Below are positions 1 to 64,000 of a stretch of 64,000 nt of DNA, piece after piece (the first letter of the stretch is position 1; every line of letters begins with the position of its first letter). This stretch comes from Stenotrophomonas sp. 24(2023) (GTDB lineage: Bacteria; Pseudomonadota; Gammaproteobacteria; Xanthomonadales; Xanthomonadaceae). The stretch covers positions 4,378,001-4,442,000 of the forward strand of contig NZ_CP133160.1 of assembly GCF_030913365.1 (NCBI RefSeq). Reading direction: 5' to 3'. The notes under the pieces were generated by a model that was not told where the DNA came from, did not search any database, and saw nothing but the letters and a program-made list of their open reading frames with translations. The position numbers were made by a program, and so were the translations under genes.

Positions 1-85
1 GGCGCACCAGGCGCCGTTTGAGGTCGTCATAGGTGCCCAGCAGGTAATCCATCAGGTCCACTGCGCCAGCCGTGCTGTTGTTCAT
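1..85 (-). CDS. ECF RNA polymerase sigma factor, N-terminal fragment
   Basis: Only the first 28 codons lie in the window; the gene runs off the left edge. The peptide opens MNNSTAGAVDLMDYLLGTYD and continues DLKRRLVR, which resembles the helical start of FecI-like ECF sigma factors in xanthomonads. A Shine-Dalgarno AAGGA lies 7-8 nt upstream of the ATG. It starts 16 bp after the stop of the STN-domain gene on the same strand, so the two are probably co-transcribed. The family call is from memory of similar proteins and rests on a short piece. Confidence 0.5.
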   Translation of the reverse strand, partial: MNNSTAGAVDLMDYLLGTYDDLKRRLVR

Positions 86-101
86 GATCGGATCCTTGAT
101 G

Positions 102-785
102 TCAGGGTCGGTCGGCGGCGCACTCATGGCGCCCTGCCCGTGGTTGGATGTGCAGCAGCACCGGCTGCGGCAGCGCGGCGGCATCGGTGCCCAGCGGCAG
201 GGCCAGCAGCGCCGCGCGCAGCCGCGCATCGCGGCCGGGGTCGCCGGTGCCTTCATGCAGTTCAACGGCCTGCACCTGGCCCCGCGCGTCCACCTGGAAC
301 GCCAACGTGGCGGCATAGCGGCCCGGGGCCAGCATCGGATCACCGCAGAACGCCGTGCGCAGCTGCTGCTGCAGCTGCCCGTAACGGCGCTGGCGCTCCC
401 TGTCAGGCAGCGGCGCCAGCGGCGCATCCCGGGGGTCCACCATCGCCCCTGCGGGGTGCAGCACCGCACGCTGCGGGCCGGCCATGGCAATGTCCAGCCC
501 GGTACCGGCCAGCAATGCCTGCAGCGCCTGCGCCGGCGGCAGGGTGTCCTGCACGGGCTGGCTGGTGCGGCCAGCGGCCAGTTCGCCGCGGTACATCACC
601 GACCACCCGCTGATGACACTGAAGCGCTCCACCGCCTGTTCCAGCGGCTGCGCGGGAAGGTCGAAACGGCGGGGTGCATCGTCCTGGCCATGCACGGCGG
701 CACAGCACAGCAGCAGCCATGCGGCGATGGCCGTCCTCCATGACCTGCGCGTGTGGTGTCCATCCAGCCCCCTGACGTTGAACAC
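102..785 (-). CDS. Secreted STN-domain protein with TonB-C-like tail
   Basis: From the GTG at 785 the product is 227 aa with a signal peptide (RRSWRTAIAAWLLLCCAAVHG). An STN (secretin/TonB N-terminal) domain follows at about residues 38-90, with the FDLPAQPLEQAVERFS and VQDTLPPAQALQALLAGTG elements. The C-terminal part (FQVDARGQVQAVELHEGTGD) resembles a TonB C-terminal domain. STN domains normally sit on TonB receptors or secretins and signal to FecR-type anti-sigma factors. Here the domain is free in the periplasm and lies directly upstream of an ECF sigma gene, so a signalling role is inferred. The open frame extends to 890, so the start is uncertain; the signal peptide favours 785. Confidence 0.7.
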   Translation of the reverse strand: MFNVRGLDGHHTRRSWRTAIAAWLLLCCAAVHGQDDAPRRFDLPAQPLEQAVERFSVISGWSVMYRGELAAGRTSQPVQDTLPPAQALQALLAGTGLDIAMAGPQRAVLHPAGAMVDPRDAPLAPLPDRERQRRYGQLQQQLRTAFCGDPMLAPGRYAATLAFQVDARGQVQAVELHEGTGDPGRDARLRAALLALPLGTDAAALPQPVLLHIQPRAGRHECAADRP

Positions 786-942
786 GTGACCCTCGGCAGC
801 GACTGCAGCTGCGGCAGCCCCGGGTCGGCGCCGGCCCAGCGGCCGCGCTGCCCGGTACTGGCAAGCGGGTTCAGACCGTAACTGCGTCACATGTCATTGC
901 GATGACCGGGGCCTGTTCAGGCGGCTGGATCAAGGCAGGCGC

Positions 943-1011
943 ATCCGCGCAAGGCGTGGATCTACCGGAGAGGCCGATCGGGGAAGCCTTCCACGCATGG
1001 CGTGGGTCTAC
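943..1011 (-). repeat. Two GTAG palindromic repeats (SMAG/REP type)
   Basis: Two 23-bp copies at 943-965 and 989-1011 read on the minus strand as GTAG followed by an imperfect palindrome (ATCCACGC / GCGTGGAT type), 46 bp apart in the same orientation. The right-hand copy is nearly canonical and the left one is degenerate. The TAG of the right-hand GTAG is the stop codon of the neighbouring Lrp gene. Such elements are known from S. maltophilia genomes. Confidence 0.8.
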
Positions 1012-1472
1012 AGGGGCAACCGGGTGGTCTGCTTGATCCGCTGCATCGGAATGTCGGTCTTGGTGTTCTGCACCCCGGCAATGCGGTTCAGGTGCTGGAT
1101 CTGGAACTGCCGGTAGGCATCCAGGTCGGCCACGGCCACCCGCAGCAGGAAATCGCAGTCGCCGGCCATCAGGTGGCATTCCAGCACTTCCGGCAGGATT
1201 TTCACGCTGTCGATGAAGTGGTTGGTGGTGTCTTCGTCCTGCCCGCGCAGCCACACCCGCACGAACACCGTGAACCCGCGCCCCACCTTGGCCGGGTTCA
1301 GCAGGGCCACGTAGCGGTCGATGTAGCCGGCCTCCTCCAGCAGCCGCACCCGGCGCAGACAAGCGGATGCGGACAGGCCGACCCGCCGCGCCAGCTCCAG
1401 GTTCTGCAGGCGGCCATCGCCCTGCAGGGCATCGAGGATGCGGCGGTCCAGGTTATCCAGGGGCGATTGCAT
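1008..1472 (-). CDS. Lrp/AsnC family transcriptional regulator
   Basis: The 154-aa product has the family's usual length. Residues 5-60 form the winged helix-turn-helix (LDRRILDALQGDGRLQNLEL, then RRVGLSASACLRRVRLLEEA). Residues 65-145 are the RAM ligand-binding domain ending in VQNTKTDIPMQRIKQTT. Lrp-type proteins sense amino acids and control their metabolism or export. The gene is divergent from azlCD (125 bp gap), so it probably regulates that branched-chain amino acid exporter. Its TAG stop is the TAG of a GTAG palindromic repeat. Confidence 0.93.
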   Translation of the reverse strand: MQSPLDNLDRRILDALQGDGRLQNLELARRVGLSASACLRRVRLLEEAGYIDRYVALLNPAKVGRGFTVFVRVWLRGQDEDTTNHFIDSVKILPEVLECHLMAGDCDFLLRVAVADLDAYRQFQIQHLNRIAGVQNTKTDIPMQRIKQTTRLPL

Positions 1473-1597
1473 CGTATTTCAGCTTTTCTGCCAAGGGCGC
1501 AACAGGATTCCAGATAGTCGCGCGCATGCCGCATCAACGCAACCCGATTCTGGCGATCGCCGCCTACCATGGTCGTCCCCCCCTACGCTCACGCCCC

Positions 1598-2332
1598 ATG
1601 GACGCCCGTACCCCGCTTTCACCGCCCCTGCTCGGCCAGGACGACACCACCGGCAGCGAGTTCCTGCGCGGCCTGCGCGCGGGCGTGCCGGTGATGATCG
1701 GCTTCATCCCCTTCGCCCTGGTGCTGGGCGCGCAGGCCGCGCAGCAGGGCCTGTCCGCCCTGGAAGTGCCGCTGATGACCGGCCTGAACTTCGCCGGCGG
1801 CTCGGAATTCGCGGCGGTGGAGCTGTGGACCTCACCGCCGCACATCGCGCTGATCGTGGCCGTCACCGCGCTGGTCAACAGTCGCCACCTGCTGATGGGG
1901 GCCAGCCTGGCGCCCTTGCTGCAGCACCTGCCGCGCCGGCGCGTGCTGCCCGCGTTGTTCTTCATGTGCGATGAGAGCTGGGCACTGGGCGTGGCCGATG
2001 CCCGCCGCCGTGCGCTTGGCTTCAGCCTGCCCTACTACGTCGGCGTATCGGCCGGGCTGTATGTCATCTGGGTGCTGTGCACCACGCTGGGCGCGCTGGC
2101 CGGGCCGTTGCTGGGCGATGTGCATGCCTACGGGTTCGACATGGCCTTCCCGGCCGTGTTCCTGGTGCTGCTGCGGGGCATGTGGCAGGGGCTGCGCGCC
2201 GCGCGGCCCTGGCTGGTGAGCCTGGTGGTGGCCGCCGCCACCTCCCTGCTGGTGCCCGGTGCCTGGTACGTGGCCACCGGTGCCGTGGCCGGCCTGGCGG
2301 CAGCATGGCTGCTGGCCGGGAGGGACGCCTGA
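1598..2332 (+). CDS. azlC: AzlC family branched-chain amino acid exporter, large subunit
   Basis: The 244-aa inner-membrane protein has about six to seven hydrophobic segments. It carries the AzlC hallmarks near residue 25 (GVPVMIGFIPFALVLGAQA) and NSRHLLMGASLAP. AzlC with its small partner AzlD exports branched-chain amino acids and analogues such as 4-azaleucine. The ATG at 1598 is chosen because residues encoded upstream in the longer open frame do not look like AzlC and overlap the Lrp start. The stop overlaps the azlD start (TGATG). Confidence 0.9.
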   Translation: MDARTPLSPPLLGQDDTTGSEFLRGLRAGVPVMIGFIPFALVLGAQAAQQGLSALEVPLMTGLNFAGGSEFAAVELWTSPPHIALIVAVTALVNSRHLLMGASLAPLLQHLPRRRVLPALFFMCDESWALGVADARRRALGFSLPYYVGVSAGLYVIWVLCTTLGALAGPLLGDVHAYGFDMAFPAVFLVLLRGMWQGLRAARPWLVSLVVAAATSLLVPGAWYVATGAVAGLAAAWLLAGRDA

Positions 2333-2649
2333 TGCCCGCGCCGCACGACCTGATCCACTGGAGCTCATTGCTGGCCATCCTCGGCATGGCGGTGGTCACC
2401 TACCTCACCCGCATCATCGGCTTCCTGGCCCTGCGCAACCGCACCCTCAGCCGCCGCGCGGTCAGCGTGATGGAAGCCGCCCCCGGTTGCGTGCTGATCG
2501 CGGTGATCGCGCCGGATTTCGTGGCCGACCGCCCTGCCGACCTCATCGCGCTGGCCATCACCCTGGCCGCGGCCAGCCGCCTCTCGATGCTGCCCACGGT
2601 ACTGATCGGCGTGGCGTCGGCAGCGGTGCTGCGCGCCGCCATGGGCTGA
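2332..2649 (+). CDS. azlD: AzlD family small subunit of amino acid exporter
   Basis: The 105-aa protein has three to four membrane segments and the AzlD pattern AVVTYLTRIIGFLALRNR with the conserved TR in the first helix. It is translationally coupled to azlC (TGATG overlap). It forms the two-component exporter with AzlC and is probably controlled by the divergent Lrp-type regulator. Confidence 0.88.
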   Translation: MPAPHDLIHWSSLLAILGMAVVTYLTRIIGFLALRNRTLSRRAVSVMEAAPGCVLIAVIAPDFVADRPADLIALAITLAAASRLSMLPTVLIGVASAAVLRAAMG

Positions 2650-2696
2650 CGCGCGCAGCCCTGCGACACCCGGTCGCAGGCCGGCGCGGCAGGCGC

Positions 2697-2738
2697 TTGA
2701 CCCACGTCAAGCCTGCCCCCGCCCGGGGCGCGTATTTC
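2697..2738 (+). promoter_or_regulatory. FNR/Anr-type box and -10 element of the PAS/diflavin reductase operon
   Basis: TTGAC-CCAC-GTCAA at 2697-2710 is a perfect inverted repeat matching the FNR family site TTGAT-N4-ATCAA with the T/C variant. A plausible -10 (TATTTC) lies at 2733-2738. With a start about 7 nt later, near 2745, the box centre falls at -41.5, the canonical class II activator position. The fnr gene sits at the far end of this convergent pair. Confidence 0.75.
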
Positions 2739-2788
2739 TATGCAGGAACCCACTGCGCCGGCCCGGCCGGCCCCACGAGGACCCTGCG

Positions 2789-3217
2789 ATGACCTACACC
2801 CCCGACAACCAGCAGCTGCTCGATGCCCTGCAGAACGTCATGGTGATTTCCACCACCGACCTGCAGGGCAACATCACCTATGCCAACGACCTGTTCTGCA
2901 CGCTCACCGGCTTCGCCCGCGAAGAGCTGATCGGCCAGCCGCACAGCATGGTGCGCCACCCGGACGTACCCAAGGCCGTCTACAAGGACATGTGGGACAC
3001 CATCAAGGCCGGCAACATCTGGACCGGCATCGTGCCCAACCTCGGCAAGGGCGGCGTGCTGTACGTGGTCGATACCACCGTGCAGCCGCTGTTCGACGCC
3101 CATGGCGGGATCACCGGGTACATCAGCATCCGCCGCGTGGTGAACGACCTGATGCAGGACTTCGAGCGGGTCGAATTCTGCAAGGACGCCTTCGACGACG
3201 CCTACGAGGCCGCGTGA
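2789..3217 (+). CDS. Single PAS-domain protein, Aer-like redox sensor
   Basis: The 142-aa cytoplasmic protein is almost entirely one PAS domain: STTDLQGNITYANDLFCTLT, then GFAREELIGQPHSMVRHPD. The spacing and the HPDVPK motif resemble the flavin-binding PAS of the aerotaxis receptor Aer. No transmembrane, HAMP or output domain follows. It is the first gene behind an FNR-type box, and its stop overlaps the start of a diflavin reductase (GTGA). It may sense redox state or oxygen for that reductase or for a separate partner; this is inferred. Confidence 0.85.
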   Translation: MTYTPDNQQLLDALQNVMVISTTDLQGNITYANDLFCTLTGFAREELIGQPHSMVRHPDVPKAVYKDMWDTIKAGNIWTGIVPNLGKGGVLYVVDTTVQPLFDAHGGITGYISIRRVVNDLMQDFERVEFCKDAFDDAYEAA

Positions 3218-4734
3218 ACATCCCTGCCCCGATCACCCGGCTGCTGGTGGGCTTTGCCTCCGAATCGGGCAATGCCCAGGCGCTGGCCGAGCGCCTGGGC
3301 GCGGACCTGCAGCCGCACGCGCCGCAGGTGCTGCCGTTCAATGCGATCGACGTGGCCAGCCTCGGCCACGGCGACGTGCTGCTGGCGGTGTCCAGCTCGT
3401 TTGGTGATGGCGAACCGCCGGCCAATGGCGAACGCTTCTTCGCGCGCCTGCAGGCACAGCCCGCGCTGCCCGGCCTGCGCTATGCGGTGTTCGGCCTGGG
3501 TGACACCGGCTACCCGCGTTTCTGCGGCTTCACCAAGGCGCTGGACGCTGCACTGCTTGAACGCCAGGCGCACCCCTTGCTGCAGCGCGTGGATGCCGAC
3601 CTGGGCTACGAACCGTTCTACCGCCAATGGCAACCGGTACTGGCGCAGGTGCTGTCCGGTGATGCCCGCGCAGGGCAACACCTGCGCCTGCAGGTCACCG
3701 CCTACCACCAGGACGCCGCCTTCCCGGCCCGCATCGTGGCGTGCCAACGCCTGTCCCGCAGCCACCCCGCGGCGTGGCACGTGCAGCTGGACATCAGCGG
3801 CAGCGGCATGGCTTACCGCGCCGGCGACACCCTGCACGTGGTGCCGGACAACGATCCGGCCCTGCTGCAGGCACTGGCCCACTGGTACGGCGACCCTGCG
3901 GCCGTCACCGCCCTGCACGACCGCGAACTGCGGCTGCCCGGCAAGGGCGTGCTGCGTGAACTGGCCCGCCTCAGTGGCAGCGAGGCATTGAAGGGCCTGC
4001 TGAAGATCAGCCGGAAACCCGAACTGGATGCCTACCTGCACGGCCTGGACCTGCTGGATGTGCTGCAGGACCACGCCACGCCGGACAACGTACCGCTGGC
4101 CACCCTGGCGGGGCTGCTCTCCCCCTGCCTGCCACGCGCCTATTCCATCGCTTCGCACCCGCACGGCCAGACCCTGGACCTGTGCGTGCGCGAAGTGCGC
4201 TATACCCTGCGCGGCCGGGAGCGTGTCGGCACCGCCACCGGCAGCCTGCTGCACGGGGCCGACACCGCCCGGGTGTACTGCCGCGCCAACCCCGGTTTCC
4301 ATCTGCCCGGTGATGCACGCGCACCTCTGCTGATGGTGGGCACCGGGACCGGCATCGCCCCGCTGATGGGATTGCTGCAGGAACTGCAGGCCACCGGCAG
4401 CCGCCGCGAGGTACAGCTGGTGTTCGGCGAAAAGCACCGCGCGCAGGATTTCCTGTATCAGCAGCACCTGCAGGACTGGCAGGCCAGCGGCCTGATCACC
4501 GGCCTGCACACCGCGTTTTCCCGCGACGGCGCCGACAAGGTCTACGTGCAGGATGTGCTGCAGCAACGCCACCACGACGTGCGCCACCTGCTGGATCGTG
4601 GCGGGCACGTCTACCTGTGCGGCAACAAGGCGCATCTGGAAAACGCCGTGCGCAGCGCCATCGATGCCATCACCGGTGAGGACTGCTGGGCCCGCCTGCG
4701 TAACGAAAACCGACTGCACTGCGAGCTGTACTGA
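3214..4734 (+). CDS. Diflavin reductase (flavodoxin-FAD/NAD(P)H reductase, CysJ/P450-reductase type)
   Basis: The 506-aa protein starts at the GTG overlapping the PAS gene stop. It has an N-terminal flavodoxin domain (about 9-140; FASESGNAQALAERL, SSSFGDGEPPANG, FGLGDTGYPRFCG). A CysJ-like FAD domain follows (RAYSIASHP), then an NAD(P)-binding domain (GTGTGIAPLMGLLQEL, VYLCGNKAHLENAV). Such proteins pass electrons from NADPH through FAD and FMN to a hemoprotein or other acceptor. No cysI or P450 is adjacent. Pairing with an Aer-like PAS protein under an FNR box suggests a low-oxygen or redox role with unknown acceptor. Confidence 0.85.
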   Translation: MNIPAPITRLLVGFASESGNAQALAERLGADLQPHAPQVLPFNAIDVASLGHGDVLLAVSSSFGDGEPPANGERFFARLQAQPALPGLRYAVFGLGDTGYPRFCGFTKALDAALLERQAHPLLQRVDADLGYEPFYRQWQPVLAQVLSGDARAGQHLRLQVTAYHQDAAFPARIVACQRLSRSHPAAWHVQLDISGSGMAYRAGDTLHVVPDNDPALLQALAHWYGDPAAVTALHDRELRLPGKGVLRELARLSGSEALKGLLKISRKPELDAYLHGLDLLDVLQDHATPDNVPLATLAGLLSPCLPRAYSIASHPHGQTLDLCVREVRYTLRGRERVGTATGSLLHGADTARVYCRANPGFHLPGDARAPLLMVGTGTGIAPLMGLLQELQATGSRREVQLVFGEKHRAQDFLYQQHLQDWQASGLITGLHTAFSRDGADKVYVQDVLQQRHHDVRHLLDRGGHVYLCGNKAHLENAVRSAIDAITGEDCWARLRNENRLHCELY

Positions 4735-4748
4735 CCCGCCGGGCCGGG

Positions 4749-4774
4749 CCCATCCTGCAGCCCGCAGGGATGGG
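4749..4774. terminator. Hairpin between convergent genes
   Basis: CCCATCCTGC and GCAGGGATGGG form a 10-bp stem with one bulged G and a short loop, centred in the 54-bp gap between the convergent reductase and fnr genes. There is no T-run, so the terminator call rests on position and stem strength. Confidence 0.5.
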
Positions 4775-4788
4775 CTGCCGCTGTGCCC

Positions 4789-5568
4789 TCAGTCTTCAAT
4801 CCCATCGCCGGCTGCCAGCGCCGCCAGTCGCTGCGGCTGCAGCACCACCACCTGCCGCGGCTCCACCGCGATCAGCCCGTCGTCGGCCAGGCGCCGCATC
4901 ACCCGGCTGGCGGTCTCCGGTGCCATGCGCAGGTAGTTGGCGATTTCGTTGCGCGCCATCACCAGCGGCACATGCGTGGCCGAGAACCCGCGCCGCGCGT
5001 AGCGCTGGGACAGGTCCAGCAGGAACGCCGCCATGCGCACGTCGGTGCGCTGCGGCGCCGACAGCACCGATGCCTTACCGATCTCCGCGCTCAACAGGCT
5101 GAACAACCGCGCCTGCAACCCCGGCATGCGCGTGGCCAGCACGCTCATCTTCGGGAACGAGAAGCGGCACAGGTACACCGTATCCAGCGCCACCGCATGG
5201 CACGGGTAACGCGCGCCGTGGATGCCGCTCAAACCGATCACTTCGCCCGGCAGATGGAAGCCCAGGATCTGTTCGTTGCCCTGCGCATCATCGTGCACCG
5301 TCTTCACCACGCCCGCGCGCACGGCAGCGATGGCGTCGAACGGATCTCCCGCGCGAAACAGTGCATCGCCTGCATGGAAGGGGCCTACGTGATCGACCAG
5401 CACATGCAGCTCACCCAGCGCGGCCTTGTCGTAGCCCTGCGACATGCATGCATCGGAAAACGCGCAGGTGCTGCAGAAATGCAGCGCATCCCCATCGTCG
5501 GCGGCGGCCGGGTTGGGCGTGGCCGCCGTGGCGGTACGGCGCGGCGCGCGCGGTGACGGCACGCTCAT
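4789..5568 (-). CDS. fnr: FNR-type oxygen-sensing transcriptional regulator
   Basis: The 259-aa Crp/Fnr-family protein carries the [4Fe-4S] ligands C32, C35 and C41 (C-x2-C-x5-C) plus C134 in VYLCRFSF, equivalent to C122 of E. coli FNR. A cyclic-nucleotide-binding-like domain follows, then a C-terminal HTH whose recognition helix has E218-T-A-S-R222, matching the ExxSR motif that reads TTGAT. It activates or represses genes when oxygen is low. The ATG at 5568 is chosen because it overlaps the upstream gene's stop (ATGA) and gives a normal length. A matching box precedes the facing PAS/reductase operon. Confidence 0.93.
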   Translation of the reverse strand: MSVPSPRAPRRTATAATPNPAAADDGDALHFCSTCAFSDACMSQGYDKAALGELHVLVDHVGPFHAGDALFRAGDPFDAIAAVRAGVVKTVHDDAQGNEQILGFHLPGEVIGLSGIHGARYPCHAVALDTVYLCRFSFPKMSVLATRMPGLQARLFSLLSAEIGKASVLSAPQRTDVRMAAFLLDLSQRYARRGFSATHVPLVMARNEIANYLRMAPETASRVMRRLADDGLIAVEPRQVVVLQPQRLAALAAGDGIED

Positions 5569-5888
5569 GGCGGGCCCGCGTCGCCTGCGTCCACCGCCAG
5601 CTGCACCTGCAGCACCTGCCCATCGTCCAGGTAGATCGGCAGCGACAGGTCCGGTGCCGGCGATGGCGCCAGTGCTTCCACCGTGGCGCGTGGCAGGACC
5701 ACGCGGCAGAAGGTGCCGCCGTCCAGCAACACCGGCTGCTCGCCGCCGTGCAGCGACACCGCCACCGTCCAGCCGCCGGACGCACCGAAACCGGTGAAAT
5801 TCTCGATGGATTCGCCGGCCAGCAGGGCCTGCAGATCCGCCATCGACAGGTGCAGGCGCAGCGACTGCTGGTGCAGCTGGACCTTCAT
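5565..5888 (-). CDS. Small protein resembling the DUF7009 family, upstream of fnr
   Basis: The 107-aa soluble protein opens MKVQLHQQSLRLHLSMADLQ, reminiscent of the MKI-x-NSIRLRL-x3-EV start of DUF7009-type proteins. It is predicted to be mostly beta, with no signal peptide or membrane segment. Its TGA overlaps the fnr ATG, so the two are translationally coupled. Function is unknown; context suggests a link to FNR. The family match is tentative. Confidence 0.65.
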   Translation of the reverse strand: MKVQLHQQSLRLHLSMADLQALLAGESIENFTGFGASGGWTVAVSLHGGEQPVLLDGGTFCRVVLPRATVEALAPSPAPDLSLPIYLDDGQVLQVQLAVDAGDAGPP

Positions 5889-6289
5889 CGGGCCTGCTCC
5901 GCGGCGGCGGTGCAGGCAAGGCAGTCGGCAGGTGAGGCAAGGTGCTCTGGAATCACAGGTTCAACGTCGAAGCGAAGATCGGTGGATAGTGTAGGGTGTC
6001 GCGCCGCCAGGCGGGGGATGGCTGTCGCCTGCCCACTGCTGGCGCCTGCGCCTGCCTGGATGCGGCGCGGTGCACCACCGTGGCACTGCCGATGAATGGG
6101 GAGTGCCACACCACAGCAGCCATCCCCGTTCTTCGCGGCGGAACGGCACGCGGGTCCCGGGGCGCCACGGCATGCTCAACGCGCGTTCTTCACAGTGCTT
6201 CCACGTCTTCCAATTCCAGCTGAAAGCCGTTCGCAGCCGATGGAAAAACGCCGCTATATTCCAGTCTCCCCAGACGAAGGAGGAGTGGA
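5889..6289. other. Intergenic region upstream of fnr operon and lpp-like gene
   Basis: About 400 bp between divergent genes with no convincing coding region; open frames here lack codon bias or start signals. The near-palindrome TTCAACGTCGAA lies at about 5959-5970. On the right side a TATATT -10-like hexamer at 6255-6260 and the strong Shine-Dalgarno AAGGAGG just before 6290 serve the lipoprotein gene. I see nothing else definite. Confidence 0.45.
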
Positions 6290-6559
6290 ATGAACCTGAC
6301 CTCGCAACACCTGAAGGTGGCCCGCGCACTCAGCGTGGCCCTCATCACCACCGTGAGCCTTGGCGCCTGCGCCACCTACAAGGATGAGTTCGCAACGATC
6401 AACTCACGCCTGGACCAACTCGATGTAAAGGTACAGGGCGCTGCACAGAGCGCCGAATCGGCCAACCAGTCCGCACAGCAGGCCAACCAGCGCCTGGATC
6501 AGATCGAGAGCCGCGTCCAGCAGCTCGAAAAAGCCCCCCGCCGCACGCCACGCGGGTAA
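6290..6559 (+). CDS. Lpp/OprI-like alanine-zipper lipoprotein
   Basis: The 89-aa protein has a lipobox signal (ALITTVSLGAC, lipidated Cys at 27). A short coiled coil rich in Ala, Gln, Ser and Asn follows (QSAESANQSAQQANQRLDQI), typical of the Lpp/OprI murein lipoprotein family. A strong AAGGAGG lies directly upstream. Unlike E. coli Lpp the chain does not end in lysine; it ends EKAPRRTPRG, with one internal lysine near the C terminus. The next gene is an L,D-transpeptidase, the enzyme class that joins Lpp to peptidoglycan. Confidence 0.85.
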   Translation: MNLTSQHLKVARALSVALITTVSLGACATYKDEFATINSRLDQLDVKVQGAAQSAESANQSAQQANQRLDQIESRVQQLEKAPRRTPRG

Positions 6560-6644
6560 CCGCTCCTGCGCCCTCTGACGAATTTCTGAATCCGGACCCA
6601 GTGGCCCTCACCGGCCACTGGCGTCCACCCGCCATGCATTCCTG

Positions 6645-7394
6645 ATGCCCGGGAGGCCGCTCATCCGAATCCCTTCATCCCCTGCACGCCGGGCCGTTCG
6701 TGCCGCGCTGGCCATGGCACTGGCGTTCGCGTGCGCCGGCGTGGCCAGCGCTGGAAACCCGGCCACACAGCCGCCCGCTGCTGTCGATGCGCTTCCACCG
6801 GACCAGCACGTTTCCGAAACGGTGATCGAACTGGCCGGCTGGGTGGTCGCCAGCAAGGACAGCCAGGGCTATCCGTTCGCGATCATGGACAAGGCGGCTG
6901 CGCAGATCCTCGTATTCGGTGGCGATGGCAAGCTTCGCGGCGCGGCACCGGCCCTGTTCGGCTCGGCCACAGGCGACCATTCGGCGCCCGGCGTCGCCGG
7001 CCTTGCCCTTCGCGCCATTCCAGGCCGGGACCGCACCACGCCTGCCGGGCGTTTCGTCGGCGGCTACGGTCCCTCGATCGATGCCGGGCGCGTGCTGTGG
7101 GTGGACTACGATTCCGCCGTTTCCCTCCATCCGACCCCACCCGGCCCCCCGGCCGAGAAACGTGCCGAACGGCTGGCCACACCCACGCCTGACGACAACC
7201 GCGTCACCCACGGTTGCATCAACGTCACACCCGAGTTCTACGAAGCGGTTGTGCACGCCACCTTCGAGCGTGGCGGTGTGTTCTACATCCTGCCGGACAA
7301 GGACTCCCTGGCAAGCACCTTCCCGGCCTTCGCGCAGAGCCGTGGGGCGGCGCAGGCCGACGACCGGAAGGACCACAGGCACGCCGGCAAGTAG
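6645..7394 (+). CDS. Secreted L,D-transpeptidase-like protein (YkuD-type)
   Basis: The 249-aa protein has a signal peptide (LAMALAFACAGVASA) and a catalytic region with TTPAGRFVGGYG, a conserved His (SLHPTP) and the active-site motif VTHGCINV. The HGC-I-N signature defines the L,D-transpeptidase catalytic cysteine. These periplasmic enzymes make 3-3 cross-links or attach lipoproteins to peptidoglycan. No separate LysM or PG-binding domain is visible. It lies 85 bp after an Lpp-like gene, suggesting they act on the same cell-wall link. Confidence 0.85.
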   Translation: MPGRPLIRIPSSPARRAVRAALAMALAFACAGVASAGNPATQPPAAVDALPPDQHVSETVIELAGWVVASKDSQGYPFAIMDKAAAQILVFGGDGKLRGAAPALFGSATGDHSAPGVAGLALRAIPGRDRTTPAGRFVGGYGPSIDAGRVLWVDYDSAVSLHPTPPGPPAEKRAERLATPTPDDNRVTHGCINVTPEFYEAVVHATFERGGVFYILPDKDSLASTFPAFAQSRGAAQADDRKDHRHAGK

Positions 7395-7539
7395 CAGCAG
7401 GCCGGCGCACCGTTGCAGCCGCATCGGTCAGCGCACGGTGACAGGCTGCGCCGGAGCTCCTGCTTGTTGGCCGCCCCTGTCCCCCTTAGGATCGGCTTCC
7501 ATCAGGGGACAGCCCGCCACGCGGTCAAGGCGCCGACGC

Positions 7540-8727
7540 ATGCACGCAACACCGATGATGGTCCGGAACAGGGGGTGGTTCAGCTGTCTGCTGCTTTGCG
7601 CTGCGTTGCTGGGGGCCGGGTGCAGGCAGACGCCTGCGTCCCCCCAGGATCTCGGGGCAACCCTCGACGAAGCCGCCGCAACGCTGATCGAGCGGCCACT
7701 GCTTCACGCAACCTCCATCGGCGTCGTCTACCGAGGGCAGGCATTCATCCGCCATCGTGGCGACATGCAGGCAGGCCGGCCCAGCCCGCCGACCGACGCG
7801 ACCCTGTATGAAATCGGCTCGTTGAGCAAGACGCTGGCGGGCGCGCTGATGGCCAATGCCGTGCTGGAACACCGGCTGGGCCTGGACGACGATGTTCGCC
7901 GCTATCTGCAGGGCGACTACCCGAACCTGCAGTACCAGGGCGAACCCATCCGCATCCGCCATCTGCTCTCGCATACGGGCGGGCTGCCGAACATGCTGCC
8001 GGAACGCGCCAACACCGTGCTGGCCGATTTCCTGGATCACGATACGCCCCGCAACCTCAACGCGATCTACGCGCACTACGGCAAGCCCGATTTCCTCAAG
8101 GACCTGCACAGCGTCGAGATCCATCAGGCCCCCGGCAAGACCTACGCCTACTCCAGCGCCGGCACCGAACTGGTGGCGCATATTCTGGAAACGGTCTATG
8201 CAAGCGACTACGAACAACTACTGCGCCGCTTCTTCCGCGATGCTGCCGGGATGACCGACCTGCGTATCCGGTTGAACGACGCCGACGCATCCCGGCTCGC
8301 GCCCGGCTACCACAGCGACAACACCGTGCCGACCACGCCCATGCCGGCGCTGCCGTGGGCCGCCGCTGGCGGCGTCAAGACCACCGTCCCGGACATGGTG
8401 AATTTCCTCCGGTTCCAACTGGGTGACAGCCCCGTCGTGGCGGAATCACATCGCGCCCTGGCCACGTTCGATCCGGAATTCAGCATCGGCTACTTCTGGA
8501 ACATCGCCCGCGGCGACGCCGTGAAAGGTGATTACTACGTCCATCATGGCGGCGTACCCCGCTCGCAGTGTTACGTGTACATCCTGCCGAAGTACGATCT
8601 GGGCATCTTCATCATCACCAACCAGAGTGGCGACCAGACCGCGCGCGCCATGGAGAAGGCCGTGGACGCAGTGGTCAACCGGATCGCCGAACAGGAGCGC
8701 GCCGCTGGCACTGGCGTGTTCCGATGA
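7540..8727 (+). CDS. Class C beta-lactamase-family serine hydrolase, lipoprotein
   Basis: The 395-aa product starts at the ATG preceded by AAGG with 9-nt spacing. The signal peptide ends in the lipobox LLGAGC. The serine hydrolase fold shows the SxxK motif (GSLSKTLAG), a tyrosine motif YSSAGTE in place of the usual YxN, and a C-terminal HHGG. Relatives include esterases, D,D-peptidases and AmpC-type proteins. The YSS variant and lack of operon partners leave the substrate open. It is probably anchored in the outer or inner membrane facing the periplasm. Confidence 0.85.
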   Translation: MHATPMMVRNRGWFSCLLLCAALLGAGCRQTPASPQDLGATLDEAAATLIERPLLHATSIGVVYRGQAFIRHRGDMQAGRPSPPTDATLYEIGSLSKTLAGALMANAVLEHRLGLDDDVRRYLQGDYPNLQYQGEPIRIRHLLSHTGGLPNMLPERANTVLADFLDHDTPRNLNAIYAHYGKPDFLKDLHSVEIHQAPGKTYAYSSAGTELVAHILETVYASDYEQLLRRFFRDAAGMTDLRIRLNDADASRLAPGYHSDNTVPTTPMPALPWAAAGGVKTTVPDMVNFLRFQLGDSPVVAESHRALATFDPEFSIGYFWNIARGDAVKGDYYVHHGGVPRSQCYVYILPKYDLGIFIITNQSGDQTARAMEKAVDAVVNRIAEQERAAGTGVFR

Positions 8728-8755
8728 CACGCCGCCGCCCGGCATCATCGTCCTG

Positions 8756-9559
8756 TCAGCCGTCGCCCTGCCCCTGCAGCCGCGCGGCAAAATACCGCGT
8801 CGGCGACAGCCCCAGCGCCTTCTTGAACATGGTGATGAACGCCGTCACCGACTCATAGCCCAACCGTTCGGACACCCGCTGCACCGGCACGCCGGCGGCC
8901 AGTTCGCGCACGGCGATGAGCAGGTGCAGCTGCTGTCGCCACCTGCCGAATGACAGGCCGGTCTCGCGGGCGATCAACCGGGTGAGCGTGCGCTCGCCCA
9001 GTGCCAGTCGGCGTGCCCAGTCGGTGATGGTGCCGCGGTCTTCCGGGTGCGTGGACAACGCCGCCGCCAGCGCCTGGATCTTCGGGTGGTCGCTCACCGG
9101 CAGGTACAGCCGCTCGGCCGGCATCCGCACCAGCTCGTCCAGCAGCACGCGTGCCAGCCGGCCGGTATGCCCGTCCGGCGGGTAATCGAACGGCGCATCG
9201 GCCAGCTGCAGGATCATCTCGCGCAGCATCGGCGAAATCGACAGGGTCACGCACTGCGGCGGTAGTTCGACCACGCCGGGCTCAACGAACAGATAGCACA
9301 GGCGCGCATTGGCGGTGGCACGGTTGCTGTGCGGCATGCCGCCGGGAATCCAGACACCGCACTGCGGTGGCACGATCCACAGCGCATTGGCCACCTCGCA
9401 GCTGACCGCGCCATGCAGGGCCAGCACCAGCTGGCCCTTGCGGTGGTCATGCACCGGAATCTCGGCATCATGCTCGGCCACCTGCAGCCGCCGGGCCACG
9501 GCCGGCCGGTCGGTGGCATCGGGATGGACGTCGAAGCCGGGAAAGGAAATGCGAGCCAT
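8756..9559 (-). CDS. AraC family regulator with N-terminal cupin domain
   Basis: The 267-aa protein has an N-terminal cupin-like sensor (VHDHRKGQLVLALHGAVSC, VWIPGGMPHSN) and a C-terminal double HTH (WARRLALGERTLTRLIARET, VSERLGYESVTAFITMFKKA). It is divergent from the FUSC efflux operon (80 bp gap), its likely target. The ATG at 9559 is used; a GTG two codons upstream is also possible. Confidence 0.9.
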   Translation of the reverse strand: MARISFPGFDVHPDATDRPAVARRLQVAEHDAEIPVHDHRKGQLVLALHGAVSCEVANALWIVPPQCGVWIPGGMPHSNRATANARLCYLFVEPGVVELPPQCVTLSISPMLREMILQLADAPFDYPPDGHTGRLARVLLDELVRMPAERLYLPVSDHPKIQALAAALSTHPEDRGTITDWARRLALGERTLTRLIARETGLSFGRWRQQLHLLIAVRELAAGVPVQRVSERLGYESVTAFITMFKKALGLSPTRYFAARLQGQGDG

Positions 9560-9639
9560 TCTCACATTGACCGGATTTAGCGATATGTTGTCATTGTAAC
9601 GAGATTCGGCGCCCGGGGCGGCTGCCTACGATGGCGGCC

Positions 9640-11637
9640 ATGCACATCCCCCACCCCATCGCCCTCCGCCGCTGGCGGATCCGGCGTTCGCTGGACCGCC
9701 CGCTGGCCCTGCTCACCTCACCCGCACTGAGGGCCGACCAGGAAGCCGCACTGTTTTCACTCAAATGCCTGCTGGCCGCCGTGCTGGGCCTGTACGTCTC
9801 GCTGCGCATCGGCCTGACCCGTCCGTTCTGGGTGGTGGGCACGGTGTACCTGGTCTCCCAGCCCCTTTCCGGGGCCACGCTCAGCCGCGGCCTGTTCCGC
9901 CTGCTGGGCACCGCCGGCGGGGCCGCGGCCACCGTGCTGCTGGTGCCGCGCTTTGCCAATGCGCCCCTGGTGCTCAGTGCGGCGCTCGCCGCCTGGATGG
10001 CGCTGTGCCTGTACCTGGCCATGCTGGACCGCACGCCACGCGCCTATGCGTTCCTGCTGGCGGGCTATACCACCAGCCTGATCGGCTTTCCCAGCGTGAT
10101 GGCACCCGGCGAGGTGTTCAGCATCGCGCTGGTGCGCGTGCAGGAGATCGCCATCGGCATCCTCGCCGCCACGCTGGTGCACGCCCTGCTGCTGCCACGC
10201 CGGGTCGGGCCCCGGGTACGGCAGCGCGCAGCCGCCGTCCTGGCCGATGCCGAACGCTGGACCGCCGACATGCAGACCGGTGCGGCCGGCACGGCGCTGG
10301 CACAGGACCGCGCGAAGCTGGCCATGGACCTGCTGGAGCTGCACACGCTGTCCATCCACCTGCCGTTCGACAGTGCGCACGGCATCACCCAGGTTCAGAT
10401 CCTGCGGGCACTGCATGACCGCCTGCTGGATGTACTGGTGCTGTCCAGCGCGGTGGATGATGCGCAGGCGCAGCTGCGTGCCACGGCGCACGGGCCCGCC
10501 GACGCCGGCAGCTGGACCGACCTGCTGCAGGCCAGCCTGTCGCGCCAGTGGGTGGAACTGGAGGCCGCGCAGCACGACTGCCGCCTGCTGGAGCGGCAGC
10601 TGCACAGCGCCGCGCCCGACTGGCGGCGGCGGGTGCCCCCGCATCTGGCCGGTGCCGCCAACGGGCATCAGCTGCACCGTGACCACCGGCTGGCCCTGCG
10701 CAGCGCCCTGGGCGCCTTCGTCGGCATCCTGCTCAGCTGCGCCCTGTGGATCGGCAGCGCGTGGCCGGACGGGGCCACGGCCGTGTCCATCATCGGCACC
10801 GCCTGCGTGCTGTTCGGTACCAGCGATGCGCCGGCGGGCAACGTGCTGCGCTACCTGGCCGGCTCTGCCATCGGCGTGGCCGTGGGGCTGGTGTACGGGT
10901 TGGCGGTGTTTCCGGCCGTCTCCGGCTTTCCCACCCTCATCGCGGTACTGGCACCGGCCCTGCTGCTGGGCGGCTGCTTCCTGGCACGGCCGCCGTACAT
11001 CATGGCCGCGCTCGGCGTGCTGCTGACCTTCCCGCTGGTTGCCGGGCTGGGCGCAACGAATGCGTGGAGCTTCATCGGCGCGATCAACAGTGGCGTCGCG
11101 TTGTTTGCCGGCACCGGCGCGGCGCTGTGCAGCATGCTGCTGTTCCAGACCCTGGATGCCAACTACAGCCGGCGTCGTCTGCAGGATGTGCTGGCCGCGG
11201 GCATGGCCCGGCATGCGGCCGGACGCAGCGGGGATGCCACCGTGTGGACCAGCCGCATGGTGGACCGGCTGGGCCTGCTGGCACCGCGCCTGCGTGGCCA
11301 TGCCGATGCTGCCGGGCTGCTGCGCCGCGCCTTCGCCGGCATGCGTGCGGCCATGGCGATCGCCGAACTGCGTGCACTGGGCAACGCGGCGATCAGCCCC
11401 AGCGCCCGCGCTGCGCTTGCCCCCCTGAACGCGTGCCTGGCCACGCCGCCGCGCAGCCCGTTCGCCACGCCCGTGCCGCCCGATGCCCGCGTGCTGCAGC
11501 GCCTGGAGCAGGCACGCACGGCCCTGCTGGCAGGCGATGCCCCCGAGCGCGCCGAACTGTTGCTGGCGCTGTCGAACCTGCGCCGCGACCTGCTTTCCCC
11601 CCTGACGCCCAGCGGAGGCCAACGCGATGGTGCCTGA
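9640..11637 (+). CDS. FUSC/AaeB-type inner-membrane efflux protein
   Basis: About 665 aa with two sets of membrane helices separated by soluble regions, the FUSC (fusaric acid resistance) arrangement seen in AaeB. It is followed by a DUF1656 protein, an HlyD adaptor and an outer-membrane factor, which together make a complete tripartite pump for aromatic acids or similar compounds. An ATG at 9631 is also in frame. A TACGAT hexamer at 9627-9632, 7 nt before the ATG at 9640, looks like a -10 element, which would make the mRNA leaderless and favours 9640. Confidence 0.88.
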   Translation: MHIPHPIALRRWRIRRSLDRPLALLTSPALRADQEAALFSLKCLLAAVLGLYVSLRIGLTRPFWVVGTVYLVSQPLSGATLSRGLFRLLGTAGGAAATVLLVPRFANAPLVLSAALAAWMALCLYLAMLDRTPRAYAFLLAGYTTSLIGFPSVMAPGEVFSIALVRVQEIAIGILAATLVHALLLPRRVGPRVRQRAAAVLADAERWTADMQTGAAGTALAQDRAKLAMDLLELHTLSIHLPFDSAHGITQVQILRALHDRLLDVLVLSSAVDDAQAQLRATAHGPADAGSWTDLLQASLSRQWVELEAAQHDCRLLERQLHSAAPDWRRRVPPHLAGAANGHQLHRDHRLALRSALGAFVGILLSCALWIGSAWPDGATAVSIIGTACVLFGTSDAPAGNVLRYLAGSAIGVAVGLVYGLAVFPAVSGFPTLIAVLAPALLLGGCFLARPPYIMAALGVLLTFPLVAGLGATNAWSFIGAINSGVALFAGTGAALCSMLLFQTLDANYSRRRLQDVLAAGMARHAAGRSGDATVWTSRMVDRLGLLAPRLRGHADAAGLLRRAFAGMRAAMAIAELRALGNAAISPSARAALAPLNACLATPPRSPFATPVPPDARVLQRLEQARTALLAGDAPERAELLLALSNLRRDLLSPLTPSGGQRDGA

Positions 11638-11836
11638 CCTTTCCATCGATGGTGTGTTCATTCCCGGCCTGGTCAACGTCGCGGTGATCGCCCTGCTGCT
11701 GGCGCTGCTGGCAACGCGCGGCCTGGCGCGCCTGGGGCTGTACCGCGTGTTTGCCAACGGCCCGCTGGTCGGCCTGTCCCTGTTCGTGATTTTCACCGCG
11801 CTGCTCACCCGCTTCGCGCCCCTGCTCGAGAACTGA
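11627..11836 (+). CDS. DUF1656 (AaeX-like) small membrane protein
   Basis: The 69-aa protein has two membrane segments (VNVAVIALLLALLATRGLA and GLSLFVIFTALLTRF) and the family's conserved GVFIPG start. It overlaps the end of the FUSC gene by 11 bp and is preceded by GGAGG. Members always accompany AaeA/AaeB-type pumps; their role is unknown. Confidence 0.9.
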   Translation: MVPDLSIDGVFIPGLVNVAVIALLLALLATRGLARLGLYRVFANGPLVGLSLFVIFTALLTRFAPLLEN

Positions 11837-11837
11837 A

Positions 11838-12722
11838 ATGAAACCGATGCTCGTTGCCCTTGGCCGCTGGAGCGCCACGCTCTGCCTGTTTGCCCTGGCC
11901 GTGATTGCCGCACTGTCGATCTGGAACCGTTACGAGCGCCACCCGTGGACGCGTGATGGCCGTGTGCGTGCCGATGTGGTCCGCGTGGCCTCGGACCAGG
12001 GCGGGCTGGTCACCCAGGTACGGGTGCACGACAACCAGCGGGTCAGCGCCGGCCAGCTGTTGCTGGTGCTGGACCAGCCGCGCTTTGCCGCCGCACTGGA
12101 AAAGGCCGATGCGCGTGTCCGCAGCGCGCAGGCCACGCTGGCCCTGGCCCGCCGCGAATCCACGCGTGACATCGCCCTGGGCAACCTGGTGGCCGTGGAA
12201 ACCCGCGAACAGAACGCGGCCAGGGTCGATACCGAAGTTGCCGGGCTGGCGCAGGCACAGGCCGAACGGAACGTCGCACTGCTGAACCTGCAGCGCACCG
12301 AAGTGCGCGCCACCGCCGATGGCATCGTGACCAACCTGGACCTGCACCCGGGCGACTTCCTGCAGCCCGGTGCGCAGGCCATGGCACTGGTGGCCACCGG
12401 CAGCCTGCGCATCGAGGGCTACTTCGAGGAAACCAAGCTCAACTGCATCACCGAAGGCGACCCGGCAACGGCGCGGCTGATGGGCGATGCCCGCGACCTG
12501 CACGGGCAGGTGGAAAGCATCGCCGCCGGCATCGCCGATGACCAGCGTTCCAGCACGCACAACCTGTTGCCGGCGGTGGCACCCACCTATCAGTGGGTAC
12601 GCCTGGCCCAGCGCATTCCCGTGCGCATCCAGCTGGACGACGTGCCGCCGGACACCCGCCTGATCATCGGCCGCTCGGCCAGCGTCACGGTCACCCCCTC
12701 CCTGCAGGGGAACTGCAAGTGA
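11838..12722 (+). CDS. HlyD/AaeA-type periplasmic adaptor of the efflux pump
   Basis: The 294-aa protein has one N-terminal membrane anchor (SATLCLFALAVIAALSIW), a biotinyl-lipoyl-like domain (VASDQGGLVTQVRVHDNQRV), an alpha-helical hairpin, and a second lipoyl half (VRATADGIVTNLDLHPGDFL). It links the FUSC protein to the outer-membrane factor. Its stop overlaps the next start (GTGA). Confidence 0.92.
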   Translation: MKPMLVALGRWSATLCLFALAVIAALSIWNRYERHPWTRDGRVRADVVRVASDQGGLVTQVRVHDNQRVSAGQLLLVLDQPRFAAALEKADARVRSAQATLALARRESTRDIALGNLVAVETREQNAARVDTEVAGLAQAQAERNVALLNLQRTEVRATADGIVTNLDLHPGDFLQPGAQAMALVATGSLRIEGYFEETKLNCITEGDPATARLMGDARDLHGQVESIAAGIADDQRSSTHNLLPAVAPTYQWVRLAQRIPVRIQLDDVPPDTRLIIGRSASVTVTPSLQGNCK

Positions 12723-14158
12723 CGACCTGCCTGCGTCGCCTGGGCACGCTCGGCCTGGCGCTGTCGCTGGCCGGCTGCGTGTCCGGCCCGGACTACCACC
12801 TGCCCGCCAGTGCCGCTGCGGTGGCACCGGCAGCGCGCGGTGCCTTCGTCTCCGCCACCACGGCGGTCTCTACCCAGGCCGACCTGCCCGACCACTGGTG
12901 GCGGCTGTATGACGACCCGCAGCTGGAGGCCTACGTGGCCGAGGCGCTGCGCGCCAACACCGATCTGCGCGTGGCCGACGCCAACCTGCGCCGTGCCTCG
13001 GCACGGGTGCGGCAATCCCGGGCATACGGCGGGGTGGATACCGCCACGACGGCGTCGGCGACGTTCGCCGATGTCGGTGGCTACGCGCTGGCCACCACGT
13101 CGGTGCCCCAGGTCTATGCGCTGGGCATCACCTTGTCCTACCCGCTGGATCTGGCCGGCGGCATCCGCCGGGGCATCGAAGCGGCCAGCGCCGATGCCGA
13201 CGCCGTGGCCGCCGCACGCGACCATGTGCGGACGGCGGTGGCCGCAGCGGTCACCCGTGCCTATCTGGGCGCCTGTTCGGCCAACCGCACACTGGCCGCC
13301 ACGCAGCAGGTGCTGGACACACAGCGCGCCACGCTGGAGGCCACCACCCGGCTGGCAGCGGGGGGCCGCGGCACGGATTTCGATGTCAGCCGCGCGCGCG
13401 CCGCCGTGAACCGCGGCGCGGCGGCGTTGCCGCGCCTGGTGGCCGATCGGCAGGCGGCGGTATTCACCCTGGGCGCACTGATGGGCCGGCTGCCGGCCGA
13501 CGCCCCGCAGGCGGCGGCACGCTGCACGCAGCCACCGCAGCTTCGCCAGCCCATTCCGGTCGGCAACGGCTGGCAGCTGATCCAGCGCCGCCCGGACATC
13601 CGTGCCGCCGAACGCCAGCTGGCCGCCGCCACCGCGAGGATCGGGATCGAGACCGCCGACCTCTATCCGCAGGTCAGCATCGGTGCTTCGGCAGGGACCG
13701 CCGGTACGTTCAGGCGGCTGCTGTCCGGTGACAGCTTCGGCGCCACCTTCGGGCCGCTGTTGTCCTGGCACTGGCCGAACCGCACACTGGCCAAGGCACG
13801 CATCGATGCGGCCGGGGCCGATGCCGACGCCGCGCTGGCATCGTTCGACGGCACGGTGCTGCAGGCCCTGCGGCAGACCGAGAGTGCGCTGTCATCGTAT
13901 GCCCGGGAAATGGAGCGCGAGCAGAGCCTGGCCCGCGCCCGTGACGATGCCCGCCGTGCCAGTGCACAGGCCAGCAGGCTCTACCAGTCCGGCAAGATCG
14001 GCTTCCTGGACGTGCTGTCCGCGCAAGCCGCACTGGCCGACGCCGAATCGGCGCTGGAAGCCTCACGCGCACAATCGGCCGACCGCCAGGTGGACCTGTT
14101 CCTGGCACTGGGCGGGGGATGGTCGGCGATGGATGACGGGGCCGGGCACAGCCGATGA
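12719..14158 (+). CDS. NodT-family outer-membrane efflux lipoprotein
   Basis: The 479-aa protein starts at the GTG overlapping the adaptor gene. Its signal peptide ends in LAGC (lipidated Cys), followed by the family opening GPDYHLP. The two TolC-type repeats follow (DHWWRLYDDPQLEAYVAEAL, RRPDIRAAERQLAAATARIG). It provides the outer-membrane channel of the four-gene pump. Confidence 0.93.
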   Translation: MTTCLRRLGTLGLALSLAGCVSGPDYHLPASAAAVAPAARGAFVSATTAVSTQADLPDHWWRLYDDPQLEAYVAEALRANTDLRVADANLRRASARVRQSRAYGGVDTATTASATFADVGGYALATTSVPQVYALGITLSYPLDLAGGIRRGIEAASADADAVAAARDHVRTAVAAAVTRAYLGACSANRTLAATQQVLDTQRATLEATTRLAAGGRGTDFDVSRARAAVNRGAAALPRLVADRQAAVFTLGALMGRLPADAPQAAARCTQPPQLRQPIPVGNGWQLIQRRPDIRAAERQLAAATARIGIETADLYPQVSIGASAGTAGTFRRLLSGDSFGATFGPLLSWHWPNRTLAKARIDAAGADADAALASFDGTVLQALRQTESALSSYAREMEREQSLARARDDARRASAQASRLYQSGKIGFLDVLSAQAALADAESALEASRAQSADRQVDLFLALGGGWSAMDDGAGHSR

Positions 14159-14227
14159 ATGTCGGAAACCAGCAGGCACGGTGACAGTCCGCTTGCCGGC
14201 CACACCGGCTGCTTCTACGATCCGCCC

Positions 14228-14641
14228 ATGGACGGGATGCGGCGCCAGGCCGACAAACACAAAGGGGTGCGATGGCGCCCTGTGCTCAACCTCGTGGCGC
14301 TTGCGATGGGCACCTGCGCTGCAGGCGTCGGCCTGCTCCTGGTCGCGCTTGCCATCTCCGGCCATGCCGTCCAGGGCCGGACGGGTGTGTACATGGCGGC
14401 TGCCACAGCACTTCTCCTGTCCACCCCACTGCTTGCGTTCCCGTTCTCCCGCGGGGTAGCGAAGAAGGCGCTTCTGCTGGTCCTGGCCGCGCTTGCGGGC
14501 TTCGCCCTCTGGGTGTCGTTCTGGCCGCAGGAGGGCGTCATCGTCCTGCCACGGGTGCAGGCCGCTGCCATCGCGTTTGCGGTGTTGCTGGCCTTCCGCA
14601 TCTACCTGGGCAGAGGCCGCGGCAGCACACCCCATCGCTGA
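14228..14641 (+). CDS. Hypothetical four-helix membrane protein
   Basis: About 137 aa with four predicted membrane helices (for example LVALAMGTCAAGVGLLLVAL) and a short basic C terminus. I recognise no family. The frame is open from 14159, just after the efflux operon. The ATG at 14228 is preceded by TACGAT with a 6-nt gap, fitting a leaderless promoter, so it probably has its own transcription. Confidence 0.6.
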   Translation: MDGMRRQADKHKGVRWRPVLNLVALAMGTCAAGVGLLLVALAISGHAVQGRTGVYMAAATALLLSTPLLAFPFSRGVAKKALLLVLAALAGFALWVSFWPQEGVIVLPRVQAAAIAFAVLLAFRIYLGRGRGSTPHR

Positions 14642-14795
14642 CCGAAGGGTCGTGGCGGGGGCGGGCCACGCCGTGCCCGCTGCATCGGCATGGCGCCCGG
14701 TCGGCGGCATCGCCACGGCTGAATCCAAACCGGGCAGTTCCTGCATCCAAGATGCTGAAACCGCCGTGTCGGCCGGTGATCTGCGAGCGCGTCCC

Positions 14796-16316
14796 GTGAC
14801 CATTTCCTTCCTTCCCTGCCTGGTGTCCCGCCACCTCAGGGCCACCACGCTGTGGGTGGCCGCGATCGTGGCCGGCATCACCGGCACCCTTGGCGCTCCG
14901 GCCACGGCCAGCCCCGTGTTGCCGGACACGCCGGCCGGGGCGATTGCCGGCCACCTGCTGGCCCAGATCAACATGGCCGATCCGGCCCGCATCCAGCAGT
15001 GGGCACCCTCGGTGCTGTCGCCCCGTATCGGTGCGGAAGACAGCAACGCCTTCATCGGTGACCTGACATCAGCCGCTCGCGACAGTGGTGGCGTGGACCT
15101 GTTCGATGTCCGTACCGATCCCCGTCAGCCCGGCCTGCTTGAAGTGGCCGTCAAAGGCCGCCGCGATGGCCGGCGTGCCCTGCTCTGGCTCGCTGCCGAC
15201 CCGGACCAGCCTGCACAGCTGTCGCAGGCCATGGCCGTTGCGATGGACGATCCGGCCGTGTATGCGGGCTGGCCCAGCACCGGCACGCCGGCGACACCGG
15301 CATTGGCGCGCCTGATCCGCCAGGCGCTGGACCACCTTGTACGCAGCGATGATTTCTCCGGCTGCATCGCGGTGCAGCGCGAAGGCCAGATCATCTTCAA
15401 CGAATGCCGGGGCCAGGCGGAGCGCAGCTTCCAGGTGCCCGCCACACCACAGACGCGCTTCCACATCGGTTCGATGAACAAGATGTTCACCGCCGTGGCC
15501 ATCGCGCAGCTGGTCGAGGCCGGCAAGCTGTCATGGCAGGACACGCTCGCCCAGCATCTGCCGGAGTATCCCGACCAGGCAACCGCCGGGAAGATCACGC
15601 TATGGCAGCTGCTGCACCATACCGCTGGCCTGGGCGACTTCCTGGTCCCGGAGTACTTTGAACATGCCCAGCGCTTCGTCGAACCGGCCGACTATCTGGA
15701 GCTGATCGCCCGCCAGCCGCTGGCCGGCGAGCCCGGCACGCAATGGCGCTACAGCAACGCCGGCTACATGCTGCTGGGCCGTGTCATCGAAAAGGCCTCC
15801 GGCCAGCGCTACACCGACTACCTGCAGCACCACGTGTTCGGCCCGGCGGCGATGGCCGACAGCGGCTTCGATGCCATCGACGAGGTGGTGCCCCGGCTGG
15901 CCGTGGGCTATTACCGCGACGGGCTGTTCGCCACCGACTGGAAAGCGGCGTGGCTCAAGCTGGGCTACAAGGGCGGGCCTGCCGGTGGCGGCTACTCCAC
16001 CACTGCCGATCTGCTGAAGTTCGCCACGGCGCTGCGCGCGGGCAGGCTGGTGCGGCCGGCGACGCTGGCCGCCATGTTCGACGACCGGGTGCCGGCCGGC
16101 CCCGGCAGCTATGCCGCCGGCTTCGGTGACCGCCTCTCGCAGGGGCGCCATATCCGCGGGCATGCCGGTGGCATCGAAGGCACCACCGCCAACCTGGCCA
16201 TCGTGTGGGAAACCGGTGCCGCCGTTGCCATGACCAGCAACCAGGGCGCATCGCAGAACTGGATGCTGGCCGAACGCATCGCCGATCTGCTGGCCGCCGG
16301 GGACGCATCGCGCTGA
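14796..16316 (+). CDS. Secreted beta-lactamase-family serine hydrolase
   Basis: The 506-aa product starts at a GTG giving a signal peptide (VAAIVAGITGTLGAPATAS). An N-terminal domain of about 150 aa carries no catalytic motif. The serine hydrolase domain follows with SxxK (GSMNKMFTAVA), YxN (YSNAGYMLL) and HAGG. The fold is that of class C beta-lactamases and D-aminopeptidases; the substrate is unknown. It is distinct in sequence from the hydrolase at 7.5 kb. Confidence 0.85.
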   Translation: MTISFLPCLVSRHLRATTLWVAAIVAGITGTLGAPATASPVLPDTPAGAIAGHLLAQINMADPARIQQWAPSVLSPRIGAEDSNAFIGDLTSAARDSGGVDLFDVRTDPRQPGLLEVAVKGRRDGRRALLWLAADPDQPAQLSQAMAVAMDDPAVYAGWPSTGTPATPALARLIRQALDHLVRSDDFSGCIAVQREGQIIFNECRGQAERSFQVPATPQTRFHIGSMNKMFTAVAIAQLVEAGKLSWQDTLAQHLPEYPDQATAGKITLWQLLHHTAGLGDFLVPEYFEHAQRFVEPADYLELIARQPLAGEPGTQWRYSNAGYMLLGRVIEKASGQRYTDYLQHHVFGPAAMADSGFDAIDEVVPRLAVGYYRDGLFATDWKAAWLKLGYKGGPAGGGYSTTADLLKFATALRAGRLVRPATLAAMFDDRVPAGPGSYAAGFGDRLSQGRHIRGHAGGIEGTTANLAIVWETGAAVAMTSNQGASQNWMLAERIADLLAAGDASR

Positions 16317-16381
16317 ATTCACGGCATGCGATGCTGCACGGTGCATGCCCCGTTTGTTTCCTCGCTTTTCTGGAGCTCTCC

Positions 16382-16750
16382 ATGGATTTCATCTTCATTC
16401 CCCTGCTGGTCATGGCGGCACCGGTGCTGATCGTGCTGATCGTGCTCCGCTACCGCCACCTGCAGGCACAGGCGCGCTACAGCACGCTGCTGGCGCTGGC
16501 CGACAAGGGCGTGGAACTGCCCGACCGCCTGCTGTACGAACCCCTGCCGTCCACGATCGAACGGCGCCGTGCGTTCGTGCTGATCGGCGGCGGCATCGGT
16601 GTGATCGCCATGTTCCTGGCACTGCCCGGGCAGCTGGACAGCGGGCTGGGCATCAGCCGCTTGTGGGGCATCGGCCTGCTGCCCCTGATGACCGGGCTGG
16701 GCTACCTGGCCAGCTGGTGGTTCAACCGGCGCGGGGACGTGCGTGGCTGA
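16382..16750 (+). CDS. DUF6249 family membrane protein
   Basis: The 122-aa protein has an N-terminal membrane helix (FIFIPLLVMAAPVLIVLIVL), the conserved soluble segment ALADKGVELPDRLLYEP typical of DUF6249, and two further helices. It overlaps the start of an ECF sigma factor gene by 8 bp, so the three genes to 17632 form an operon. Its function is unknown. Confidence 0.85.
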   Translation: MDFIFIPLLVMAAPVLIVLIVLRYRHLQAQARYSTLLALADKGVELPDRLLYEPLPSTIERRRAFVLIGGGIGVIAMFLALPGQLDSGLGISRLWGIGLLPLMTGLGYLASWWFNRRGDVRG

Positions 16751-17315
16751 TGATGCGGCCGAGGCGCGCATCGATCTGGCCTTGGCCAGGCGCGTACAGC
16801 ACAACGGTGACCGCCAGGCCTTCGAGCAGCTGGTGCGCCGCCATCAGGGCACGGTGCGCGCGCAGCTGCGGCGCCTGCTGCACGGTGACGACGCCACTGC
16901 CGATGACCTGGCGCAGGAGACCTTCGTGCTGGCATGGCGCAAGCTGGACCAGTTCCGTGGTGATGCGCGCTTTTCCACCTGGCTGTACCGCGTGGCCTAC
17001 TCCTGCTTCCTGCAGGCACGGCGACGCCCCGCACAACCGGAGGGCGACGAGGACGGGGGGCTGGAGCAGCTGCCCGCCCCCCGCCAACGGATCGACCTGC
17101 AGCTGGACCTGGAACAGGCGATGCGCCGGCTGTCACCGGCTGAACAGGCCGTACTGCTGCATTGCGTGCAGCTTGGGCTGAGCCACGAGGAGGCCGCCTA
17201 CGTGCTGTCCCTGCCGCTGGGCACGGTGAAGACGCATGCCCTGCGCGGCAGGGCCAAACTGAAGACATGGCTGGCGGCATGGCATCCTGCCGACGGCGAC
17301 GAGGAATTCCCATGA
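16743..17315 (+). CDS. ECF RNA polymerase sigma factor
   Basis: The 190-aa sigma-70 family protein has region 2 (FEQLVRRHQGTVRAQLRRLL, DDLAQETFVLAWRKLDQFRG) and region 4 (MRRLSPAEQAVLLHCVQLGL, LPLGTVKTHALRGRAKLKTW). The GTG at 16743 is the start. It lies between DUF6249 and a small membrane protein with which it overlaps (ATGA), an arrangement typical of sigma factor plus membrane anti-sigma. Confidence 0.92.
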   Translation: MADDAAEARIDLALARRVQHNGDRQAFEQLVRRHQGTVRAQLRRLLHGDDATADDLAQETFVLAWRKLDQFRGDARFSTWLYRVAYSCFLQARRRPAQPEGDEDGGLEQLPAPRQRIDLQLDLEQAMRRLSPAEQAVLLHCVQLGLSHEEAAYVLSLPLGTVKTHALRGRAKLKTWLAAWHPADGDEEFP

Positions 17316-17632
17316 CGACCGATGACCCTGACGATATCGATGCGCTGCTGCGCGGGCAGTTTGCCGGCCCGGTAGCCGATGAGGGATTCAGTGCACGGGT
17401 GATGCAGCACCTGCCCCCGCGCCGGCGCACGCGCTGGCCGTTGTGGGCCGGCGCAGGGCTGGGCGTGCTGGCCTGCGCCGTGACCCTGGCCCGGGCCCCC
17501 CTGCTGCGCGCGGGCTGGGGGGACTGGCTGGCAGGGGCCCCTTCCCCCGCAGGCGCTGCAACCTGGGCGATCGCCCTGGCGGTTGCCGCACTGGTGATGG
17601 CCTGGGGCCTGGCCGAAGCCCGCGAGGCGTGA
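17312..17632 (+). CDS. Small membrane protein, possible anti-sigma factor
   Basis: The 106-aa protein has a soluble N terminus (DDIDALLRGQFAGPVADEGF), a short basic stretch (PPRRRTRW) and two membrane helices. It is translationally coupled to the ECF sigma gene. The N-terminal FSARVMQHLP segment resembles the cytoplasmic part of some anti-sigma factors, but no zinc-binding motif is present. The role is inferred from position only. Confidence 0.7.
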   Translation: MTTDDPDDIDALLRGQFAGPVADEGFSARVMQHLPPRRRTRWPLWAGAGLGVLACAVTLARAPLLRAGWGDWLAGAPSPAGAATWAIALAVAALVMAWGLAEAREA

Positions 17633-17633
17633 A

Positions 17634-17650
17634 GCCAGGCATGGCCTGGC
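17634..17650. terminator. Perfect hairpin between convergent genes
   Basis: GCCAGGC-ATG-GCCTGGC forms a perfect 7-bp stem directly after the stop at 17632 and before the convergent M14 gene. The core resembles other REP-type palindromes in the window (compare 60842-60866). It may act as terminator or 3' stabiliser. Confidence 0.5.
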
Positions 17651-17668
17651 GTTGCAGCGCAGGGCGCG

Positions 17669-18586
17669 TCAGTGCGCCAGCGCGAAATCCAGGCCCGCGC
17701 ACACCGCCGCCACCTGGGCGTCGTTGCACTCCTGCGGGTTCGTCCGCGGGCTGTCCGGGTACACCTCGGTGGTCGTGGCATAGCGCGCATCGGTGAAGCC
17801 GGCGCACGCACCGATCGAACGCGATTCGCCCCAGACCACGCCGGTGGACTGCAGCGGCATGCCGGCCAGGTTGCCGTTGGCATCCGGCGGGGCGATGGCG
17901 GTGATCGGGGCCACGGCCGCAATCAGCGCCTTCTGGAATTCATGCTGCGGGTCTTCACTGTTGCCGATCACATAGAAGCCATCGGGAATGGCTTCGTAGC
18001 CGAGCGGCTTGCCGTCGCGCGCGCAGCGGGCCGGGTCGAACTCCTGCAGGTCGCTGTCGGTGGTTTCGTGCAGGTCCAGGTGCACGCGCAGGGTGGCGTT
18101 GCGGTCGGCCACGAAACGCATCAGCGCAGCGGCTTCCTCGATCTGCCCACCGTCACGGAAGCTCCGGTTCGGGTCGATGGCCTGGGGATTCCAGCGCTGG
18201 ATGCGCTCGTAACCCCAGGGACACACGCAGGGGGCCACGATCAGGTTCAAGCGGCCCAGGTAGCCGATCGCATGCTGGTGCAGGAACTGCAGCGCGCCAT
18301 GCACGCCGCTGGTTTCGTAGCCATGCACGCCACCGGTCATCAGCGCGGTCGGCAGCGCCGGGTTCCAGTCACGGTTCACCACCGCAAACAGCGGGTACTG
18401 GTCCGGTGCGTAGTCCAGCTGGCCGTACTGGATCACCTGCAGGCGCCCGTCCAGCGGCTGCAGGGCCGCCACCACATCGGTCTGGTAGCTGCGCTGGCGC
18501 TGCTGGCGCGCCCGCCACTGCGTCTTCTCCGCCTCGCCCCAGGGCTGGCCGGGGGTGCCGATCGGATAGAAATGCGCAGCGGTCAT
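17669..18586 (-). CDS. M14-family zinc carboxypeptidase-like protein
   Basis: The 305-aa protein has the zinc ligands of M14 peptidases in GGVHGYETSG (H-x2-E) and a second His in VHLDLHE. PNRSFRDGG matches the substrate-binding Asn-Arg region, and the catalytic Glu is probably in TTEVYPDS. There is no signal peptide, so it is predicted cytoplasmic. It could be a succinylglutamate desuccinylase-type or peptidoglycan-peptide-type member; the substrate is unknown. It is divergent from the DUF3348 operon. Confidence 0.85.
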   Translation of the reverse strand: MTAAHFYPIGTPGQPWGEAEKTQWRARQQRQRSYQTDVVAALQPLDGRLQVIQYGQLDYAPDQYPLFAVVNRDWNPALPTALMTGGVHGYETSGVHGALQFLHQHAIGYLGRLNLIVAPCVCPWGYERIQRWNPQAIDPNRSFRDGGQIEEAAALMRFVADRNATLRVHLDLHETTDSDLQEFDPARCARDGKPLGYEAIPDGFYVIGNSEDPQHEFQKALIAAVAPITAIAPPDANGNLAGMPLQSTGVVWGESRSIGACAGFTDARYATTTEVYPDSPRTNPQECNDAQVAAVCAGLDFALAH

Positions 18587-18660
18587 GGCGTGCTCCAGGG
18601 TCGAACTGAACGGGTACAGCCTCCCATTCTAAGCCCTGCGGCCCGGGCGCGGCCGCCCTC

Positions 18661-18702
18661 ACCCGGCCCTTTCATGCTGGCCGGGTCATCTGGCTGTAAA
18701 AT
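18661..18702 (+). promoter_or_regulatory. Inverted repeat and -10-like element upstream of the DUF3348 operon
   Basis: ACCCGGCC (18661-18668) and GGCCGGGT (18679-18686) form a perfect 8-bp inverted repeat with a 10-nt loop. A TAAAAT hexamer follows at 18697-18702, 27 bp before the ATG. The repeat could be an operator or an RNA hairpin; no strong -35 is seen. Confidence 0.4.
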
Positions 18703-18729
18703 CAACGGTTTTTGGCCCCTCACCCCTTG

Positions 18730-19383
18730 ATGGCGAACGCAGCGCAGCCGGTCCTGGGTGGACCGGATTTCCTCCGCCTGCTCGCCCGTCTCAGCGACGG
18801 CGCGATGCCGGCCACCAGTCCCGCCCTGACCGATCGCCTCGGCCAGTGGGTGGACTGGAACCGTGCCGTCGCCCTGTCCGCCGCGCTGACCGGGCGCCTG
18901 CCCGAGCCCGGCGGAGCCGGCGAGGCGGCAGACGATGTGCTGGCCGACTGCGCCCAGGCCGAAGCCAGCCTGCAGGCATCGATCCACGACGATGCCGAAG
19001 CCGAGCGCCTGCTCGACCTTGCCGAAGCCGCCGCCGCACCGAATTTCGCCTCGCTGCGGCAACGCTACCTGGTGCTGCAGCGGGCCATCCAGACCGCCAC
19101 CGGGCGGCTGCGCGGGCGCCTGCGTGAGCAGCTGGTGCAGGTATCGCCCGCACTGGCGCGACTGGCCGAGGTCGATGCGGTGATGGAACAGACTCTCAGC
19201 CCGCGCGAACACGCGCTGCTGGCCACCGCGCCGGCAGTGCTGGGCACCCGCTTTGAACGCGTGCACGGCCAGCCCGGCTGGCGCGCGCCGTTCCGCCATG
19301 ACATGCGCAGCCTGCTGCTGGCCGAGCTTGAACTGCGCTTCCACCCGATCCACGGGCTGCTTGCGGCCCTGCGCTCCCACTGA
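18730..19383 (+). CDS. DUF3348 family protein, first gene of motor-like operon
   Basis: The 217-aa soluble, mostly helical protein has no signal peptide or membrane segment. It resembles the DUF3348 family (FLRLLARLSDG at the N terminus, HDMRSLLLAELELRFHPIHG near the C terminus). Members are known only from conserved clusters with DUF802, OmpA and DUF2894 proteins, as here. The gene ends 10 bp before the MotA/ExbB-like gene, so it is part of one operon. Biochemical function is unknown; it could be a cytoplasmic partner of the long coiled-coil tail. The family call is from memory of sequence and context. Confidence 0.8.
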   Translation: MANAAQPVLGGPDFLRLLARLSDGAMPATSPALTDRLGQWVDWNRAVALSAALTGRLPEPGGAGEAADDVLADCAQAEASLQASIHDDAEAERLLDLAEAAAAPNFASLRQRYLVLQRAIQTATGRLRGRLREQLVQVSPALARLAEVDAVMEQTLSPREHALLATAPAVLGTRFERVHGQPGWRAPFRHDMRSLLLAELELRFHPIHGLLAALRSH

Positions 19384-19393
19384 CCGGAACACC

Positions 19394-21625
19394 ATGTCCA
19401 GAACTGCATTCGCTGTCGTTGTTTTCCTTGTCGGGCTGCTGGCCGTGTGCTGGATCGGCATCGGCTATGTCGCGGTGCATCCGCTGGGGGCCGCCGTGGC
19501 GGCGGTCATCGCCGCCTGCTACATCACCGGTGGCGTGGAGCTGTACCGCTACCGGCAGGCCAGCAACGGCCTGCGCGCGGCACTGGGCGATCTTTCGGCT
19601 GCCAGCGAACGCCTGGCACCGTGGCTGGAGCGCGTGCCGGTGGGCCTGCGCAACGCCGTGCGCCTGCGCGTGGAAGGCGAGCGCACCGCCCTGCCCGGCC
19701 CGGTGCTGACCCCGTACCTGGTCGGCCTGCTGGTGCTGCTGGGCATGCTCGGCACCCTGCTGGGCATGATGGATACCCTGCGCGGCACCGGCCTTGCCCT
19801 GCAGAGCGCCACCGACATGGCCGCCATCCGCGGCTCGCTGGCCTCGCCGGTGCAGGGCCTGGCCGTGGCCTTCGGCACCTCGATCGCCGGCGTTGCCAGT
19901 TCGGCCATGCTGGGCCTGCTGTCGGCCCTGCTGCGCCGCGAGCGCCTGCAGGTGGTACAGCAGCTCGACCGCGCCATCGCCGGTGAACTGCACCCGTATT
20001 CACAGGCGTGGCAGCGCGCCGAGTCGCTGCGCCTGCTGCAGGCACAATCGGCCGCGCTGCCGGTGCTGGTGGACCGCCTGCAGGCGATGACCGCCGCGTT
20101 CGAACAGCACAGCACGGCAGCCAACGAACGCCTGCTGGCCGGCCAGGCCGACTTCCTCACCCAGAGCCAGGCGCTGCAGGAACGATTGGCGGTATCACTG
20201 CAGCAGTCGCTGCGCGACGGCGCCGAGGCCAGTGCCGCGGCCATCGGCGGTGCGCTGCAGCCGATGGCCGAAACCACGCTGGCTGGCCTGGCCCAGCATG
20301 GCCAGGCCCTGCATGCGCGCATCGAACAGGCGGTGCAGCAGCAGCTGACCGGCCTGGCCGACGGTTTCGAACGCAGCCGCACCGCCACCGAGGCCAGCTG
20401 GGCACGGGTGGTGGACGAACAGACCCGCGCACAGCAGACGCTGGTGGCCGATCTGCGCCAGCACCTGCACGCCTTCAGCGAAGGCCAGGGCGTACAGGCG
20501 CAGGCCCTGCTGGGCAGCATCGGTGAGCGTCTGCAGGCCGATGCCGAAGGCACGGCCGAGGCCTGGCGGACCGCCGCCGAGCGGCAGCAGGCGGTGAATC
20601 ACGCACTGATCGAGCGCCAGCAACAGGCGCTGCAGGCCACCGGGGCGCAGCTGGATGCCCGCGCCGAGGCCGTGCTGCAGGCGCTGGACGCACGCCATGC
20701 CAGCCTGCAGGCCCTGCTGCAGGAGCACGAACAGCAGCGCCAGCAGGAATGGCAGGCCGCGCAGGCCGCAAGCACCGGTGCACACCGCGAGCTGCAGGAC
20801 CACCTCGACGCCCGCGAACAACAGCGCCAGGCGCGCTGGGATGCCGCGGCGGCCGAACTGCAGCAGGCCCACGCCGCGCTGCAGGCGCAGCTGCAGGCCG
20901 GTGACGAACAGCGCCTGCAGCGCTGGAGCGATGCCCTGCAGGCCGTGTCGGCCGACCTGGCCACGCAGCAGCAGCAGGTCTGCGACGCGCTGGCACAGAC
21001 CGCGCAGCAGATCGGCGACAACGGCCGCGCCCAGGCCCAGGCCACCCTGGCCGAAGTATCGACCCTGCTGCAGACCGCCGCGGCCGCGCCGAAGGCCGCC
21101 GCCGATGTCATCAACGAGCTGCGCACCTCGCTGTCGGACAGCCTGGTACGCGACAACGCCATGCTGGAAGAGCGTGGCCACCTGCTGGCCACCGTGCAGA
21201 CGCTGCTGGACGCGGTCAACCATGCCTCGCATGAACAGCGCAGCGCAGTGGATGCCCTGGTCGGCGGCTCGGCCGAACTGCTGGAGCGCGTGGGCAGCCG
21301 CTTCACCGACCACATCAGCGCCGAGACCGGCAAGTTGGACGGCATCGCCGCACAGCTGGCTGGCAGTGCCGGTGATGTCGGCGAACTGGCCGGCAGGCTG
21401 GGCACGGCAGTGGCGCAGTTCGGCGCCGCCTCGACCGACCTGGCCGCGCGCCTGGAGCAGATCGGCGGCGCACTGGATGCCTCGCTGGCCCGCAGCGACG
21501 AACAGCTGGCCTACTACGTCGCCCAGGCCCGCGAAGTGGTCGACCTGAGCCTGCTCTCGCAGAAACAGGTGATGGAAGAACTGCAGCAGCTGGCCACGCG
21601 CCGCGGCAAGGCCGGCACCGCATGA
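19394..21625 (+). CDS. DUF802 family MotA/ExbB-like protein with very long coiled-coil tail
   Basis: The 743-aa protein has two N-terminal membrane helices (about 5-28 and 31-48), a cytoplasmic segment, and helices 3 and 4 at about 105-127 and 153-180. The MotA/TolQ/ExbB signature spans these last two (LLGMLGTLLGMMDTL, then SPVQGLAVAFGTSIAGVASS). The next roughly 550 residues are an Ala/Gln/Glu-rich coiled coil (for example LQEHEQQRQQEWQAAQAAST) predicted to project into the cytoplasm. MotA-type pentamers form the stator of ion-driven 5:2 motors. A long cytoplasmic tail is otherwise best known from ZorA of Zorya defence. The stop overlaps the MotB-like gene (ATGA). Confidence 0.85.
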   Translation: MSRTAFAVVVFLVGLLAVCWIGIGYVAVHPLGAAVAAVIAACYITGGVELYRYRQASNGLRAALGDLSAASERLAPWLERVPVGLRNAVRLRVEGERTALPGPVLTPYLVGLLVLLGMLGTLLGMMDTLRGTGLALQSATDMAAIRGSLASPVQGLAVAFGTSIAGVASSAMLGLLSALLRRERLQVVQQLDRAIAGELHPYSQAWQRAESLRLLQAQSAALPVLVDRLQAMTAAFEQHSTAANERLLAGQADFLTQSQALQERLAVSLQQSLRDGAEASAAAIGGALQPMAETTLAGLAQHGQALHARIEQAVQQQLTGLADGFERSRTATEASWARVVDEQTRAQQTLVADLRQHLHAFSEGQGVQAQALLGSIGERLQADAEGTAEAWRTAAERQQAVNHALIERQQQALQATGAQLDARAEAVLQALDARHASLQALLQEHEQQRQQEWQAAQAASTGAHRELQDHLDAREQQRQARWDAAAAELQQAHAALQAQLQAGDEQRLQRWSDALQAVSADLATQQQQVCDALAQTAQQIGDNGRAQAQATLAEVSTLLQTAAAAPKAAADVINELRTSLSDSLVRDNAMLEERGHLLATVQTLLDAVNHASHEQRSAVDALVGGSAELLERVGSRFTDHISAETGKLDGIAAQLAGSAGDVGELAGRLGTAVAQFGAASTDLAARLEQIGGALDASLARSDEQLAYYVAQAREVVDLSLLSQKQVMEELQQLATRRGKAGTA

Positions 21626-22287
21626 GCGATGACATCGAAGTCGACGGCGGATCGCACGCCCCCATCTGGGCCGCCTTCGGCGATCTGATGTCGGTGCTGC
21701 TGGGCGCGTTCGTGCTGATCCTGGTCGGCGTGGTCGCGGTGCAGCTGGAGCTGTCGCAGCGGCTGGAGGACGAGGTGAAGCAGCGCCAGGCCGAAGCCAA
21801 GCGCCTGCAGACCCTCGAACAGGCCCTGGCCGGCCCGCTCGCCGCCGGCCGGGTGACGCTGGTCGATGGCCGCATCGGCATCAGCGGCAGCGTGCTGTTC
21901 GCCCTCAATTCCGACCAGCTGCAACCGGAAGGCCAGGAGCTGCTGCGCAGCCTGGCCGCCCCGCTGGCCGCCTACCTGGGCAGCCGCGAAGAAATCCTGA
22001 TGGTCAGCGGCTTCACCGACGACGCCCCGATCCGCGATGGCAACCGCCGTTTCGCCGACAACTGGGAGCTGTCCGCACAGCGTTCGTTGACCGTCACCCG
22101 CACCCTGATCGCCGATGGCGTGCCCGCCGACGCGGTGTTTGCCGCCGCCTTCGGCAGCGAGCAGCCGGTCAGTTCCAATACCAGCGAAGACGGCCGCGCA
22201 CGCAACCGCCGCGTGGAGATCGCACCGATTGCCAAGCCCAAGGCGAATGCTGCCGCCGCCCGCCCCACGGCCACCGATGGCCACTAA
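21622..22287 (+). CDS. MotB/OmpA-like membrane protein of the motor-like operon
   Basis: The 221-aa protein has one N-terminal membrane helix containing Asp21 in the MotB-type pattern PIWAAFGDLMSVLLGAFVLI. In MotB, ExbD and ZorB the equivalent Asp carries the ion. A short coiled coil and an OmpA-like peptidoglycan-binding domain follow (VLFALNSDQLQPEGQELLRS, SGFTDDAPI, FGSEQPVSSNTSEDGRARNR). It would pair as a dimer with the MotA/ExbB-like pentamer encoded just upstream (4-nt overlap) and anchor it to the cell wall. Confidence 0.9.
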   Translation: MSDDIEVDGGSHAPIWAAFGDLMSVLLGAFVLILVGVVAVQLELSQRLEDEVKQRQAEAKRLQTLEQALAGPLAAGRVTLVDGRIGISGSVLFALNSDQLQPEGQELLRSLAAPLAAYLGSREEILMVSGFTDDAPIRDGNRRFADNWELSAQRSLTVTRTLIADGVPADAVFAAAFGSEQPVSSNTSEDGRARNRRVEIAPIAKPKANAAAARPTATDGH

Positions 22288-22663
22288 GCCCGCCGCCGAC
22301 AGCCTGCAGGCGCTGGTGCGTGATCTGGATACCGGATCGCGCGCGTTGCCGCACTACCCACACGTGCCGATGCTGGACGAGGCACGGCGCAGCTGGTCCG
22401 AACTGCGCAGCGAACTGCAGGTGCGCCGCTCGCTGCGCACCGAAGCCCCCGCCGACGGTGGCCCGCTGAATTCGGCCGTGCTGGTGCAGCGCATGCTCGA
22501 CACGATGCAGCAGGCCAGCCCCGGCTACCTGCGGCATTTCATCGATTACATCGACACCCTGTCGTGGCTGCAGGCACGGCAGGACAGCGCCGCCAGCGGC
22601 GCTGACGCACCGAAGCCCAAGCGCACGCGCAAGCCCCGCGCCGCCAAGGCCAGCGACGGTTGA
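22277..22663 (+). CDS. DUF2894 family protein
   Basis: The 128-aa soluble protein has the DUF2894 core GPLNSAVLVQRMLDTMQQAS, then PGYLRHFIDYIDTLSWL, followed by a basic tail (KPKRTRKPRAAK). It overlaps the OmpA-like gene by 11 bp and closes the operon. It appears shorter at the N terminus than the family members I recall. Function is unknown; the fixed company of DUF802 and OmpA proteins suggests a dedicated cytoplasmic partner. Confidence 0.85.
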   Translation: MATKPAADSLQALVRDLDTGSRALPHYPHVPMLDEARRSWSELRSELQVRRSLRTEAPADGGPLNSAVLVQRMLDTMQQASPGYLRHFIDYIDTLSWLQARQDSAASGADAPKPKRTRKPRAAKASDG

Positions 22664-22772
22664 CGTAGACGATTCAAACGCCCCGGGCACTGCTGCTGCC
22701 CCGCCCCCGGGTAGCGTCGCCCCATCCTGCAGGCACCCCGACAGCCGTTCGCATGCAGGCCGGCTTCACATG

Positions 22773-22793
22773 TTGCGAACAATTCCCATTTGC
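22773..22793 (+). promoter_or_regulatory. Fur-like box upstream of the DUF4198-EF-hand-ApbE-receptor operon
   Basis: The sequence TTGCGAACAATTCCCATTTG plus one C matches about 9 of 14 positions of the Fur core TGATAAT-N-ATTATCA. It also resembles xanthomonad Fur sites ending CATTTGC. It lies about 70 bp before the first ATG of an operon that ends in an iron/heme-type receptor. Confidence 0.55.
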
Positions 22794-22862
22794 ACTAGGA
22801 TGCGCTCCGCCAGCCTCGCCCGTCGACTCGCCAGCGTCCACGCTCTTCGATTCGAGGGTTCC

Positions 22863-23660
22863 ATGAAGGCCTTTACCCGTGCGGGTCTTGCCGCACTGCT
22901 GCTTGCCGCATGCCTGCCGGCATCGGCGCATACCCCCTACCTCGTGCCCAGCAGCTTCGCGCCGCGCGCCGGTAGCACCATTGCCCTGGACGCCTCGTTC
23001 GCCGAGACGTTCTTCGTGCCCGAAGTGGCCTTCGACAACAGCACCTTCGGTGTTGTCGGCCCGGACGGGAAGGACCAGGTGGTGCCGTCACGGGCCATGA
23101 CCAACCGGACGGTGGCCGAGTACACCCTCCCCGCAGGGGCGGGCACCTACCGGTTCAGCACGGGGCTGCGCATGGGCGCACTGTTCCGCACCTGGGAGAT
23201 CAACGGCACACGTGCAAGCTCGCGCGATCCGGCAGTGAAGATTCCCGCCGGTGCAAAGGTCATCGCCGACTTCCAGTCCATTACCCGCGCCGAAACCTAC
23301 GTCACCGCCGGCAACCCCGACCGCGCCGCGTTGAAGCCACGCGACAACGGGCTGGAGCTGGTCGCCGTCAGCCACCCCAATGATCTCTACGTGGGCGAGA
23401 CCTTCGCGTTCATCGTCCAGTACGACGGCCAGCCGCTGCCCGGGCAGAAGGTGGAGGTGACCGAGGCGGTATGGAGTTCGGACCGCACCCCGCAGGTGGT
23501 CACGCTCACCACCGACGCGCAGGGCCACGCACGCATGCCCCTGCAGGCCGCCGGTACCTGGATCGCGCTGACCCGATTGCGCAGGCCCGCCCCCGACGGC
23601 GCGCCCGTGGCCGAGTACAGCCACAGCTACACGCTCAGCTTCCGCGTCCTGAACCCCTAA
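22863..23660 (+). CDS. DUF4198 family periplasmic protein
   Basis: The 265-aa protein has a signal peptide (LAALLLAACLPASA) and then HTPYLVPSSFAPRAG, the DUF4198 opening. A C-terminal immunoglobulin-like region follows (FAFIVQYDGQPLPGQKVEVT, TTDAQGHARMPLQAAGTWIA). Relatives are found beside metal-uptake genes (Ni/Co and iron). It is the first gene behind a Fur-like box, so a periplasmic role in metal acquisition is inferred. Confidence 0.85.
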   Translation: MKAFTRAGLAALLLAACLPASAHTPYLVPSSFAPRAGSTIALDASFAETFFVPEVAFDNSTFGVVGPDGKDQVVPSRAMTNRTVAEYTLPAGAGTYRFSTGLRMGALFRTWEINGTRASSRDPAVKIPAGAKVIADFQSITRAETYVTAGNPDRAALKPRDNGLELVAVSHPNDLYVGETFAFIVQYDGQPLPGQKVEVTEAVWSSDRTPQVVTLTTDAQGHARMPLQAAGTWIALTRLRRPAPDGAPVAEYSHSYTLSFRVLNP

Positions 23661-23689
23661 TCCCCCCCTTCGTACCTGTCGAGGTTGTC

Positions 23690-24598
23690 ATGAAACGCTC
23701 CCTGCTCATCGGCGCCTGCGCCGGTGCCCTGCTGCTGTCCGCCGTCGCCGCTGCCGAGTCGCCTGCCACCCACCCACGGCCGCTGGTCGGTGGCCACGGC
23801 AACAACGTGCAGGCCTTCATTGCCGAATTCGACGACAACGGCGATGGCAAGGTCACCTGGGCCGAGTTCGAGGCCTTCCGCCGCGCCCGTTTCGATGCCA
23901 CCGACTACGACCACAACGGCACGCTGGACGAGGACGAGTACGTGCGTGAGTTCAGCGAGCGCATGGCTGCGGAGGTCGAACGCGAGCGCGCAGGCCTGAT
24001 GGAGCAGGCGCGCAGCCGCTTCGCCCAGCTGGGCCCCGGCACGGACGGCCTGGTATCGCGCTCCGCGTTCGATGCGGCCGGCGAAAAGACCTGGCAGGCC
24101 GCGCAGAAGCGGCTGGCCAGCCAGGACCGCACCGGCACGCCAGCGGCACGCGGCACCGAGCGGACCGCCGCCGGCGCGCAGCGCTTCGACAACGGCCCGC
24201 GCAGCCGCCTGAACCTGCCGAGCAGCCACAGCGCCGAAGGCTTCCTCGAACTGTACGACAGCAATGGCGACGGCACGGTGGACAAGGCCGAGTTCCAGCG
24301 CGTGCGCGATGCGCAGTTCACCCGCACCGACAGCAACGGCGATGGCCGCCTGAGCGCCAACGAGTACCTGGCCGAGTTCGAGAGCCGCATCGACCGCCGC
24401 GCCGCCACGCTGGACCAGGGCGAGGATCGCCAGGCGCATGTGCGCTTCGGCGTGCTGGATGCGGACAAGGACGGGGCGATGACCTTCGCCGAGTACCAGG
24501 TGTCCGGCAAGCGCCTGTTCGACACGGCCGACCGCAACAAGGACGGTGTCGTCGATGCGGCCGACGCCGCCCTGCCGGCCCCCGCCCCACGCCGCTGA
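23690..24598 (+). CDS. Secreted EF-hand protein with six calcium-binding-type loops
   Basis: The 302-aa protein has a signal peptide (GACAGALLLSAVAAA) and six EF-hand-type loops: DDNGDGKVTWAEF, DYDHNGTLDEDEY, YDSNGDGTVDKAEF, TDSNGDGRLSANEY, DADKDGAMTFAEY and ADRNKDGVVDAAD. The first two pairs are canonical; the last is truncated. It is probably periplasmic and binds Ca2+ or another divalent ion. It sits in an operon with DUF4198, ApbE and a TonB receptor. Confidence 0.9.
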   Translation: MKRSLLIGACAGALLLSAVAAAESPATHPRPLVGGHGNNVQAFIAEFDDNGDGKVTWAEFEAFRRARFDATDYDHNGTLDEDEYVREFSERMAAEVERERAGLMEQARSRFAQLGPGTDGLVSRSAFDAAGEKTWQAAQKRLASQDRTGTPAARGTERTAAGAQRFDNGPRSRLNLPSSHSAEGFLELYDSNGDGTVDKAEFQRVRDAQFTRTDSNGDGRLSANEYLAEFESRIDRRAATLDQGEDRQAHVRFGVLDADKDGAMTFAEYQVSGKRLFDTADRNKDGVVDAADAALPAPAPRR

Positions 24599-24607
24599 CG
24601 CACGCAG

Positions 24608-24629
24608 GGCGCCTGCAATGGCAGGCGCC
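24608..24629. repeat. Perfect intercistronic hairpin
   Basis: GGCGCCTGC-AATG-GCAGGCGCC forms a perfect 9-bp stem 10 bp after the EF-hand stop, in the 126-bp gap before apbE. With no T-run it is more likely an mRNA stability or partial-termination element than a full terminator. Confidence 0.6.
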
Positions 24630-24724
24630 ATCGCGCCCCCGTTACCGCCCATGGACCGGGATCACCCGCGGCAACGCCGGCCAACGGCCTGCCGCACCAC
24701 CGCGTGCGTGCCCGAGACCGCCCC

Positions 24725-26185
24725 ATGTATCGCCTTGCTTCCCGCCTGCTGTTGAGCGCCACCACCGGTCTGGCCCTGCCGCCGGCGTCAGCGGATGCAC
24801 CTGCCAGCTTCCACCGCGACGACGTGCTGGGTACCTCGCTCGACCTTGCCGTCGAGGCTGCACCCGCCGACGCCGACACGGCACTGCAGGCCGTGCTTGC
24901 CGAGGTCACCCGGCTTGACGGCATCCTGAGCCGCTGGCACGAAGACAGCGAGCTGGCGCGCTTCAACGCCAGCACCACCCCGCAGCACCTGTCACCGGAC
25001 CTGCGTGCCGTGCTGGGGCTGTGCGAGACGTGGCTGGCACGCACGGAGGGCATGTTCAGCTGCAGGCTCGGCCTGCCGGCGGCGCGCTGGCGCGCGGCGG
25101 CAGCATCCGGGGTGTTGCCCGCACGCGAGGAAATGCGCGCACTGGCAGCCGCAGCACGCGACGCCGAGGTGGTGATCGACACCGCCGGGCCGGTCAGCCG
25201 ACCGGCCAGCGTTGTCTTCGATATCGACGGCGTGGCCAAGGGCTACATCCTCGACCGGGCGCTGGAAGCGGCGCGCGCCGCCGCACCGGCCGCCACCGCC
25301 ATCAAGCTCGATATCGGCGGCGATGCCGTGTACTGGCAGGCCGCCGGCCATGCGGCCCCCTGGATGGTGGGCGTGGCCGACGCACGCCTGCCGCGCGACA
25401 ACGGCCAGCCACTGGCCGCGCTGGCCCTGCACAACCGCGCCATCGCCGCCAGTGGCCACGCCACCCGTGGCTACCAGGTCGGGTACCGCCGCTACAGCCA
25501 CATCCTTGACCCGTTCTCCGGCTGGCCGATGCAGTTCGCACCGGCAGCAACCGTCACCGCTGCCGATGCCGCGACCGCCGATGCGCTGGCCACCACCCTA
25601 TCGGTGATGCCGATCCGCGATGGCATCGCGCTGGCCGACCAGCTGCCGCAGGTCGCCGCTTTCATCCTCAGCGATACCGGCACGTCATTCATCTCCCGGG
25701 CATGGCCCACCCTGCTGGCAGACGCGCCGGTACGTACCACCGACGAACAGCATCTGGTGGTGGAGTACCAGATTCCACCGCAGGCCACGGCGATGTACCA
25801 CGCACCGTACCTGGCGATGTGGATCGCCGGCGCGGACGGCGCACCGCTGCGGCAGTTGCTGGTGCTCGGTGACCGTTCGCGCTACCTGCACGAACTGCCG
25901 CAATGGTGGCGCCGGTATGGCAAGGACGATCTGCCGGCGATCCAGGGCATGGCCCGCCCCACCCGCCTTCCCGGGCAGTACACGGTGGCCTGGGATGGCC
26001 GCGATGACCGCGGCCGGGCCCTGCCCGCCGGGCACTACCTGCTGCAGATGGAAGCCGCCCGCCAGGGTGGCGGACACGAATACCTGTCCGTGCCGGTCGT
26101 GCTGCACCCGGACCGCACGGTGGACCAGCAACAGCAAGGCCAGACCGAGATCGGGCAGGTCCGCGTGCGCTCCACCGCGCGCTAG
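24725..26185 (+). CDS. ApbE FAD:protein FMN transferase fused to a DUF2271 domain
   Basis: The 486-aa protein has a signal peptide and an ApbE domain (about 30-320; FDIDGVAKGYILDRALEAAR, IKLDIGGDAVYW, SHILDPFSGWP, ADALATTLSVM). A C-terminal DUF2271 domain follows (PGQYTVAWDGRDDRGRALPA, GHYLLQMEAARQGGGHEYLS). ApbE attaches FMN to a Thr or Ser of periplasmic flavoproteins. DUF2271 proteins are normally separate, linked to flavin-dependent iron reduction. The fusion sits in a Fur-type operon with a TonB receptor, so it probably serves periplasmic ferric reduction. Confidence 0.88.
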   Translation: MYRLASRLLLSATTGLALPPASADAPASFHRDDVLGTSLDLAVEAAPADADTALQAVLAEVTRLDGILSRWHEDSELARFNASTTPQHLSPDLRAVLGLCETWLARTEGMFSCRLGLPAARWRAAAASGVLPAREEMRALAAAARDAEVVIDTAGPVSRPASVVFDIDGVAKGYILDRALEAARAAAPAATAIKLDIGGDAVYWQAAGHAAPWMVGVADARLPRDNGQPLAALALHNRAIAASGHATRGYQVGYRRYSHILDPFSGWPMQFAPAATVTAADAATADALATTLSVMPIRDGIALADQLPQVAAFILSDTGTSFISRAWPTLLADAPVRTTDEQHLVVEYQIPPQATAMYHAPYLAMWIAGADGAPLRQLLVLGDRSRYLHELPQWWRRYGKDDLPAIQGMARPTRLPGQYTVAWDGRDDRGRALPAGHYLLQMEAARQGGGHEYLSVPVVLHPDRTVDQQQQGQTEIGQVRVRSTAR

Positions 26186-26291
26186 CCCGCCCCCTGCCCC
26201 CCTTCTTCCCAGCGACGCACACCGGCCACCCGATGGCACCCCGCAGCCAGGAATGCATCCCCGCCCTTCCCTCCTTCCTGCGGAGTTACCC

Positions 26292-28667
26292 ATGAGACTG
26301 CACCCCTCCCTGCTTGCACTGGCGGTCGCCAGCAGCATCGCAACCCCACTGACCACGCGTGCGGCCGCCGCCGACGCCGATGCCGCCAGCACCCTCGATA
26401 CGATCCACGTAACGGAAACCCGGAAGAAGTCCGACACCCAGAACGTCACCCGGCTCTCGGCCCGCACCCTGCAGCAGCAGGGCGCACAGAGCATGGACGA
26501 TGCCATCCGCTACGTCCCCGGCGTGGAAATGGTCGATCTGGGCCGTGCCGGCTTCAATGGCTTCAACATCCGCGGGCTGGAAGCCGACCGGGTGGCGATC
26601 ACCCTGGATGGCCTGAGCTTCCCGCAGAGCCTGGACCCCGGCTCCTACCAGCCCTATGAATTCTTCCGCTCCGGCCGTGGCAGCGTCGATCTGGAAGCGG
26701 TGAAGAGCGTGGAGATCATCAAGGGGGCCGATGCCATCACCGCCGGCAGCGGCGCACTCGGTGGCGCGGTGATGTTCACCACCAAGGACCCGGCCGACTT
26801 CCTCAAGGCCACCGGCAACGACAGCTTCGGCTCGGTCAAGTATGGCTATACCGGCTCCAGCAGCGAGAACATGGGGTCATTGACGTTCGCCAACCGCACC
26901 GGCCGTTTCGAGTCGCTGCTGGTCTATACCCGGCGCGACGGCCACGAGACCGAGGGGTGGTATGACACCACCGATGCACTGCTCGGCCCGGACCGGCGCA
27001 CGCCCGACCCGATGGACCGCCGCAGCGACAACCTGTTGGCCAAGGTGAACTTCCTGGCCACGGGCACGCAGACGCTGGGTGTCATCTACGAACGCGCACG
27101 CGCCACCAATGACATCGACAACTGGACCCGCAGCGATGGCGTCGGCTCGTACTACTTCCGCAGTGCCGTCGACCGCAGCGACCGCGACCGTTATGGGTTG
27201 AAGTACACCTGGAAGGCAGGCAACGCCCTGTTCGACAGCCTGGAAGCCACCGCCGACTACCAGAAGAACTACATCCAGGGGCAGACCAACGTGCAGGTCG
27301 CCAACGGCACCGCTGCGACCTACGGCACGCGGTGTTCGACGACGGCGCTGTGCTCGCGCCAGGAAAACCGCTGGGATACGCAGAAGCGCAACCGCGTCGC
27401 GCTGGACTTCGACAAGCAGGTGGACACTGGCGGCCTGCACCACGACCTGGTCTACGGTGCGGCCTGGCAGCAGGCGAAGATCCACTGGAACTCGGTGGAC
27501 TCGCGCTGGGGCAACACCGGCACCCTGTACAGCCGGGAAACCGATCCCTCGCTGTGGCCGGACACCCGTGAAACGGACCTGACCGCCTACCTGCGTGATC
27601 GGGTGCGCCTGCTGGATGATCGCCTGTCGCTGACCGGCGGCGTGCGCTATGACAGCTACAAGTACGTGCCGCAGACCGCGACCACCGGCAATGGCCAGTC
27701 CGGCTACCAGGACAAGGCCGGCAGCGTGGGAACGTCCCGTTTCTCCTCGCCCACCTGGAACCTGGGCACGGAGTTCAAGCTGACCGACGCCAACTCGCTG
27801 TGGGCCCAGGTCGGGCGTGGCTTCCGCGCACCGGGGGTGAATGACATGTACGGCAGTTCCTCGACCACGCAGATCACGCGCGTGTCCGATGGCGCGACCG
27901 TCACCGTGGCCGATGGCCGCAGCAACCCGGACCTGGACGCCGAGCGCAGCCTCAACCTGGAACTGGGCTGGCGCTACCAGAGCGATCGCCTGCGCCTGGG
28001 TGTTTCGGCCTTCCGTGACAAGTACAGCAACTTCATCGACAGCGCGCAGTTCGTGGCCGACGCTGGCACCGCCTACAGCAAGATCGTCGGCGGCAAGCCG
28101 GTGGTGACCGACGGCTACACCTACACCATGCCGATCAACCGTGGCGAGGTCGTGGTCAAGGGCGTGGAAGTGGAAGGCATGTGGCTGCTGGCCGATGACT
28201 GGCTGGCCCGCGTCGCCTATTCGTACAACGAAGGCAAGGACAACGATGGCCAGCCACTGGCCAGCATCATCCCGGCCAAGGCCGTGGCCGGCCTGACCTA
28301 CACCGCACCGTCGCGCCGCTGGAGCCTGACCGCCAACGTCACCCACCAGGACCGCAAGGACCCGGCCGACTATGGCAAGAGCGTGACCAACAGCAGCTAC
28401 GGCGCCGAGGTCGTGCCGGTGTACGCCAGCAAGGCCCGCGAATACACGCTGCTGGACATCTTCGGCAGCTACGACCTGACCCCCAGACTGCACCTGACCG
28501 CCGGTGTCTACAACGTGTTCGACAAGGAGTACTACCTGTGGAACCGCGTACGCACGGCCGGTGCCGGCACCGCGATCTTCCAGGGTGCCACCAGCGCCGT
28601 GGGCATCGGCCGCTGGTCGCAGCCGGGCCGCAACGTGCGCTTCACCGTCAGCTATGACTTCCTCTGA
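26292..28667 (+). CDS. TonB-dependent receptor, heme/hemoglobin-type
   Basis: The 791-aa outer-membrane protein has a signal peptide, TonB-box region (LDTIHVTETRKK), plug (MDDAIRYVPGVEMVDLG, FNIRGLEADRVAITLDGLSF) and a 22-strand barrel ending in an aromatic residue (VRFTVSYDFL). The GLEADRVAITLDG plug pattern is that of HmuR/HemR-type receptors. One extracellular loop has a Cys pair (CSTTALC). It is the last gene of the Fur-type operon with ApbE-DUF2271. The ligand is inferred to be heme or an iron complex. Confidence 0.88.
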   Translation: MRLHPSLLALAVASSIATPLTTRAAAADADAASTLDTIHVTETRKKSDTQNVTRLSARTLQQQGAQSMDDAIRYVPGVEMVDLGRAGFNGFNIRGLEADRVAITLDGLSFPQSLDPGSYQPYEFFRSGRGSVDLEAVKSVEIIKGADAITAGSGALGGAVMFTTKDPADFLKATGNDSFGSVKYGYTGSSSENMGSLTFANRTGRFESLLVYTRRDGHETEGWYDTTDALLGPDRRTPDPMDRRSDNLLAKVNFLATGTQTLGVIYERARATNDIDNWTRSDGVGSYYFRSAVDRSDRDRYGLKYTWKAGNALFDSLEATADYQKNYIQGQTNVQVANGTAATYGTRCSTTALCSRQENRWDTQKRNRVALDFDKQVDTGGLHHDLVYGAAWQQAKIHWNSVDSRWGNTGTLYSRETDPSLWPDTRETDLTAYLRDRVRLLDDRLSLTGGVRYDSYKYVPQTATTGNGQSGYQDKAGSVGTSRFSSPTWNLGTEFKLTDANSLWAQVGRGFRAPGVNDMYGSSSTTQITRVSDGATVTVADGRSNPDLDAERSLNLELGWRYQSDRLRLGVSAFRDKYSNFIDSAQFVADAGTAYSKIVGGKPVVTDGYTYTMPINRGEVVVKGVEVEGMWLLADDWLARVAYSYNEGKDNDGQPLASIIPAKAVAGLTYTAPSRRWSLTANVTHQDRKDPADYGKSVTNSSYGAEVVPVYASKAREYTLLDIFGSYDLTPRLHLTAGVYNVFDKEYYLWNRVRTAGAGTAIFQGATSAVGIGRWSQPGRNVRFTVSYDFL

Positions 28668-28685
28668 GACGGGCGCTGGCATTGC

Positions 28686-28706
28686 CGTGGGCGCACCCTG
28701 CCCACG
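28686..28706. terminator. Hairpin after the receptor gene
   Basis: CGTGGGC (28686-28692) and GCCCACG (28700-28706) form a perfect 7-bp stem with a 7-nt loop, 19 bp after the receptor stop. No T-run follows. It may end the Fur-type operon. Confidence 0.5.
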
Positions 28707-28820
28707 CTGAGCCATCGGCACCCCCGCTCCGGTCCGTGGCACGCCCTGCGTGCCCGGGCCTTGCAGACAGGCATGAGGGCTGCGGCGGACACCGCAGGTC
28801 TGGCCGCACGAATGCTTAAC

Positions 28821-28838
28821 GTGTCACCAGACAGTCAT
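28821..28838 (+). promoter_or_regulatory. Pho-box-like direct repeat upstream of the receptor-phytase operon
   Basis: GTGTCAC-CAGA-CAGTCAT shows two 7-bp direct repeats with the 11-bp periodicity of PhoB sites (consensus CTGTCAT-N4-CTGTCAT), each half matching about five of seven positions. It is 133 bp before a TonB receptor gene that is followed by a phytase-like enzyme. The rest of the 300-bp gap 28668-28970 holds only the hairpin at 28686-28706. Confidence 0.55.
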
Positions 28839-28970
28839 CGAAAAGGCGCACCCTTTTCACGCTGACGCAAGGCGGCTGCCGCCACCGCGTCACACCTGCC
28901 GTTTCCCCTCCCTGGTTCCCTGAGCTCCGCGCCCGCACGCGGTGGCTCGCACCTGCCTGAGTGATCGACC

Positions 28971-31289
28971 ATGAACAAGACGTTGTTGGCCGTTGCGTTG
29001 TCTGTTGTCCTGACATCCACGGCCCTGGCGCAGGACGCTGCCCCGACCTCCGGCGGCACCACCGCCACCGACCTGGATGCCGTGTCGGTGATCGGCAGCG
29101 GCGAGGCCCGCCAGGTGCAGCGCATCACCCGTGAAAACCTCGACATCCTGCCGCCGGGCACCAGCCTGCAGAAGACGCTGAACCTGCTGCCGGGTGTCAA
29201 CGCACAGTCGGCCGATGCGCTGGGCACCAACGAGCAGTCGATGACCCTGAGCCTGCGTGGCTTCAATTCCACCCGCCTGGGCTACACGCTCGATGGCGTG
29301 CCGCTGGGCGATGGCGCCTACAACAACTACAACGGCCTGACCATCAACCGCGCCCTGATCAGCGAGAACATGGCCGGCGCCGAACTGGCCGTGGGCATCG
29401 GCAGCCTGGGCACGCCCTCCACCAGCAACCTGGGCGGCACGATCTCCTACACCTCCGACCGCCCGGCCAAGGAACGGGGCGGGCGCCTGGTGCAGACCTT
29501 CGGCAGCGATGCCAACCGCCGCACCTCCGTGCGCGTGGACAGCGGCGAGTACAACGGCTTCTCCGGCTACGTGTCCGGCATGAACGCCGTCTCGGACCTG
29601 TGGAACGACCAGACCGCCTACAACAGATCCACGACCCGGCAGTTCAACGCCAAGGGCGTGTGGAACTTCGGGCGGGGCCAGGTGACCGGTTTCGTCGATA
29701 CCTCGCGCACCAGCCAGGCCGACTACTTCTACCTGTCCAAGGATGCGATGGCCCGCGGGCTGGGCTGGGACTGGGGCGGCTATGCACCGGACTGGAACAA
29801 GGCCGTGGCCAAGGCGTACTGCAACACCGCCAGCTTCAACGCGGCCAGGTGCGATGCCAGCGGCCCGGACAAGGATGCCGATGGCGCCTTCACCGCCGGC
29901 CAGATCCTGCGCGATGACAACCTGTACTACCTGGCCGGCGATTTCTTCGTGGCCGACGGCTTCACCGTGCGTGCGCTGGCCTATCATCACGACGATCGTG
30001 GCGAAGGCCACAACTGGAACAGCGGCGCGTACTCCAACAAGGGCACCGCGCAGGAAATCCCGATCATCTTCCGCAACACCATCTACACCATCGACCGCGA
30101 TGGCGGCACGCTTTCCTTCGACTGGGAACTGGGTGCGCACCGCATCGAAGGTGGTGTCTGGTACGAGCGCAACACCAGCAGCGCCGAACGCTACCAGACG
30201 GCGGTGGATGGCCCACGCGACCTGAGCGGCATGAACACCCTGCCTTCTGACGTCGGCGTGTTCGCCCAGCGCACCCGCTGGAAGACCCACCAGGTCTTCC
30301 TGAAGGACACCTGGCGCCTGCTGGATGACCGGCTGACGCTGGAATTCGGTGCCAAGAGCCCGCATGCCACCTCCGATGCGCAGGCCCTGCCGGGCGATGC
30401 GAAGACCCCGATTGCAGCCACCTCCAACAACCAGTTCGCCACCGGCTCGCTGAAGGCCAGCAAGAACCTGCTGCCCAGCGTGGGCGCCAATTTCCGCCTG
30501 GCCGACCACCACGAGGTGTTCGCCAGCTACGCCGAGAACATCGCGATGTTCCAGGGCGGATTCAAGCTGGGGCCGCAGGCGGTCAGCCAGGCCACTTGGA
30601 ATGCGCAGGGCGACCTGAAGCCGGAAGAATCGCGCTCGCTGGAAGCCGGCTACCGCTTCGTGGGCGATACCGTGCAGGCCTCCGTGGCTGCCTATACGGT
30701 GCGCTTCGACAACCGCCTGCTGCAGTACAACCCCTGCGACTCGCGCCAGCCGGTCGGCCCCACCTGCGGCAACCGCTTCTACAACGTGGGCGGCGTGGAC
30801 AGCCGCGGCGCGGAGTTCACCGTGCTGTGGACCCCGAACGCCCATTTCAGCTGGTACACCTCGGCCTCGCTGAACCGTTCGACCTACGCATCGAACTACG
30901 TGCAGGCCGGCGTGGAGCAGCAGATCAAGGGCAAGATCCAGACCGACACCCCGCAGCGCCTGCTGGCCACGGAACTGACCTGGCGCAACAACGGCTGGTT
31001 TGCCACCCTGCGCGGCAAGTACACCGGCGAGCGCTTCTACACCTACACCAACGACCAGGGCTTCGGTGGCTTCACGGTGTTCGACCTGGCCGGCGGCTAC
31101 GATCTGGGCCGCGTCGGCTTCGCCAAGGCTGTGCGCCTGTCCTTCAACGTGACCAACCTGACCGACAAGCGCTACGCCAGCAACCTGGATTCGAGCGTGT
31201 TCGCACCCAGCGATCCGGCCGGCAAGCTGTACGTGTTCCATGCGTCGGCGCCGCGCCAGGTGTTCGGCTCCATCGACGTACGCTTCTGA
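28971..31289 (+). CDS. TonB-dependent receptor, probably for an organophosphate
   Basis: The 772-aa protein has a signal peptide (AVALSVVLTSTALA), TonB-box region (DLDAVSVIGSGEARQVQRIT), plug (LQKTLNLLPGVNAQSADALG, LSLRGFNSTRLGYTLDGVPL) and a barrel ending QVFGSIDVRF. Calcium-like Asp residues appear in an extracellular loop (DASGPDKDADGAF). It is followed after 22 bp by a phytase-like hydrolase and preceded by a Pho-box-like repeat. Uptake of phytate or its products under phosphate limitation is therefore inferred. Confidence 0.9.
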   Translation: MNKTLLAVALSVVLTSTALAQDAAPTSGGTTATDLDAVSVIGSGEARQVQRITRENLDILPPGTSLQKTLNLLPGVNAQSADALGTNEQSMTLSLRGFNSTRLGYTLDGVPLGDGAYNNYNGLTINRALISENMAGAELAVGIGSLGTPSTSNLGGTISYTSDRPAKERGGRLVQTFGSDANRRTSVRVDSGEYNGFSGYVSGMNAVSDLWNDQTAYNRSTTRQFNAKGVWNFGRGQVTGFVDTSRTSQADYFYLSKDAMARGLGWDWGGYAPDWNKAVAKAYCNTASFNAARCDASGPDKDADGAFTAGQILRDDNLYYLAGDFFVADGFTVRALAYHHDDRGEGHNWNSGAYSNKGTAQEIPIIFRNTIYTIDRDGGTLSFDWELGAHRIEGGVWYERNTSSAERYQTAVDGPRDLSGMNTLPSDVGVFAQRTRWKTHQVFLKDTWRLLDDRLTLEFGAKSPHATSDAQALPGDAKTPIAATSNNQFATGSLKASKNLLPSVGANFRLADHHEVFASYAENIAMFQGGFKLGPQAVSQATWNAQGDLKPEESRSLEAGYRFVGDTVQASVAAYTVRFDNRLLQYNPCDSRQPVGPTCGNRFYNVGGVDSRGAEFTVLWTPNAHFSWYTSASLNRSTYASNYVQAGVEQQIKGKIQTDTPQRLLATELTWRNNGWFATLRGKYTGERFYTYTNDQGFGGFTVFDLAGGYDLGRVGFAKAVRLSFNVTNLTDKRYASNLDSSVFAPSDPAGKLYVFHASAPRQVFGSIDVRF

Positions 31290-31311
31290 CCCGCGCCCAG
31301 GACCTGCCCCG

Positions 31312-32787
31312 ATGCTTGCCACCGCCCTGCTGTTGACCTCGCTGCTGTCCACCGCCCCGGTTGCCGGCCATGCCGCGCCGCACGAGGCACAGGGCACGCC
31401 GCCACGCACCGTGCAGGCCGGGGGCCGCCGCTATGTCGACAAGGGGCTGGTGGCGGCCGGGCGGCTGCCGGCCGGCACGGTGGATTTCCTCGGCGACACG
31501 CTGGGGTCGTTCTCCTCGCTGGCCGTGCAGCCGGGCACCTGGCGGCGTACGGCCGACGGCTACGAGGGCACGTTGTGGACCCTGCCCGACCGTGGCCGGA
31601 ATGATCCCGATGCCGGCCTGTTCTACGACTACGCCGGGCGCCTGGAGAAGCTGCAGCTGCGCATCACCGGGGCAAACACGCAGGCGACCCGCGCCGCCGG
31701 AACGGTAACGCTGGTACCGGACGGCGGGCGGGTACTGAAGGACTTCAACGGCCAACCCTTCACCGGCGCAGACCCGGGCGACCATACCGTGCAGCAGCGC
31801 GGCATCGTGCTGCCCTCGCCTGCCGGAGGCATCGGCGCGGGCAGGATCTCGCTGGATGCCGAGTCGCTGCAGTTCACCGCAGACGGGCACTTCTACATCG
31901 GCGATGAGTACACGGCCAACGTCTACTACTTCGACGCGCAGGGCCAGCTGCAGGGCGTGATCGTGCCGCCGCCGGCCGTGCAGCCGCGCCGTGACGGCGC
32001 GCCGGCCTTCGGCTCGCTGGCCCCGCCGCAGACCGGTCGCCGCAACAACCAGGGCGTGGAAGGCCTGGGCCTGTCGCCGGACGGCAAGCGCCTGTTCGTC
32101 GCGCTGCAGAGCGCGCTGCTGCAGGACAGCGCCCGTGGCAACGCCGCAGGCCGGATCAATACCCGCGTGCTGGTGTACGACGTCTCGGCCGGTGCCACCC
32201 CGTCGGCACCCATCGGCCACTACGTGGTCACCCTGCCCGCCTATGCCCACGACGGCAAGGGCAAACTGGACCGTACCGCCGCGCAGAGCGAACTGCGGGT
32301 GCTGGACCATGACCGCTTCCTGCTGCTGGCCCGCGATGGCAACGGCCTGGGCAAGGACGGGCCGGACCCGATCGTCTACAAGTCCGTGCTGCTGGTGGAC
32401 ATCGGCAAGGCCAGCAACCTGGCCGGCACCGCCCATGAAACCGGCACGGATACGGTACTTGCCCATGCCGATGCGGCCGCGCTGAAGCCGGGGCTGCACG
32501 CGGCACACTCCACCGAGCTGCTGAACCTGCTCGACCGTGGCCAGCTGGCCCGTGCGGGCCTGGACCTGGATACCACGCGCGGCCCGCACGACGGGCTGCT
32601 GTCGGAGAAATGGGAAGCCATGGACGTACTGCCCGCGCTGGACCCGGCCCGGCCGGACGATGTCCTGCTGCTGGTCGGCAATGACAACGACTTCATCGCC
32701 CGCCACTGTGTGATGCAGGGCGAGGCGTGCGACAGCCCGTACGACAATGACAACCGCATCCTGGTGTACCGCCTGACCCTGCCCTGA
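31312..32787 (+). CDS. Esterase-like phytase-family secreted enzyme
   Basis: The 491-aa protein has a signal peptide (LLLTSLLSTAPVAGHA) and a Phytase-like (esterase-like activity of phytase) beta-propeller domain. Motifs include LWTLPDRGRNDPDAGLFYDY, GHFYIGDEYTANVYYFD, NNQGVEGLGLSPDGKRLFVA and LLVGNDNDF. The family hydrolyses phosphoester bonds in the periplasm or outside the cell. It is co-directional with the receptor upstream and probably feeds it. Confidence 0.88.
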   Translation: MLATALLLTSLLSTAPVAGHAAPHEAQGTPPRTVQAGGRRYVDKGLVAAGRLPAGTVDFLGDTLGSFSSLAVQPGTWRRTADGYEGTLWTLPDRGRNDPDAGLFYDYAGRLEKLQLRITGANTQATRAAGTVTLVPDGGRVLKDFNGQPFTGADPGDHTVQQRGIVLPSPAGGIGAGRISLDAESLQFTADGHFYIGDEYTANVYYFDAQGQLQGVIVPPPAVQPRRDGAPAFGSLAPPQTGRRNNQGVEGLGLSPDGKRLFVALQSALLQDSARGNAAGRINTRVLVYDVSAGATPSAPIGHYVVTLPAYAHDGKGKLDRTAAQSELRVLDHDRFLLLARDGNGLGKDGPDPIVYKSVLLVDIGKASNLAGTAHETGTDTVLAHADAAALKPGLHAAHSTELLNLLDRGQLARAGLDLDTTRGPHDGLLSEKWEAMDVLPALDPARPDDVLLLVGNDNDFIARHCVMQGEACDSPYDNDNRILVYRLTLP

Positions 32788-32802
32788 CCCGGCAGATGTT
32801 CC

Positions 32803-32829
32803 GGTAGCGCCAGGCCCGGCCTGGCGGAT
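32803..32829 (+). repeat. GTAG palindromic repeat, CCAGGC variant
   Basis: GTAG followed by CGCCAGGCC and GGCCTGGCG in inverted orientation, located 15 bp after the phytase stop in the convergent gap with entA. It has the same head as the other GTAG repeats in the window but a different palindrome core. Confidence 0.6.
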
Positions 32830-32870
32830 GCACCACCGCGCCTGCCATGACAGGCCACGGTGTGCTGGAC

Positions 32871-33635
32871 TCAGCCGCGCAGCGTGGCGCCGCCATCCAC
32901 GTACAGGTCACTCATCGCCACATGCCCGGCCTGCTCGCTCAGCAGGAACATCACCGCGTTGGCGATGTCCTCCGGCGTGGCCAGCTTGCGCAGGGGAATG
33001 CCTGCCTTGTAGGTGTCCAGGCTGCCATCGATCACCCGTTGCACGCCCTGCCCGTCCTCCCACATCCCGGTCTGCATCGGGGTCAGGGTCGAGCCCGGGG
33101 CCACGATGTTGCAGCGGATGCCCAAGGGCGCCAGCTCCAGCCCGAGGCAGCGGGTGAACATCGTCGCGGCGGCCTTCGACGCGGCATAGGCCGCCATGCC
33201 ATGGCGCGGGACGCCAGCGGCGTTGGAGCTGACCACCACCAGTGCGCCCTCGCGGCGCGGTGACATCACCCGCGCCAGGGCGCGGCCCAGATGGAACACG
33301 CCATCGGCATTGACCGCGAACACCTGCCGCCAGTCCTCATCCCGCGTGTCCTGCACCGCGCCCACGTGCAGCACGCCGGCCACGCTGGCAGCCAGCCCGA
33401 TCGGTCCCAGTGACTCCTCCACCAGATCCACGAACGCATCCACGGCCGCGGCATCGCGCACGTCCAGTGCAAAGGCATGTACCCGCCCCTGCGCTGCATC
33501 GACCCTCGGCACGTGGCGATCGGTCGCCACCACCACGCAACCCGCCGCCGCCAGCTGCCCGACCAAGGCGGCGCCAATGCCACCGCCCGCCCCTGTCACC
33601 AGCGCGATGCGCCCCGCAAATCCGCTCAGCTGCAT
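32871..33635 (-). CDS. entA: 2,3-dihydro-2,3-dihydroxybenzoate dehydrogenase
   Basis: The 254-aa short-chain dehydrogenase has the Rossmann motif [19 protein letters not shown], the Asp for NAD specificity (ATDRH), the catalytic Ser (VVVSSNAA) and Y-x3-K ([11 protein letters not shown]). It oxidises 2,3-dihydro-DHB to 2,3-dihydroxybenzoate in the cytoplasm. Its start overlaps the entF end by 10 bp, making it the last gene of the siderophore operon. Confidence 0.92.
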
Positions 33636-36600
33636 TCACCTGTCTCCTGTTCGTGGTCCCACGCCTGCAGCCGCTGCGACAGCCACGGCGCGATCTGTGC
33701 CACCGCATCGCGCCCGGTCAACTCGGCATGCAGGAACGGCAGTTCACGCGCCTCGACCTGCCGTGCGTGCGCCTGCCACAGCGCCGACTGCAGCTGCGGT
33801 CGTGCCTGGTGATCCCGGCCCGCGCGGACATGCACCAGCGTGCCGTCATACGGTCGGTGGTGGTGATCGCGGATGAGCCGATTGGTGCCGGTCACTGCCC
33901 GTACCACCCCATCCAGCACGGGGTCCGGCAGACTGCCCAGCGCGCTGCCGCCGCGCCGCAGGAACGCCAGGATGCGCTCGCGGTCATCCAGTTCCGGATG
34001 CGCGTCCGGGTCGTGGCCGGCAATGGCGAGCAGCGCACGCAGCGCTGCGATGGGGTCGGGCTCGGGCTCGGCGCGCCAGCACTCGCTGGGGTAGGCATCC
34101 AGCAGTACCAGCTCGCCGACGGTACGGCCGATCTCCTGCAGGCGTACCGCCATCGCCTGCGCCAGGATGCCGCCCACCGACCAGCCCAGCAGATGGACCG
34201 GTCCCTGTGGCTGCAATGCGATGACGCGCTGCACGTAAGCATTGGCCATGGCTTCGATGCTGCCCGGCAGCGGCTGTGCCGGGTCCAGCGCGGGCGACTG
34301 CAGGCCGTGCACGGTGCGGGCCGGTGCCAGCGCACGCGCCAGCGTGCGGTAGTTCCAGGCGATGCCACCGGCCGGATGCACCACGAACAGGGGGGGCCGC
34401 CCCGGCTCGCCGTCGGCCAGCGTGATCACCGGCCCCAGCGCATGGTCAGCCTGAGCGGGCCGGGCGGCCAGCCGCGCCGCCAGCGCTGCAACCGTGGGCT
34501 GTGCGAACACCGCGCCCAGGCCCAGCTCGCAGCGCCAGCGCGCCTCGATGGCCAGCAGCAGGTGCACGGCCGACAGCGAATCGCCGCCGAGTGCGAAGAA
34601 ATCCGCATCGACCGCCACCGGCGCATCGCGCCCCAGCACGCGCGCGAACAGTGCGGCCAGCTCGGTTTCCAGCGGTGTGGCGGCGGCCCGTCCCATCACC
34701 TCGGCCCACACCGGCAGCGGCAAGGCCCGGCGGTCCAGCTTGCCGTTGGCCGTCACCGGCCAGTCGTGCACCGGCACGTAGGCGGTCGGCAGCATGTAGT
34801 CAGGCAGGCGCGTGGCCAGGTGCGCGCGCAGCGCTTCGGCGGCGGGCGCCGTCGCGGATACATAGGCCACCAGCCGCGGCTCTCCCGGCAGATCGTCACG
34901 CAGCAGCACCTCGGCGCGTGCCACGCCGGGCAGCTCACGCAGCGCCACTTCAATCTCCCCCAGCTCGATGCGCAGGCCACGCAGCTTCACCTGGTGATCG
35001 CTGCGGCCCAGATACGCCACCGCGCCATCACGGCGCCAGCGGGCCACATCGCCGGTACGGTAGATCCGCTCACCGGGCAGGAACGGATCGGCCAGGAAAC
35101 GGTCGGCGGTCAGGTCATCGCGCCCCAGATAACCGCGTGCCAGCTGCACGCCGCCCAGGTACAGCTCACCGGCCACGCCGACCGGCAGTGGCCGCAGTCC
35201 CGCATCCAGCACATACAGGCGCGTGTTCCAGACCGGGAAGCCGATCGGCACCGGCTGCGTGGTGTCATCGGCACCGGCCGGCCACCAGCTCACGTCCACC
35301 GCCGCTTCGGTGGGGCCGTACAGGTTGTGCAGCTCTGCCTGCACCACGCGGTGGAAACGGTCGCGCAGCGCGGCATCCAGCGCCTCGCCACTGGTGAATA
35401 CCCGCCGCAGCACCACTCCCTGCGCCGCCGGTGCAGCCACGAAGGCCGCCAGCATCGACGGCACGAAATGCGCGGTGGTGATGCCGTGGGTGCGGATCAG
35501 TCGTGCCAGCTCGGCCGGGTCGCGGTGCGCGTCCGGGCCGGCCAGCACCAGCGTGGCCCCGCACAGGATCGGCAGGAAGAATTCCCAGACCGATACATCG
35601 AACGTGGCCGGGGTCTTCTGCAGCACGCGGTCATCGGCCTGCATGCCGTAGTGCACCTGCATCCACAGCAGGCGGTTGACGATGGCACGGTGCTCGATGA
35701 CCACGCCCTTGGGCTCGCCGGTCGAGCCGGAGGTATAGATCACATAGGCCGCATCGTCAGGTGCGGCCGCGGCAGCCAGCGCGGCATCGTGCTGTTGCGA
35801 CCAGTCCTGCGGCGGCAGCACATCAGCCTCCGGCAGGCGCTGCTGCAGCGTTGCCTCGGCCAGCACCGCACGCGGCGCCGCCATCGCCAGGATGCGTGAC
35901 AGGCGCGCATCGGGATGGGACAGATCCAGCGGCAGGTACGCCGCACCGGCACGCAGCACGGCCAGCAGCGCGATGACCAGCTCGATCGAGCGCGGCAGGG
36001 CCACCGCCACCCGGTCCCCGGGGCCGATGCCACGCGCCTGCAGCTGCGATGCCAGTGCACGGCTGCGCTGCTCCAGCGTGGCGTGGTCGATCCGCGCATC
36101 GCCCAGCTCCAGGGCAATGGCGGCCGGATCACGTGCCATGCCCTGCTCCAGCAGCGCGGCCAGCGTCGTGGCCGGCACCGGGCAGGCCGTCGCATTGAAG
36201 TCGTGTACCACCTGCTGGACATCGGCCGCGCTGGCCAACGGCACCGACTGCAACGGCCCGTCGGCCAGGGCCGCCGACACGAAATGCAGCAGCCGCTGCG
36301 CATGATCCTGCAGATCGGCCGGCGTGTAGAGCGCGGGGTTGGCTTCGATTTCCAGGTCCAGCACAGCCAGCGCATCACCGCGGAAGCCCAGCGTCAGTTC
36401 ATCCACCGGGCCGGTACACAGCACGTCTAGCCGTGCCTGCACGCCAGGCACGCCGATCGGCCTGTAGAACGGCTGCACATTGATCAGCGGGCCATGCAGG
36501 CGCTGCTGGCCACCCATGCGACCAAGATCGCGGCGCATCTGCTCGCCCCGGTAACGCCCATGGCGACGGCCCTGCACCAGCTGCCGGCCCAGGCTGCGCG

Positions 36601-37537
36601 TGGCCGCTTCGACACTGCTGTCGCTGGCCGCCACGCGCAGCGGCAGCACGTTCATCACCATCGCCGGTACCCGTGCCGCCGCACTGCCCAGGCGCGCCAT
36701 GAACGGCACGCCGACCACGGCCTCGTCCAGCCCGCTCATGCGCCGCACATAGTCCGCGCCGAGCGCGGTCAGCACATCCGGCCACGGCTGCAGCCAGCCG
36801 GCCGCCGCCTCCAGCAGGCGCTGGCGCAGCGGCGCCGGTACCGGCTGCACATGGCGCAACGCGTCATGGCTGGCCGGCGCCGTGCCGGCCAGCCCGGTGG
36901 CCGGCGGCATGTCGCCCAGCGTGTCCAGCCACCACTGCCGGTCCTGGACGCGACGCGCATCGGCGCGATAGCCGGCATCCTCGGCCAGGGCGGCGGCCAA
37001 CGGTGGCAACGGCGAGCCCGTGCGGCCGGCCAGCAGCGCGCAGACCCGGTCGGTGAACAGGGCCATCCCATAGCCGTCGGTGGCCAGGTGGTGCACGCGC
37101 AGGTACCAGACCCAGCGCCCGGGCCCGAGCACGTACAAGCGCTGCTGGGCGATGCGGTCGCGCGTGGGGTCCACCGGGGACAGCCGATCGGCACGCATCA
37201 GCCCCTGTGCCGCCGCTGCCGGGTCGGACGCTGCGGACAGATCCACCGGCTGCAGCCAGGGCACATGGGTCGGGTCATGCCACTGCACCGGCTGCCCATC
37301 GTCGGCTTCGGCAAAGCGCAGCGCGAACGCTTCGGCCTCGCGCGCGGCCTGATCGGCCGCGGCAGTGAACGCAGGCACATCCAGCGTGCCCTCCATCCAC
37401 ACCGCATGGGCGGTGTTGAATGCCGGGTTGTCCGGCGCCAGGCGCTGCGCGAACCACAGCCCGGCCTGTGCCTCGGTCAACGGCACCGTCCCCGCCGTGG
37501 CGGGCACCGGCGCGTCGGCCTGCACCTGCCCGCTCAT
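33626..37537 (-). CDS. entF: EntF-like siderophore non-ribosomal peptide synthetase
   Basis: The 1303-aa protein has the EntF architecture. The condensation domain (about 20-440) carries HHLATDG at 149-155. The adenylation domain has YVIYTSGSTGEPKGV, NLYGPTEAAVDVSW and YRTGDVARWRRDGAVAYLGR. The carrier domain has FFALGGDSLSAVHL (pantetheine Ser). The thioesterase has GWSVGG and a terminal catalytic His region (HHHRPYDG). It would load serine, join it to 2,3-dihydroxybenzoate and release the catecholate siderophore. The ATG at 37537 overlaps the carrier-protein stop (ATGA). Confidence 0.93.
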   Translation of the reverse strand: MSGQVQADAPVPATAGTVPLTEAQAGLWFAQRLAPDNPAFNTAHAVWMEGTLDVPAFTAAADQAAREAEAFALRFAEADDGQPVQWHDPTHVPWLQPVDLSAASDPAAAAQGLMRADRLSPVDPTRDRIAQQRLYVLGPGRWVWYLRVHHLATDGYGMALFTDRVCALLAGRTGSPLPPLAAALAEDAGYRADARRVQDRQWWLDTLGDMPPATGLAGTAPASHDALRHVQPVPAPLRQRLLEAAAGWLQPWPDVLTALGADYVRRMSGLDEAVVGVPFMARLGSAAARVPAMVMNVLPLRVAASDSSVEAATRSLGRQLVQGRRHGRYRGEQMRRDLGRMGGQQRLHGPLINVQPFYRPIGVPGVQARLDVLCTGPVDELTLGFRGDALAVLDLEIEANPALYTPADLQDHAQRLLHFVSAALADGPLQSVPLASAADVQQVVHDFNATACPVPATTLAALLEQGMARDPAAIALELGDARIDHATLEQRSRALASQLQARGIGPGDRVAVALPRSIELVIALLAVLRAGAAYLPLDLSHPDARLSRILAMAAPRAVLAEATLQQRLPEADVLPPQDWSQQHDAALAAAAAPDDAAYVIYTSGSTGEPKGVVIEHRAIVNRLLWMQVHYGMQADDRVLQKTPATFDVSVWEFFLPILCGATLVLAGPDAHRDPAELARLIRTHGITTAHFVPSMLAAFVAAPAAQGVVLRRVFTSGEALDAALRDRFHRVVQAELHNLYGPTEAAVDVSWWPAGADDTTQPVPIGFPVWNTRLYVLDAGLRPLPVGVAGELYLGGVQLARGYLGRDDLTADRFLADPFLPGERIYRTGDVARWRRDGAVAYLGRSDHQVKLRGLRIELGEIEVALRELPGVARAEVLLRDDLPGEPRLVAYVSATAPAAEALRAHLATRLPDYMLPTAYVPVHDWPVTANGKLDRRALPLPVWAEVMGRAAATPLETELAALFARVLGRDAPVAVDADFFALGGDSLSAVHLLLAIEARWRCELGLGAVFAQPTVAALAARLAARPAQADHALGPVITLADGEPGRPPLFVVHPAGGIAWNYRTLARALAPARTVHGLQSPALDPAQPLPGSIEAMANAYVQRVIALQPQGPVHLLGWSVGGILAQAMAVRLQEIGRTVGELVLLDAYPSECWRAEPEPDPIAALRALLAIAGHDPDAHPELDDRERILAFLRRGGSALGSLPDPVLDGVVRAVTGTNRLIRDHHHRPYDGTLVHVRAGRDHQARPQLQSALWQAHARQVEARELPFLHAELTGRDAVAQIAPWLSQRLQAWDHEQETGECS

Positions 37538-37791
37538 GCGCGCGCGCCGGCCTGCAGCTGCTGCACCACGTTCCACCAGCCGCGCAGCGTGCTGTATTCG
37601 GCCAGCTGCGCGAACTCGACCGGCAGGCCGGTGTTGCTCCAGGCCAGCACCAGGCCGAGCATGCGCATCGAATCCAGGTCCAGGTCGATCAGGTTGTCAT
37701 CGTCACCGATGTCGCCCGGCGCGCAGTCAAGCACGCGGGCCACGTCGGCCCGCATGCGCTCCAGAGTCAACGGCACGGTCGGGGTAGTCAT
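37534..37791 (-). CDS. Stand-alone aryl carrier protein (EntB')
   Basis: The 85-aa phosphopantetheine-binding protein has the attachment Ser in [20 protein letters not shown]. In E. coli this domain is the C-terminal part of EntB; here it is a separate gene, matching the B' of the S. maltophilia entCEBB'FA operon. It carries 2,3-dihydroxybenzoate from EntE to EntF. Both ends overlap neighbours by 4 nt. Confidence 0.92.
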
Positions 37792-40082
37792 GCCAGGGCC
37801 TCCAGCAGTTGGTCGGTGGTCATCGGCACACCGCAGGTACGGGCAATCCAATGCAGCGCCTGGTCGTGGTCGGCGCGTGAGAAATCGGCCACCGCGTCGG
37901 CGGCGATGAACGCCTCGATGTCGCGCTGGAAGGCCTCCACCACCGTGGCGGTACAGCCGATGTGGGCATACACGCCGGTCACCAGCAGCTGGTCGCGGCC
38001 ACGCACGCGCATCAGCGTTTCCAGGTTGCTGCGCTGGAACGCGCTGTAACGGTGCTTGACCAGAACGTGCTCATGCTCGCGCGGTGCCAGGGCATCGATG
38101 ATGGCCTCATGTTCGGCCAGGGCGCGCATGCCCGGCCCCCACAGGTCGGCCTGCAGGCCGCGGTCACGACGGTCCTGGTTGCCGTGCTGGGCGGTGTAGA
38201 ACACCGGAATGCCGCGGCTGCGGCAGTGGGCCAGCAGCCGTGCCAGATTGGCCACGGCCGGGGCCAGTGGCGCCGCCCCGGCATCGAAGGCAGCCAGGAA
38301 GTAGCGCTGCATGTCATGCACCAGCAACGCCAGCCGCTCGGCCTGCGGCCGCCAGGGACCGCGTGGCGCCGGCAGCTCGGCGGCCGTCGGCAGGGAATAC
38401 GGGGTGATCTTCGGCAGCGCCATCAGCGCTCCTCCTGTCTGTTGCAGATAGCGTTCGCGCAGCTGCGCGCGCAGTTCGCGGCGGCTGATCTTGCCCACCG
38501 CCGTGGTGTCGAACGCGTCCACGTACACGACCTGGTCGGGTACCTTGAACGCCGCCAGGCCACGGCCACGCATCCACGCTTTCAGCGCGGGGGCCGCCAC
38601 CGGTTCGCCCTGGCGGATGACGAACGCGCAGCTGCGCTCGCCAAGGAAATCATCGGGAATGGAGACCACCGCCGCATCGAACACGCCCGGGTGCGCCAGC
38701 AGGTGGTCTTCGATCTCCTCGGCGGAAATCTTCTCGCCGGCGCGGTTGATGTGGTCGCTGGCACGCCCCTGCACCACCAGGTAGCCACCGGGCAGCTGCT
38801 GCACACGATCGCCCGTGCGGTAGAAGCCCTCGTCGGTGAAGGCACGCGCATTGGCCGCGTCATCATTGTGGTAGGCGCGGATGGTGTAGGGGCCGCGGGT
38901 CAGCAGATGGCCGACAGTACCCGGTTCCACGGGCCGGTCGTGGTCATCGACCACGCGCACCTCGTCGTCCGGGCTGATCGGCCGCCCCTGGCAGGCCACG
39001 ATCAGCTCCAGCGGATCGTCCAGGCGCGTGTAGTTGACCAGCCCCTCGGCCATGCCGAATACCTGCTGCAGCGTGCAGCCCAGCCCATCGATCACCCGCC
39101 GCGCCGCCTCGGGCACCAGCTTGGCACCGCCCACCTGCAGCACCTGCAGGCTGGACAGGTCGTGCGTGGTGGTCGCGGCCGCCTGTGCCCACAGCAGCGC
39201 CAGCGGCGGCACCAGCCCGCAGCAGGTGACCCGCTCGGCAGCAATCAGCGGGAACGCTACGTCCGGCGCAGGGCCGGGGCTGAGCACCACGCGCGCACCC
39301 GCGTACAGCGCACCGAAGAAGCCCGGCGAACTCATCGGGAAGTTGTGCGCGGCCGGCAGCGCGACCAGGTACACGCTGTCCGCATCGATACCGCACAGGG
39401 CATTGCTGGCGCGGAAGGAATACAGGTAGTCGTCGTGCGTACGCGGAATCAGCTTGGACAGGCCCGTGCTGCCCCCAGAGATCTGCAGGAACGCCACCGA
39501 CTGCGGATCCGGGTCCGCCGGCAGCTGCGCCACATCACCGTCCAGGGCATCCAGGGCGATGAATTCGCCCGCTTCACCGGCAATCACCACATGGCGCACG
39601 TCGGGCACCTGCGCCTGCAGTTCGCGCGCCAGCGTGCGGTGATCGAAGCCATCATGCACGGCGGCGGTGATCAGCGCCGAGGCCTGTGCCTTGCGCGCGA
39701 AGTGCGCCAGTTCGGTGATGCGGTGCGCCGGCAAGGCGTACACCGGCACCAGGCCGGCACGGAACAGGCCGCACGCAGCGGCGATGAACGCCGGTACGTT
39801 GCCCAGCTGCAGCAGCACCCGATCGCCCGGGTGCAGCCCTTGCGCCAGCAGGCCCGCACCGATACGGCCCGCCGCCTGCCAGAGCTGGGCGTAGCTCAGC
39901 CGCTGCGCACCGCCCACTACCGCAATGCGGTCGCCGCACTGTTCGGCCCGCGCGCGCAGGAACCCGGGAAACGTCTCGCCACGCCAGTAGCCGGCCGCAC
40001 GGTAGCGTGCCACCAGCTCGTCCGGCCACACCTGCTGCAGCGGCAGGCGCGCATCGCTGCCTGCCGGGGAAATCATCGTCAT
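37788..40082 (-). CDS. Fused 2,3-dihydroxybenzoate-AMP ligase and isochorismatase (EntE-EntB)
   Basis: One 764-aa frame. Residues 1-553 are EntE (AMP-binding [72 protein letters not shown]). Residues 554-764 are the isochorismatase domain ([74 protein letters not shown]). Together they make 2,3-dihydro-DHB and activate DHB. A perfect Shine-Dalgarno and ATG lie inside the frame at the junction, so the second half may also be made separately. In E. coli and by S. maltophilia nomenclature these are two proteins. Confidence 0.9.
38421..38436 (-). promoter_or_regulatory. Internal ribosome binding site at the EntE-EntB junction
   Basis: On the minus strand AGGAGGA (38436-38430) stands 6 nt before ATG (38423-38421) of the isochorismatase domain. 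A TGA overlapping that ATG (TGATG) exists in another frame. This is the signature of two formerly coupled genes whose frames are now joined. Confidence 0.75.
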
Positions 40083-41272
40083 GGCACCTGTGCTCCGGGA
40101 AGATCAGCCTCACGCACGCCCAGCGCGGTCAGCAGCGCGCTGAACTTGGCCGAGGTCTCGGCCACTTCGGCCTGGGGCTGGGAATCGGCCACGATGCCAG
40201 CCCCGGCGTACAGGCGCAGTTCGGGCCCCTGCAGGCGGGCACAGCGGATGGCCACATACCAGTCACCATCGCCGTGCGCGTCCAGCCAACCGACCGCGCC
40301 GGCATAGAAGCCACGTGGCAGCGGCTCCAACGTACCGATGTGCTGCAGTGCCGGTGCGCGCGGCGTGCCGCAGACGGCCGGCGTGGGATGCAGGGCCGCC
40401 AGCAGCGTTGCGGCCGGGGTCGCCGCGTCCTTCAGGGTGGCGTGGATGCGCGTGCCCAGGTGCCACATGCTCGCAGTGGCATGCAGGCTGGGGCGTGGCG
40501 CCGCCTCGACGCGGGTGCACCACGGCGCCAGCCCGTCCACGATCGCTTCGACCACGTGGCGATGCTCGTCATGGTCCTTGCGCGAGGCCAGCAGCGCCTG
40601 TGCGGCCTGCGCATCCTGGGTGGCATCGGCGCTGCGCCGCGCCGAACCGGCCAAGGGGTGCGACAGCACCTGCGCACCGCGCTTGCGCAGCAGCAGTTCC
40701 GGCGTGGCCCCCACCAGCCAGGCCGGCGCCTGCCCGGGCAGGGTCGGCAGCGGCGTGGCATAGGTCGCCACCGATGGGTCCTTGCCCAGCCGTGCCAGCA
40801 GCGCCTGCGGTGGCATCGGCTGGCGGGTATGCACACGCAGGCTGCGCGCCAGCACCACCTTGTCCAGCGGCTGCGTGGCATCCGCCAGTACGGCTACGGC
40901 ACGGGCCACCGCGTCGGCGTAGTCCTGCGCCGGCGGCTCGGCCTGCACGTCGCCGGCCAGCGCGGGCGGCGGTGTATCGGTGTAGGCCAATGCCGGTGCC
41001 AACCGCACCGGCTGGTGCAGGGCATCGTCGTGCGACGGGTCGAACGGCACCGCCCCCACCAGCACGCCTGGCCCGCCACGCTGTGCTGCGAAGAATGCAC
41101 GGCTGCGTGCCTCCAGCGTCTGCAACGGCCCGGCGGGCAGGCGCCGCAGGCAGCCCTGGCCGTGCACGGACTGATCGCCCTGCTGCAGCAGGAACAGTGC
41201 GGTATCGGCCCCCTCGTCGATTGTCATCGGTGTTGCCTCACCATCGGCGGGCAGGTGCAGTGCGTCGTTCAT
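40079..41272 (-). CDS. entC: Isochorismate synthase
   Basis: The 397-aa protein has the chorismate-binding fold: [20 protein letters not shown], the [20 protein letters not shown] region, [31 protein letters not shown], and the glutamate-containing [20 protein letters not shown] and [20 protein letters not shown]. It converts chorismate to isochorismate, the first step to 2,3-dihydroxybenzoate. The start overlaps the exporter stop and its stop overlaps the entE start, both by 4 nt. Confidence 0.93.
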
Positions 41273-42465
41273 GCGGCCTCCCGTGACCGGTGCAGGACGG
41301 CGGCCAGTGCCAGGCCCAGCAGCAGCACGCCCACCAGCAGGTACGGCAGGCTCATGCCGACCCGGTACAGCACGGTGCCCAGCAACGGCCCAACCACCAT
41401 GCCCATGCCCTGCACCGCTGCGACGGTACCGGCGGCAGCGCCCTGCTCGTGGGCCTGCACCGAATCGGCGGCCAGCGCCTGGAAATTGGGGAACACGAAA
41501 CCCATGCCGAACGCGGCCAGCGCATAGCCGGCCAGCAGCTGCCAGGGCTGCTGCACCCACGCGACCGACGCAAACCCGAAGGCGGAAATGAAGGCCCCCA
41601 CCGCGATCCAGCGCGCCGGGCGGATGCCTTCGCGCTTCATCACCAGCGCCTGCGCGACGATCAGGCCAACGCCCACCGCTGTCAGGGCCAGGCCGGCCAC
41701 GCGCGCACCTTCGGCGGGCGCCAGGTGCAGGCGGTCGATGGCGAAGAACCCCACCGTGACCTGGGCGATGGTCACCGAGATCATCGCGGCGAACACCGCC
41801 AGCAGTGGCAGGCGCAGGCGGCTATCGAACCACGCCAGGCGCGGCCGCGGGCCCTGTGCGGCGGCCACCGGTGGCGTTGCCGGCAGGCGCCAGGCCAGCA
41901 CGGCCAGCGCCAGCAGCGGCAGCACCGCAGCCACGTACAACGCCAGGGAAAGATCACGCCAGGCCAGCCAGCCTGCGGCGGCCGGACCGATCACCATGCC
42001 GACCGCATTGGCACTGCCCAGCTTGGCCATCACCCCCGCACGCTGCCCCGGTGGTGCCTGGTCGGCGATCAGCGCCGCCGCCGTCGGCGGCACTGCGGCG
42101 TAGAACAGGCCGACCAGCGCACGCGCACCGACCAGGGCCAGCACGCACAGCCACACCGGCGGCAGCGTGGCCAACGCCACATCGACGAACACCGCCATCG
42201 CTACATAGATCAGCGCATAGGCCGCCATCGCCACCATCAGCACGCGCTTGCGGCCGATGCGGTCGCTCAGCGCGCCCCAGGGCCGTGCCGCCAGCATCCA
42301 CAGCACGCCGGCAGCGGTCACCGACAGGCCGGCGTGCCATTCGGCCATGCCCAGCACGCGAACCACCGGGCCGATGACCGCAACGAAGGCCATCATCGCC
42401 ATCGTGCCCACCAGGGCGGCGAAGACAAGCGCAGGAAGACTGGGAACGACCGCTCTGGAACGCAT
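41269..42465 (-). CDS. MFS exporter, probable siderophore efflux protein
   Basis: The 398-aa protein has twelve predicted helices and MFS motif A between helices 2 and 3 (GALSDRIGRKRVLM). It is the first gene behind a Fur-like box and overlaps entC by 4 nt, the position expected for an EntS-like exporter of the catecholate siderophore. Substrate is inferred from context. The ATG at 42465 is chosen; a TTG at 42480 is also in frame. Confidence 0.88.
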   Translation of the reverse strand: MRSRAVVPSLPALVFAALVGTMAMMAFVAVIGPVVRVLGMAEWHAGLSVTAAGVLWMLAARPWGALSDRIGRKRVLMVAMAAYALIYVAMAVFVDVALATLPPVWLCVLALVGARALVGLFYAAVPPTAAALIADQAPPGQRAGVMAKLGSANAVGMVIGPAAAGWLAWRDLSLALYVAAVLPLLALAVLAWRLPATPPVAAAQGPRPRLAWFDSRLRLPLLAVFAAMISVTIAQVTVGFFAIDRLHLAPAEGARVAGLALTAVGVGLIVAQALVMKREGIRPARWIAVGAFISAFGFASVAWVQQPWQLLAGYALAAFGMGFVFPNFQALAADSVQAHEQGAAAGTVAAVQGMGMVVGPLLGTVLYRVGMSLPYLLVGVLLLGLALAAVLHRSREAA

Positions 42466-42559
42466 GACCACCACTACCAATCAGGAATGACGTCACGGGC
42501 CGGAACGGCCCGCATGATTGATCGGCTTGGTCTGCGCGGTGCGCGACGTGGCTATCACC

Positions 42560-42593
42560 GCAAATGATAACACCTCGCATTTTCATTTGTTGC
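42560..42593 (-). promoter_or_regulatory. Fur-like box of the siderophore operon
   Basis: On the minus strand TGAAAAT and GTTATCA half-sites occur 7 bp apart within an AT-rich stretch bounded by CAAATG and CATTTGC. Each matches six of seven positions of a Fur half-site (TGATAAT / ATTATCA). It lies about 95 bp before the exporter ATG and is the only such site before the six-gene operon. Confidence 0.65.
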
Positions 42594-42640
42594 AGCCACC
42601 GGCCGTGCGGTTCATGCACGGCCACTGCGCAATGCCCGGC

Positions 42641-43630
42641 TCACGCTGCGCGATGCCCCGCCGGCAGCGGCGCCGGCAGGCAGCCCAGGCCGCGCAGCGT
42701 GGTTTCCACCGCCTCGGCCAGCGGCGTGTGTGGCTCCGGCCCGATCACCGCACGCAACGCGGCGTTGTCCATGTGCAGCGGCACCCGCCACAGGTAGCGC
42801 ATTTCCCGCAGCTCGCGCAGCGTGGTGTTGAACGGTGCCGCCAGCGCCAGCGACCACCAGGGGAAGCGCCAGACCGCCGGCCGCCGCCCCTGCACGCGCT
42901 GCACCACCTCGGCGATGGCCTGGGCCATCTGCTGGCCATCGGCATCCCAGTGCCCGGCCATGTGGAAGCGCGCGAATGCCGGCAGCTGCGCGCGCCGCTG
43001 CAGCAGCGCCACCAGCGTCCGTGCTGCATCGGGCAGGTAGGCCCATTGGTGGCCGATGCCCGGCAGGCCCGGATTGAACACGCGTGCCACCGGCAGGCCC
43101 GCCTTCACCAACCCCTGCGAGAACCAGTTGTTGCCCGGACGCGGGCCGAAGAAATCGCCGGCGCGCAGGATGATCACCCGCAGGCCCTCGGCGCTCGCTG
43201 CCTGCAGCTTCTCTTCCAGCGCCACCCGCAGCGCGCCCTTGCGGGTGGCGGGGTGTTGCGGCGCCTGCTCGTGCGGGTTGGCGAAGGCGTCCGGGCCGTA
43301 GTTGTAGACCGTGCCCGGCAGGACCAGGGTGGCACCGGCCTGGCGCGCAGCGGCGATGCTGTTGTCGATCATCGGCAGCACCTGCACCTGCCAGTCACGG
43401 TAACCCGGCGGGTTGACCGCATGCACGATCACCGCGCAGCCCTGTGCGGCACGCTGCACGTCGTCGGCGCGCAGCGCATCGCCCTGCACCCACGCCAGCC
43501 CATCGGTATCGGCGGGCAACCGCCGCGCCATCGCCCGTACCCGCCAGCCTGCCGCCTTCAGCGCCTGCGCGGTTTCACCGCCGATGCCGCCGGTCGCGCC
43601 CAGCACCAATGCCGTCTGCCCGTGGTTCAT
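42641..43630 (-). CDS. NAD(P)-binding epimerase/dehydratase-family protein
   Basis: The 329-aa extended-SDR-type protein has VLGATGGIGGETAQALKAAG, the VIVHAVNPPGY motif, VLPGTVYNYGPDAF and RAGDFFGPRPGNNWF. The substrate is unknown. It is divergent from a LysR-type regulator (93-bp gap), its probable controller. No signal peptide. Confidence 0.88.
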   Translation of the reverse strand: MNHGQTALVLGATGGIGGETAQALKAAGWRVRAMARRLPADTDGLAWVQGDALRADDVQRAAQGCAVIVHAVNPPGYRDWQVQVLPMIDNSIAAARQAGATLVLPGTVYNYGPDAFANPHEQAPQHPATRKGALRVALEEKLQAASAEGLRVIILRAGDFFGPRPGNNWFSQGLVKAGLPVARVFNPGLPGIGHQWAYLPDAARTLVALLQRRAQLPAFARFHMAGHWDADGQQMAQAIAEVVQRVQGRRPAVWRFPWWSLALAAPFNTTLRELREMRYLWRVPLHMDNAALRAVIGPEPHTPLAEAVETTLRGLGCLPAPLPAGHRAA

Positions 43631-43709
43631 GTCGATTGCCTGTGCGTGTGTGGGCCTCCAGTGTCGGCAGCCCGGCAGCCAAAAGGAATTGACTGGATCG
43701 GCATGCCAT

Positions 43710-43727
43710 CCATACATTTATGCATGG
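43710..43727. promoter_or_regulatory. Near-palindrome overlapping the lysR start codon
   Basis: CCATACATT-TATGCATGG is an 18-bp palindrome with two mismatched base pairs. It contains TACATT, a -10-like hexamer 5 nt before the ATG at 43724. It could be an autoregulatory LysR operator shared with the divergent oxidoreductase gene. Confidence 0.45.
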
Positions 43728-44638
43728 ACAACCCCGCCCACTGGGATCTCTACCGCAGCTTCCTGGCCGTGCTCGAGGACGGCTCGCTGTCGGCCGCCGC
43801 ACGGTCGCTGGGGCTCAGCCAGCCCACGGTCGGGCGCCATGTCAGCGCGCTGGAGGCCGCCCTCGGGCTGGCCCTGTTCACCCGCTCGCAAGGGGGGCTG
43901 CTACCGACCGACATGGCGCTGACCCTGCGCCCACATGCCGAGGCCATGCGCAGCCATGCCGCCGCGCTGCGCCGGGCCGCCGAAAGCCAGGGCAGCGGCG
44001 TGCAGGGCACGGTGCGCATCGCCGCCAGCGAGGTGATCGGCATGCTGGTACTGCCAGCCATGGTCGCGCGCCTGCAGCAGCAGCACCCCGGCCTGCGCAT
44101 CGAACTGGTACTGGGCAGCCACCTGCACAACCTGCTGCGGCGCGAAGCCGACATTGCCGTGCGCATGACCCGCCCCGCGCAGGACCAGCTGGTGGCACGC
44201 CGGGTCGGCACGATCAGCGTCGGCCTGTTCGCCCATCGCGATTACCTGGCGCAGCACCCCGCACCGGCCACGCTGCAGGCGCTGGGCACGCACCGCCTGA
44301 TCGGCTTCGACCAGGACACACCCTTCCTGCGCAGCGCCCGCCGGGCGTTGCCGCAGTGGGACCGCGATGCGTTCGCGACCCGCGTCGACAGCGATGTGGC
44401 GCAATGGATGCTGATCCGCGCCGGTGCCGGCATCGGCTTCTGCCAGCACGCACTGGCCGCGCAGGTGCCGGACCTGCAACCGGTCCTGGCCGACCAGCTG
44501 CAGGTGGCGCTGGACACCTGGATCACCCTGCACGAAGACCTGCGCACCAGCCAGCGCTGCCGGGTGGTGTTCGATGCGCTGGTGGAGACACTGGCCGCGC
44601 ATGCCGATGCAGGCAGTGCGGCAGCCGCAATGGACTGA
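43724..44638 (+). CDS. LysR family transcriptional regulator
   Basis: The 304-aa protein has an N-terminal winged HTH (YRSFLAVLEDGSLSAAARSL, SQPTVGRHVSALEAALGLAL) and a substrate-binding domain from about residue 95 (VRIAASEVIGMLVLPAMVAR). It probably regulates the divergent epimerase-family gene. A start at 43703 is also in frame, but the palindrome overlaps that region. Confidence 0.92.
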   Translation: MDNPAHWDLYRSFLAVLEDGSLSAAARSLGLSQPTVGRHVSALEAALGLALFTRSQGGLLPTDMALTLRPHAEAMRSHAAALRRAAESQGSGVQGTVRIAASEVIGMLVLPAMVARLQQQHPGLRIELVLGSHLHNLLRREADIAVRMTRPAQDQLVARRVGTISVGLFAHRDYLAQHPAPATLQALGTHRLIGFDQDTPFLRSARRALPQWDRDAFATRVDSDVAQWMLIRAGAGIGFCQHALAAQVPDLQPVLADQLQVALDTWITLHEDLRTSQRCRVVFDALVETLAAHADAGSAAAAMD

Positions 44639-44642
44639 GGCT

Positions 44643-44972
44643 TCAGCCGCGCGTGCGCGCCGACAGCAGACCGCGACGCTTGAACCACGCTTCCAGCGGC
44701 AGCGTCACCAGCGGTGGAATCGCCGCCAGCACCGCCAGCACCGCCGCCCACCATGGCCAGCGCAGGCGGACGGCCGCCAGCACCGCCACCACCACGTACA
44801 CCAGGAAGGCCACGCCATGCAGGCGGCCGAACAGCCACACCACCGCCTCGGTGGTCTGCGGCCCGTACTTCAGCCACATGCCGACCAGCAGCCCGGCCCA
44901 GGTGAGTGCCTCGGCAAAGGCAGCGAGGGCGAACACGCGCCCCATCGGATGCAACGGCGTCGGTGCAGGCAT
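44643..44972 (-). CDS. DUF3817 family integral membrane protein
   Basis: The 109-aa protein has three membrane helices and the DUF3817 pattern FALAAFAEALTWAGLLVGMW, then GRLHGVAFLVYVVVAV. Function is unknown. It converges with the LysR gene, leaving only 4 bp between the stops. Confidence 0.85.
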   Translation of the reverse strand: MPAPTPLHPMGRVFALAAFAEALTWAGLLVGMWLKYGPQTTEAVVWLFGRLHGVAFLVYVVVAVLAAVRLRWPWWAAVLAVLAAIPPLVTLPLEAWFKRRGLLSARTRG

Positions 44973-45042
44973 GGCAGGTTCCAGGCAATCACATAAACGC
45001 GAATGATACGCAGATGCGATGCCAGATGACCATGCCTGCCCG

Positions 45043-45978
45043 CTATGCCGCCAGCGCCGGCAGCACCTGCTCGCCCAGTTCGCGGATCACGGCATCGGGA
45101 TCGCGCGCGCCGGTACCGAGGTTGAACATTACATGCGCCACGCCTTGGGCCTGCACGCGCTGCAGGTAATCCAGCAGACCGTCACGGCCCACCCGCAGAC
45201 CCAGTGGCAGGGCCTGCGCCGGTGCCTGCGGATCGGCCAGCAGTTCCAGCTGCATCGACTGCACGAATGGCTTGCTGCCCGCGCCGCGCTGCTGCAACGC
45301 CTGCTGCCACAGGCCGATGCGCCCTTCCTGTGCGGTCTCTTCGCGGTGATACGTGGCCCAGCCTTCGGCCTCGCTGGCGATCCACTGCAGGCTCTGCCGT
45401 GCCGTCCCTACCACCAGCATCGGAATACGTGACGCCGGCGGTGGCAGCACGGAAAAGCCTCCCGTTGCATCGCGCACCCGCGCGTGTGCGTCCGGTTCGG
45501 GCGACAGCGCATCACGCAGCACGGCCCAGCGCTCACGGAACACCCGCCCCCGGCCCTCCAGGTCTTCACCGAACGCGGCGAACTCCTCCGGGCGATCGCC
45601 CGAGCCCAGGCCCAGCACAAACCGCCCGTCGCTGATGCGGTCCAGGCTCAACGCGGATTTGGCCACCTGCAGCGGATGGCGCAGTGGCAGCACGATCGCA
45701 GCGCTGCCCACCACGATGTCCTGCGTCGCCGCCGCCAGCATGCCCAGCCACAGGAAGGGATCATCCAGCGCGCTGGCGGTCGCGTCCGGTCCCTGCGGCA
45801 CCATCAACGGCACATCCCGTGTCCACAGCGCGGCAAAACCCAGCGCGTCAGCCAACCGCGCATGACGGCGCGCCTCGGCGGTGTCGGCCAGGCCATGCCC
45901 ACCGACCGGCGTCATCAGGCCCAGGCTCAACCGCCCCGGCGGAAACAGCGTGCCCGCAGCACGAGTAAGGATGCTCAT
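45043..45978 (-). CDS. LLM-class flavin-dependent oxidoreductase
   Basis: The 311-aa luciferase-like TIM-barrel protein has LADALGFAALWTRDVPLMVP, VGSAAIVLPLRHPLQVAKSA, LDRISDGRFVLGLGSGDRPE and VGTARQSLQWIASEAEGW. It is presumed to use FMNH2 or F420-like reduced flavin; the substrate is unknown. A GTAG repeat begins 12 bp upstream of its start. Confidence 0.88.
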   Translation of the reverse strand: MSILTRAAGTLFPPGRLSLGLMTPVGGHGLADTAEARRHARLADALGFAALWTRDVPLMVPQGPDATASALDDPFLWLGMLAAATQDIVVGSAAIVLPLRHPLQVAKSALSLDRISDGRFVLGLGSGDRPEEFAAFGEDLEGRGRVFRERWAVLRDALSPEPDAHARVRDATGGFSVLPPPASRIPMLVVGTARQSLQWIASEAEGWATYHREETAQEGRIGLWQQALQQRGAGSKPFVQSMQLELLADPQAPAQALPLGLRVGRDGLLDYLQRVQAQGVAHVMFNLGTGARDPDAVIRELGEQVLPALAA

Positions 45979-45990
45979 GCCACAAGCCTA

Positions 45991-46104
45991 GTAGATCCAC
46001 GCCATGCGTGGATGACCGCCCCGCAAACCCACACCGTGGACTGCGTCCTGTAGATCCACGCCATGCGTGGATGGCGCTCCTGCAATGTCACGCCCTGCGT
46101 GGAT
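45991..46104 (+). repeat. Three GTAG palindromic repeats in tandem orientation
   Basis: Canonical 23-bp copies (GTAG, ATCCACGC, CATGCGTGGAT) occur at 45991-46013 and 46050-46072, with a degenerate copy at 46082-46104. They fill the 217-bp gap between the LLM oxidoreductase and GNAT genes. Nothing else is visible in the gap apart from the GNAT ribosome binding site (AAGGA at 46185-46189). Confidence 0.85.
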
Positions 46105-46195
46105 GACGGTTACCGATGCATGTGCACAGGCAGTCGTCCGCTCGACACATCAACCGGCGCCTGCGCATGATGGCCCGCCCCGCGAAGGAAGCGCC

Positions 46196-46666
46196 ATGTA
46201 TTCCATCCGCCCTATCCAGCCCGCCGACCATGCAGCGGCCGCACAGGTCTGCCGCACCGCGTTCACCGCCAGTATCGCCCCCACGCTGGGCACGCAGGGC
46301 ATCACGACGTTCCACGGCATTGCCACCGCCGACGCGTTCGCCACGCGCCTGCAGCAGGACAATGCCGCCTGGGTGGCCGAACAGACGGGGCAGCTGGTCG
46401 GCGTCATCGAACTCCGCGCCGGTACGCATCTGGCGATGCTGTTCGTCGAACCGGCCCTGCAGGGCCTCGGCATTGGCCGGGCGCTCCTGCAGGCACTGCT
46501 GCCCTCAGTACGCAGCGATACACTGACTGTCAGCGCATCACTGACGTCGGTCGATGCCTACCTGCGCTACGGCTTCACCCGTGCCGGTGACATCGCCGAA
46601 AGCCACGGGCTGGTGTACCAGCCCATGCTCCTGTCCATGACCGGACCACGCACCGCAGCCCCGTAG
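46196..46666 (+). CDS. GNAT family N-acetyltransferase
   Basis: The 156-aa protein opens MYSIRPIQPADHAAAAQVCR. It has the acetyl-CoA-binding motif LFVEPALQGLGIGRALLQAL (Q-x2-G-x-G/A) and a C-terminal YLRYGFTRAGD. The substrate is unknown. The ATG is preceded by AAGGA. Its TAG stop is the TAG of a GTAG palindromic repeat. Confidence 0.88.
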   Translation: MYSIRPIQPADHAAAAQVCRTAFTASIAPTLGTQGITTFHGIATADAFATRLQQDNAAWVAEQTGQLVGVIELRAGTHLAMLFVEPALQGLGIGRALLQALLPSVRSDTLTVSASLTSVDAYLRYGFTRAGDIAESHGLVYQPMLLSMTGPRTAAP

Positions 46667-46717
46667 ATCCACGCCATGCGTGGATAGCGCTCCTGTAGAT
46701 CCACGCCATGCGTGGAT
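46663..46717 (+). repeat. Pair of canonical GTAG palindromic repeats
   Basis: Two identical 23-bp copies at 46663-46685 and 46695-46717, 32 bp apart, lie between the convergent GNAT and SDR genes. The first supplies the GNAT stop codon; the second ends 9 bp before the SDR stop. Confidence 0.85.
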
Positions 46718-46725
46718 GCCCCACC

Positions 46726-47487
46726 TCAGATATACATCCCGCCCGACGCCTCAACGCGCTGCGCGTTCACCCAGCCCGTCGCCGGCGACAGCAGCGCGGC
46801 GGCCACCGGGCCGATATCGTCCGGCCGGCCGGCCCGGCCCAGCGCCGTCACCGATGCCACCGCGGCATTGGTCGCCGCATCGTCACGCACGCGGCCACCA
46901 CCGAAATCGGTGGCAATCGCGCCCGGCGCCAGCGTGTTGGCGCTGATGCCACGCGCACCCAGTTCCTTGGCCAGGTAACGGGTGAACACTTCGATGCCGC
47001 CCTTCATCATCGCGTAGGCCGAGCTGTTGATGTGCGCGAAACGGGCCAGGCCGCTGGACACGTTGAGGATCCGCCCGCCATCGATCATCAGCGGCAGCAG
47101 CGCCTGGGTCAGGAAGTACGGCCCCTTCAGATGCACGGCCACCAGCGTATCGAACTGCGCCGGGGTGGTCTCGGTGATCGCCGCGTACAGGCCCTCACCG
47201 GCATTGTTGAGCAGGCCCTGCAGGCCGGCCCCGCCCCACTGGCGGATGACCTGCTGCACCTGCGTGGCGAAGGCCGGGAAGCCGGCGCTGTCAGCCATGT
47301 CCAGCGGCAGCGCGGCGGCGCGGCGGCCCAGCGCTTCGATCTCGGCCACCACCTGCTGCGCCGCGTCGGCCTGCGCGCGGTAGGTGAGCACGATATCGGC
47401 GCCATCGGCCGCCAGCGCCAGTGCGGCGTTGCGGCCGAGGCCGCGGCTGCCGCCGGTAACAAGGACGATGCGGGAAGAAGCAGTCAT
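46726..47487 (-). CDS. Short-chain dehydrogenase/reductase
   Basis: The 253-aa classical SDR has VTGGSRGLGRNAALALAADG, NNAG, the catalytic Ser (NVSSGLARF), Y-x3-K (SAYAMMKGGI) and APGAIATDFGGG. The substrate is unknown. It is divergent from a LysR gene (102 bp), its probable regulator. Confidence 0.9.
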   Translation of the reverse strand: MTASSRIVLVTGGSRGLGRNAALALAADGADIVLTYRAQADAAQQVVAEIEALGRRAAALPLDMADSAGFPAFATQVQQVIRQWGGAGLQGLLNNAGEGLYAAITETTPAQFDTLVAVHLKGPYFLTQALLPLMIDGGRILNVSSGLARFAHINSSAYAMMKGGIEVFTRYLAKELGARGISANTLAPGAIATDFGGGRVRDDAATNAAVASVTALGRAGRPDDIGPVAAALLSPATGWVNAQRVEASGGMYI

Positions 47488-47566
47488 GGCAGATCACCTG
47501 TCCGGGAAAGTGTGGCCAGACTATTGGGATTGCCGCCACGCATAAATCGCGCGATCCTGATTTAAC

Positions 47567-47585
47567 TGTTCAAACATGACGAACA
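47567..47585. promoter_or_regulatory. LysR-type inverted repeat between SDR and lysR
   Basis: TGTTC-N9-GAACA is a perfect 5-bp inverted repeat containing the T-N11-A pattern of LysR sites. It ends 4 bp before the lysR ATG and about 80 bp upstream of the SDR gene. Confidence 0.5.
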
Positions 47586-47589
47586 ATCC

Positions 47590-48498
47590 ATGGACCGTCT
47601 CGATACCCTGCGCACCTTCCTGCGCGTGGCCGAACTGGGCTCGTTCACCCGCGCCGCCGACACCCTGGGACTGCCCAAGGCCAGCGTGTCCCAGGCCATC
47701 CAGCGGCTGGAGGCCGACCTCGGCACCCAGCTGCTGCACCGGACCACGCGCCGGGTGCACCTGACCGCCGACGGCACCCAACTGCAGCAGCGGGCGCACG
47801 ATCTGCTCGATGACATGGACGAGCTGCAGCACCTGTTCCGGGCACAGACCGGCGAACTGACCGGCCGCCTGCGCGTGGACATGCCCGGCGGCATGGCCCG
47901 GCACCTGGTGATACCCCAGCTGCCCCGCTTCCTGGCGCGGCACCCGGCCCTGGAAGTGGAACTGAGCGCCACCGACCGCCGCGTGGACCTGGTGCGCGAG
48001 GGCTTCGACTGCGTGCTGCGCGTGGGCACGCTGGAAGACAGTACGTTGGTGGCCCGGCCCCTGGGGCACATCGACATCATCAACTGCGCCAGCCCCGGCT
48101 ACCTCGCCGCCCGTGGCACGCCACGCACGCTGGCCGACCTGTCCGCACATGCCCTGGTGCATTACGTGGGCACGCTGGGCCAGCGCTCGCCCGGGTTTGA
48201 ATACTTCGATGGCGAGCAGTACCGCAGCTGGCCGATGCAGGGCGCGCTGACGGTCAACAATTCGGACAGCTACAACGCCGCAGCGCTGGCCGGGCTGGGC
48301 ATCATCCAGGTACCGGTGATGGGGGTACGCGAGGCGCTGGCCAACGGCACGCTGGTGCAGGTACTGCCCGACTGCGTGGCCGAACCGATGCCGGTCACCC
48401 TGCTCTACGCGCAGCGCCGCCACCTGCCACGCCGCGTTGCCGCCTTCATGGCCTGGCTGGCCGAGATCATCGCTGGCGATGTCGCGCGCCCGGCCTGA
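47590..48498 (+). CDS. LysR family transcriptional regulator
   Basis: The 302-aa protein has the N-terminal HTH (FLRVAELGSFTRAADTLGLP, VSQAIQRLEADLGTQLLHRT) and a CrgA-type ligand domain (LVIPQLPRFLARHPALEVEL, YNAAALAGLGIIQVP). It belongs to the large group that regulates neighbouring oxidoreductases and is divergent from the SDR. Confidence 0.92.
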   Translation: MDRLDTLRTFLRVAELGSFTRAADTLGLPKASVSQAIQRLEADLGTQLLHRTTRRVHLTADGTQLQQRAHDLLDDMDELQHLFRAQTGELTGRLRVDMPGGMARHLVIPQLPRFLARHPALEVELSATDRRVDLVREGFDCVLRVGTLEDSTLVARPLGHIDIINCASPGYLAARGTPRTLADLSAHALVHYVGTLGQRSPGFEYFDGEQYRSWPMQGALTVNNSDSYNAAALAGLGIIQVPVMGVREALANGTLVQVLPDCVAEPMPVTLLYAQRRHLPRRVAAFMAWLAEIIAGDVARPA

Positions 48499-48642
48499 CC
48501 GGGCGGCCACGCCGGCCTGCACTCATGCCGATACGCGCAGGCCTCATCACCAATACGCATCAGCCAGGGCGCGGGCAGCGGGCCCGGCGTTCCTAGAATG
48601 GGCGCAGGCGATGGCGCCTGCCTCTTCCCCTGGAAATTCCCG

Positions 48643-50157
48643 ATGCGCGTTGCTGCTTCCGTGCTGCTTGCCCTGGCGCTGAGCGCCTGCTCCCCCGCCC
48701 CGACGTCTGCGCCCAGCACCAAGGCGGCAGCGCCTGCGCCAGCCACGGCGATCGCCTGGCGCCAGGGCGATGTCGACGATGCCTTCGCCGAAGCCGCCGA
48801 GAGCGGCAAGCCCGTGCTGCTGTACTGGGGCGCGGTGTGGTGCCCGCCCTGCAACCAGCTCAAGGCCGGCCTGTTCAAGGACCCGGCCTTCATCGCCCTG
48901 ACCAGCAAGTTCGTGCCGGTGTACCTGGATGGTGACGAGGAAGGCGCACAGGCGTGGGGCGAGCGCTTCGGCGTGCGCGGCTACCCGACGCTGATCGTGC
49001 TGGACCCGCAGCGCAATGAACTGACCCGCGTGGCCGGTGGCAATGACAGCGCCGAGTTGACCCGTGCCCTGACCGTTGCCGCAGGCCGCCGCAGCGCGGT
49101 GGCCGAAACGCTGAAGATCGCACTGGCCAGCCCCGCCACGCTCAGCACCGAAGACTGGCAGGTGCTCGGCGACTACGGCTGGGAAGTGGATGCCAACCGC
49201 CTGGTCGGCGAGCGCGACCCGGCCCAGGTGCTGCAGCAACTGGCCAAGGTGGCGCCGGCACCGGCCCTGCAGCGCCGCTTCGGCCTGCTGGCCTTGGCCA
49301 CGGCCAAGGCGCCCGGTGCATCGCCGACGCAGGCACGCGAACTGCTGCAGGCCGTGCTGGCGAACCCCGATGAAGTGCGCCGCAACCGCGAACTGCTCGG
49401 CTATGCCGGCGTTGCGCTGGTGAAGCAGGCCAGCAGCGGCCCGGCCAGCACCGCCACGCTGGGCCAGCAGCTGCTGACCGCACTGGAGCGCGCCGATGCG
49501 GCCCGTGGCAACCGTGCCGACGATGCGCTGGGCCGCGCACTGACCGAAGTGGCACTGGCCCGGCAGCAGCGCCCGGATGCGCCGCTGCCGGCGGCCCTGG
49601 TCACCACCGTGCACGCACGCGTGGCCGCCGCCGATGCAGCGGCGAAGGACGAACACGAACGCCAGGCCACGATCAGCACCGCCGTGCAGGCGCTGCGCGA
49701 GGTGGGCGATGATGCCGGCGCCGAAACACTGCTGCTGGCCGAGCTCAAGCGCAGCCCGGCGCCCTATTACTACATGCCCGACCTGGCCGAGCTGGCCGAG
49801 AAGCGTGGCGATACGACCGCGGCGGTGGACTGGCTGCACAAGGCCTACGACAGCGCCAAGGGCCCGGCGACGCGCGTGCAGTGGGGCGTGCTGTACGTGG
49901 AGGGCCTGCTGCGCCTGACCCCGCAGGATGCCGCCGGCATCGAGCAGGCCACCGACAGCCTGATTGCCGAGCTGGGCACGCAACCGGCCGGTTACCACCA
50001 GCGCACGCGCCAGCGCTTCGAGCGCCTGGCCGGCAAGCTGCAGGACTGGAGCCGCACCCACCAGGGTGGCGAAACGCTAGCCCGGCTGCAGCAGCGCATG
50101 CAGCAGGCGTGCGGCACGCAGGCCGAGGGCGCTTGCCACGGCTGGCTGCAGGGCTGA
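48643..50157 (+). CDS. Thioredoxin-domain lipoprotein with helical repeat tail
   Basis: The 504-aa protein has a lipobox signal (LALALSACS) and a thioredoxin domain (about 30-145) with the active site WCPPC and cis-Pro region GVRGYPTLIV. About 350 residues of helical, TPR-like sequence follow (YYMPDLAELAEKRGDTTAAV). It is probably periplasmic and may act on disulfides of envelope proteins. A TAGAAT hexamer at 48594-48599 is a likely -10. Confidence 0.85.
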   Translation: MRVAASVLLALALSACSPAPTSAPSTKAAAPAPATAIAWRQGDVDDAFAEAAESGKPVLLYWGAVWCPPCNQLKAGLFKDPAFIALTSKFVPVYLDGDEEGAQAWGERFGVRGYPTLIVLDPQRNELTRVAGGNDSAELTRALTVAAGRRSAVAETLKIALASPATLSTEDWQVLGDYGWEVDANRLVGERDPAQVLQQLAKVAPAPALQRRFGLLALATAKAPGASPTQARELLQAVLANPDEVRRNRELLGYAGVALVKQASSGPASTATLGQQLLTALERADAARGNRADDALGRALTEVALARQQRPDAPLPAALVTTVHARVAAADAAAKDEHERQATISTAVQALREVGDDAGAETLLLAELKRSPAPYYYMPDLAELAEKRGDTTAAVDWLHKAYDSAKGPATRVQWGVLYVEGLLRLTPQDAAGIEQATDSLIAELGTQPAGYHQRTRQRFERLAGKLQDWSRTHQGGETLARLQQRMQQACGTQAEGACHGWLQG

Positions 50158-50208
50158 CCGGACCGGGCCCCGTTGCTGACCGGCGGCCCAATCCTCTGCA
50201 TGAAACCA

Positions 50209-50239
50209 TTGACCTCAACAATGGTTGAGGTCGCATAAA
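50209..50239 (+). promoter_or_regulatory. SoxR-type promoter of the Mn-SOD operon
   Basis: -35 TTGACC (50209-50214) and -10-like CATAAA (50234-50239) are separated by 19 bp, the over-long spacing typical of MerR-family promoters. The spacer holds the perfect inverted repeat CCTCAA-CAATGG-TTGAGG (18 bp, 50213-50230). The outer hexamers equal those of the SoxR box of E. coli soxS (CCTCAA-N6-TTGAGG). The stem actually extends to 9 bp, 50211-50232. Confidence 0.75.
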
Positions 50240-50285
50240 TCATCTCCCCGGCCGCCCCACGCGGCCTCCCCTGGAGATGGTTTCA

Positions 50286-50918
50286 ATGTCCTACACCCTG
50301 CCCCCGTTGCCGTATGCCGTGGATGCCCTGGAACCGCACTTCGATGCGCGCACCATGGACATCCACCACAGCAAGCACCACCAGGCCTATGTCAACAACC
50401 TCAACGCCGCGCTGGAACAGGCCGGGCTGCCTGCCACGCAGCCGGTGGAGGCGCTGATCGCACAGCTCGATGCGCTGCCCGAACCGGTGCGCGCGGTGGT
50501 GCGCAACAACGGCGGCGGTCACGCCAACCACAGCCTGTTCTGGAGCGTACTGAGCGCCAATGGCGGTGCACCACAGGGCGAACTGGCGGCGGCCATCGAT
50601 CGCGATCTCGGTGGTTTCGACGCCTTCCGCACGGCCTTCAGCAAGGCGGCGCAGACCCGTTTCGGCAGCGGCTGGGCCTGGCTGACCAGCGACCGCGATG
50701 GCACCCTGCGGGTGGAAAGCAGCCCCAACCAGGACAACCCGCTGATGGGCGCGGCGGCCGGGCAGTCCGGCAACACCCCCATCCTTGGTCTGGATGTGTG
50801 GGAACACGCGTACTACCTGCACTACCAGAACCGCCGCCCGGACTACATCGGCGCGTTCTTCAACCTCATCCACTGGGATGAAGTCGGCCGCCGCTACGCC
50901 CAGGTGCGCGCGGGATGA
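50286..50918 (+). CDS. sodA: Superoxide dismutase, manganese type
   Basis: The 210-aa protein has metal ligands H27 ([17 protein letters not shown]), H82 ([11 protein letters not shown]), D170 and H174 ([12 protein letters not shown]). The outer-sphere Gln near PNQDNPLM and Gly-His-Ala instead of Ala-Gln-x-Trp-Asn point to Mn rather than Fe. It converts superoxide to hydrogen peroxide in the cytoplasm. The gene stands behind a SoxR-type promoter and overlaps a flavin reductase gene by 4 nt. Confidence 0.93.
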
Positions 50919-51496
50919 ACGCCGGCGACAGCTACCATGCCGGGCCATGGGCGGGGGTCTTTCCCCTGCCCGAGCCGGTGCCCTCGGTGGCGATGCCGCC
51001 GCGGGCACTGCGCCGCCTGCTCGGGCACTACCCCACCGGGGTGGCCATCGTCTGCACCCGCGATGGGCAGGGCCAGCCCGTCGGCCTGACCATCAATTCC
51101 TTCGTGCCGGTTTCGCTGCAGCCGCCGCTGGTGCTGTGGAACCTGGCCCTTCACGCGCAGAGCCTGGCCACCTTCCAGCGCGCCCCACAGTTTGCGATCA
51201 GCGTGCTGGGCGCGGACCAGGCCGCCCTGGCACGGCGCTTTGCCGATGCACAGGTGCGCCACCGCTTTGACGGCGTGGTGCTGGAGGGTGACGACGATGC
51301 CCTGTCGCCACCGCGCATTGCCGGTGCGGTGGCGCAGCTGGTGTGCACCCGCCATGCGCAATGGCCGGTGGGCGACCACCTGCTGCTGGCCGGGCGCGTC
51401 ATCGCCGTGCACGAACAGGGCGGCGCGCCGCTGCTGTTCCATCGCGGCCGCTTCCAGGCCGGTCCGGCGGAACTGCTGAGCGAGATGCGGCCATGA
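50915..51496 (+). CDS. Flavin reductase-domain protein
   Basis: The 193-aa protein has a flavin-reductase-like FMN-binding split barrel: [38 protein letters not shown] and [13 protein letters not shown]. It probably reduces or binds FMN. It is translationally coupled to the Mn-SOD gene (ATGA) and to the TPR gene, so it belongs to the predicted superoxide-response operon. Confidence 0.88.
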
Positions 51497-51846
51497 ACAT
51501 CGCGGCACTGGAAGCGATGCTCACTGCGGGCAAGGACAGCGCACTGCTGCGCTTCGGCCTGGGCAAGGCCTGGCTGGATGCCGGCAACCCGGTGATGGCC
51601 GCCACCCACCTGGGCCGCTGCGTGGCACTGGACCCGGCCTATTCGGCGGCCTGGAAGCTGCTCGGCAAGGCGTGGCTGGCCGGTGGCCAACCGCAGGCCG
51701 CGCGCGAGGCGTGGCAACGCGGCATGAACGTGGCCGGCAGCAAGGGCGACCAGCAGGCGCGGCGGGAAATGCAGGTGTTCCTGCGCCGGCTGGACCGGCA
51801 GGCACTGCCCGGAAACGAACCGGCCGCCCTGAAGGCGGCCGGATAG
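51493..51846 (+). CDS. TPR-repeat protein
   Basis: The 117-aa soluble protein has two to three tetratricopeptide motifs (LRFGLGKAWLDAGNPVMAAT, AWKLLGKAWLAGGQPQAARE). It probably mediates protein contacts. It overlaps the flavin reductase gene by 4 nt and closes the Mn-SOD operon. Confidence 0.88.
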   Translation: MNIAALEAMLTAGKDSALLRFGLGKAWLDAGNPVMAATHLGRCVALDPAYSAAWKLLGKAWLAGGQPQAAREAWQRGMNVAGSKGDQQARREMQVFLRRLDRQALPGNEPAALKAAG

Positions 51847-51867
51847 GAGGATGTCAGCCTGCGGCGC

Positions 51868-53010
51868 TTACCCGGCGTTGGCCGGTGCCGGCACCACATC
51901 CGGCATCGGTGCACGCTGCGGCTTGGACGGGAACGCGTGGCGCAGGATGCGCCACACCACCTGGCCGAACTGGCGCGGCAGCGTGCCGGTGTTGTAGTGC
52001 TGGCCGTAGCGGCGGCAGATCTCCTTCACCTGCACCGCGATGGCCGCATAGCGGTTGGCCGGCAGGTCCGGGTAGAAATGGTGCTCGATCTGGTGGCTCA
52101 GGTTGCCCGACAGCACGTTCATCACGAAACCGCCACGGATGTTGGACGAACCACGCAGCTGGCGCAGGTACCAGTGGCCACGCGATTCATGGCGCAGGCA
52201 GTCCTTCGGGAAGGTCTCCGATTCGGCGGTGAAATGGCCGCAGAAGATGATGACGTAGGTCCAGATGTTGCGCAGGCCATTGGCCACCAGGTTGCCCAGC
52301 ATCACCGGCAGGAAGAACGGCCCGGCCAGCAGCGGGAAGAACACATAATCCTTGAACAGCTGGCGGCCCATCTTGCTGGCCACCGGACGGGTGTGACGCC
52401 ACAGCGCACGCCCGGTCATGCGGCCCTGCAGCCAGCGGCCGATGCGCAGGTCCTGGATCGCCACGCCCCACTGGAACAGCAGCGCGAACAGCGGCGCGAT
52501 GATCGGCTGCAGAAGATAGAACGGGCGCCAGCGCTGTTCCGGGAACAAGCGCAGCAGGCCGTAGCCGATGTCCTCGTCCATGCCACGCACGTTGGTATAG
52601 GTGTGGTGGCGGAAATTATGCGTCTTGCGCCAGTTGTCACCGGTGGCGACGATGTCCCACTCGTAGCGGTTGCCGTCCAGCTTCGGGTCGCCGGTCCAGT
52701 CGTACTGGCCGTGCATCACGTTGTGGCCCAGCTCCATGTTCTCCAGGATCTTGGACAACCCCAGCAGCAGCGTGCCGGCAACGCAGGCCGGCCACAGCAG
52801 CGGCGACCAGAACAGGGGCGAGAACGCCCCCAGGAACAGCAGCGCACGGCCCAGCACGCCGGACCAGCGCACGGCGGCGGCCACGCGGCGGATGTAGCGG
52901 GTATCGGCTGCGCCGCGTTCGCTCAGCACGCGGTCACGGATCGCGTCCAGCTCTTCGCCGAAGGCCTTCAGTTCGCTCGGGCTCAGGGCACGGTCGGTAG
53001 CGCGGGTCAT
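51868..53010 (-). CDS. Membrane fatty acid desaturase
   Basis: The 380-aa protein has the three histidine boxes of acyl-lipid/acyl-CoA desaturases (HNVMH, HNFRHH, HQIEHH) and four membrane segments. It introduces double bonds into acyl chains using electrons from the ferredoxin reductase encoded 14 bp upstream, as in the Pseudomonas desCB pair. It is probably controlled by the divergent FabR/DesT-like regulator. Confidence 0.92.
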   Translation of the reverse strand: MTRATDRALSPSELKAFGEELDAIRDRVLSERGAADTRYIRRVAAAVRWSGVLGRALLFLGAFSPLFWSPLLWPACVAGTLLLGLSKILENMELGHNVMHGQYDWTGDPKLDGNRYEWDIVATGDNWRKTHNFRHHTYTNVRGMDEDIGYGLLRLFPEQRWRPFYLLQPIIAPLFALLFQWGVAIQDLRIGRWLQGRMTGRALWRHTRPVASKMGRQLFKDYVFFPLLAGPFFLPVMLGNLVANGLRNIWTYVIIFCGHFTAESETFPKDCLRHESRGHWYLRQLRGSSNIRGGFVMNVLSGNLSHQIEHHFYPDLPANRYAAIAVQVKEICRRYGQHYNTGTLPRQFGQVVWRILRHAFPSKPQRAPMPDVVPAPANAG

Positions 53011-53024
53011 GGCAGCAGCAGTCC

Positions 53025-54095
53025 TCAGAGATCCAGGGTCAGGTCGGTGGTCGGCGCGCTCACGCAGATCCGCACCTGCTGCGCAGGTTCGGCCTGGACG
53101 TCGCCGTTGCGCAGGTGGCGGCTGTGGCCGCTGACCTGCGCGCAGGTGCAGGTATTGCAGATGCCCATGCGGCAGCCATGCTTCGGCTTGATGCCCTCCG
53201 CTTCCAGGCTTTCCAGCAGGCTGCGGCCACGCGGCACACGCAGCTGGCGACCACTGCGGGCCAGGGTCAGCGCCACCTCGCCTTCGGCGGCGGCACCGGT
53301 CATCGCCGCCGGCGGGGTGAAGGCTTCGGCCTGGAAACCGGCCACCTGGTGCGCCAGGCGGCGGCGCGCGGCCGCCACGAACCCGTCCGGGCCGCAGGCC
53401 AGCACGTGGCGTTGCGCCAGCGGCGTGTCATCGCCGGCCACCTCAAGCGGGTGCGTGTCGATACGCGGCGACGGCACCTCACCCTCGCGGGTAGCCAGCA
53501 GGTGCACGCGCAGGTTCGGCTGCCCGGCGGCCAGGGCCCGCAGCTCATCACCGAACTGCTGTGCCGCCGTCGTGCGCTCCCAGTAGAACAGGTCCACCGG
53601 TGCGGCCAGCGGGCGCTGGCAGGCCTCGCGCAGCAGGCTGCGCATCGGCGTGATGCCGCTGCCGGCGGCCAGCAGCAGCACCGGCGCGGCCGAGGGCAGA
53701 TGGAAATCACCGAAGGCCTGGTCCAGATGGAACAGTTCGCCCGGTTGTGCATGGGCCACCAGGTGCCGGCTGATGCGGCCGCCGTCGACCGCCTTCACGG
53801 TGATCGCCAGTTCGCGCCGCCCCACCTGGGTCGGGCTGTAGCTGCGCCGGTACAGGCGGCCATCCAGTTCCACGCCCAGGGTCACGTGCTGGCCCGCGCG
53901 CAGGCCGGCGAAGTGGCGGTTCACCCGCAGCACCAGCGTGGCCGCGCCCTCCCCGGCCGGTTCGCGTCGCAGCAGGCGCGCCATCGGCTCGCGCAGCGTC
54001 CACAACGGATTGAGCTGTCCGGCCCAGAAATCGAACAGGGCCGGGGACAGCCAGCGGCGGGGGGACAGCAGGGGCGGACGGGCGACAGCGTTCAT
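53025..54095 (-). CDS. Ferredoxin reductase fused to 2Fe-2S ferredoxin, desaturase partner
   Basis: The 356-aa protein has an FAD-binding barrel (LYRRSYSPTQ), an NAD(P)-binding domain (LLAAGSGITPMRSLLREA, LACGPDGFV) and a C-terminal plant-type ferredoxin with cluster cysteines in KHGCRMGICNTCTC and a fourth in VRICVSAP. It supplies electrons to the adjacent desaturase, like DesC of P. aeruginosa. Confidence 0.9.
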   Translation of the reverse strand: MNAVARPPLLSPRRWLSPALFDFWAGQLNPLWTLREPMARLLRREPAGEGAATLVLRVNRHFAGLRAGQHVTLGVELDGRLYRRSYSPTQVGRRELAITVKAVDGGRISRHLVAHAQPGELFHLDQAFGDFHLPSAAPVLLLAAGSGITPMRSLLREACQRPLAAPVDLFYWERTTAAQQFGDELRALAAGQPNLRVHLLATREGEVPSPRIDTHPLEVAGDDTPLAQRHVLACGPDGFVAAARRRLAHQVAGFQAEAFTPPAAMTGAAAEGEVALTLARSGRQLRVPRGRSLLESLEAEGIKPKHGCRMGICNTCTCAQVSGHSRHLRNGDVQAEPAQQVRICVSAPTTDLTLDL

Positions 54096-54104
54096 GGAGC
54101 GCAC

Positions 54105-54139
54105 TATACGGGTGCAAGGACACCCGTGTATACAGGTGT
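54105..54139. promoter_or_regulatory. Operator with repeated half-sites between reductase and TetR genes
   Basis: ACACCCGTGTATACAGGTGT (54120-54139) is a 20-bp near-palindrome with four mismatched base pairs. TATACGGGTG at 54105-54114 mirrors its left half across CAAGGA. The arrangement gives at least three GGGTG/GGTGT half-sites in the 93-bp divergent gap and fits a TetR-family operator. Confidence 0.6.
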
Positions 54140-54188
54140 ATTCTGCTCTGGATTGGGTATGATTCAGCCTTGCCCCGCCGGATGCCCC

Positions 54189-54842
54189 ATGCCCGCCACC
54201 GCCCTGCCGCCGACCGAAGATGCCAGCAGCCCTGCCCGCCGCTCCGTGAGCCGCGAGGACCTGCTGGCCGCCGCACTGAAGCTGATCGGCCCGCACCGCA
54301 GCCTGTCCACGCTCAGCCTGCGTGAAGTGGCGCGTGAAGCCGGCATCGCCCCGAACAGCTTCTACCGGCAGTTCCGCGACATGGACGAACTGGCCGTGGC
54401 CCTGATCGACCTGGCCGGCAGTTCGCTGCGCACCATCATCGGCCAGGCCCGGCAGCGCGCCACCTCCACCGCCACCAGCGTGGTGCGCGTGTCGGTGGAA
54501 ACCTTCATCGAGCAGCTGCGCGCCGACGACAAGCTGCTGCACGTGCTGCTGCGCGAAGGTGCCGTCGGCTCGGACGACTTCAAGCACGCGGTGGAACGCG
54601 AGCTGCACTACTTCGAGGAAGAACTGCAGCACGACCTGGTGCGCCTGGCCGCGCTCGATGGCGCCGTGCTGTACAAGCCGGAACTGGTGTCCAAGGCCAT
54701 CACCCGGCTGGTGTTCGCCATGGGTGCCAGCGCGATGGATCTCCCCCCGGAAAAAGACCCGGAACTGGTGACGGAAATCTCCACGATGATCCGCATGATC
54801 ATCGTGGGCGCACGCACGCCGGCCGCCTTCCGCCGCGGCTGA
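54189..54842 (+). CDS. TetR family regulator, FabR/DesT-like
   Basis: The 217-aa protein has an N-terminal HTH very similar to E. coli FabR (TLSLREVAREAGIAPNSFYR, then QFRDMDELAVALID) and a C-terminal segment ISTMIRMIIVGA as in FabR. FabR and DesT sense acyl-CoA or acyl-ACP saturation and repress unsaturated fatty acid genes. Divergence from the desaturase/reductase pair supports that role. An in-frame ATG at 54159 falls inside a TATGAT -10-like element, so 54189 is preferred. Confidence 0.88.
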   Translation: MPATALPPTEDASSPARRSVSREDLLAAALKLIGPHRSLSTLSLREVAREAGIAPNSFYRQFRDMDELAVALIDLAGSSLRTIIGQARQRATSTATSVVRVSVETFIEQLRADDKLLHVLLREGAVGSDDFKHAVERELHYFEEELQHDLVRLAALDGAVLYKPELVSKAITRLVFAMGASAMDLPPEKDPELVTEISTMIRMIIVGARTPAAFRRG

Positions 54843-54900
54843 GCCACAGGCAACGCGGGGGCGGGCACTGCATCCCGGTCAGGCACTGCCATCACGCATC

Positions 54901-54921
54901 ATGTATCTATTGATGATACAT
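54901..54921 (+). promoter_or_regulatory. Inverted repeat at the methyltransferase promoter
   Basis: ATGTATC-TATTGAT-GATACAT is a perfect 7-bp inverted repeat ending 7 bp before the ATG. TACATT (54917-54922) is a -10-like hexamer 6 nt before the ATG, so a repressor bound here would cover the promoter of a leaderless transcript. The cognate regulator is unknown. Confidence 0.55.
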
Positions 54922-54928
54922 TAAAGAC

Positions 54929-55612
54929 ATGGACACGCCCTCGCCCTTCGACCAACCCGATGTCGTCGCCCGCTATGCAGAAGGTCCGCCGCGCGCGGTG
55001 CCGGGCTTCCATGATCTGCAGCGCAGCACGCGCCTGCTGCTGGCCGAAGGGGCCGGGCCGCAGGCCCGGATGCTGGTGCTGGGTGCTGGCGGCGGGCTGG
55101 AACTGAAGCATTTCGCCGAGCATCAGCCGGGCTGGCGCTTCCTGGGCATCGACCCGTCGCTGGCCATGCTCGACCTGGCCCGGCAGACCCTCGGGCCCCT
55201 GGCGGCACGGGTCGACTGGCATGCCGGCACCATCGCCGATGCGCCGCAGGTGCGCTGCGAGGGTGCCTGTTCGCTGCTGACCTTCCATTTCATTCCGCCC
55301 GCCCAGCGCCTGCCGACGCTGCAGGCGGTACGTGCACGACTGGCGCCCGGCGCGCCCTTCGTGCTGGCCCACCTCAGCGTGCCGCAGGCCGATGCCGGCG
55401 AGCGCCAGCGCTGGCTCGGCCGCTACGCCGCCTTCCTGGTCGATTCCGGCCTGCCTGCCACGCAGGCCGCGCGCGCGCAGGCACAGGTGGATGCACAGCT
55501 GCATATCCTCGATCCGGCACAGGAAGCCACGCTGCTGACCGAGGCCGGCTTCCGCGATGTCGCCACCTTCTATCAAGGCCTAGCGTTCCGTGGCTGGGTG
55601 GCCTACGCCTGA
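54929..55612 (+). CDS. Class I SAM-dependent methyltransferase
   Basis: The 227-aa protein has the SAM-binding motif I MLVLGAGGGLELKHFAE, motif II acidic loop LGIDPSLAMLDLAR, and FVLAHLSVPQADAGER downstream. The substrate is unknown. It stands alone behind a strong inverted repeat. Confidence 0.88.
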   Translation: MDTPSPFDQPDVVARYAEGPPRAVPGFHDLQRSTRLLLAEGAGPQARMLVLGAGGGLELKHFAEHQPGWRFLGIDPSLAMLDLARQTLGPLAARVDWHAGTIADAPQVRCEGACSLLTFHFIPPAQRLPTLQAVRARLAPGAPFVLAHLSVPQADAGERQRWLGRYAAFLVDSGLPATQAARAQAQVDAQLHILDPAQEATLLTEAGFRDVATFYQGLAFRGWVAYA

Positions 55613-55655
55613 GCGGGACCGGGCCTGACTTCCGGCACGGCCGTACGCGCTTAAT

Positions 55656-55673
55656 GTAATGTTATAACACTAC
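55656..55673 (+). promoter_or_regulatory. Zur-like palindrome upstream of the metal-type TonB receptor
   Basis: GTAATGTTATAACACTAC is an 18-bp palindrome with one mismatched base pair and a perfect 10-bp core, TGTTATAACA. It resembles proteobacterial Zur sites (AATGTTATA...TATAACATT). It lies about 135 bp before the receptor ATG and 42 bp upstream of the MntR-like palindrome. Assignment to Zur is from recalled consensus. Confidence 0.5.
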
Positions 55674-55714
55674 TGGCGAATGACACTGCCGCCGCATTTG
55701 ATGCGTCGGCTTAT

Positions 55715-55736
55715 TGATATAGCAATTGCTATATCA
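55715..55736 (+). promoter_or_regulatory. MntR-like perfect palindrome at the receptor promoter
   Basis: A perfect 22-bp palindrome, TGATATAGCAA followed by its mirror. Its core TAGC-N4-GCTA equals that of the E. coli MntR box (ATAGCAAAGGCTAT) and of the sequence overlapping the mntH promoter in this window. TATATC inside it could serve as -10. It is 71 bp before the receptor ATG. Confidence 0.7.
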
Positions 55737-55806
55737 TCACCCGCACCTCCCCTTTCCCGCCCGCCAGGCCGCCCTCGCCAGCGCCCCTCCCACGGACGAC
55801 GCCTTC

Positions 55807-57969
55807 ATGCCGACCCTACCCGCTGTTCCCCGCCACCCGCTTGCCCTGGGCCTGGCCGTTGCCACCCTGCTGCCGCTGCCCGCCCTGGCTGCACCGCCCT
55901 CGCCTACCGAACTCGACCGGGTGCAGGTCAAGGTGACCACCGCCACCCGTACCGAGCGCCTGCTGTCGGATGTGCCGATCCGCACCGAAGTGCTGCGCCA
56001 GCAGGACATCGCGCTGCGTGCGGCCACCGACTTCTCGCGCGCGGCCGAACTGATCAACGGCCTGCGCGTGGAAAGCAACTGCCAGAACTGCAACACCAGC
56101 GAAGTGCAGCTGCTGGGCCTGCCCGGCGCGTACAACCAGCTGCTGTTCGATGGCATTCCACTGCTGTCCACGCTGGGCAGCGTGTATGGCCTGGAACAGA
56201 TCCCAGCCGGCTTCGTCGACCGCATCGAGGTGGTCAAGGGCGGCGGCTCGGCGCTGTACGGTCCCGGTGCCGTCGCCGGAGTCATCAACCTGATCCCGCC
56301 GCTGCCGGCGCGCAGCGGTGGCCATGTGCAGGCCGGCGTGGATGTGCTCAAGGGCACGCCGCAGAAGAACGTCGATGCGCGCGTGGACCTGGTCGCACGC
56401 AACGCCGATGCCGGCCTGTCGGTCGTCGCCCAGCGCAACTGGAACGATGGCATCGACTACAACGGCGACGGCTATACCGAAATCACCCGCAAGAACCTGA
56501 AGGTGGGGGGCCTGCAGGCGTGGTACGCACCGAACCCGGGCACGCGCCTGCGCCTGGACCTGCAGGTCACCGATGAAACCCGCCGCGGCGGCAACCGCCT
56601 GGACCAGCCCGAGTACCTGGCCAACATCGCCGAATCGCTGGACACCACCTACCGCCGTGGCAGCCTTTCCTGGGACCAGGAAATCAGCGCCACTGCCGAT
56701 TTCCGCCTGGCCTATGCCTTCGCCGACATCGACCGCGACAGCTTCTATGGCGGCCTCGGCGACGTGGTGACCGACCCGCGTGCGCCCGGCTACGACCCCG
56801 CCCAGCTCGACCACGACGTGCCCGGCAGCGCGGCCTCACGCTCCTGGCGCCAGTACGGCCGCACCACCAACCCGCTGCAGTACCTGGACAGCCAGTTGAA
56901 CTGGCGTCTGGGCGCGCATGCGCTGGCGTTCGGCGTGCAGTACAAGCACGAGGCGCTGCGCGATGACAACCGCACCGGCAACGGCCAGCGCCTGGCCCTC
57001 CTCGAAGACGCCCGCTTCCGCAACCTTGGTGCCTTCGTGCAGGACGAATGGGCGCTGCGCGAGGATGTCGACCTGGTGCTGGGCGCGCGCGTGGACAAGA
57101 GTTCGGAACTGGACAACGCGGTGTTCTCCCCGCGCATTGCCGCCGCCTGGCAGGCCACGCCGCGGCTGAAGTGGCGCGCCGGCATCTCCACAGGCTTCCG
57201 CGCGCCGGAAATCTTCGTCGAGGACGTGCACGTCGATACGCTGGGCGGCGAGCAGATCCGCGTACGCAACCGGCCCGGCCTGAAGGAGGAGCGGGCGCTG
57301 ACCACGCTGTTCGGCTTCGACTGGCGCTCGGACCCGGCCAATCCGGTGTGGAGTTGGGATGCCACCGCGTCCTACGCGCGCATCCGCGACACCTTCGCAC
57401 TGGGCGAAATCCAGCGCGGCGATGACGGGCAGTTGAGCCAGCAACGCTACAACGCCTCGGGCTCGAACGTGCTGGGCATGGAAACCAACCTGGGCTGGCA
57501 GCCTTCGCCGCAGTGGCGCATGACCGCCGGTGCATCGTGGTACCGCTCGCGCTTCCGCGAACCGCAGCGCCTCTTCGATGACACCGGCGATGGCGGCAGC
57601 ACCGTGATCGAAAGCCGCGATTACCTGAAGACCCCGCGCTGGACCGGCCTGGCCCAGCTGACCTGGCTGCCGGTCGATGCCTGGGAGGCCTTCCTGGCTG
57701 TGCGCCACACCGGCCGCATGCAGGTGCTGAACAATCGCCTGGGTGAGCTGCATGCCACGCGCACGTTCTGGGTGACCGACCTTGGCGCCCGCTGGCATCA
57801 CCACCTGGGGGCGGATGCGCAGCAGGAAGTGGCCGTCTCGGCCGGGGTCAAGAACCTGTTCGACCAGCGCCAGCAGGATCTGGAAGTGGGCGCGCTGCGT
57901 GACAGCGACTACGTCTACGGGCCACGCTTCGCGCGCTCGTGGTACGTGAACCTGCGCTATGCGTTCTGA
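55807..57969 (+). CDS. TonB-dependent receptor, predicted manganese/zinc uptake
   Basis: The 720-aa outer-membrane protein has a signal peptide (LAVATLLPLPALA), TonB-box region (ELDRVQVKVTTATRTER), plug (FSRAAELINGLRVESNCQNC, LLFDGIPLLSTLGSVYGLEQ, GGGSALYGPGAVAGVINLI) and a barrel ending SWYVNLRYAF. C92 and C95 (CQNC) in the plug are the only cysteines I find. Two metal-regulator-type palindromes precede it and mntR/mntH follow, so divalent metal uptake is inferred. Its end overlaps the thioredoxin-like gene by 11 bp. Confidence 0.88.
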   Translation: MPTLPAVPRHPLALGLAVATLLPLPALAAPPSPTELDRVQVKVTTATRTERLLSDVPIRTEVLRQQDIALRAATDFSRAAELINGLRVESNCQNCNTSEVQLLGLPGAYNQLLFDGIPLLSTLGSVYGLEQIPAGFVDRIEVVKGGGSALYGPGAVAGVINLIPPLPARSGGHVQAGVDVLKGTPQKNVDARVDLVARNADAGLSVVAQRNWNDGIDYNGDGYTEITRKNLKVGGLQAWYAPNPGTRLRLDLQVTDETRRGGNRLDQPEYLANIAESLDTTYRRGSLSWDQEISATADFRLAYAFADIDRDSFYGGLGDVVTDPRAPGYDPAQLDHDVPGSAASRSWRQYGRTTNPLQYLDSQLNWRLGAHALAFGVQYKHEALRDDNRTGNGQRLALLEDARFRNLGAFVQDEWALREDVDLVLGARVDKSSELDNAVFSPRIAAAWQATPRLKWRAGISTGFRAPEIFVEDVHVDTLGGEQIRVRNRPGLKEERALTTLFGFDWRSDPANPVWSWDATASYARIRDTFALGEIQRGDDGQLSQQRYNASGSNVLGMETNLGWQPSPQWRMTAGASWYRSRFREPQRLFDDTGDGGSTVIESRDYLKTPRWTGLAQLTWLPVDAWEAFLAVRHTGRMQVLNNRLGELHATRTFWVTDLGARWHHHLGADAQQEVAVSAGVKNLFDQRQQDLEVGALRDSDYVYGPRFARSWYVNLRYAF

Positions 57970-58501
57970 GTGGCTGCTGGCACTGGCCCTGCTGCTGACC
58001 ATGCCGGCATCGGCGGCCGACACCCTGCACGCGCAGGTGTCGGCCTCGCTGATGCAGCCGGCGGAACGCACGCTCGAACCGATGCAGTGGCCGCGCCCGC
58101 CGCGCCTGCTGGCACTGTATGTCGGCGCCAACTGGTGCGGGCCCTGCCATGCCTTCATGCCGACCCTGCGCGCGCTACGCGACGCCCTGCGCGAGGCCGG
58201 TGCCGATACCGAAGTGGTCTACATCAGCCAGGACGAAAGCGAAGCCGCGCTGCGTCGTTACATGCACCAGCAGCAGATGCCCTGGCCGGTACTGGACCCA
58301 CGCCGTGCGGCGCGCATGCCGCAACTGCAGGCACTGGCCGGGCCGGCGCCGCCGAACCTGGTGCTGATCGATGCGCAGGGCAACGTGCTGGCCAACGGCT
58401 GGCACGGCCGCCGCTATGACGGCCTGCAACCGGTATTGAAAGAATGGTGGAAGCGGGCCTGCGCGCAGGAAGGCGCACGCTGCGCGGCGACGCCCCCATA
58501 G
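57959..58501 (+). CDS. Periplasmic thioredoxin-like protein
   Basis: The 180-aa protein has a signal peptide (LLALALLLTMPASA) and a thioredoxin fold with active site WCGPCHAFMP. The cis-Pro region may be PAPPNLVLID. It is coupled to the TonB receptor gene, whose plug has a CxxC pair. It may keep those cysteines reduced or serve another envelope thiol. Its TAG stop lies in a degenerate GTAG repeat. Confidence 0.88.
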   Translation: MRSEWLLALALLLTMPASAADTLHAQVSASLMQPAERTLEPMQWPRPPRLLALYVGANWCGPCHAFMPTLRALRDALREAGADTEVVYISQDESEAALRRYMHQQQMPWPVLDPRRAARMPQLQALAGPAPPNLVLIDAQGNVLANGWHGRRYDGLQPVLKEWWKRACAQEGARCAATPP

Positions 58502-58520
58502 ATCCACGCCATGCGGGGAT
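58498..58520 (+). repeat. Degenerate GTAG palindromic repeat
   Basis: ATAGATCCACGCCATGCGGG plus GAT differs from the canonical 23-mer at the first base and one palindrome position. Its TAG is the stop codon of the thioredoxin-like gene. It sits between that gene and the convergent mntR. Confidence 0.7.
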
Positions 58521-58553
58521 GCGGCCTTCCCGGCGACAACGGGCACAGCCCGG

Positions 58554-59027
58554 TCAACCGGCCTCGCCGCCCTCGGCCTTGCGCACGAACGCCTCGAACA
58601 ACGCCAGGGTCTGTTCGCTCACGTGATGCTCGATGCCCTCGGCGTCACGCCGTGCGGTGTCCGGGTCCACGCCCAGGGCCAGCAGGAAGCGCTCCACCGT
58701 CTGGTGGCGCTGGCGGCTGGCATGGGCCAGGGCCTCGCCTTCGGGGGTCAGGAACACGCCACGGTAGGGGCGCTGCACCACCCAGCCGTCACGGGCCAGC
58801 CGGCGCAGCATCTTGGCCACGGTCGGCTGGGCCACGCCCAGGCGGGTGGCGATGTCGACCTGGCGGGCCTCGCCGCCATCGGCCAGCAGGTCCGAAATCA
58901 GCTCGACGTAGTCCTCCACCAGCTCCATGCGGTGGGCTTCACGGACCTGCCGGAAGCTCTCGACCTGGCGCTCGGCCTCGATCAAGGGGGTGCCTTTGGG
59001 CGATGTCGATTCGTCCGGTGTAACCAC
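58554..59027 (-). CDS. mntR: Manganese-responsive transcriptional regulator
   Basis: The 157-aa DtxR-family protein closely resembles E. coli Mnt[41 protein letters not shown] and [20 protein letters not shown], followed by the metal-binding helix with [11 protein letters not shown]. With Mn2+ bound it represses mntH. The GTG at 59027 is the start. It is divergent from mntH (119 bp). Confidence 0.93.
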
Positions 59028-59123
59028 GCGCCTGCCTGTCTGTGCCGATCATGTCGGGAAATGAAGCCTGAATTCTGGACCACCACGCCGATAAAGACGA
59101 TTGTTTTACCTGGCTATGGGAAT

Positions 59124-59139
59124 TAGCAAGAGCTATATT
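59124..59139 (+). promoter_or_regulatory. MntR box overlapping the mntH -10
   Basis: TAGCAAGAGCTA (59124-59135) has the TAGC-N4-GCTA core of MntR sites and overlaps a TATATT -10 at 59134-59139. The ATG follows after 7 nt, so the transcript is predicted to be leaderless and fully blocked by bound MntR. Confidence 0.7.
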
Positions 59140-59146
59140 AGGCCCC

Positions 59147-60478
59147 ATGAGCACCCTGGCGCCCCCTGACCCTTCCGCCCCCACGCCCGCCAGCCTGGGG
59201 GCGCTGAACGCCTCGGTGGCCGTTCCCGACAAGGGGCACTGGTGGTTCCGCCTGCTGGCCTTCCTCGGCCCGGGCTACATGGTGTCGGTGGGCTACATGG
59301 ACCCGGGCAACTGGGCTACCGACCTGGCCGGTGGTTCACGGTTCGGCTACCTGCTGCTGTCGGTCATCCTGGTGTCCAACCTGATGGCCGTGATCCTGCA
59401 GGCGCTGTCAGCACGGCTGGGTATCGCCACCGGCCTGGACCTGGCCCAGGCCTGCCGCGCGCGCTACCCCCGGCCGGTGAACCTGGCGCTGTGGGCGCTG
59501 TGCGAAGCGGCGATCATCGCCTGCGACCTGGCCGAGGTGATCGGCACCGCCATCGCACTGAAGCTGCTGTTCGACCTGCCCCTGCTGTGGGGCGCGGTCA
59601 TCACCGCACTGGACACGCTGCTGGTGCTGCTGCTGATGAACCGTGGCTTCCGTGCGCTGGAAGCCTTCGTGATCGCGCTGCTGGTCATCATCTTCGGCTG
59701 CTTCGTGGTGCAGATCGCACTGGCCGCGCCACCGGTGATGGAAGTGCTGGGCGGTTTCATCCCGCGCGCCCAGGTGGTGACCGATCCGCATGCGCTGTAC
59801 ATCGCCATCGGCATCATCGGTGCCACCGTGATGCCGCACAACCTGTACCTGCACTCGTCCATCGTGCAGACCCGCGCCTACCCGCGCACCGATGCAGGCC
59901 GCCGCAGTGCCCTGCGCTGGGCGGTGACCGACAGCACCATCGCCCTGACCCTGGCGCTGTTCATCAACGCCAGCATCCTGATCCTGGCGGCGGCGGTGTT
60001 CCATGCCAACGGCCGCTTCGACGTGGAAGACATCGAGCAGGCCCACCAGCTGCTGGCACCGATGCTGGGCGTGGGCGCGGCGGCAACGCTGTTCGCCATC
60101 GCACTGCTGGCCTCGGGCCTGAACTCCACGGTCACGGCCACCCTGGCCGGGCAGATCGTGATGGAAGGTTTCCTGCAGTTGCGGCTGCCGCCCTGGCTGC
60201 GCCGGCTGATCACCCGTGCCCTGGCCATCATCCCGGTGGTCGTGGTGATCGTGCTGTTCGGCGACCAGGGCGCGGTGAAGCTGCTGGTGCTGAGCCAGGT
60301 GGTGCTGTCGATGCAGCTGCCGTTCGCGATCATTCCGCTGGTACGCATCGTCACCGACAAGGTCACGATGGGCGCGCTGGTGGCACCGCGCTGGCTGGGC
60401 CGTGCCGCCTGGGTGATCGCGCTGGTGATCGTGGCGCTGAATGTGAAGCTGCTGGTGGATACCTTCACCGGCGGTTGA
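59147..60478 (+). CDS. mntH: Nramp-family Mn2+/H+ symporter
   Basis: The 443-aa protein has about 11 helices, the metal-binding DPGN motif in helix 1 (D52-P-G-N55) and MPHNLYLHS in helix 6, both diagnostic of Nramp transporters. It imports Mn2+ across the inner membrane. It is divergent from mntR with an MntR box at its promoter. Confidence 0.95.
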
Positions 60479-60492
60479 GTTCGTTGGCGGTT

Positions 60493-60836
60493 CATCCACG
60501 CATGGCGTGGATCTACAACGGCATGCGCATTCCACGCATGGCATGGATCCAAAACGGCATGTGCATTCCACGCATGGCGTGGATCCAAAACGGCATGTGC
60601 ATTCCACACATGGCGTGGATCTACAACGGCATGCGCATTCCACGCATGGCGTGGATTCACAACGGCATGTGCATTCCACACATGGCGTGGATCCAAAACG
60701 GCATGTGCATTCCACGCATGGCGTGGATTCACAACGGCATGCGCATTCCACACATGGTGTCGATCCACAACGGCATGTGCATTCCACGCATGGCGTGGAT
60801 TCACAACGGCGCGTGCATTCCACGCACGACGCGGAA
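60493..60836 (-). repeat. Tandem array of nine 36-bp units grown from a GTAG palindrome
   Basis: Units start at 60493 and every 36 bp to 60781, followed by a partial tenth. Each contains CCACGCATGGCGTGG, able to form a 6-bp hairpin, then ATCYAMAACGGCATGYGCAT. The first unit (60494-60516) is exactly the 23-bp GTAG element on the minus strand; later units carry scattered changes (CGC to CAC, TAC to CAA or CAC). Because 36 is a multiple of 3, several frames stay open through it, but the 12-residue periodic peptides are not credible proteins. It fills the gap after mntH. Confidence 0.85.
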
Positions 60837-60841
60837 CCCGG

Positions 60842-60866
60842 GTAGAGCCAGGCCATGCCTGGCTGC
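60842..60866 (+). repeat. GTAG palindromic repeat, CCAGGC variant
   Basis: GTAG followed by AGCCAGGC-CAT-GCCTGGCT, a hairpin of the second palindrome type seen at 32803-32829. It lies between the 36-bp array and the thioredoxin stop. Confidence 0.7.
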
Positions 60867-60874
60867 AGGGTGCA

Positions 60875-61204
60875 TCAGGCGAGGAACTGCGTGATCGCCG
60901 CTTCGATCTGCGCCGGGGACTGGAACCCGGCCAACCGTGTGCGCTCGTCGCCGTCACGGAACAACGCCAGGGTCGGGGTCTGGCGCAGGCCCAGGTCACG
61001 GAAGAAAGCTTCGCCCACCACTTCCAGCTGCACCCGCAACAGGGTCATGCCCTGCCCGATGCCGCGGGCGCCGACGCGCTGCAACGACATCTCCAGCATC
61101 CGGCAGCCCGGACACTGGTCCTTGTGGAAATCCACCAGCACCCGCGGGTGCTCGGCCAGCAGTTGCCGGTACTGCTCAGGCGTGGTGGCGTCGATGATCT
61201 GCAT
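60875..61204 (-). CDS. Thioredoxin-family protein of the ribonucleotide reductase operon
   Basis: The 109-aa cytoplasmic thioredoxin has active site QCPGCRM and cis-Pro in RQTPTLALFRDG. It overlaps the flavodoxin gene by 29 bp and lies downstream of nrdAB. It probably re-reduces NrdA after each turnover, like NrdH or a dedicated thioredoxin. Confidence 0.88.
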   Translation of the reverse strand: MQIIDATTPEQYRQLLAEHPRVLVDFHKDQCPGCRMLEMSLQRVGARGIGQGMTLLRVQLEVVGEAFFRDLGLRQTPTLALFRDGDERTRLAGFQSPAQIEAAITQFLA

Positions 61205-61655
61205 GGGTCGTGCTCCGGTAATGGGCCAGGACCGCATCGGTCCAGGCGATGATGGCCTCGGCATGGCGCGGGCCATGCGGCATCTGTTCGATTTCCAGCG
61301 GGGGGTAGTCGCTGTGGAAGAAGCGCCGCAGCCGATGCACGGCACCACAGTAGTACTCGGCCCCCCACTGGGTTTCCCCGGTGCCGAACACCGCCACCTG
61401 CCCTGGCTGCTGCCCGTGCGCGGTCGCCGTGGCTACCCAGGCCTTCATCTCCGAGGGCGTGCGCCCGGCGTTGTCGGTCCAGCTGCCCAGCAGCACCAGG
61501 TCGGCCTGATCGAGCGGCAGCGGCGGCGGCTGGCGCAGGTCATCCGCTTCCTGCCAGTGCACAATGTGCCCGGCCGCGCGACAGCGTGCCGCCACCTGCC
61601 GCGCCAGCTCGCGGGTGTTGCCACTGAGCGAGGCAACCACGATCAGGATCTGCAA
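61176..61655 (-). CDS. Flavodoxin-family protein, NrdI-like by context
   Basis: The 159-aa protein starts at the TTG at 61655, where the flavodoxin fold begins (LQILIVVASLSGNTRELARQ); the frame upstream overlaps nrdB and is unlike flavodoxin. SLSGNT binds the FMN phosphate; LLGSWTDNAGRTPSE and FGTGETQWGAEYYCGAVHRL complete the fold. In class Ib reductases, NrdI supplies oxidant for a Mn cofactor. This protein is longer and not a clear NrdI, but its place between nrdB and a thioredoxin suggests a cofactor-assembly or reduction role. Confidence 0.8.
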   Translation of the reverse strand: MQILIVVASLSGNTRELARQVAARCRAAGHIVHWQEADDLRQPPPLPLDQADLVLLGSWTDNAGRTPSEMKAWVATATAHGQQPGQVAVFGTGETQWGAEYYCGAVHRLRRFFHSDYPPLEIEQMPHGPRHAEAIIAWTDAVLAHYRSTTHADHRRHHA

Positions 61656-61668
61656 TCGCGGGCCGGCC

Positions 61669-62709
61669 TCACAGATCGTCGAAACCGTTGTCGACATTGG
61701 TCTTCTTGTAGCTGGCATTGCGCATCTCGAAGAAGTCGGTCTTGGTCTCGGTGAAGTTGTCCGCATAGGCCTTGATCCACGGCATCACGTTGTCGGTGGT
61801 GTCGCTGTACAGGCGCTCGATGCCGAGCATGCCGGCCATCTTGTTGGCGCGGTACTTCACGTAGCGCACCATCTCGTCCACGTCGATGCCATCGATGCCG
61901 TCCAGCACCTCGGATGACCACTGGGTCTCCAGCTCGATCGCATGCTGGAACGCGCCGTGCACGTAGTCGGTCAGCTCGTGGGTCTGCAGTTCCGGGTTTT
62001 CGCCGACGATGGCGCGGATCACTTCGCTGATGAACTTGGTGTGGGCCAGCTCGTCGCGGTTGATGAAACTGATGATCTTGCCGGTTCCGGTCATGCGGTT
62101 CTGCCGCACCAGGTTGTAGAAGTAGGCGAAGCCCGAATAGAAGTTGATGCCTTCCAGGATCGAGGACTGGATGAGCGATTTCAGCAGCGTCTCGGCGGTC
62201 TTCTCGCGCAGGAAATCATCATAGGACGCCATGATCGGCGCATTGCGCTTGAGGATGGTCGGGTGCGTGCGGGCGATTTCGAAGATGCGGTTCTGGTTGG
62301 GCAGGTCGGTGATCGAGGCCAGCACGTAGCTGTAGCTCTCGTTGTGGATCACCTCCTGCTGGCCGATGATCGCCGCGTTGGCGTGCGCGGCCGGGTCGGT
62401 GATGTACTCGGCCACGTTGTAGATGAAGCGGGTCTGCGGTGAATCCAGCGTGGCCAGCAGCCCGATGATCGAATCGTAGGCGTTCTTTTCCCGTGCATCC
62501 AGCTCGCCGTACTGGCGCGCGTCGGCCTTCATGTCCACTTCGTCGGGAATCCAGAAGTTGGTCGACAGCTCCTTGTAGGCGCGATAGAACGAGGGGTAAG
62601 GGATGTCGTTCCAGTTCAGGATGCCGCTGGTGCGACCGTTGATGATGCCGGTACTGCGGTTGGGGTGGCGGGGTTCCAGGATCTTGATGCGGTCCAGCGG
62701 CGTTGCCAT
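61669..62709 (-). CDS. nrdB: Class I ribonucleotide reductase beta subunit
   Basis: The 346-aa protein has the dimetal and radical residues in order: D89 region (LLATLDSPQTRF), E119, H122 and radical Tyr126 (GQQEVIHNESYSY), the E in SILEGINFYSGF, and E-x2-H in INRDELAHTKF. It generates the tyrosyl radical for NrdA. The ATG at 62709 gives MATPLDRIKILEPRH. It lies 110 bp after nrdA. Confidence 0.94.
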   Translation of the reverse strand: MATPLDRIKILEPRHPNRSTGIINGRTSGILNWNDIPYPSFYRAYKELSTNFWIPDEVDMKADARQYGELDAREKNAYDSIIGLLATLDSPQTRFIYNVAEYITDPAAHANAAIIGQQEVIHNESYSYVLASITDLPNQNRIFEIARTHPTILKRNAPIMASYDDFLREKTAETLLKSLIQSSILEGINFYSGFAYFYNLVRQNRMTGTGKIISFINRDELAHTKFISEVIRAIVGENPELQTHELTDYVHGAFQHAIELETQWSSEVLDGIDGIDVDEMVRYVKYRANKMAGMLGIERLYSDTTDNVMPWIKAYADNFTETKTDFFEMRNASYKKTNVDNGFDDL

Positions 62710-62819
62710 GGTATGTCCTGTGGATGGATGGCGCCGGTCCGTGCCCGGCGGATTGTGCGGAGGCCGCGCGGTACGCTCGCCGGGCATGGCCCGGCGCTGC
62801 CGTGCGGTACAGGTGCCGA

Positions 62820-64000
62820 TCAGCTGGCGCACCACTCGCATTCGCTGATGTCGATGTCGTTGGAGCGCACGTAGTAGGTGGTCTTCAGGCCTTCGCGCCA
62901 GGCCGTCAGGTGCAGCTCCAGCAACGTGCTGGCACGGATGGTGCTGGGCACGTACAGGTTGAAGCTGATCGACTGGTCGACATGGCGCTGCCGCCGCGCG
63001 TTCTGCCGCACGCTGGCGAACTGGTCCACCCGGTAGGCGCCCTTCTCGTAGTACGGCCAGGTGTCCAGCGACAGGCCCGGGGCGGCGACCGGGCGCCGGA
63101 AGTCCTTCTTTTCCTCGTAGTAGAACGCGCTGTAGATCGGATCGATGGATGCCGTGGACCCGGCAATCTGGGCCGTGCTCATGTTCGGCGCCACCGCCAG
63201 CAGCCAGCCATTGCGCAGGCCGTGGGCCGCTACCTGCTGTGCCAGGGCTTCCCAGGCCTGGCCGTGGTAATCGCGGTCACGGAAGTAGGCACCGCTGTGC
63301 CAGTCGCTGCCCGCGAACATCGGGTAGCTGCCCTTCTCCCGGGCCAGCTGCGCGCTGGCCTGGATGGTCAGGAAATTGATGCGTTCGTACAGGCGGTCGG
63401 CCAGCAGCTCGGCATCCGGGGAATCCCACTGCACGCGCTGCTGCGCCAGCAGGTGGTGCCAGCCGAACGTACCCAGGCCGATCGCACGGTACTTGCGGTT
63501 GGTGATGGTCGCCTGCGGTACCGGCAACGCATTGAGGTCGATCACGTTGTCGAGCATGCGCACCTGGATCGGGATCAGCCGTTCCAGCACATCGGCCGCC
63601 AGCAGATCGTCCGGGGCGGCGATGGCGCGGCCCAGGTTGATCGAGGACAGGTTGCACACCACGAAATCGCCGGCGCGGCGGGTGGTGACGATCTGGTCGC
63701 CGCTGACGATCTCCTGGATCATCCGCGTCGGGCTCATGTTCTGCAGGATCTCAGTGCACAGGTTGCTGGAATAGACCATGCCCGCGTGCTTGTTCGGGTT
63801 CTTCCGGTTTACTTCATCGCGGTAGAACAGGAACGGGTTGCCGGTCTCCAGCTGGCTGACCATGATCCGCTTGAACAGGTCAATCGCCTTGACCGTGCGG
63901 CGGCTGATGCGCTCATCGGCCACCAGCTCGGCGTAGCGGTCGCGGAAGCTGCCCGATCCACGCTTCTCGTCATGGAAATCCTGCAGGTACCAGCCCTTGG
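62820..64000 (-). CDS. nrdA: Class I ribonucleotide reductase alpha subunit, C-terminal part
   Basis: The gene enters from the right edge, so about 393 C-terminal residues are visible. The segment contains SSNLCTEILQNMSPTR (active-site C-x-E), CNLSSINLGRA, VAPNMSTAQIAGSTASIDPI, the radical-transfer Tyr pair TTYYVRS, and a C-terminal redox pair ECEWCAS. It reduces ribonucleoside diphosphates. The frame is open to position 64000 with KGWYLQDFHDEKRGSGSFRD upstream. Confidence 0.94.
   Translation of the reverse strand, partial: KGWYLQDFHDEKRGSGSFRDRYAELVADERISRRTVKAIDLFKRIMVSQLETGNPFLFYRDEVNRKNPNKHAGMVYSSNLCTEILQNMSPTRMIQEIVSGDQIVTTRRAGDFVVCNLSSINLGRAIAAPDDLLAADVLERLIPIQVRMLDNVIDLNALPVPQATITNRKYRAIGLGTFGWHHLLAQQRVQWDSPDAELLADRLYERINFLTIQASAQLAREKGSYPMFAGSDWHSGAYFRDRDYHGQAWEALAQQVAAHGLRNGWLLAVAPNMSTAQIAGSTASIDPIYSAFYYEEKKDFRRPVAAPGLSLDTWPYYEKGAYRVDQFASVRQNARRQRHVDQSISFNLYVPSTIRASTLLELHLTAWREGLKTTYYVRSNDIDISECEWCAS

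Follow-up and report, generated by a model that had tools for sequence, protein, structure and literature searches.

The question raised by four tightly packed genes in a 64-kb stretch of Stenotrophomonas DNA (the whole of which we call the window) is whether they encode an uncharacterised motor-like machine, as the initial annotation proposed, or a system already described, and what such a machine might do for its host. The genes lie on the plus strand at 18730–22663, and both these coordinates and the coupling of zorA to zorB by 4 nt, an ATGA overlap, are as the annotation had them; zorB and DUF2894 overlap by 11 nt, the latter starting with the ATG at 22277.

18730–19383, + strand: DUF3348 gene, 217 aa (Pfam PF11828, 206 bits; PADLOC PDLC00658, 256 bits)
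19394–21625, + strand: zorA (type III), motor and long tail, 743 aa (PADLOC PDLC00647, 1028 bits over residues 1–742; DUF802, 41 bits)
21622–22287, + strand: zorB (type III), one TM helix and an OmpA-type domain, 221 aa (PADLOC PDLC00651, 380 bits; Pfam OmpA, 65 bits)
22277–22663, + strand: DUF2894 gene, 128 aa (Pfam PF11445, 89 bits; PADLOC PDLC00654, 202 bits)

The PADLOC models for Zorya type III cover the four proteins nearly end to end, and on these matches we identify the operon as Zorya type III, a known anti-phage motor system. Type III was named by Payne et al. in 2021 (PMC8565338), who counted 6,401 instances and reported that the type III genes of S. nitritireducens DSM 12575, placed in E. 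coli BL21-AI, reduced plaquing by at least one tested phage; the same system protected E. coli in liquid culture against phage PVP-SE1 at low multiplicity (PMC8565338). The word "uncharacterised" must thus be given up: anti-phage activity of such a system has been in print since 2021, and a homologous cluster with a described function, which the annotation itself had named as what would speak against its proposal, is found in the Stenotrophomonas type III system of that paper. The present operon and the tested one both come from Stenotrophomonas and have the four domains side by side; they do not differ in kind. A predicted Zorya III operon of B. cenocepacia K56-2 is reported to change the expression of its first gene or first two genes under phage infection; the direction of the change is not given, and the operon is not counted there among the systems called transcriptionally active. 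The names of the two soluble proteins are swapped between sources, DUF3348 being ZorF and DUF2894 ZorG in the papers (PMC8565338 among them) and DUF3348 being ZorG and DUF2894 ZorF in PADLOC-DB 2.0.

The further claim that the operon is not canonical Zorya is borne out insofar as the operon and the scanned neighbours lack ZorC, ZorD and ZorE: the 10 neighbours in the window gave no PADLOC match, the ZorC, ZorD and ZorE models included, and neither an HNH family nor the ZorE model was found in the operon or the scanned neighbours with Pfam and PADLOC. With Zorya type I (ZorABCD) the operon shares a long-tailed ZorA, the aspartate and OmpA domain of ZorB and a polar ring of Thr and Thr-Ser, but ZorC and ZorD were not found among the four proteins and 10 neighbours here, Phe131 stands where ZorB1 has a histidine, and the defence genes seen near five type I loci are mostly not found near the type III loci scanned. 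With type II (ZorABE) it shares the ZorAB core, DUF3348 and DUF2894 taking the place of ZorE. By coordinates, all four genes keep their order in 56 of the 59 loci of the genus sample and in 76 of 80 named loci; in the remaining three and four, respectively, the operon runs past the contig end, and the counts include two imperfect loci, G055 with a shortened zorA and L149 with DUF3348 cut by the contig start. In G055 and in the MAG L087, zorA encodes only 595 aa and is followed by a gap before zorB; either the gene is broken or the assembly is at fault.

The motor part was dissected by hydropathy and alignment, and the following features were placed on it:

19394–20068, + strand: ZorA residues 1–225, membrane motor part (mean conservation 0.71, n=77 sequences; hydropathy)
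19754–19756, + strand: codon of ZorA Thr121 in TM3, a polar-ring position by analogy (alignment)
19877–19882, + strand: codons of ZorA Thr162-Ser163 in TM4, polar-ring positions by analogy (alignment)
21682–21684, + strand: codon of ZorB Asp21, an ion-path residue by analogy (D in 81/81 aligned ZorB3)
21895–22209, + strand: ZorB OmpA-type domain, residues ~92–196 (Pfam, alignment)

Hydrophobic stretches are seen in ZorA at about 5–23, 30–48, 108–126 and 158–180 and once in ZorB, at 22–40, while DUF3348 and DUF2894 have none; together with ZorB Asp21, the OmpA domain and the PADLOC matches to ZorA3 and ZorB3, this agrees with the MotAB- or ZorAB-like layout proposed for the pair. The MotA/ExbB signature claimed for ZorA stands in part, the Pfam MotA_ExbB match of 18.7 bits lying below the cut-off of 22.9 and the motor signature thus being sub-threshold by Pfam alone, with the PADLOC ZorA3 model matching at 1028 bits. 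The annotation had suggested looking at the conservation of Asp21 and of the TM3/TM4 residues, and both are firmly kept: Asp21 is invariant, and it and the polar residues of TM3/TM4 are retained in 97–100% of aligned homologues. On the motor operon, then, the annotation was right and on "uncharacterised" wrong, which leaves it partly supported overall.

The polar residues also hint at the driving ion. Thr121 is a threonine in all five ZorA1 proteins aligned and in five of the six own-genome paralogues of the MotA/ExbB family, whereas the TM4 Thr-Ser is present in the four ZorA3 and five ZorA1 proteins aligned; the six paralogues keep a T at the second position but have A, M or C at the first, so that ZorA3 has, like ZorA1, one hydroxyl more than they do. 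According to PMC11890865, Na+ sits at a Ser/Thr ring in type I, and type II is without the additional polar residue needed for Na+. By analogy, the shared hydroxyl and the published difference between types I and II make Na+ the likely driving ion of type III ZorAB. In the peptidoglycan-binding part, the position of the ZorB1 histidine, which ZorB I needs for peptidoglycan binding (PMC11890865), is Phe131 in ZorB3, with F in at least 97% of 81 sequences; ZorB3 keeps NRR, the NW-LS motif together with the Arg behind it, and an Asp that follows the His position, the mapping to mutated ZorB I residues being our own.

Could the pair simply be a motor of the flagellar or TolQR/ExbBD type, unrelated to Zorya? 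The 5:2 motors MotAB/PomAB, TolQR and ExbBD have the same membrane stator layout and conserved Asp, and the B subunit leans their way: its OmpA domain resembles the MotB, MotD and PRK09039 models and solved MotB domains, and a ZorB3 profile scores 18–39 bits on ZorB1 but more on an own-genome OmpA protein (60) and another OmpA protein (54), so that the B subunit alone is insufficient for placement. ZorA differs from those motors in its long tail and its MotA_ExbB score below the Pfam cut-off, and its motor profile tells the families apart: five ZorA1 proteins score 14–26 bits (a 172-aa ZorA1 fragment 3.9), and none of the eight MotA/ExbB family proteins encoded in the genome exceeds 5.5 bits. 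By this measure ZorA3 is closer to the ZorA of Zorya I than to the MotA/ExbB family proteins of its own genome, which argues against close kinship with TolQ or ExbB; no flagellar, exbB/tonB or tol gene turned up when 19 ORFs of the operon and its neighbourhood were scanned with Pfam, though there are two TonB-dependent receptors downstream, and flagellar MotAB was set aside on the missing flagellar genes among scanned neighbours and the sub-threshold MotA_ExbB match. With the PADLOC type III models matching the four proteins over nearly their whole length, we find an unrelated flagellar or Tol-type pair hardly credible.

The tail of ZorA divides into two regions of opposite character:

20069–20968, + strand: ZorA residues 226–525, variable tail spacer (conservation, length variation, repeats)
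20501–20935, + strand: 29-residue repeats, residues ~370–514 (Trp453, 482 and 511 at a spacing of 29)
20969–21622, + strand: ZorA residues 526–743, conserved tail tip (conservation, with a peak at 701–725)

Across 77 ZorA3 sequences, mean conservation is 0.71 in residues 1–225 and 0.64 in the last 225, and it falls to 0.10 in the lowest 25-residue block of the spacer, whose length ranges from 252 to 655 residues among 11 sequences measured. Internal repeats, scored as present when exceeding 1.5 times the best of ten shuffles, were found in 119 of 132 spacers, close relatives included. In the tail, a spacer built of repeats and variable in length thus separates the conserved motor from a conserved tip. 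In the window, ZorA has two prolines after residue 225 and its spacer a hydrophobic period of 3.66, which would suit a long coiled coil; at 0.15 nm per residue, some 540 residues would give a tail of about 80 nm. The best repeat periods took nine values (22, 29, 40, 51, 55, 62, 87, 102 and 131), each at most 0.11 turn away from an integral number of helix turns if a turn has 3.64 residues; none of 3000 random sets of nine such values fitted as well, nor, with 87 and 102 removed, did any of 3000 random sets of seven, part of the whole-turn fit being expected for any coiled coil. Periods so near to whole helix turns suggest that the tail lengthens and shortens by units that preserve its helical phase, and a length-tolerant drive shaft that passes twist to the tip fits these patterns better than a ruler does. 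The annotation's idea of the tail as a transmission element gains from this arrangement of spacer, motor and tip, and in types I and II a structured tail is reported to be important for function (PMC11890865). The model makes a structural prediction: a rod of in-register repeats with about 3.64 residues per turn and a docking tip.

What the tip would dock to is presumably to be sought among the two soluble proteins. DUF3348 is modelled as all-helical with good confidence (pLDDT 87, pTM 0.82), the model of DUF2894 is poor (pLDDT 74, pTM 0.39), and fold searches gave no significant match for either. A lead comes from the C terminus of DUF2894:

22586–22660, + strand: basic C-terminal tail of DUF2894 (last 25 residues, net +5)

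A net charge of at least +4 in the last 25 residues recurs in 76 of 79 DUF2894 homologues, whereas the corresponding counts are 1 of 80 in ZorA, 33 of 80 in ZorB and 0 of 77 in DUF3348, and from this basic tail we infer that DUF2894 likely binds nucleic acid. The window carries the short form of the protein, without the N-terminal segment of most homologues: DUF2894 measures 122–142 aa in the named loci of the S. maltophilia complex and 190–292 aa, with the extra segment, in most others, and is also short (110–148 aa) in L093, L134, L138 and L153.

These two proteins are central to another reading, by which DUF3348 and DUF2894 would hold ZorAB shut until a phage opens the channel, bringing on depolarisation and abortive infection. 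Payne et al. (PMC8565338) suggested that the two DUF proteins regulate ZorAB and brought up the idea of a proton channel, and a gated leak suits the finding that neither Pfam nor fold searches detected a nuclease or helicase in DUF3348 or DUF2894. Such a leak has no role for the distant tip, though the tip is conserved nearly as well as the motor (0.64 and 0.71), and it sits poorly with the functional importance of a structured tail described for types I and II in PMC11890865; we consider it distinctly unlikely. A tail that transmits rotation, on which our preferred reading builds, would give the tip a function.

The distribution of the operon is where type III departs from expectation. In a sample of one genome per species, ZorB3 (threshold >350 bits) was present in 59 of 61 Stenotrophomonas genomes, and the two without it, G007 and G028, are sisters in the gyrB tree, so that a single loss suffices; in the same 61 genomes, gyrB was recovered in 60 and HsdR above its cut-off in 15. 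In the genus to which G066, Xanthomonas bonasiae FX4 and Xanthomonas sp. AmX2 belong, 19 of 20 genomes have ZorB3. The Zorya tree, built with FastTree on zorB, the zorA motor and DUF3348 from 55 of the 59 genomes (G050 was left out for a gyrB below threshold, and G015, G016 and G042 for incomplete genes), correlates with gyrB at a Mantel r of 0.88, a value reached by 0 of 2000 permutations. Among 29 genomes of the S. maltophilia complex (dS 0.24–0.47 versus 0.29 for gyrB), median dN/dS was 0.051 for zorB and 0.065 for gyrB, followed by 0.092 for the ZorA motor, 0.093 for the tip, 0.116 for DUF2894, 0.156 for DUF3348 and 0.172 for the ZorA spacer; zorB is thus the only part as constrained as gyrB, the others lying at 0.092–0.172. 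The upstream 4-kb flanks of 30 complex genomes form one single-linkage cluster, and by the downstream flank they form two, with the window on its own; among the 11 named loci of the complex, the downstream flank is common to all 110 ordered pairs and the upstream one to 72 of them. GC content, 0.713 in the operon versus 0.690 in the 5 kb on either side, is close enough to the flanks that composition gives no sign of recent import, and ARAGORN found no tRNA in the 64-kb window. Judged from these comparisons, in Stenotrophomonas the operon behaves like a fixed, largely vertically inherited core operon and not like an exchangeable defence island, a status that appears limited to Stenotrophomonas and, probably, Xanthomonas.

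Its surroundings are in keeping with this. We scanned for defence models 133 ORFs flanking 15 loci of Dyella, Rhodanobacter and Luteibacter, and 123 of the 138 listed ORFs flanking 15 loci of Stenotrophomonas, Xanthomonas, Pseudoxanthomonas and Paraburkholderia; both sets gave few and mostly generic matches, with one strong AbiLi, and the scanned flanks of the type III operon thus hold mostly ordinary genes. Flanks of Zorya I (36 ORFs at five loci in four genomes) gave matches to type I restriction, ZacA/B/C and SoFic, a comparison that rests on small samples and approximate ORF calls, the Zorya I flanks having been scanned without their Zorya genes and with ORFs called by a different rule.

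Such constancy invites the suspicion that we are looking at a housekeeping envelope motor of Stenotrophomonas and Xanthomonas that passes the state of the cell wall to the nucleoid or to growth, the protection of E. coli being a by-product of expression from a plasmid. Occurrence in 59 of 61 species with one apparent loss, purifying selection on zorB like that on gyrB and mostly ordinary neighbours all suit such a motor, as does the scarcity of mobile carriers: zorB had no blastn match in 5,426 E. coli genomes, a search of viral contigs with two peptide patterns gave no confirmed relative, none of 10 matching phage records covered 80% of ZorB, and in plasmids ZorB3 was found in 27 of 72,556 records, every one a replicon of at least 366 kb. 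Against it stands the published protection of E. coli from at least one phage on plates and from PVP-SE1 in liquid (PMC8565338), and outside the core genera the operon's behaviour suits a dispensable system better. ZorB3 occurs in 44 of 149 genomes and 17 of 54 genera of the family sample and in 10 of 369 genomes of the class sample (ZorA1 in 4 of 369); within genus g197, it is present in 7 of 18 genomes, or 6 of the 11 more complete ones, with ZorA1 in 1 of 18. Position varies as well: no ordered pair of Dyella loci shares a flank on either side (0/42), and 2 of 30 do so in Rhodanobacter and Luteibacter, whereas the 132 pairs of Xanthomonas include 78 that share the upstream and 42 that share the downstream flank, and in Paraburkholderia and relatives the figures are 72 and 52 of 240; the deeper clades of Stenotrophomonas likewise differ in their flanks. 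Patchy presence and unshared flanks indicate that the system moves between lineages and sites. Speaking also against a purely core reading, PLSDB predicts 7 of the 27 plasmid records to be mobilizable (and 20 non-mobilizable). Even within the genus, the Zorya tree recovers only 18 of 36 well-supported gyrB splits, and 16 of its own 35 well-supported splits conflict with well-supported gyrB splits; G003 looks like a case of transfer: the Zorya tree puts it with G029 and G051, the gyrB tree with G024 and G034. On balance, we regard a housekeeping motor as rather unlikely, and we would put forward with equal reserve its fuller version, in which a core envelope motor has been filed as defence on account of its blocking phages in E. 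coli, its phase-locked repeat shaft reporting the state of the wall in everyday life to a DNA-associated DUF3348/DUF2894 and defence being just one use of that signal.

The reading that we favour, and hold to be probable though far from secure, is that Zorya III is a motor-driven, built-in immunity that acts through its tail and is core in Stenotrophomonas, possibly with an everyday role besides; a fixed core operon is best seen as built-in immunity and not as an exchangeable island. Beyond the anatomy, which we observe, every step of the mechanism is our extrapolation, partly from types I and II. The stator would consist of five ZorA and two ZorB subunits and probably be driven by Na+. Where the cell wall is disturbed, ZorB would grip the peptidoglycan, ions would flow and ZorA would rotate; the tail of about 80 nm would carry the twist to the tip as a phase-locked drive shaft, and the tip may engage DUF3348, which together with DUF2894 would act, with no nuclease involved, on DNA entering the cell or on the nucleoid.

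What is new here is the core status, the repeat-built tail, the conserved tip, the polar ring like that of Zorya I and the basic tail of DUF2894. A 2025 paper describes the distribution of the three Zorya types as typical of anti-phage systems (PMC11890865), a statement that fails for type III in Stenotrophomonas, where the operon is core. If this status is confirmed, either motor-driven immunity is standard equipment in these bacteria or a housekeeping motor has been misfiled as defence. The core status also raises the question of an everyday role in Stenotrophomonas.

Some smaller observations concern the window and the genome collections. L092 (JAHREJ010000010.1), titled Bacillus subtilis, holds a Stenotrophomonas-like Zorya III locus with a ZorB 81% identical and is probably a mislabelled or mixed assembly. 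The genome has a second MotA/ExbB and OmpA pair outside the window (G000:C1:3999476-4000736), which we take for the PRK09039 type. At 22863–28667 of the window, genes for DUF4198, EF-hand, ApbE and TonB-receptor proteins separate the operon from what are the directly downstream genes in several relatives, a block either inserted in the window or lost in the relatives. A possible siderophore cluster lies further along, at 26292–37537: besides an NRPS whose domains are condensation, adenylation, carrier and thioesterase, it has a phytase-like gene and two TonB-dependent receptors. Upstream of the operon, at 9631–14158, FUSC, HlyD-like and outer-membrane efflux genes follow one another.
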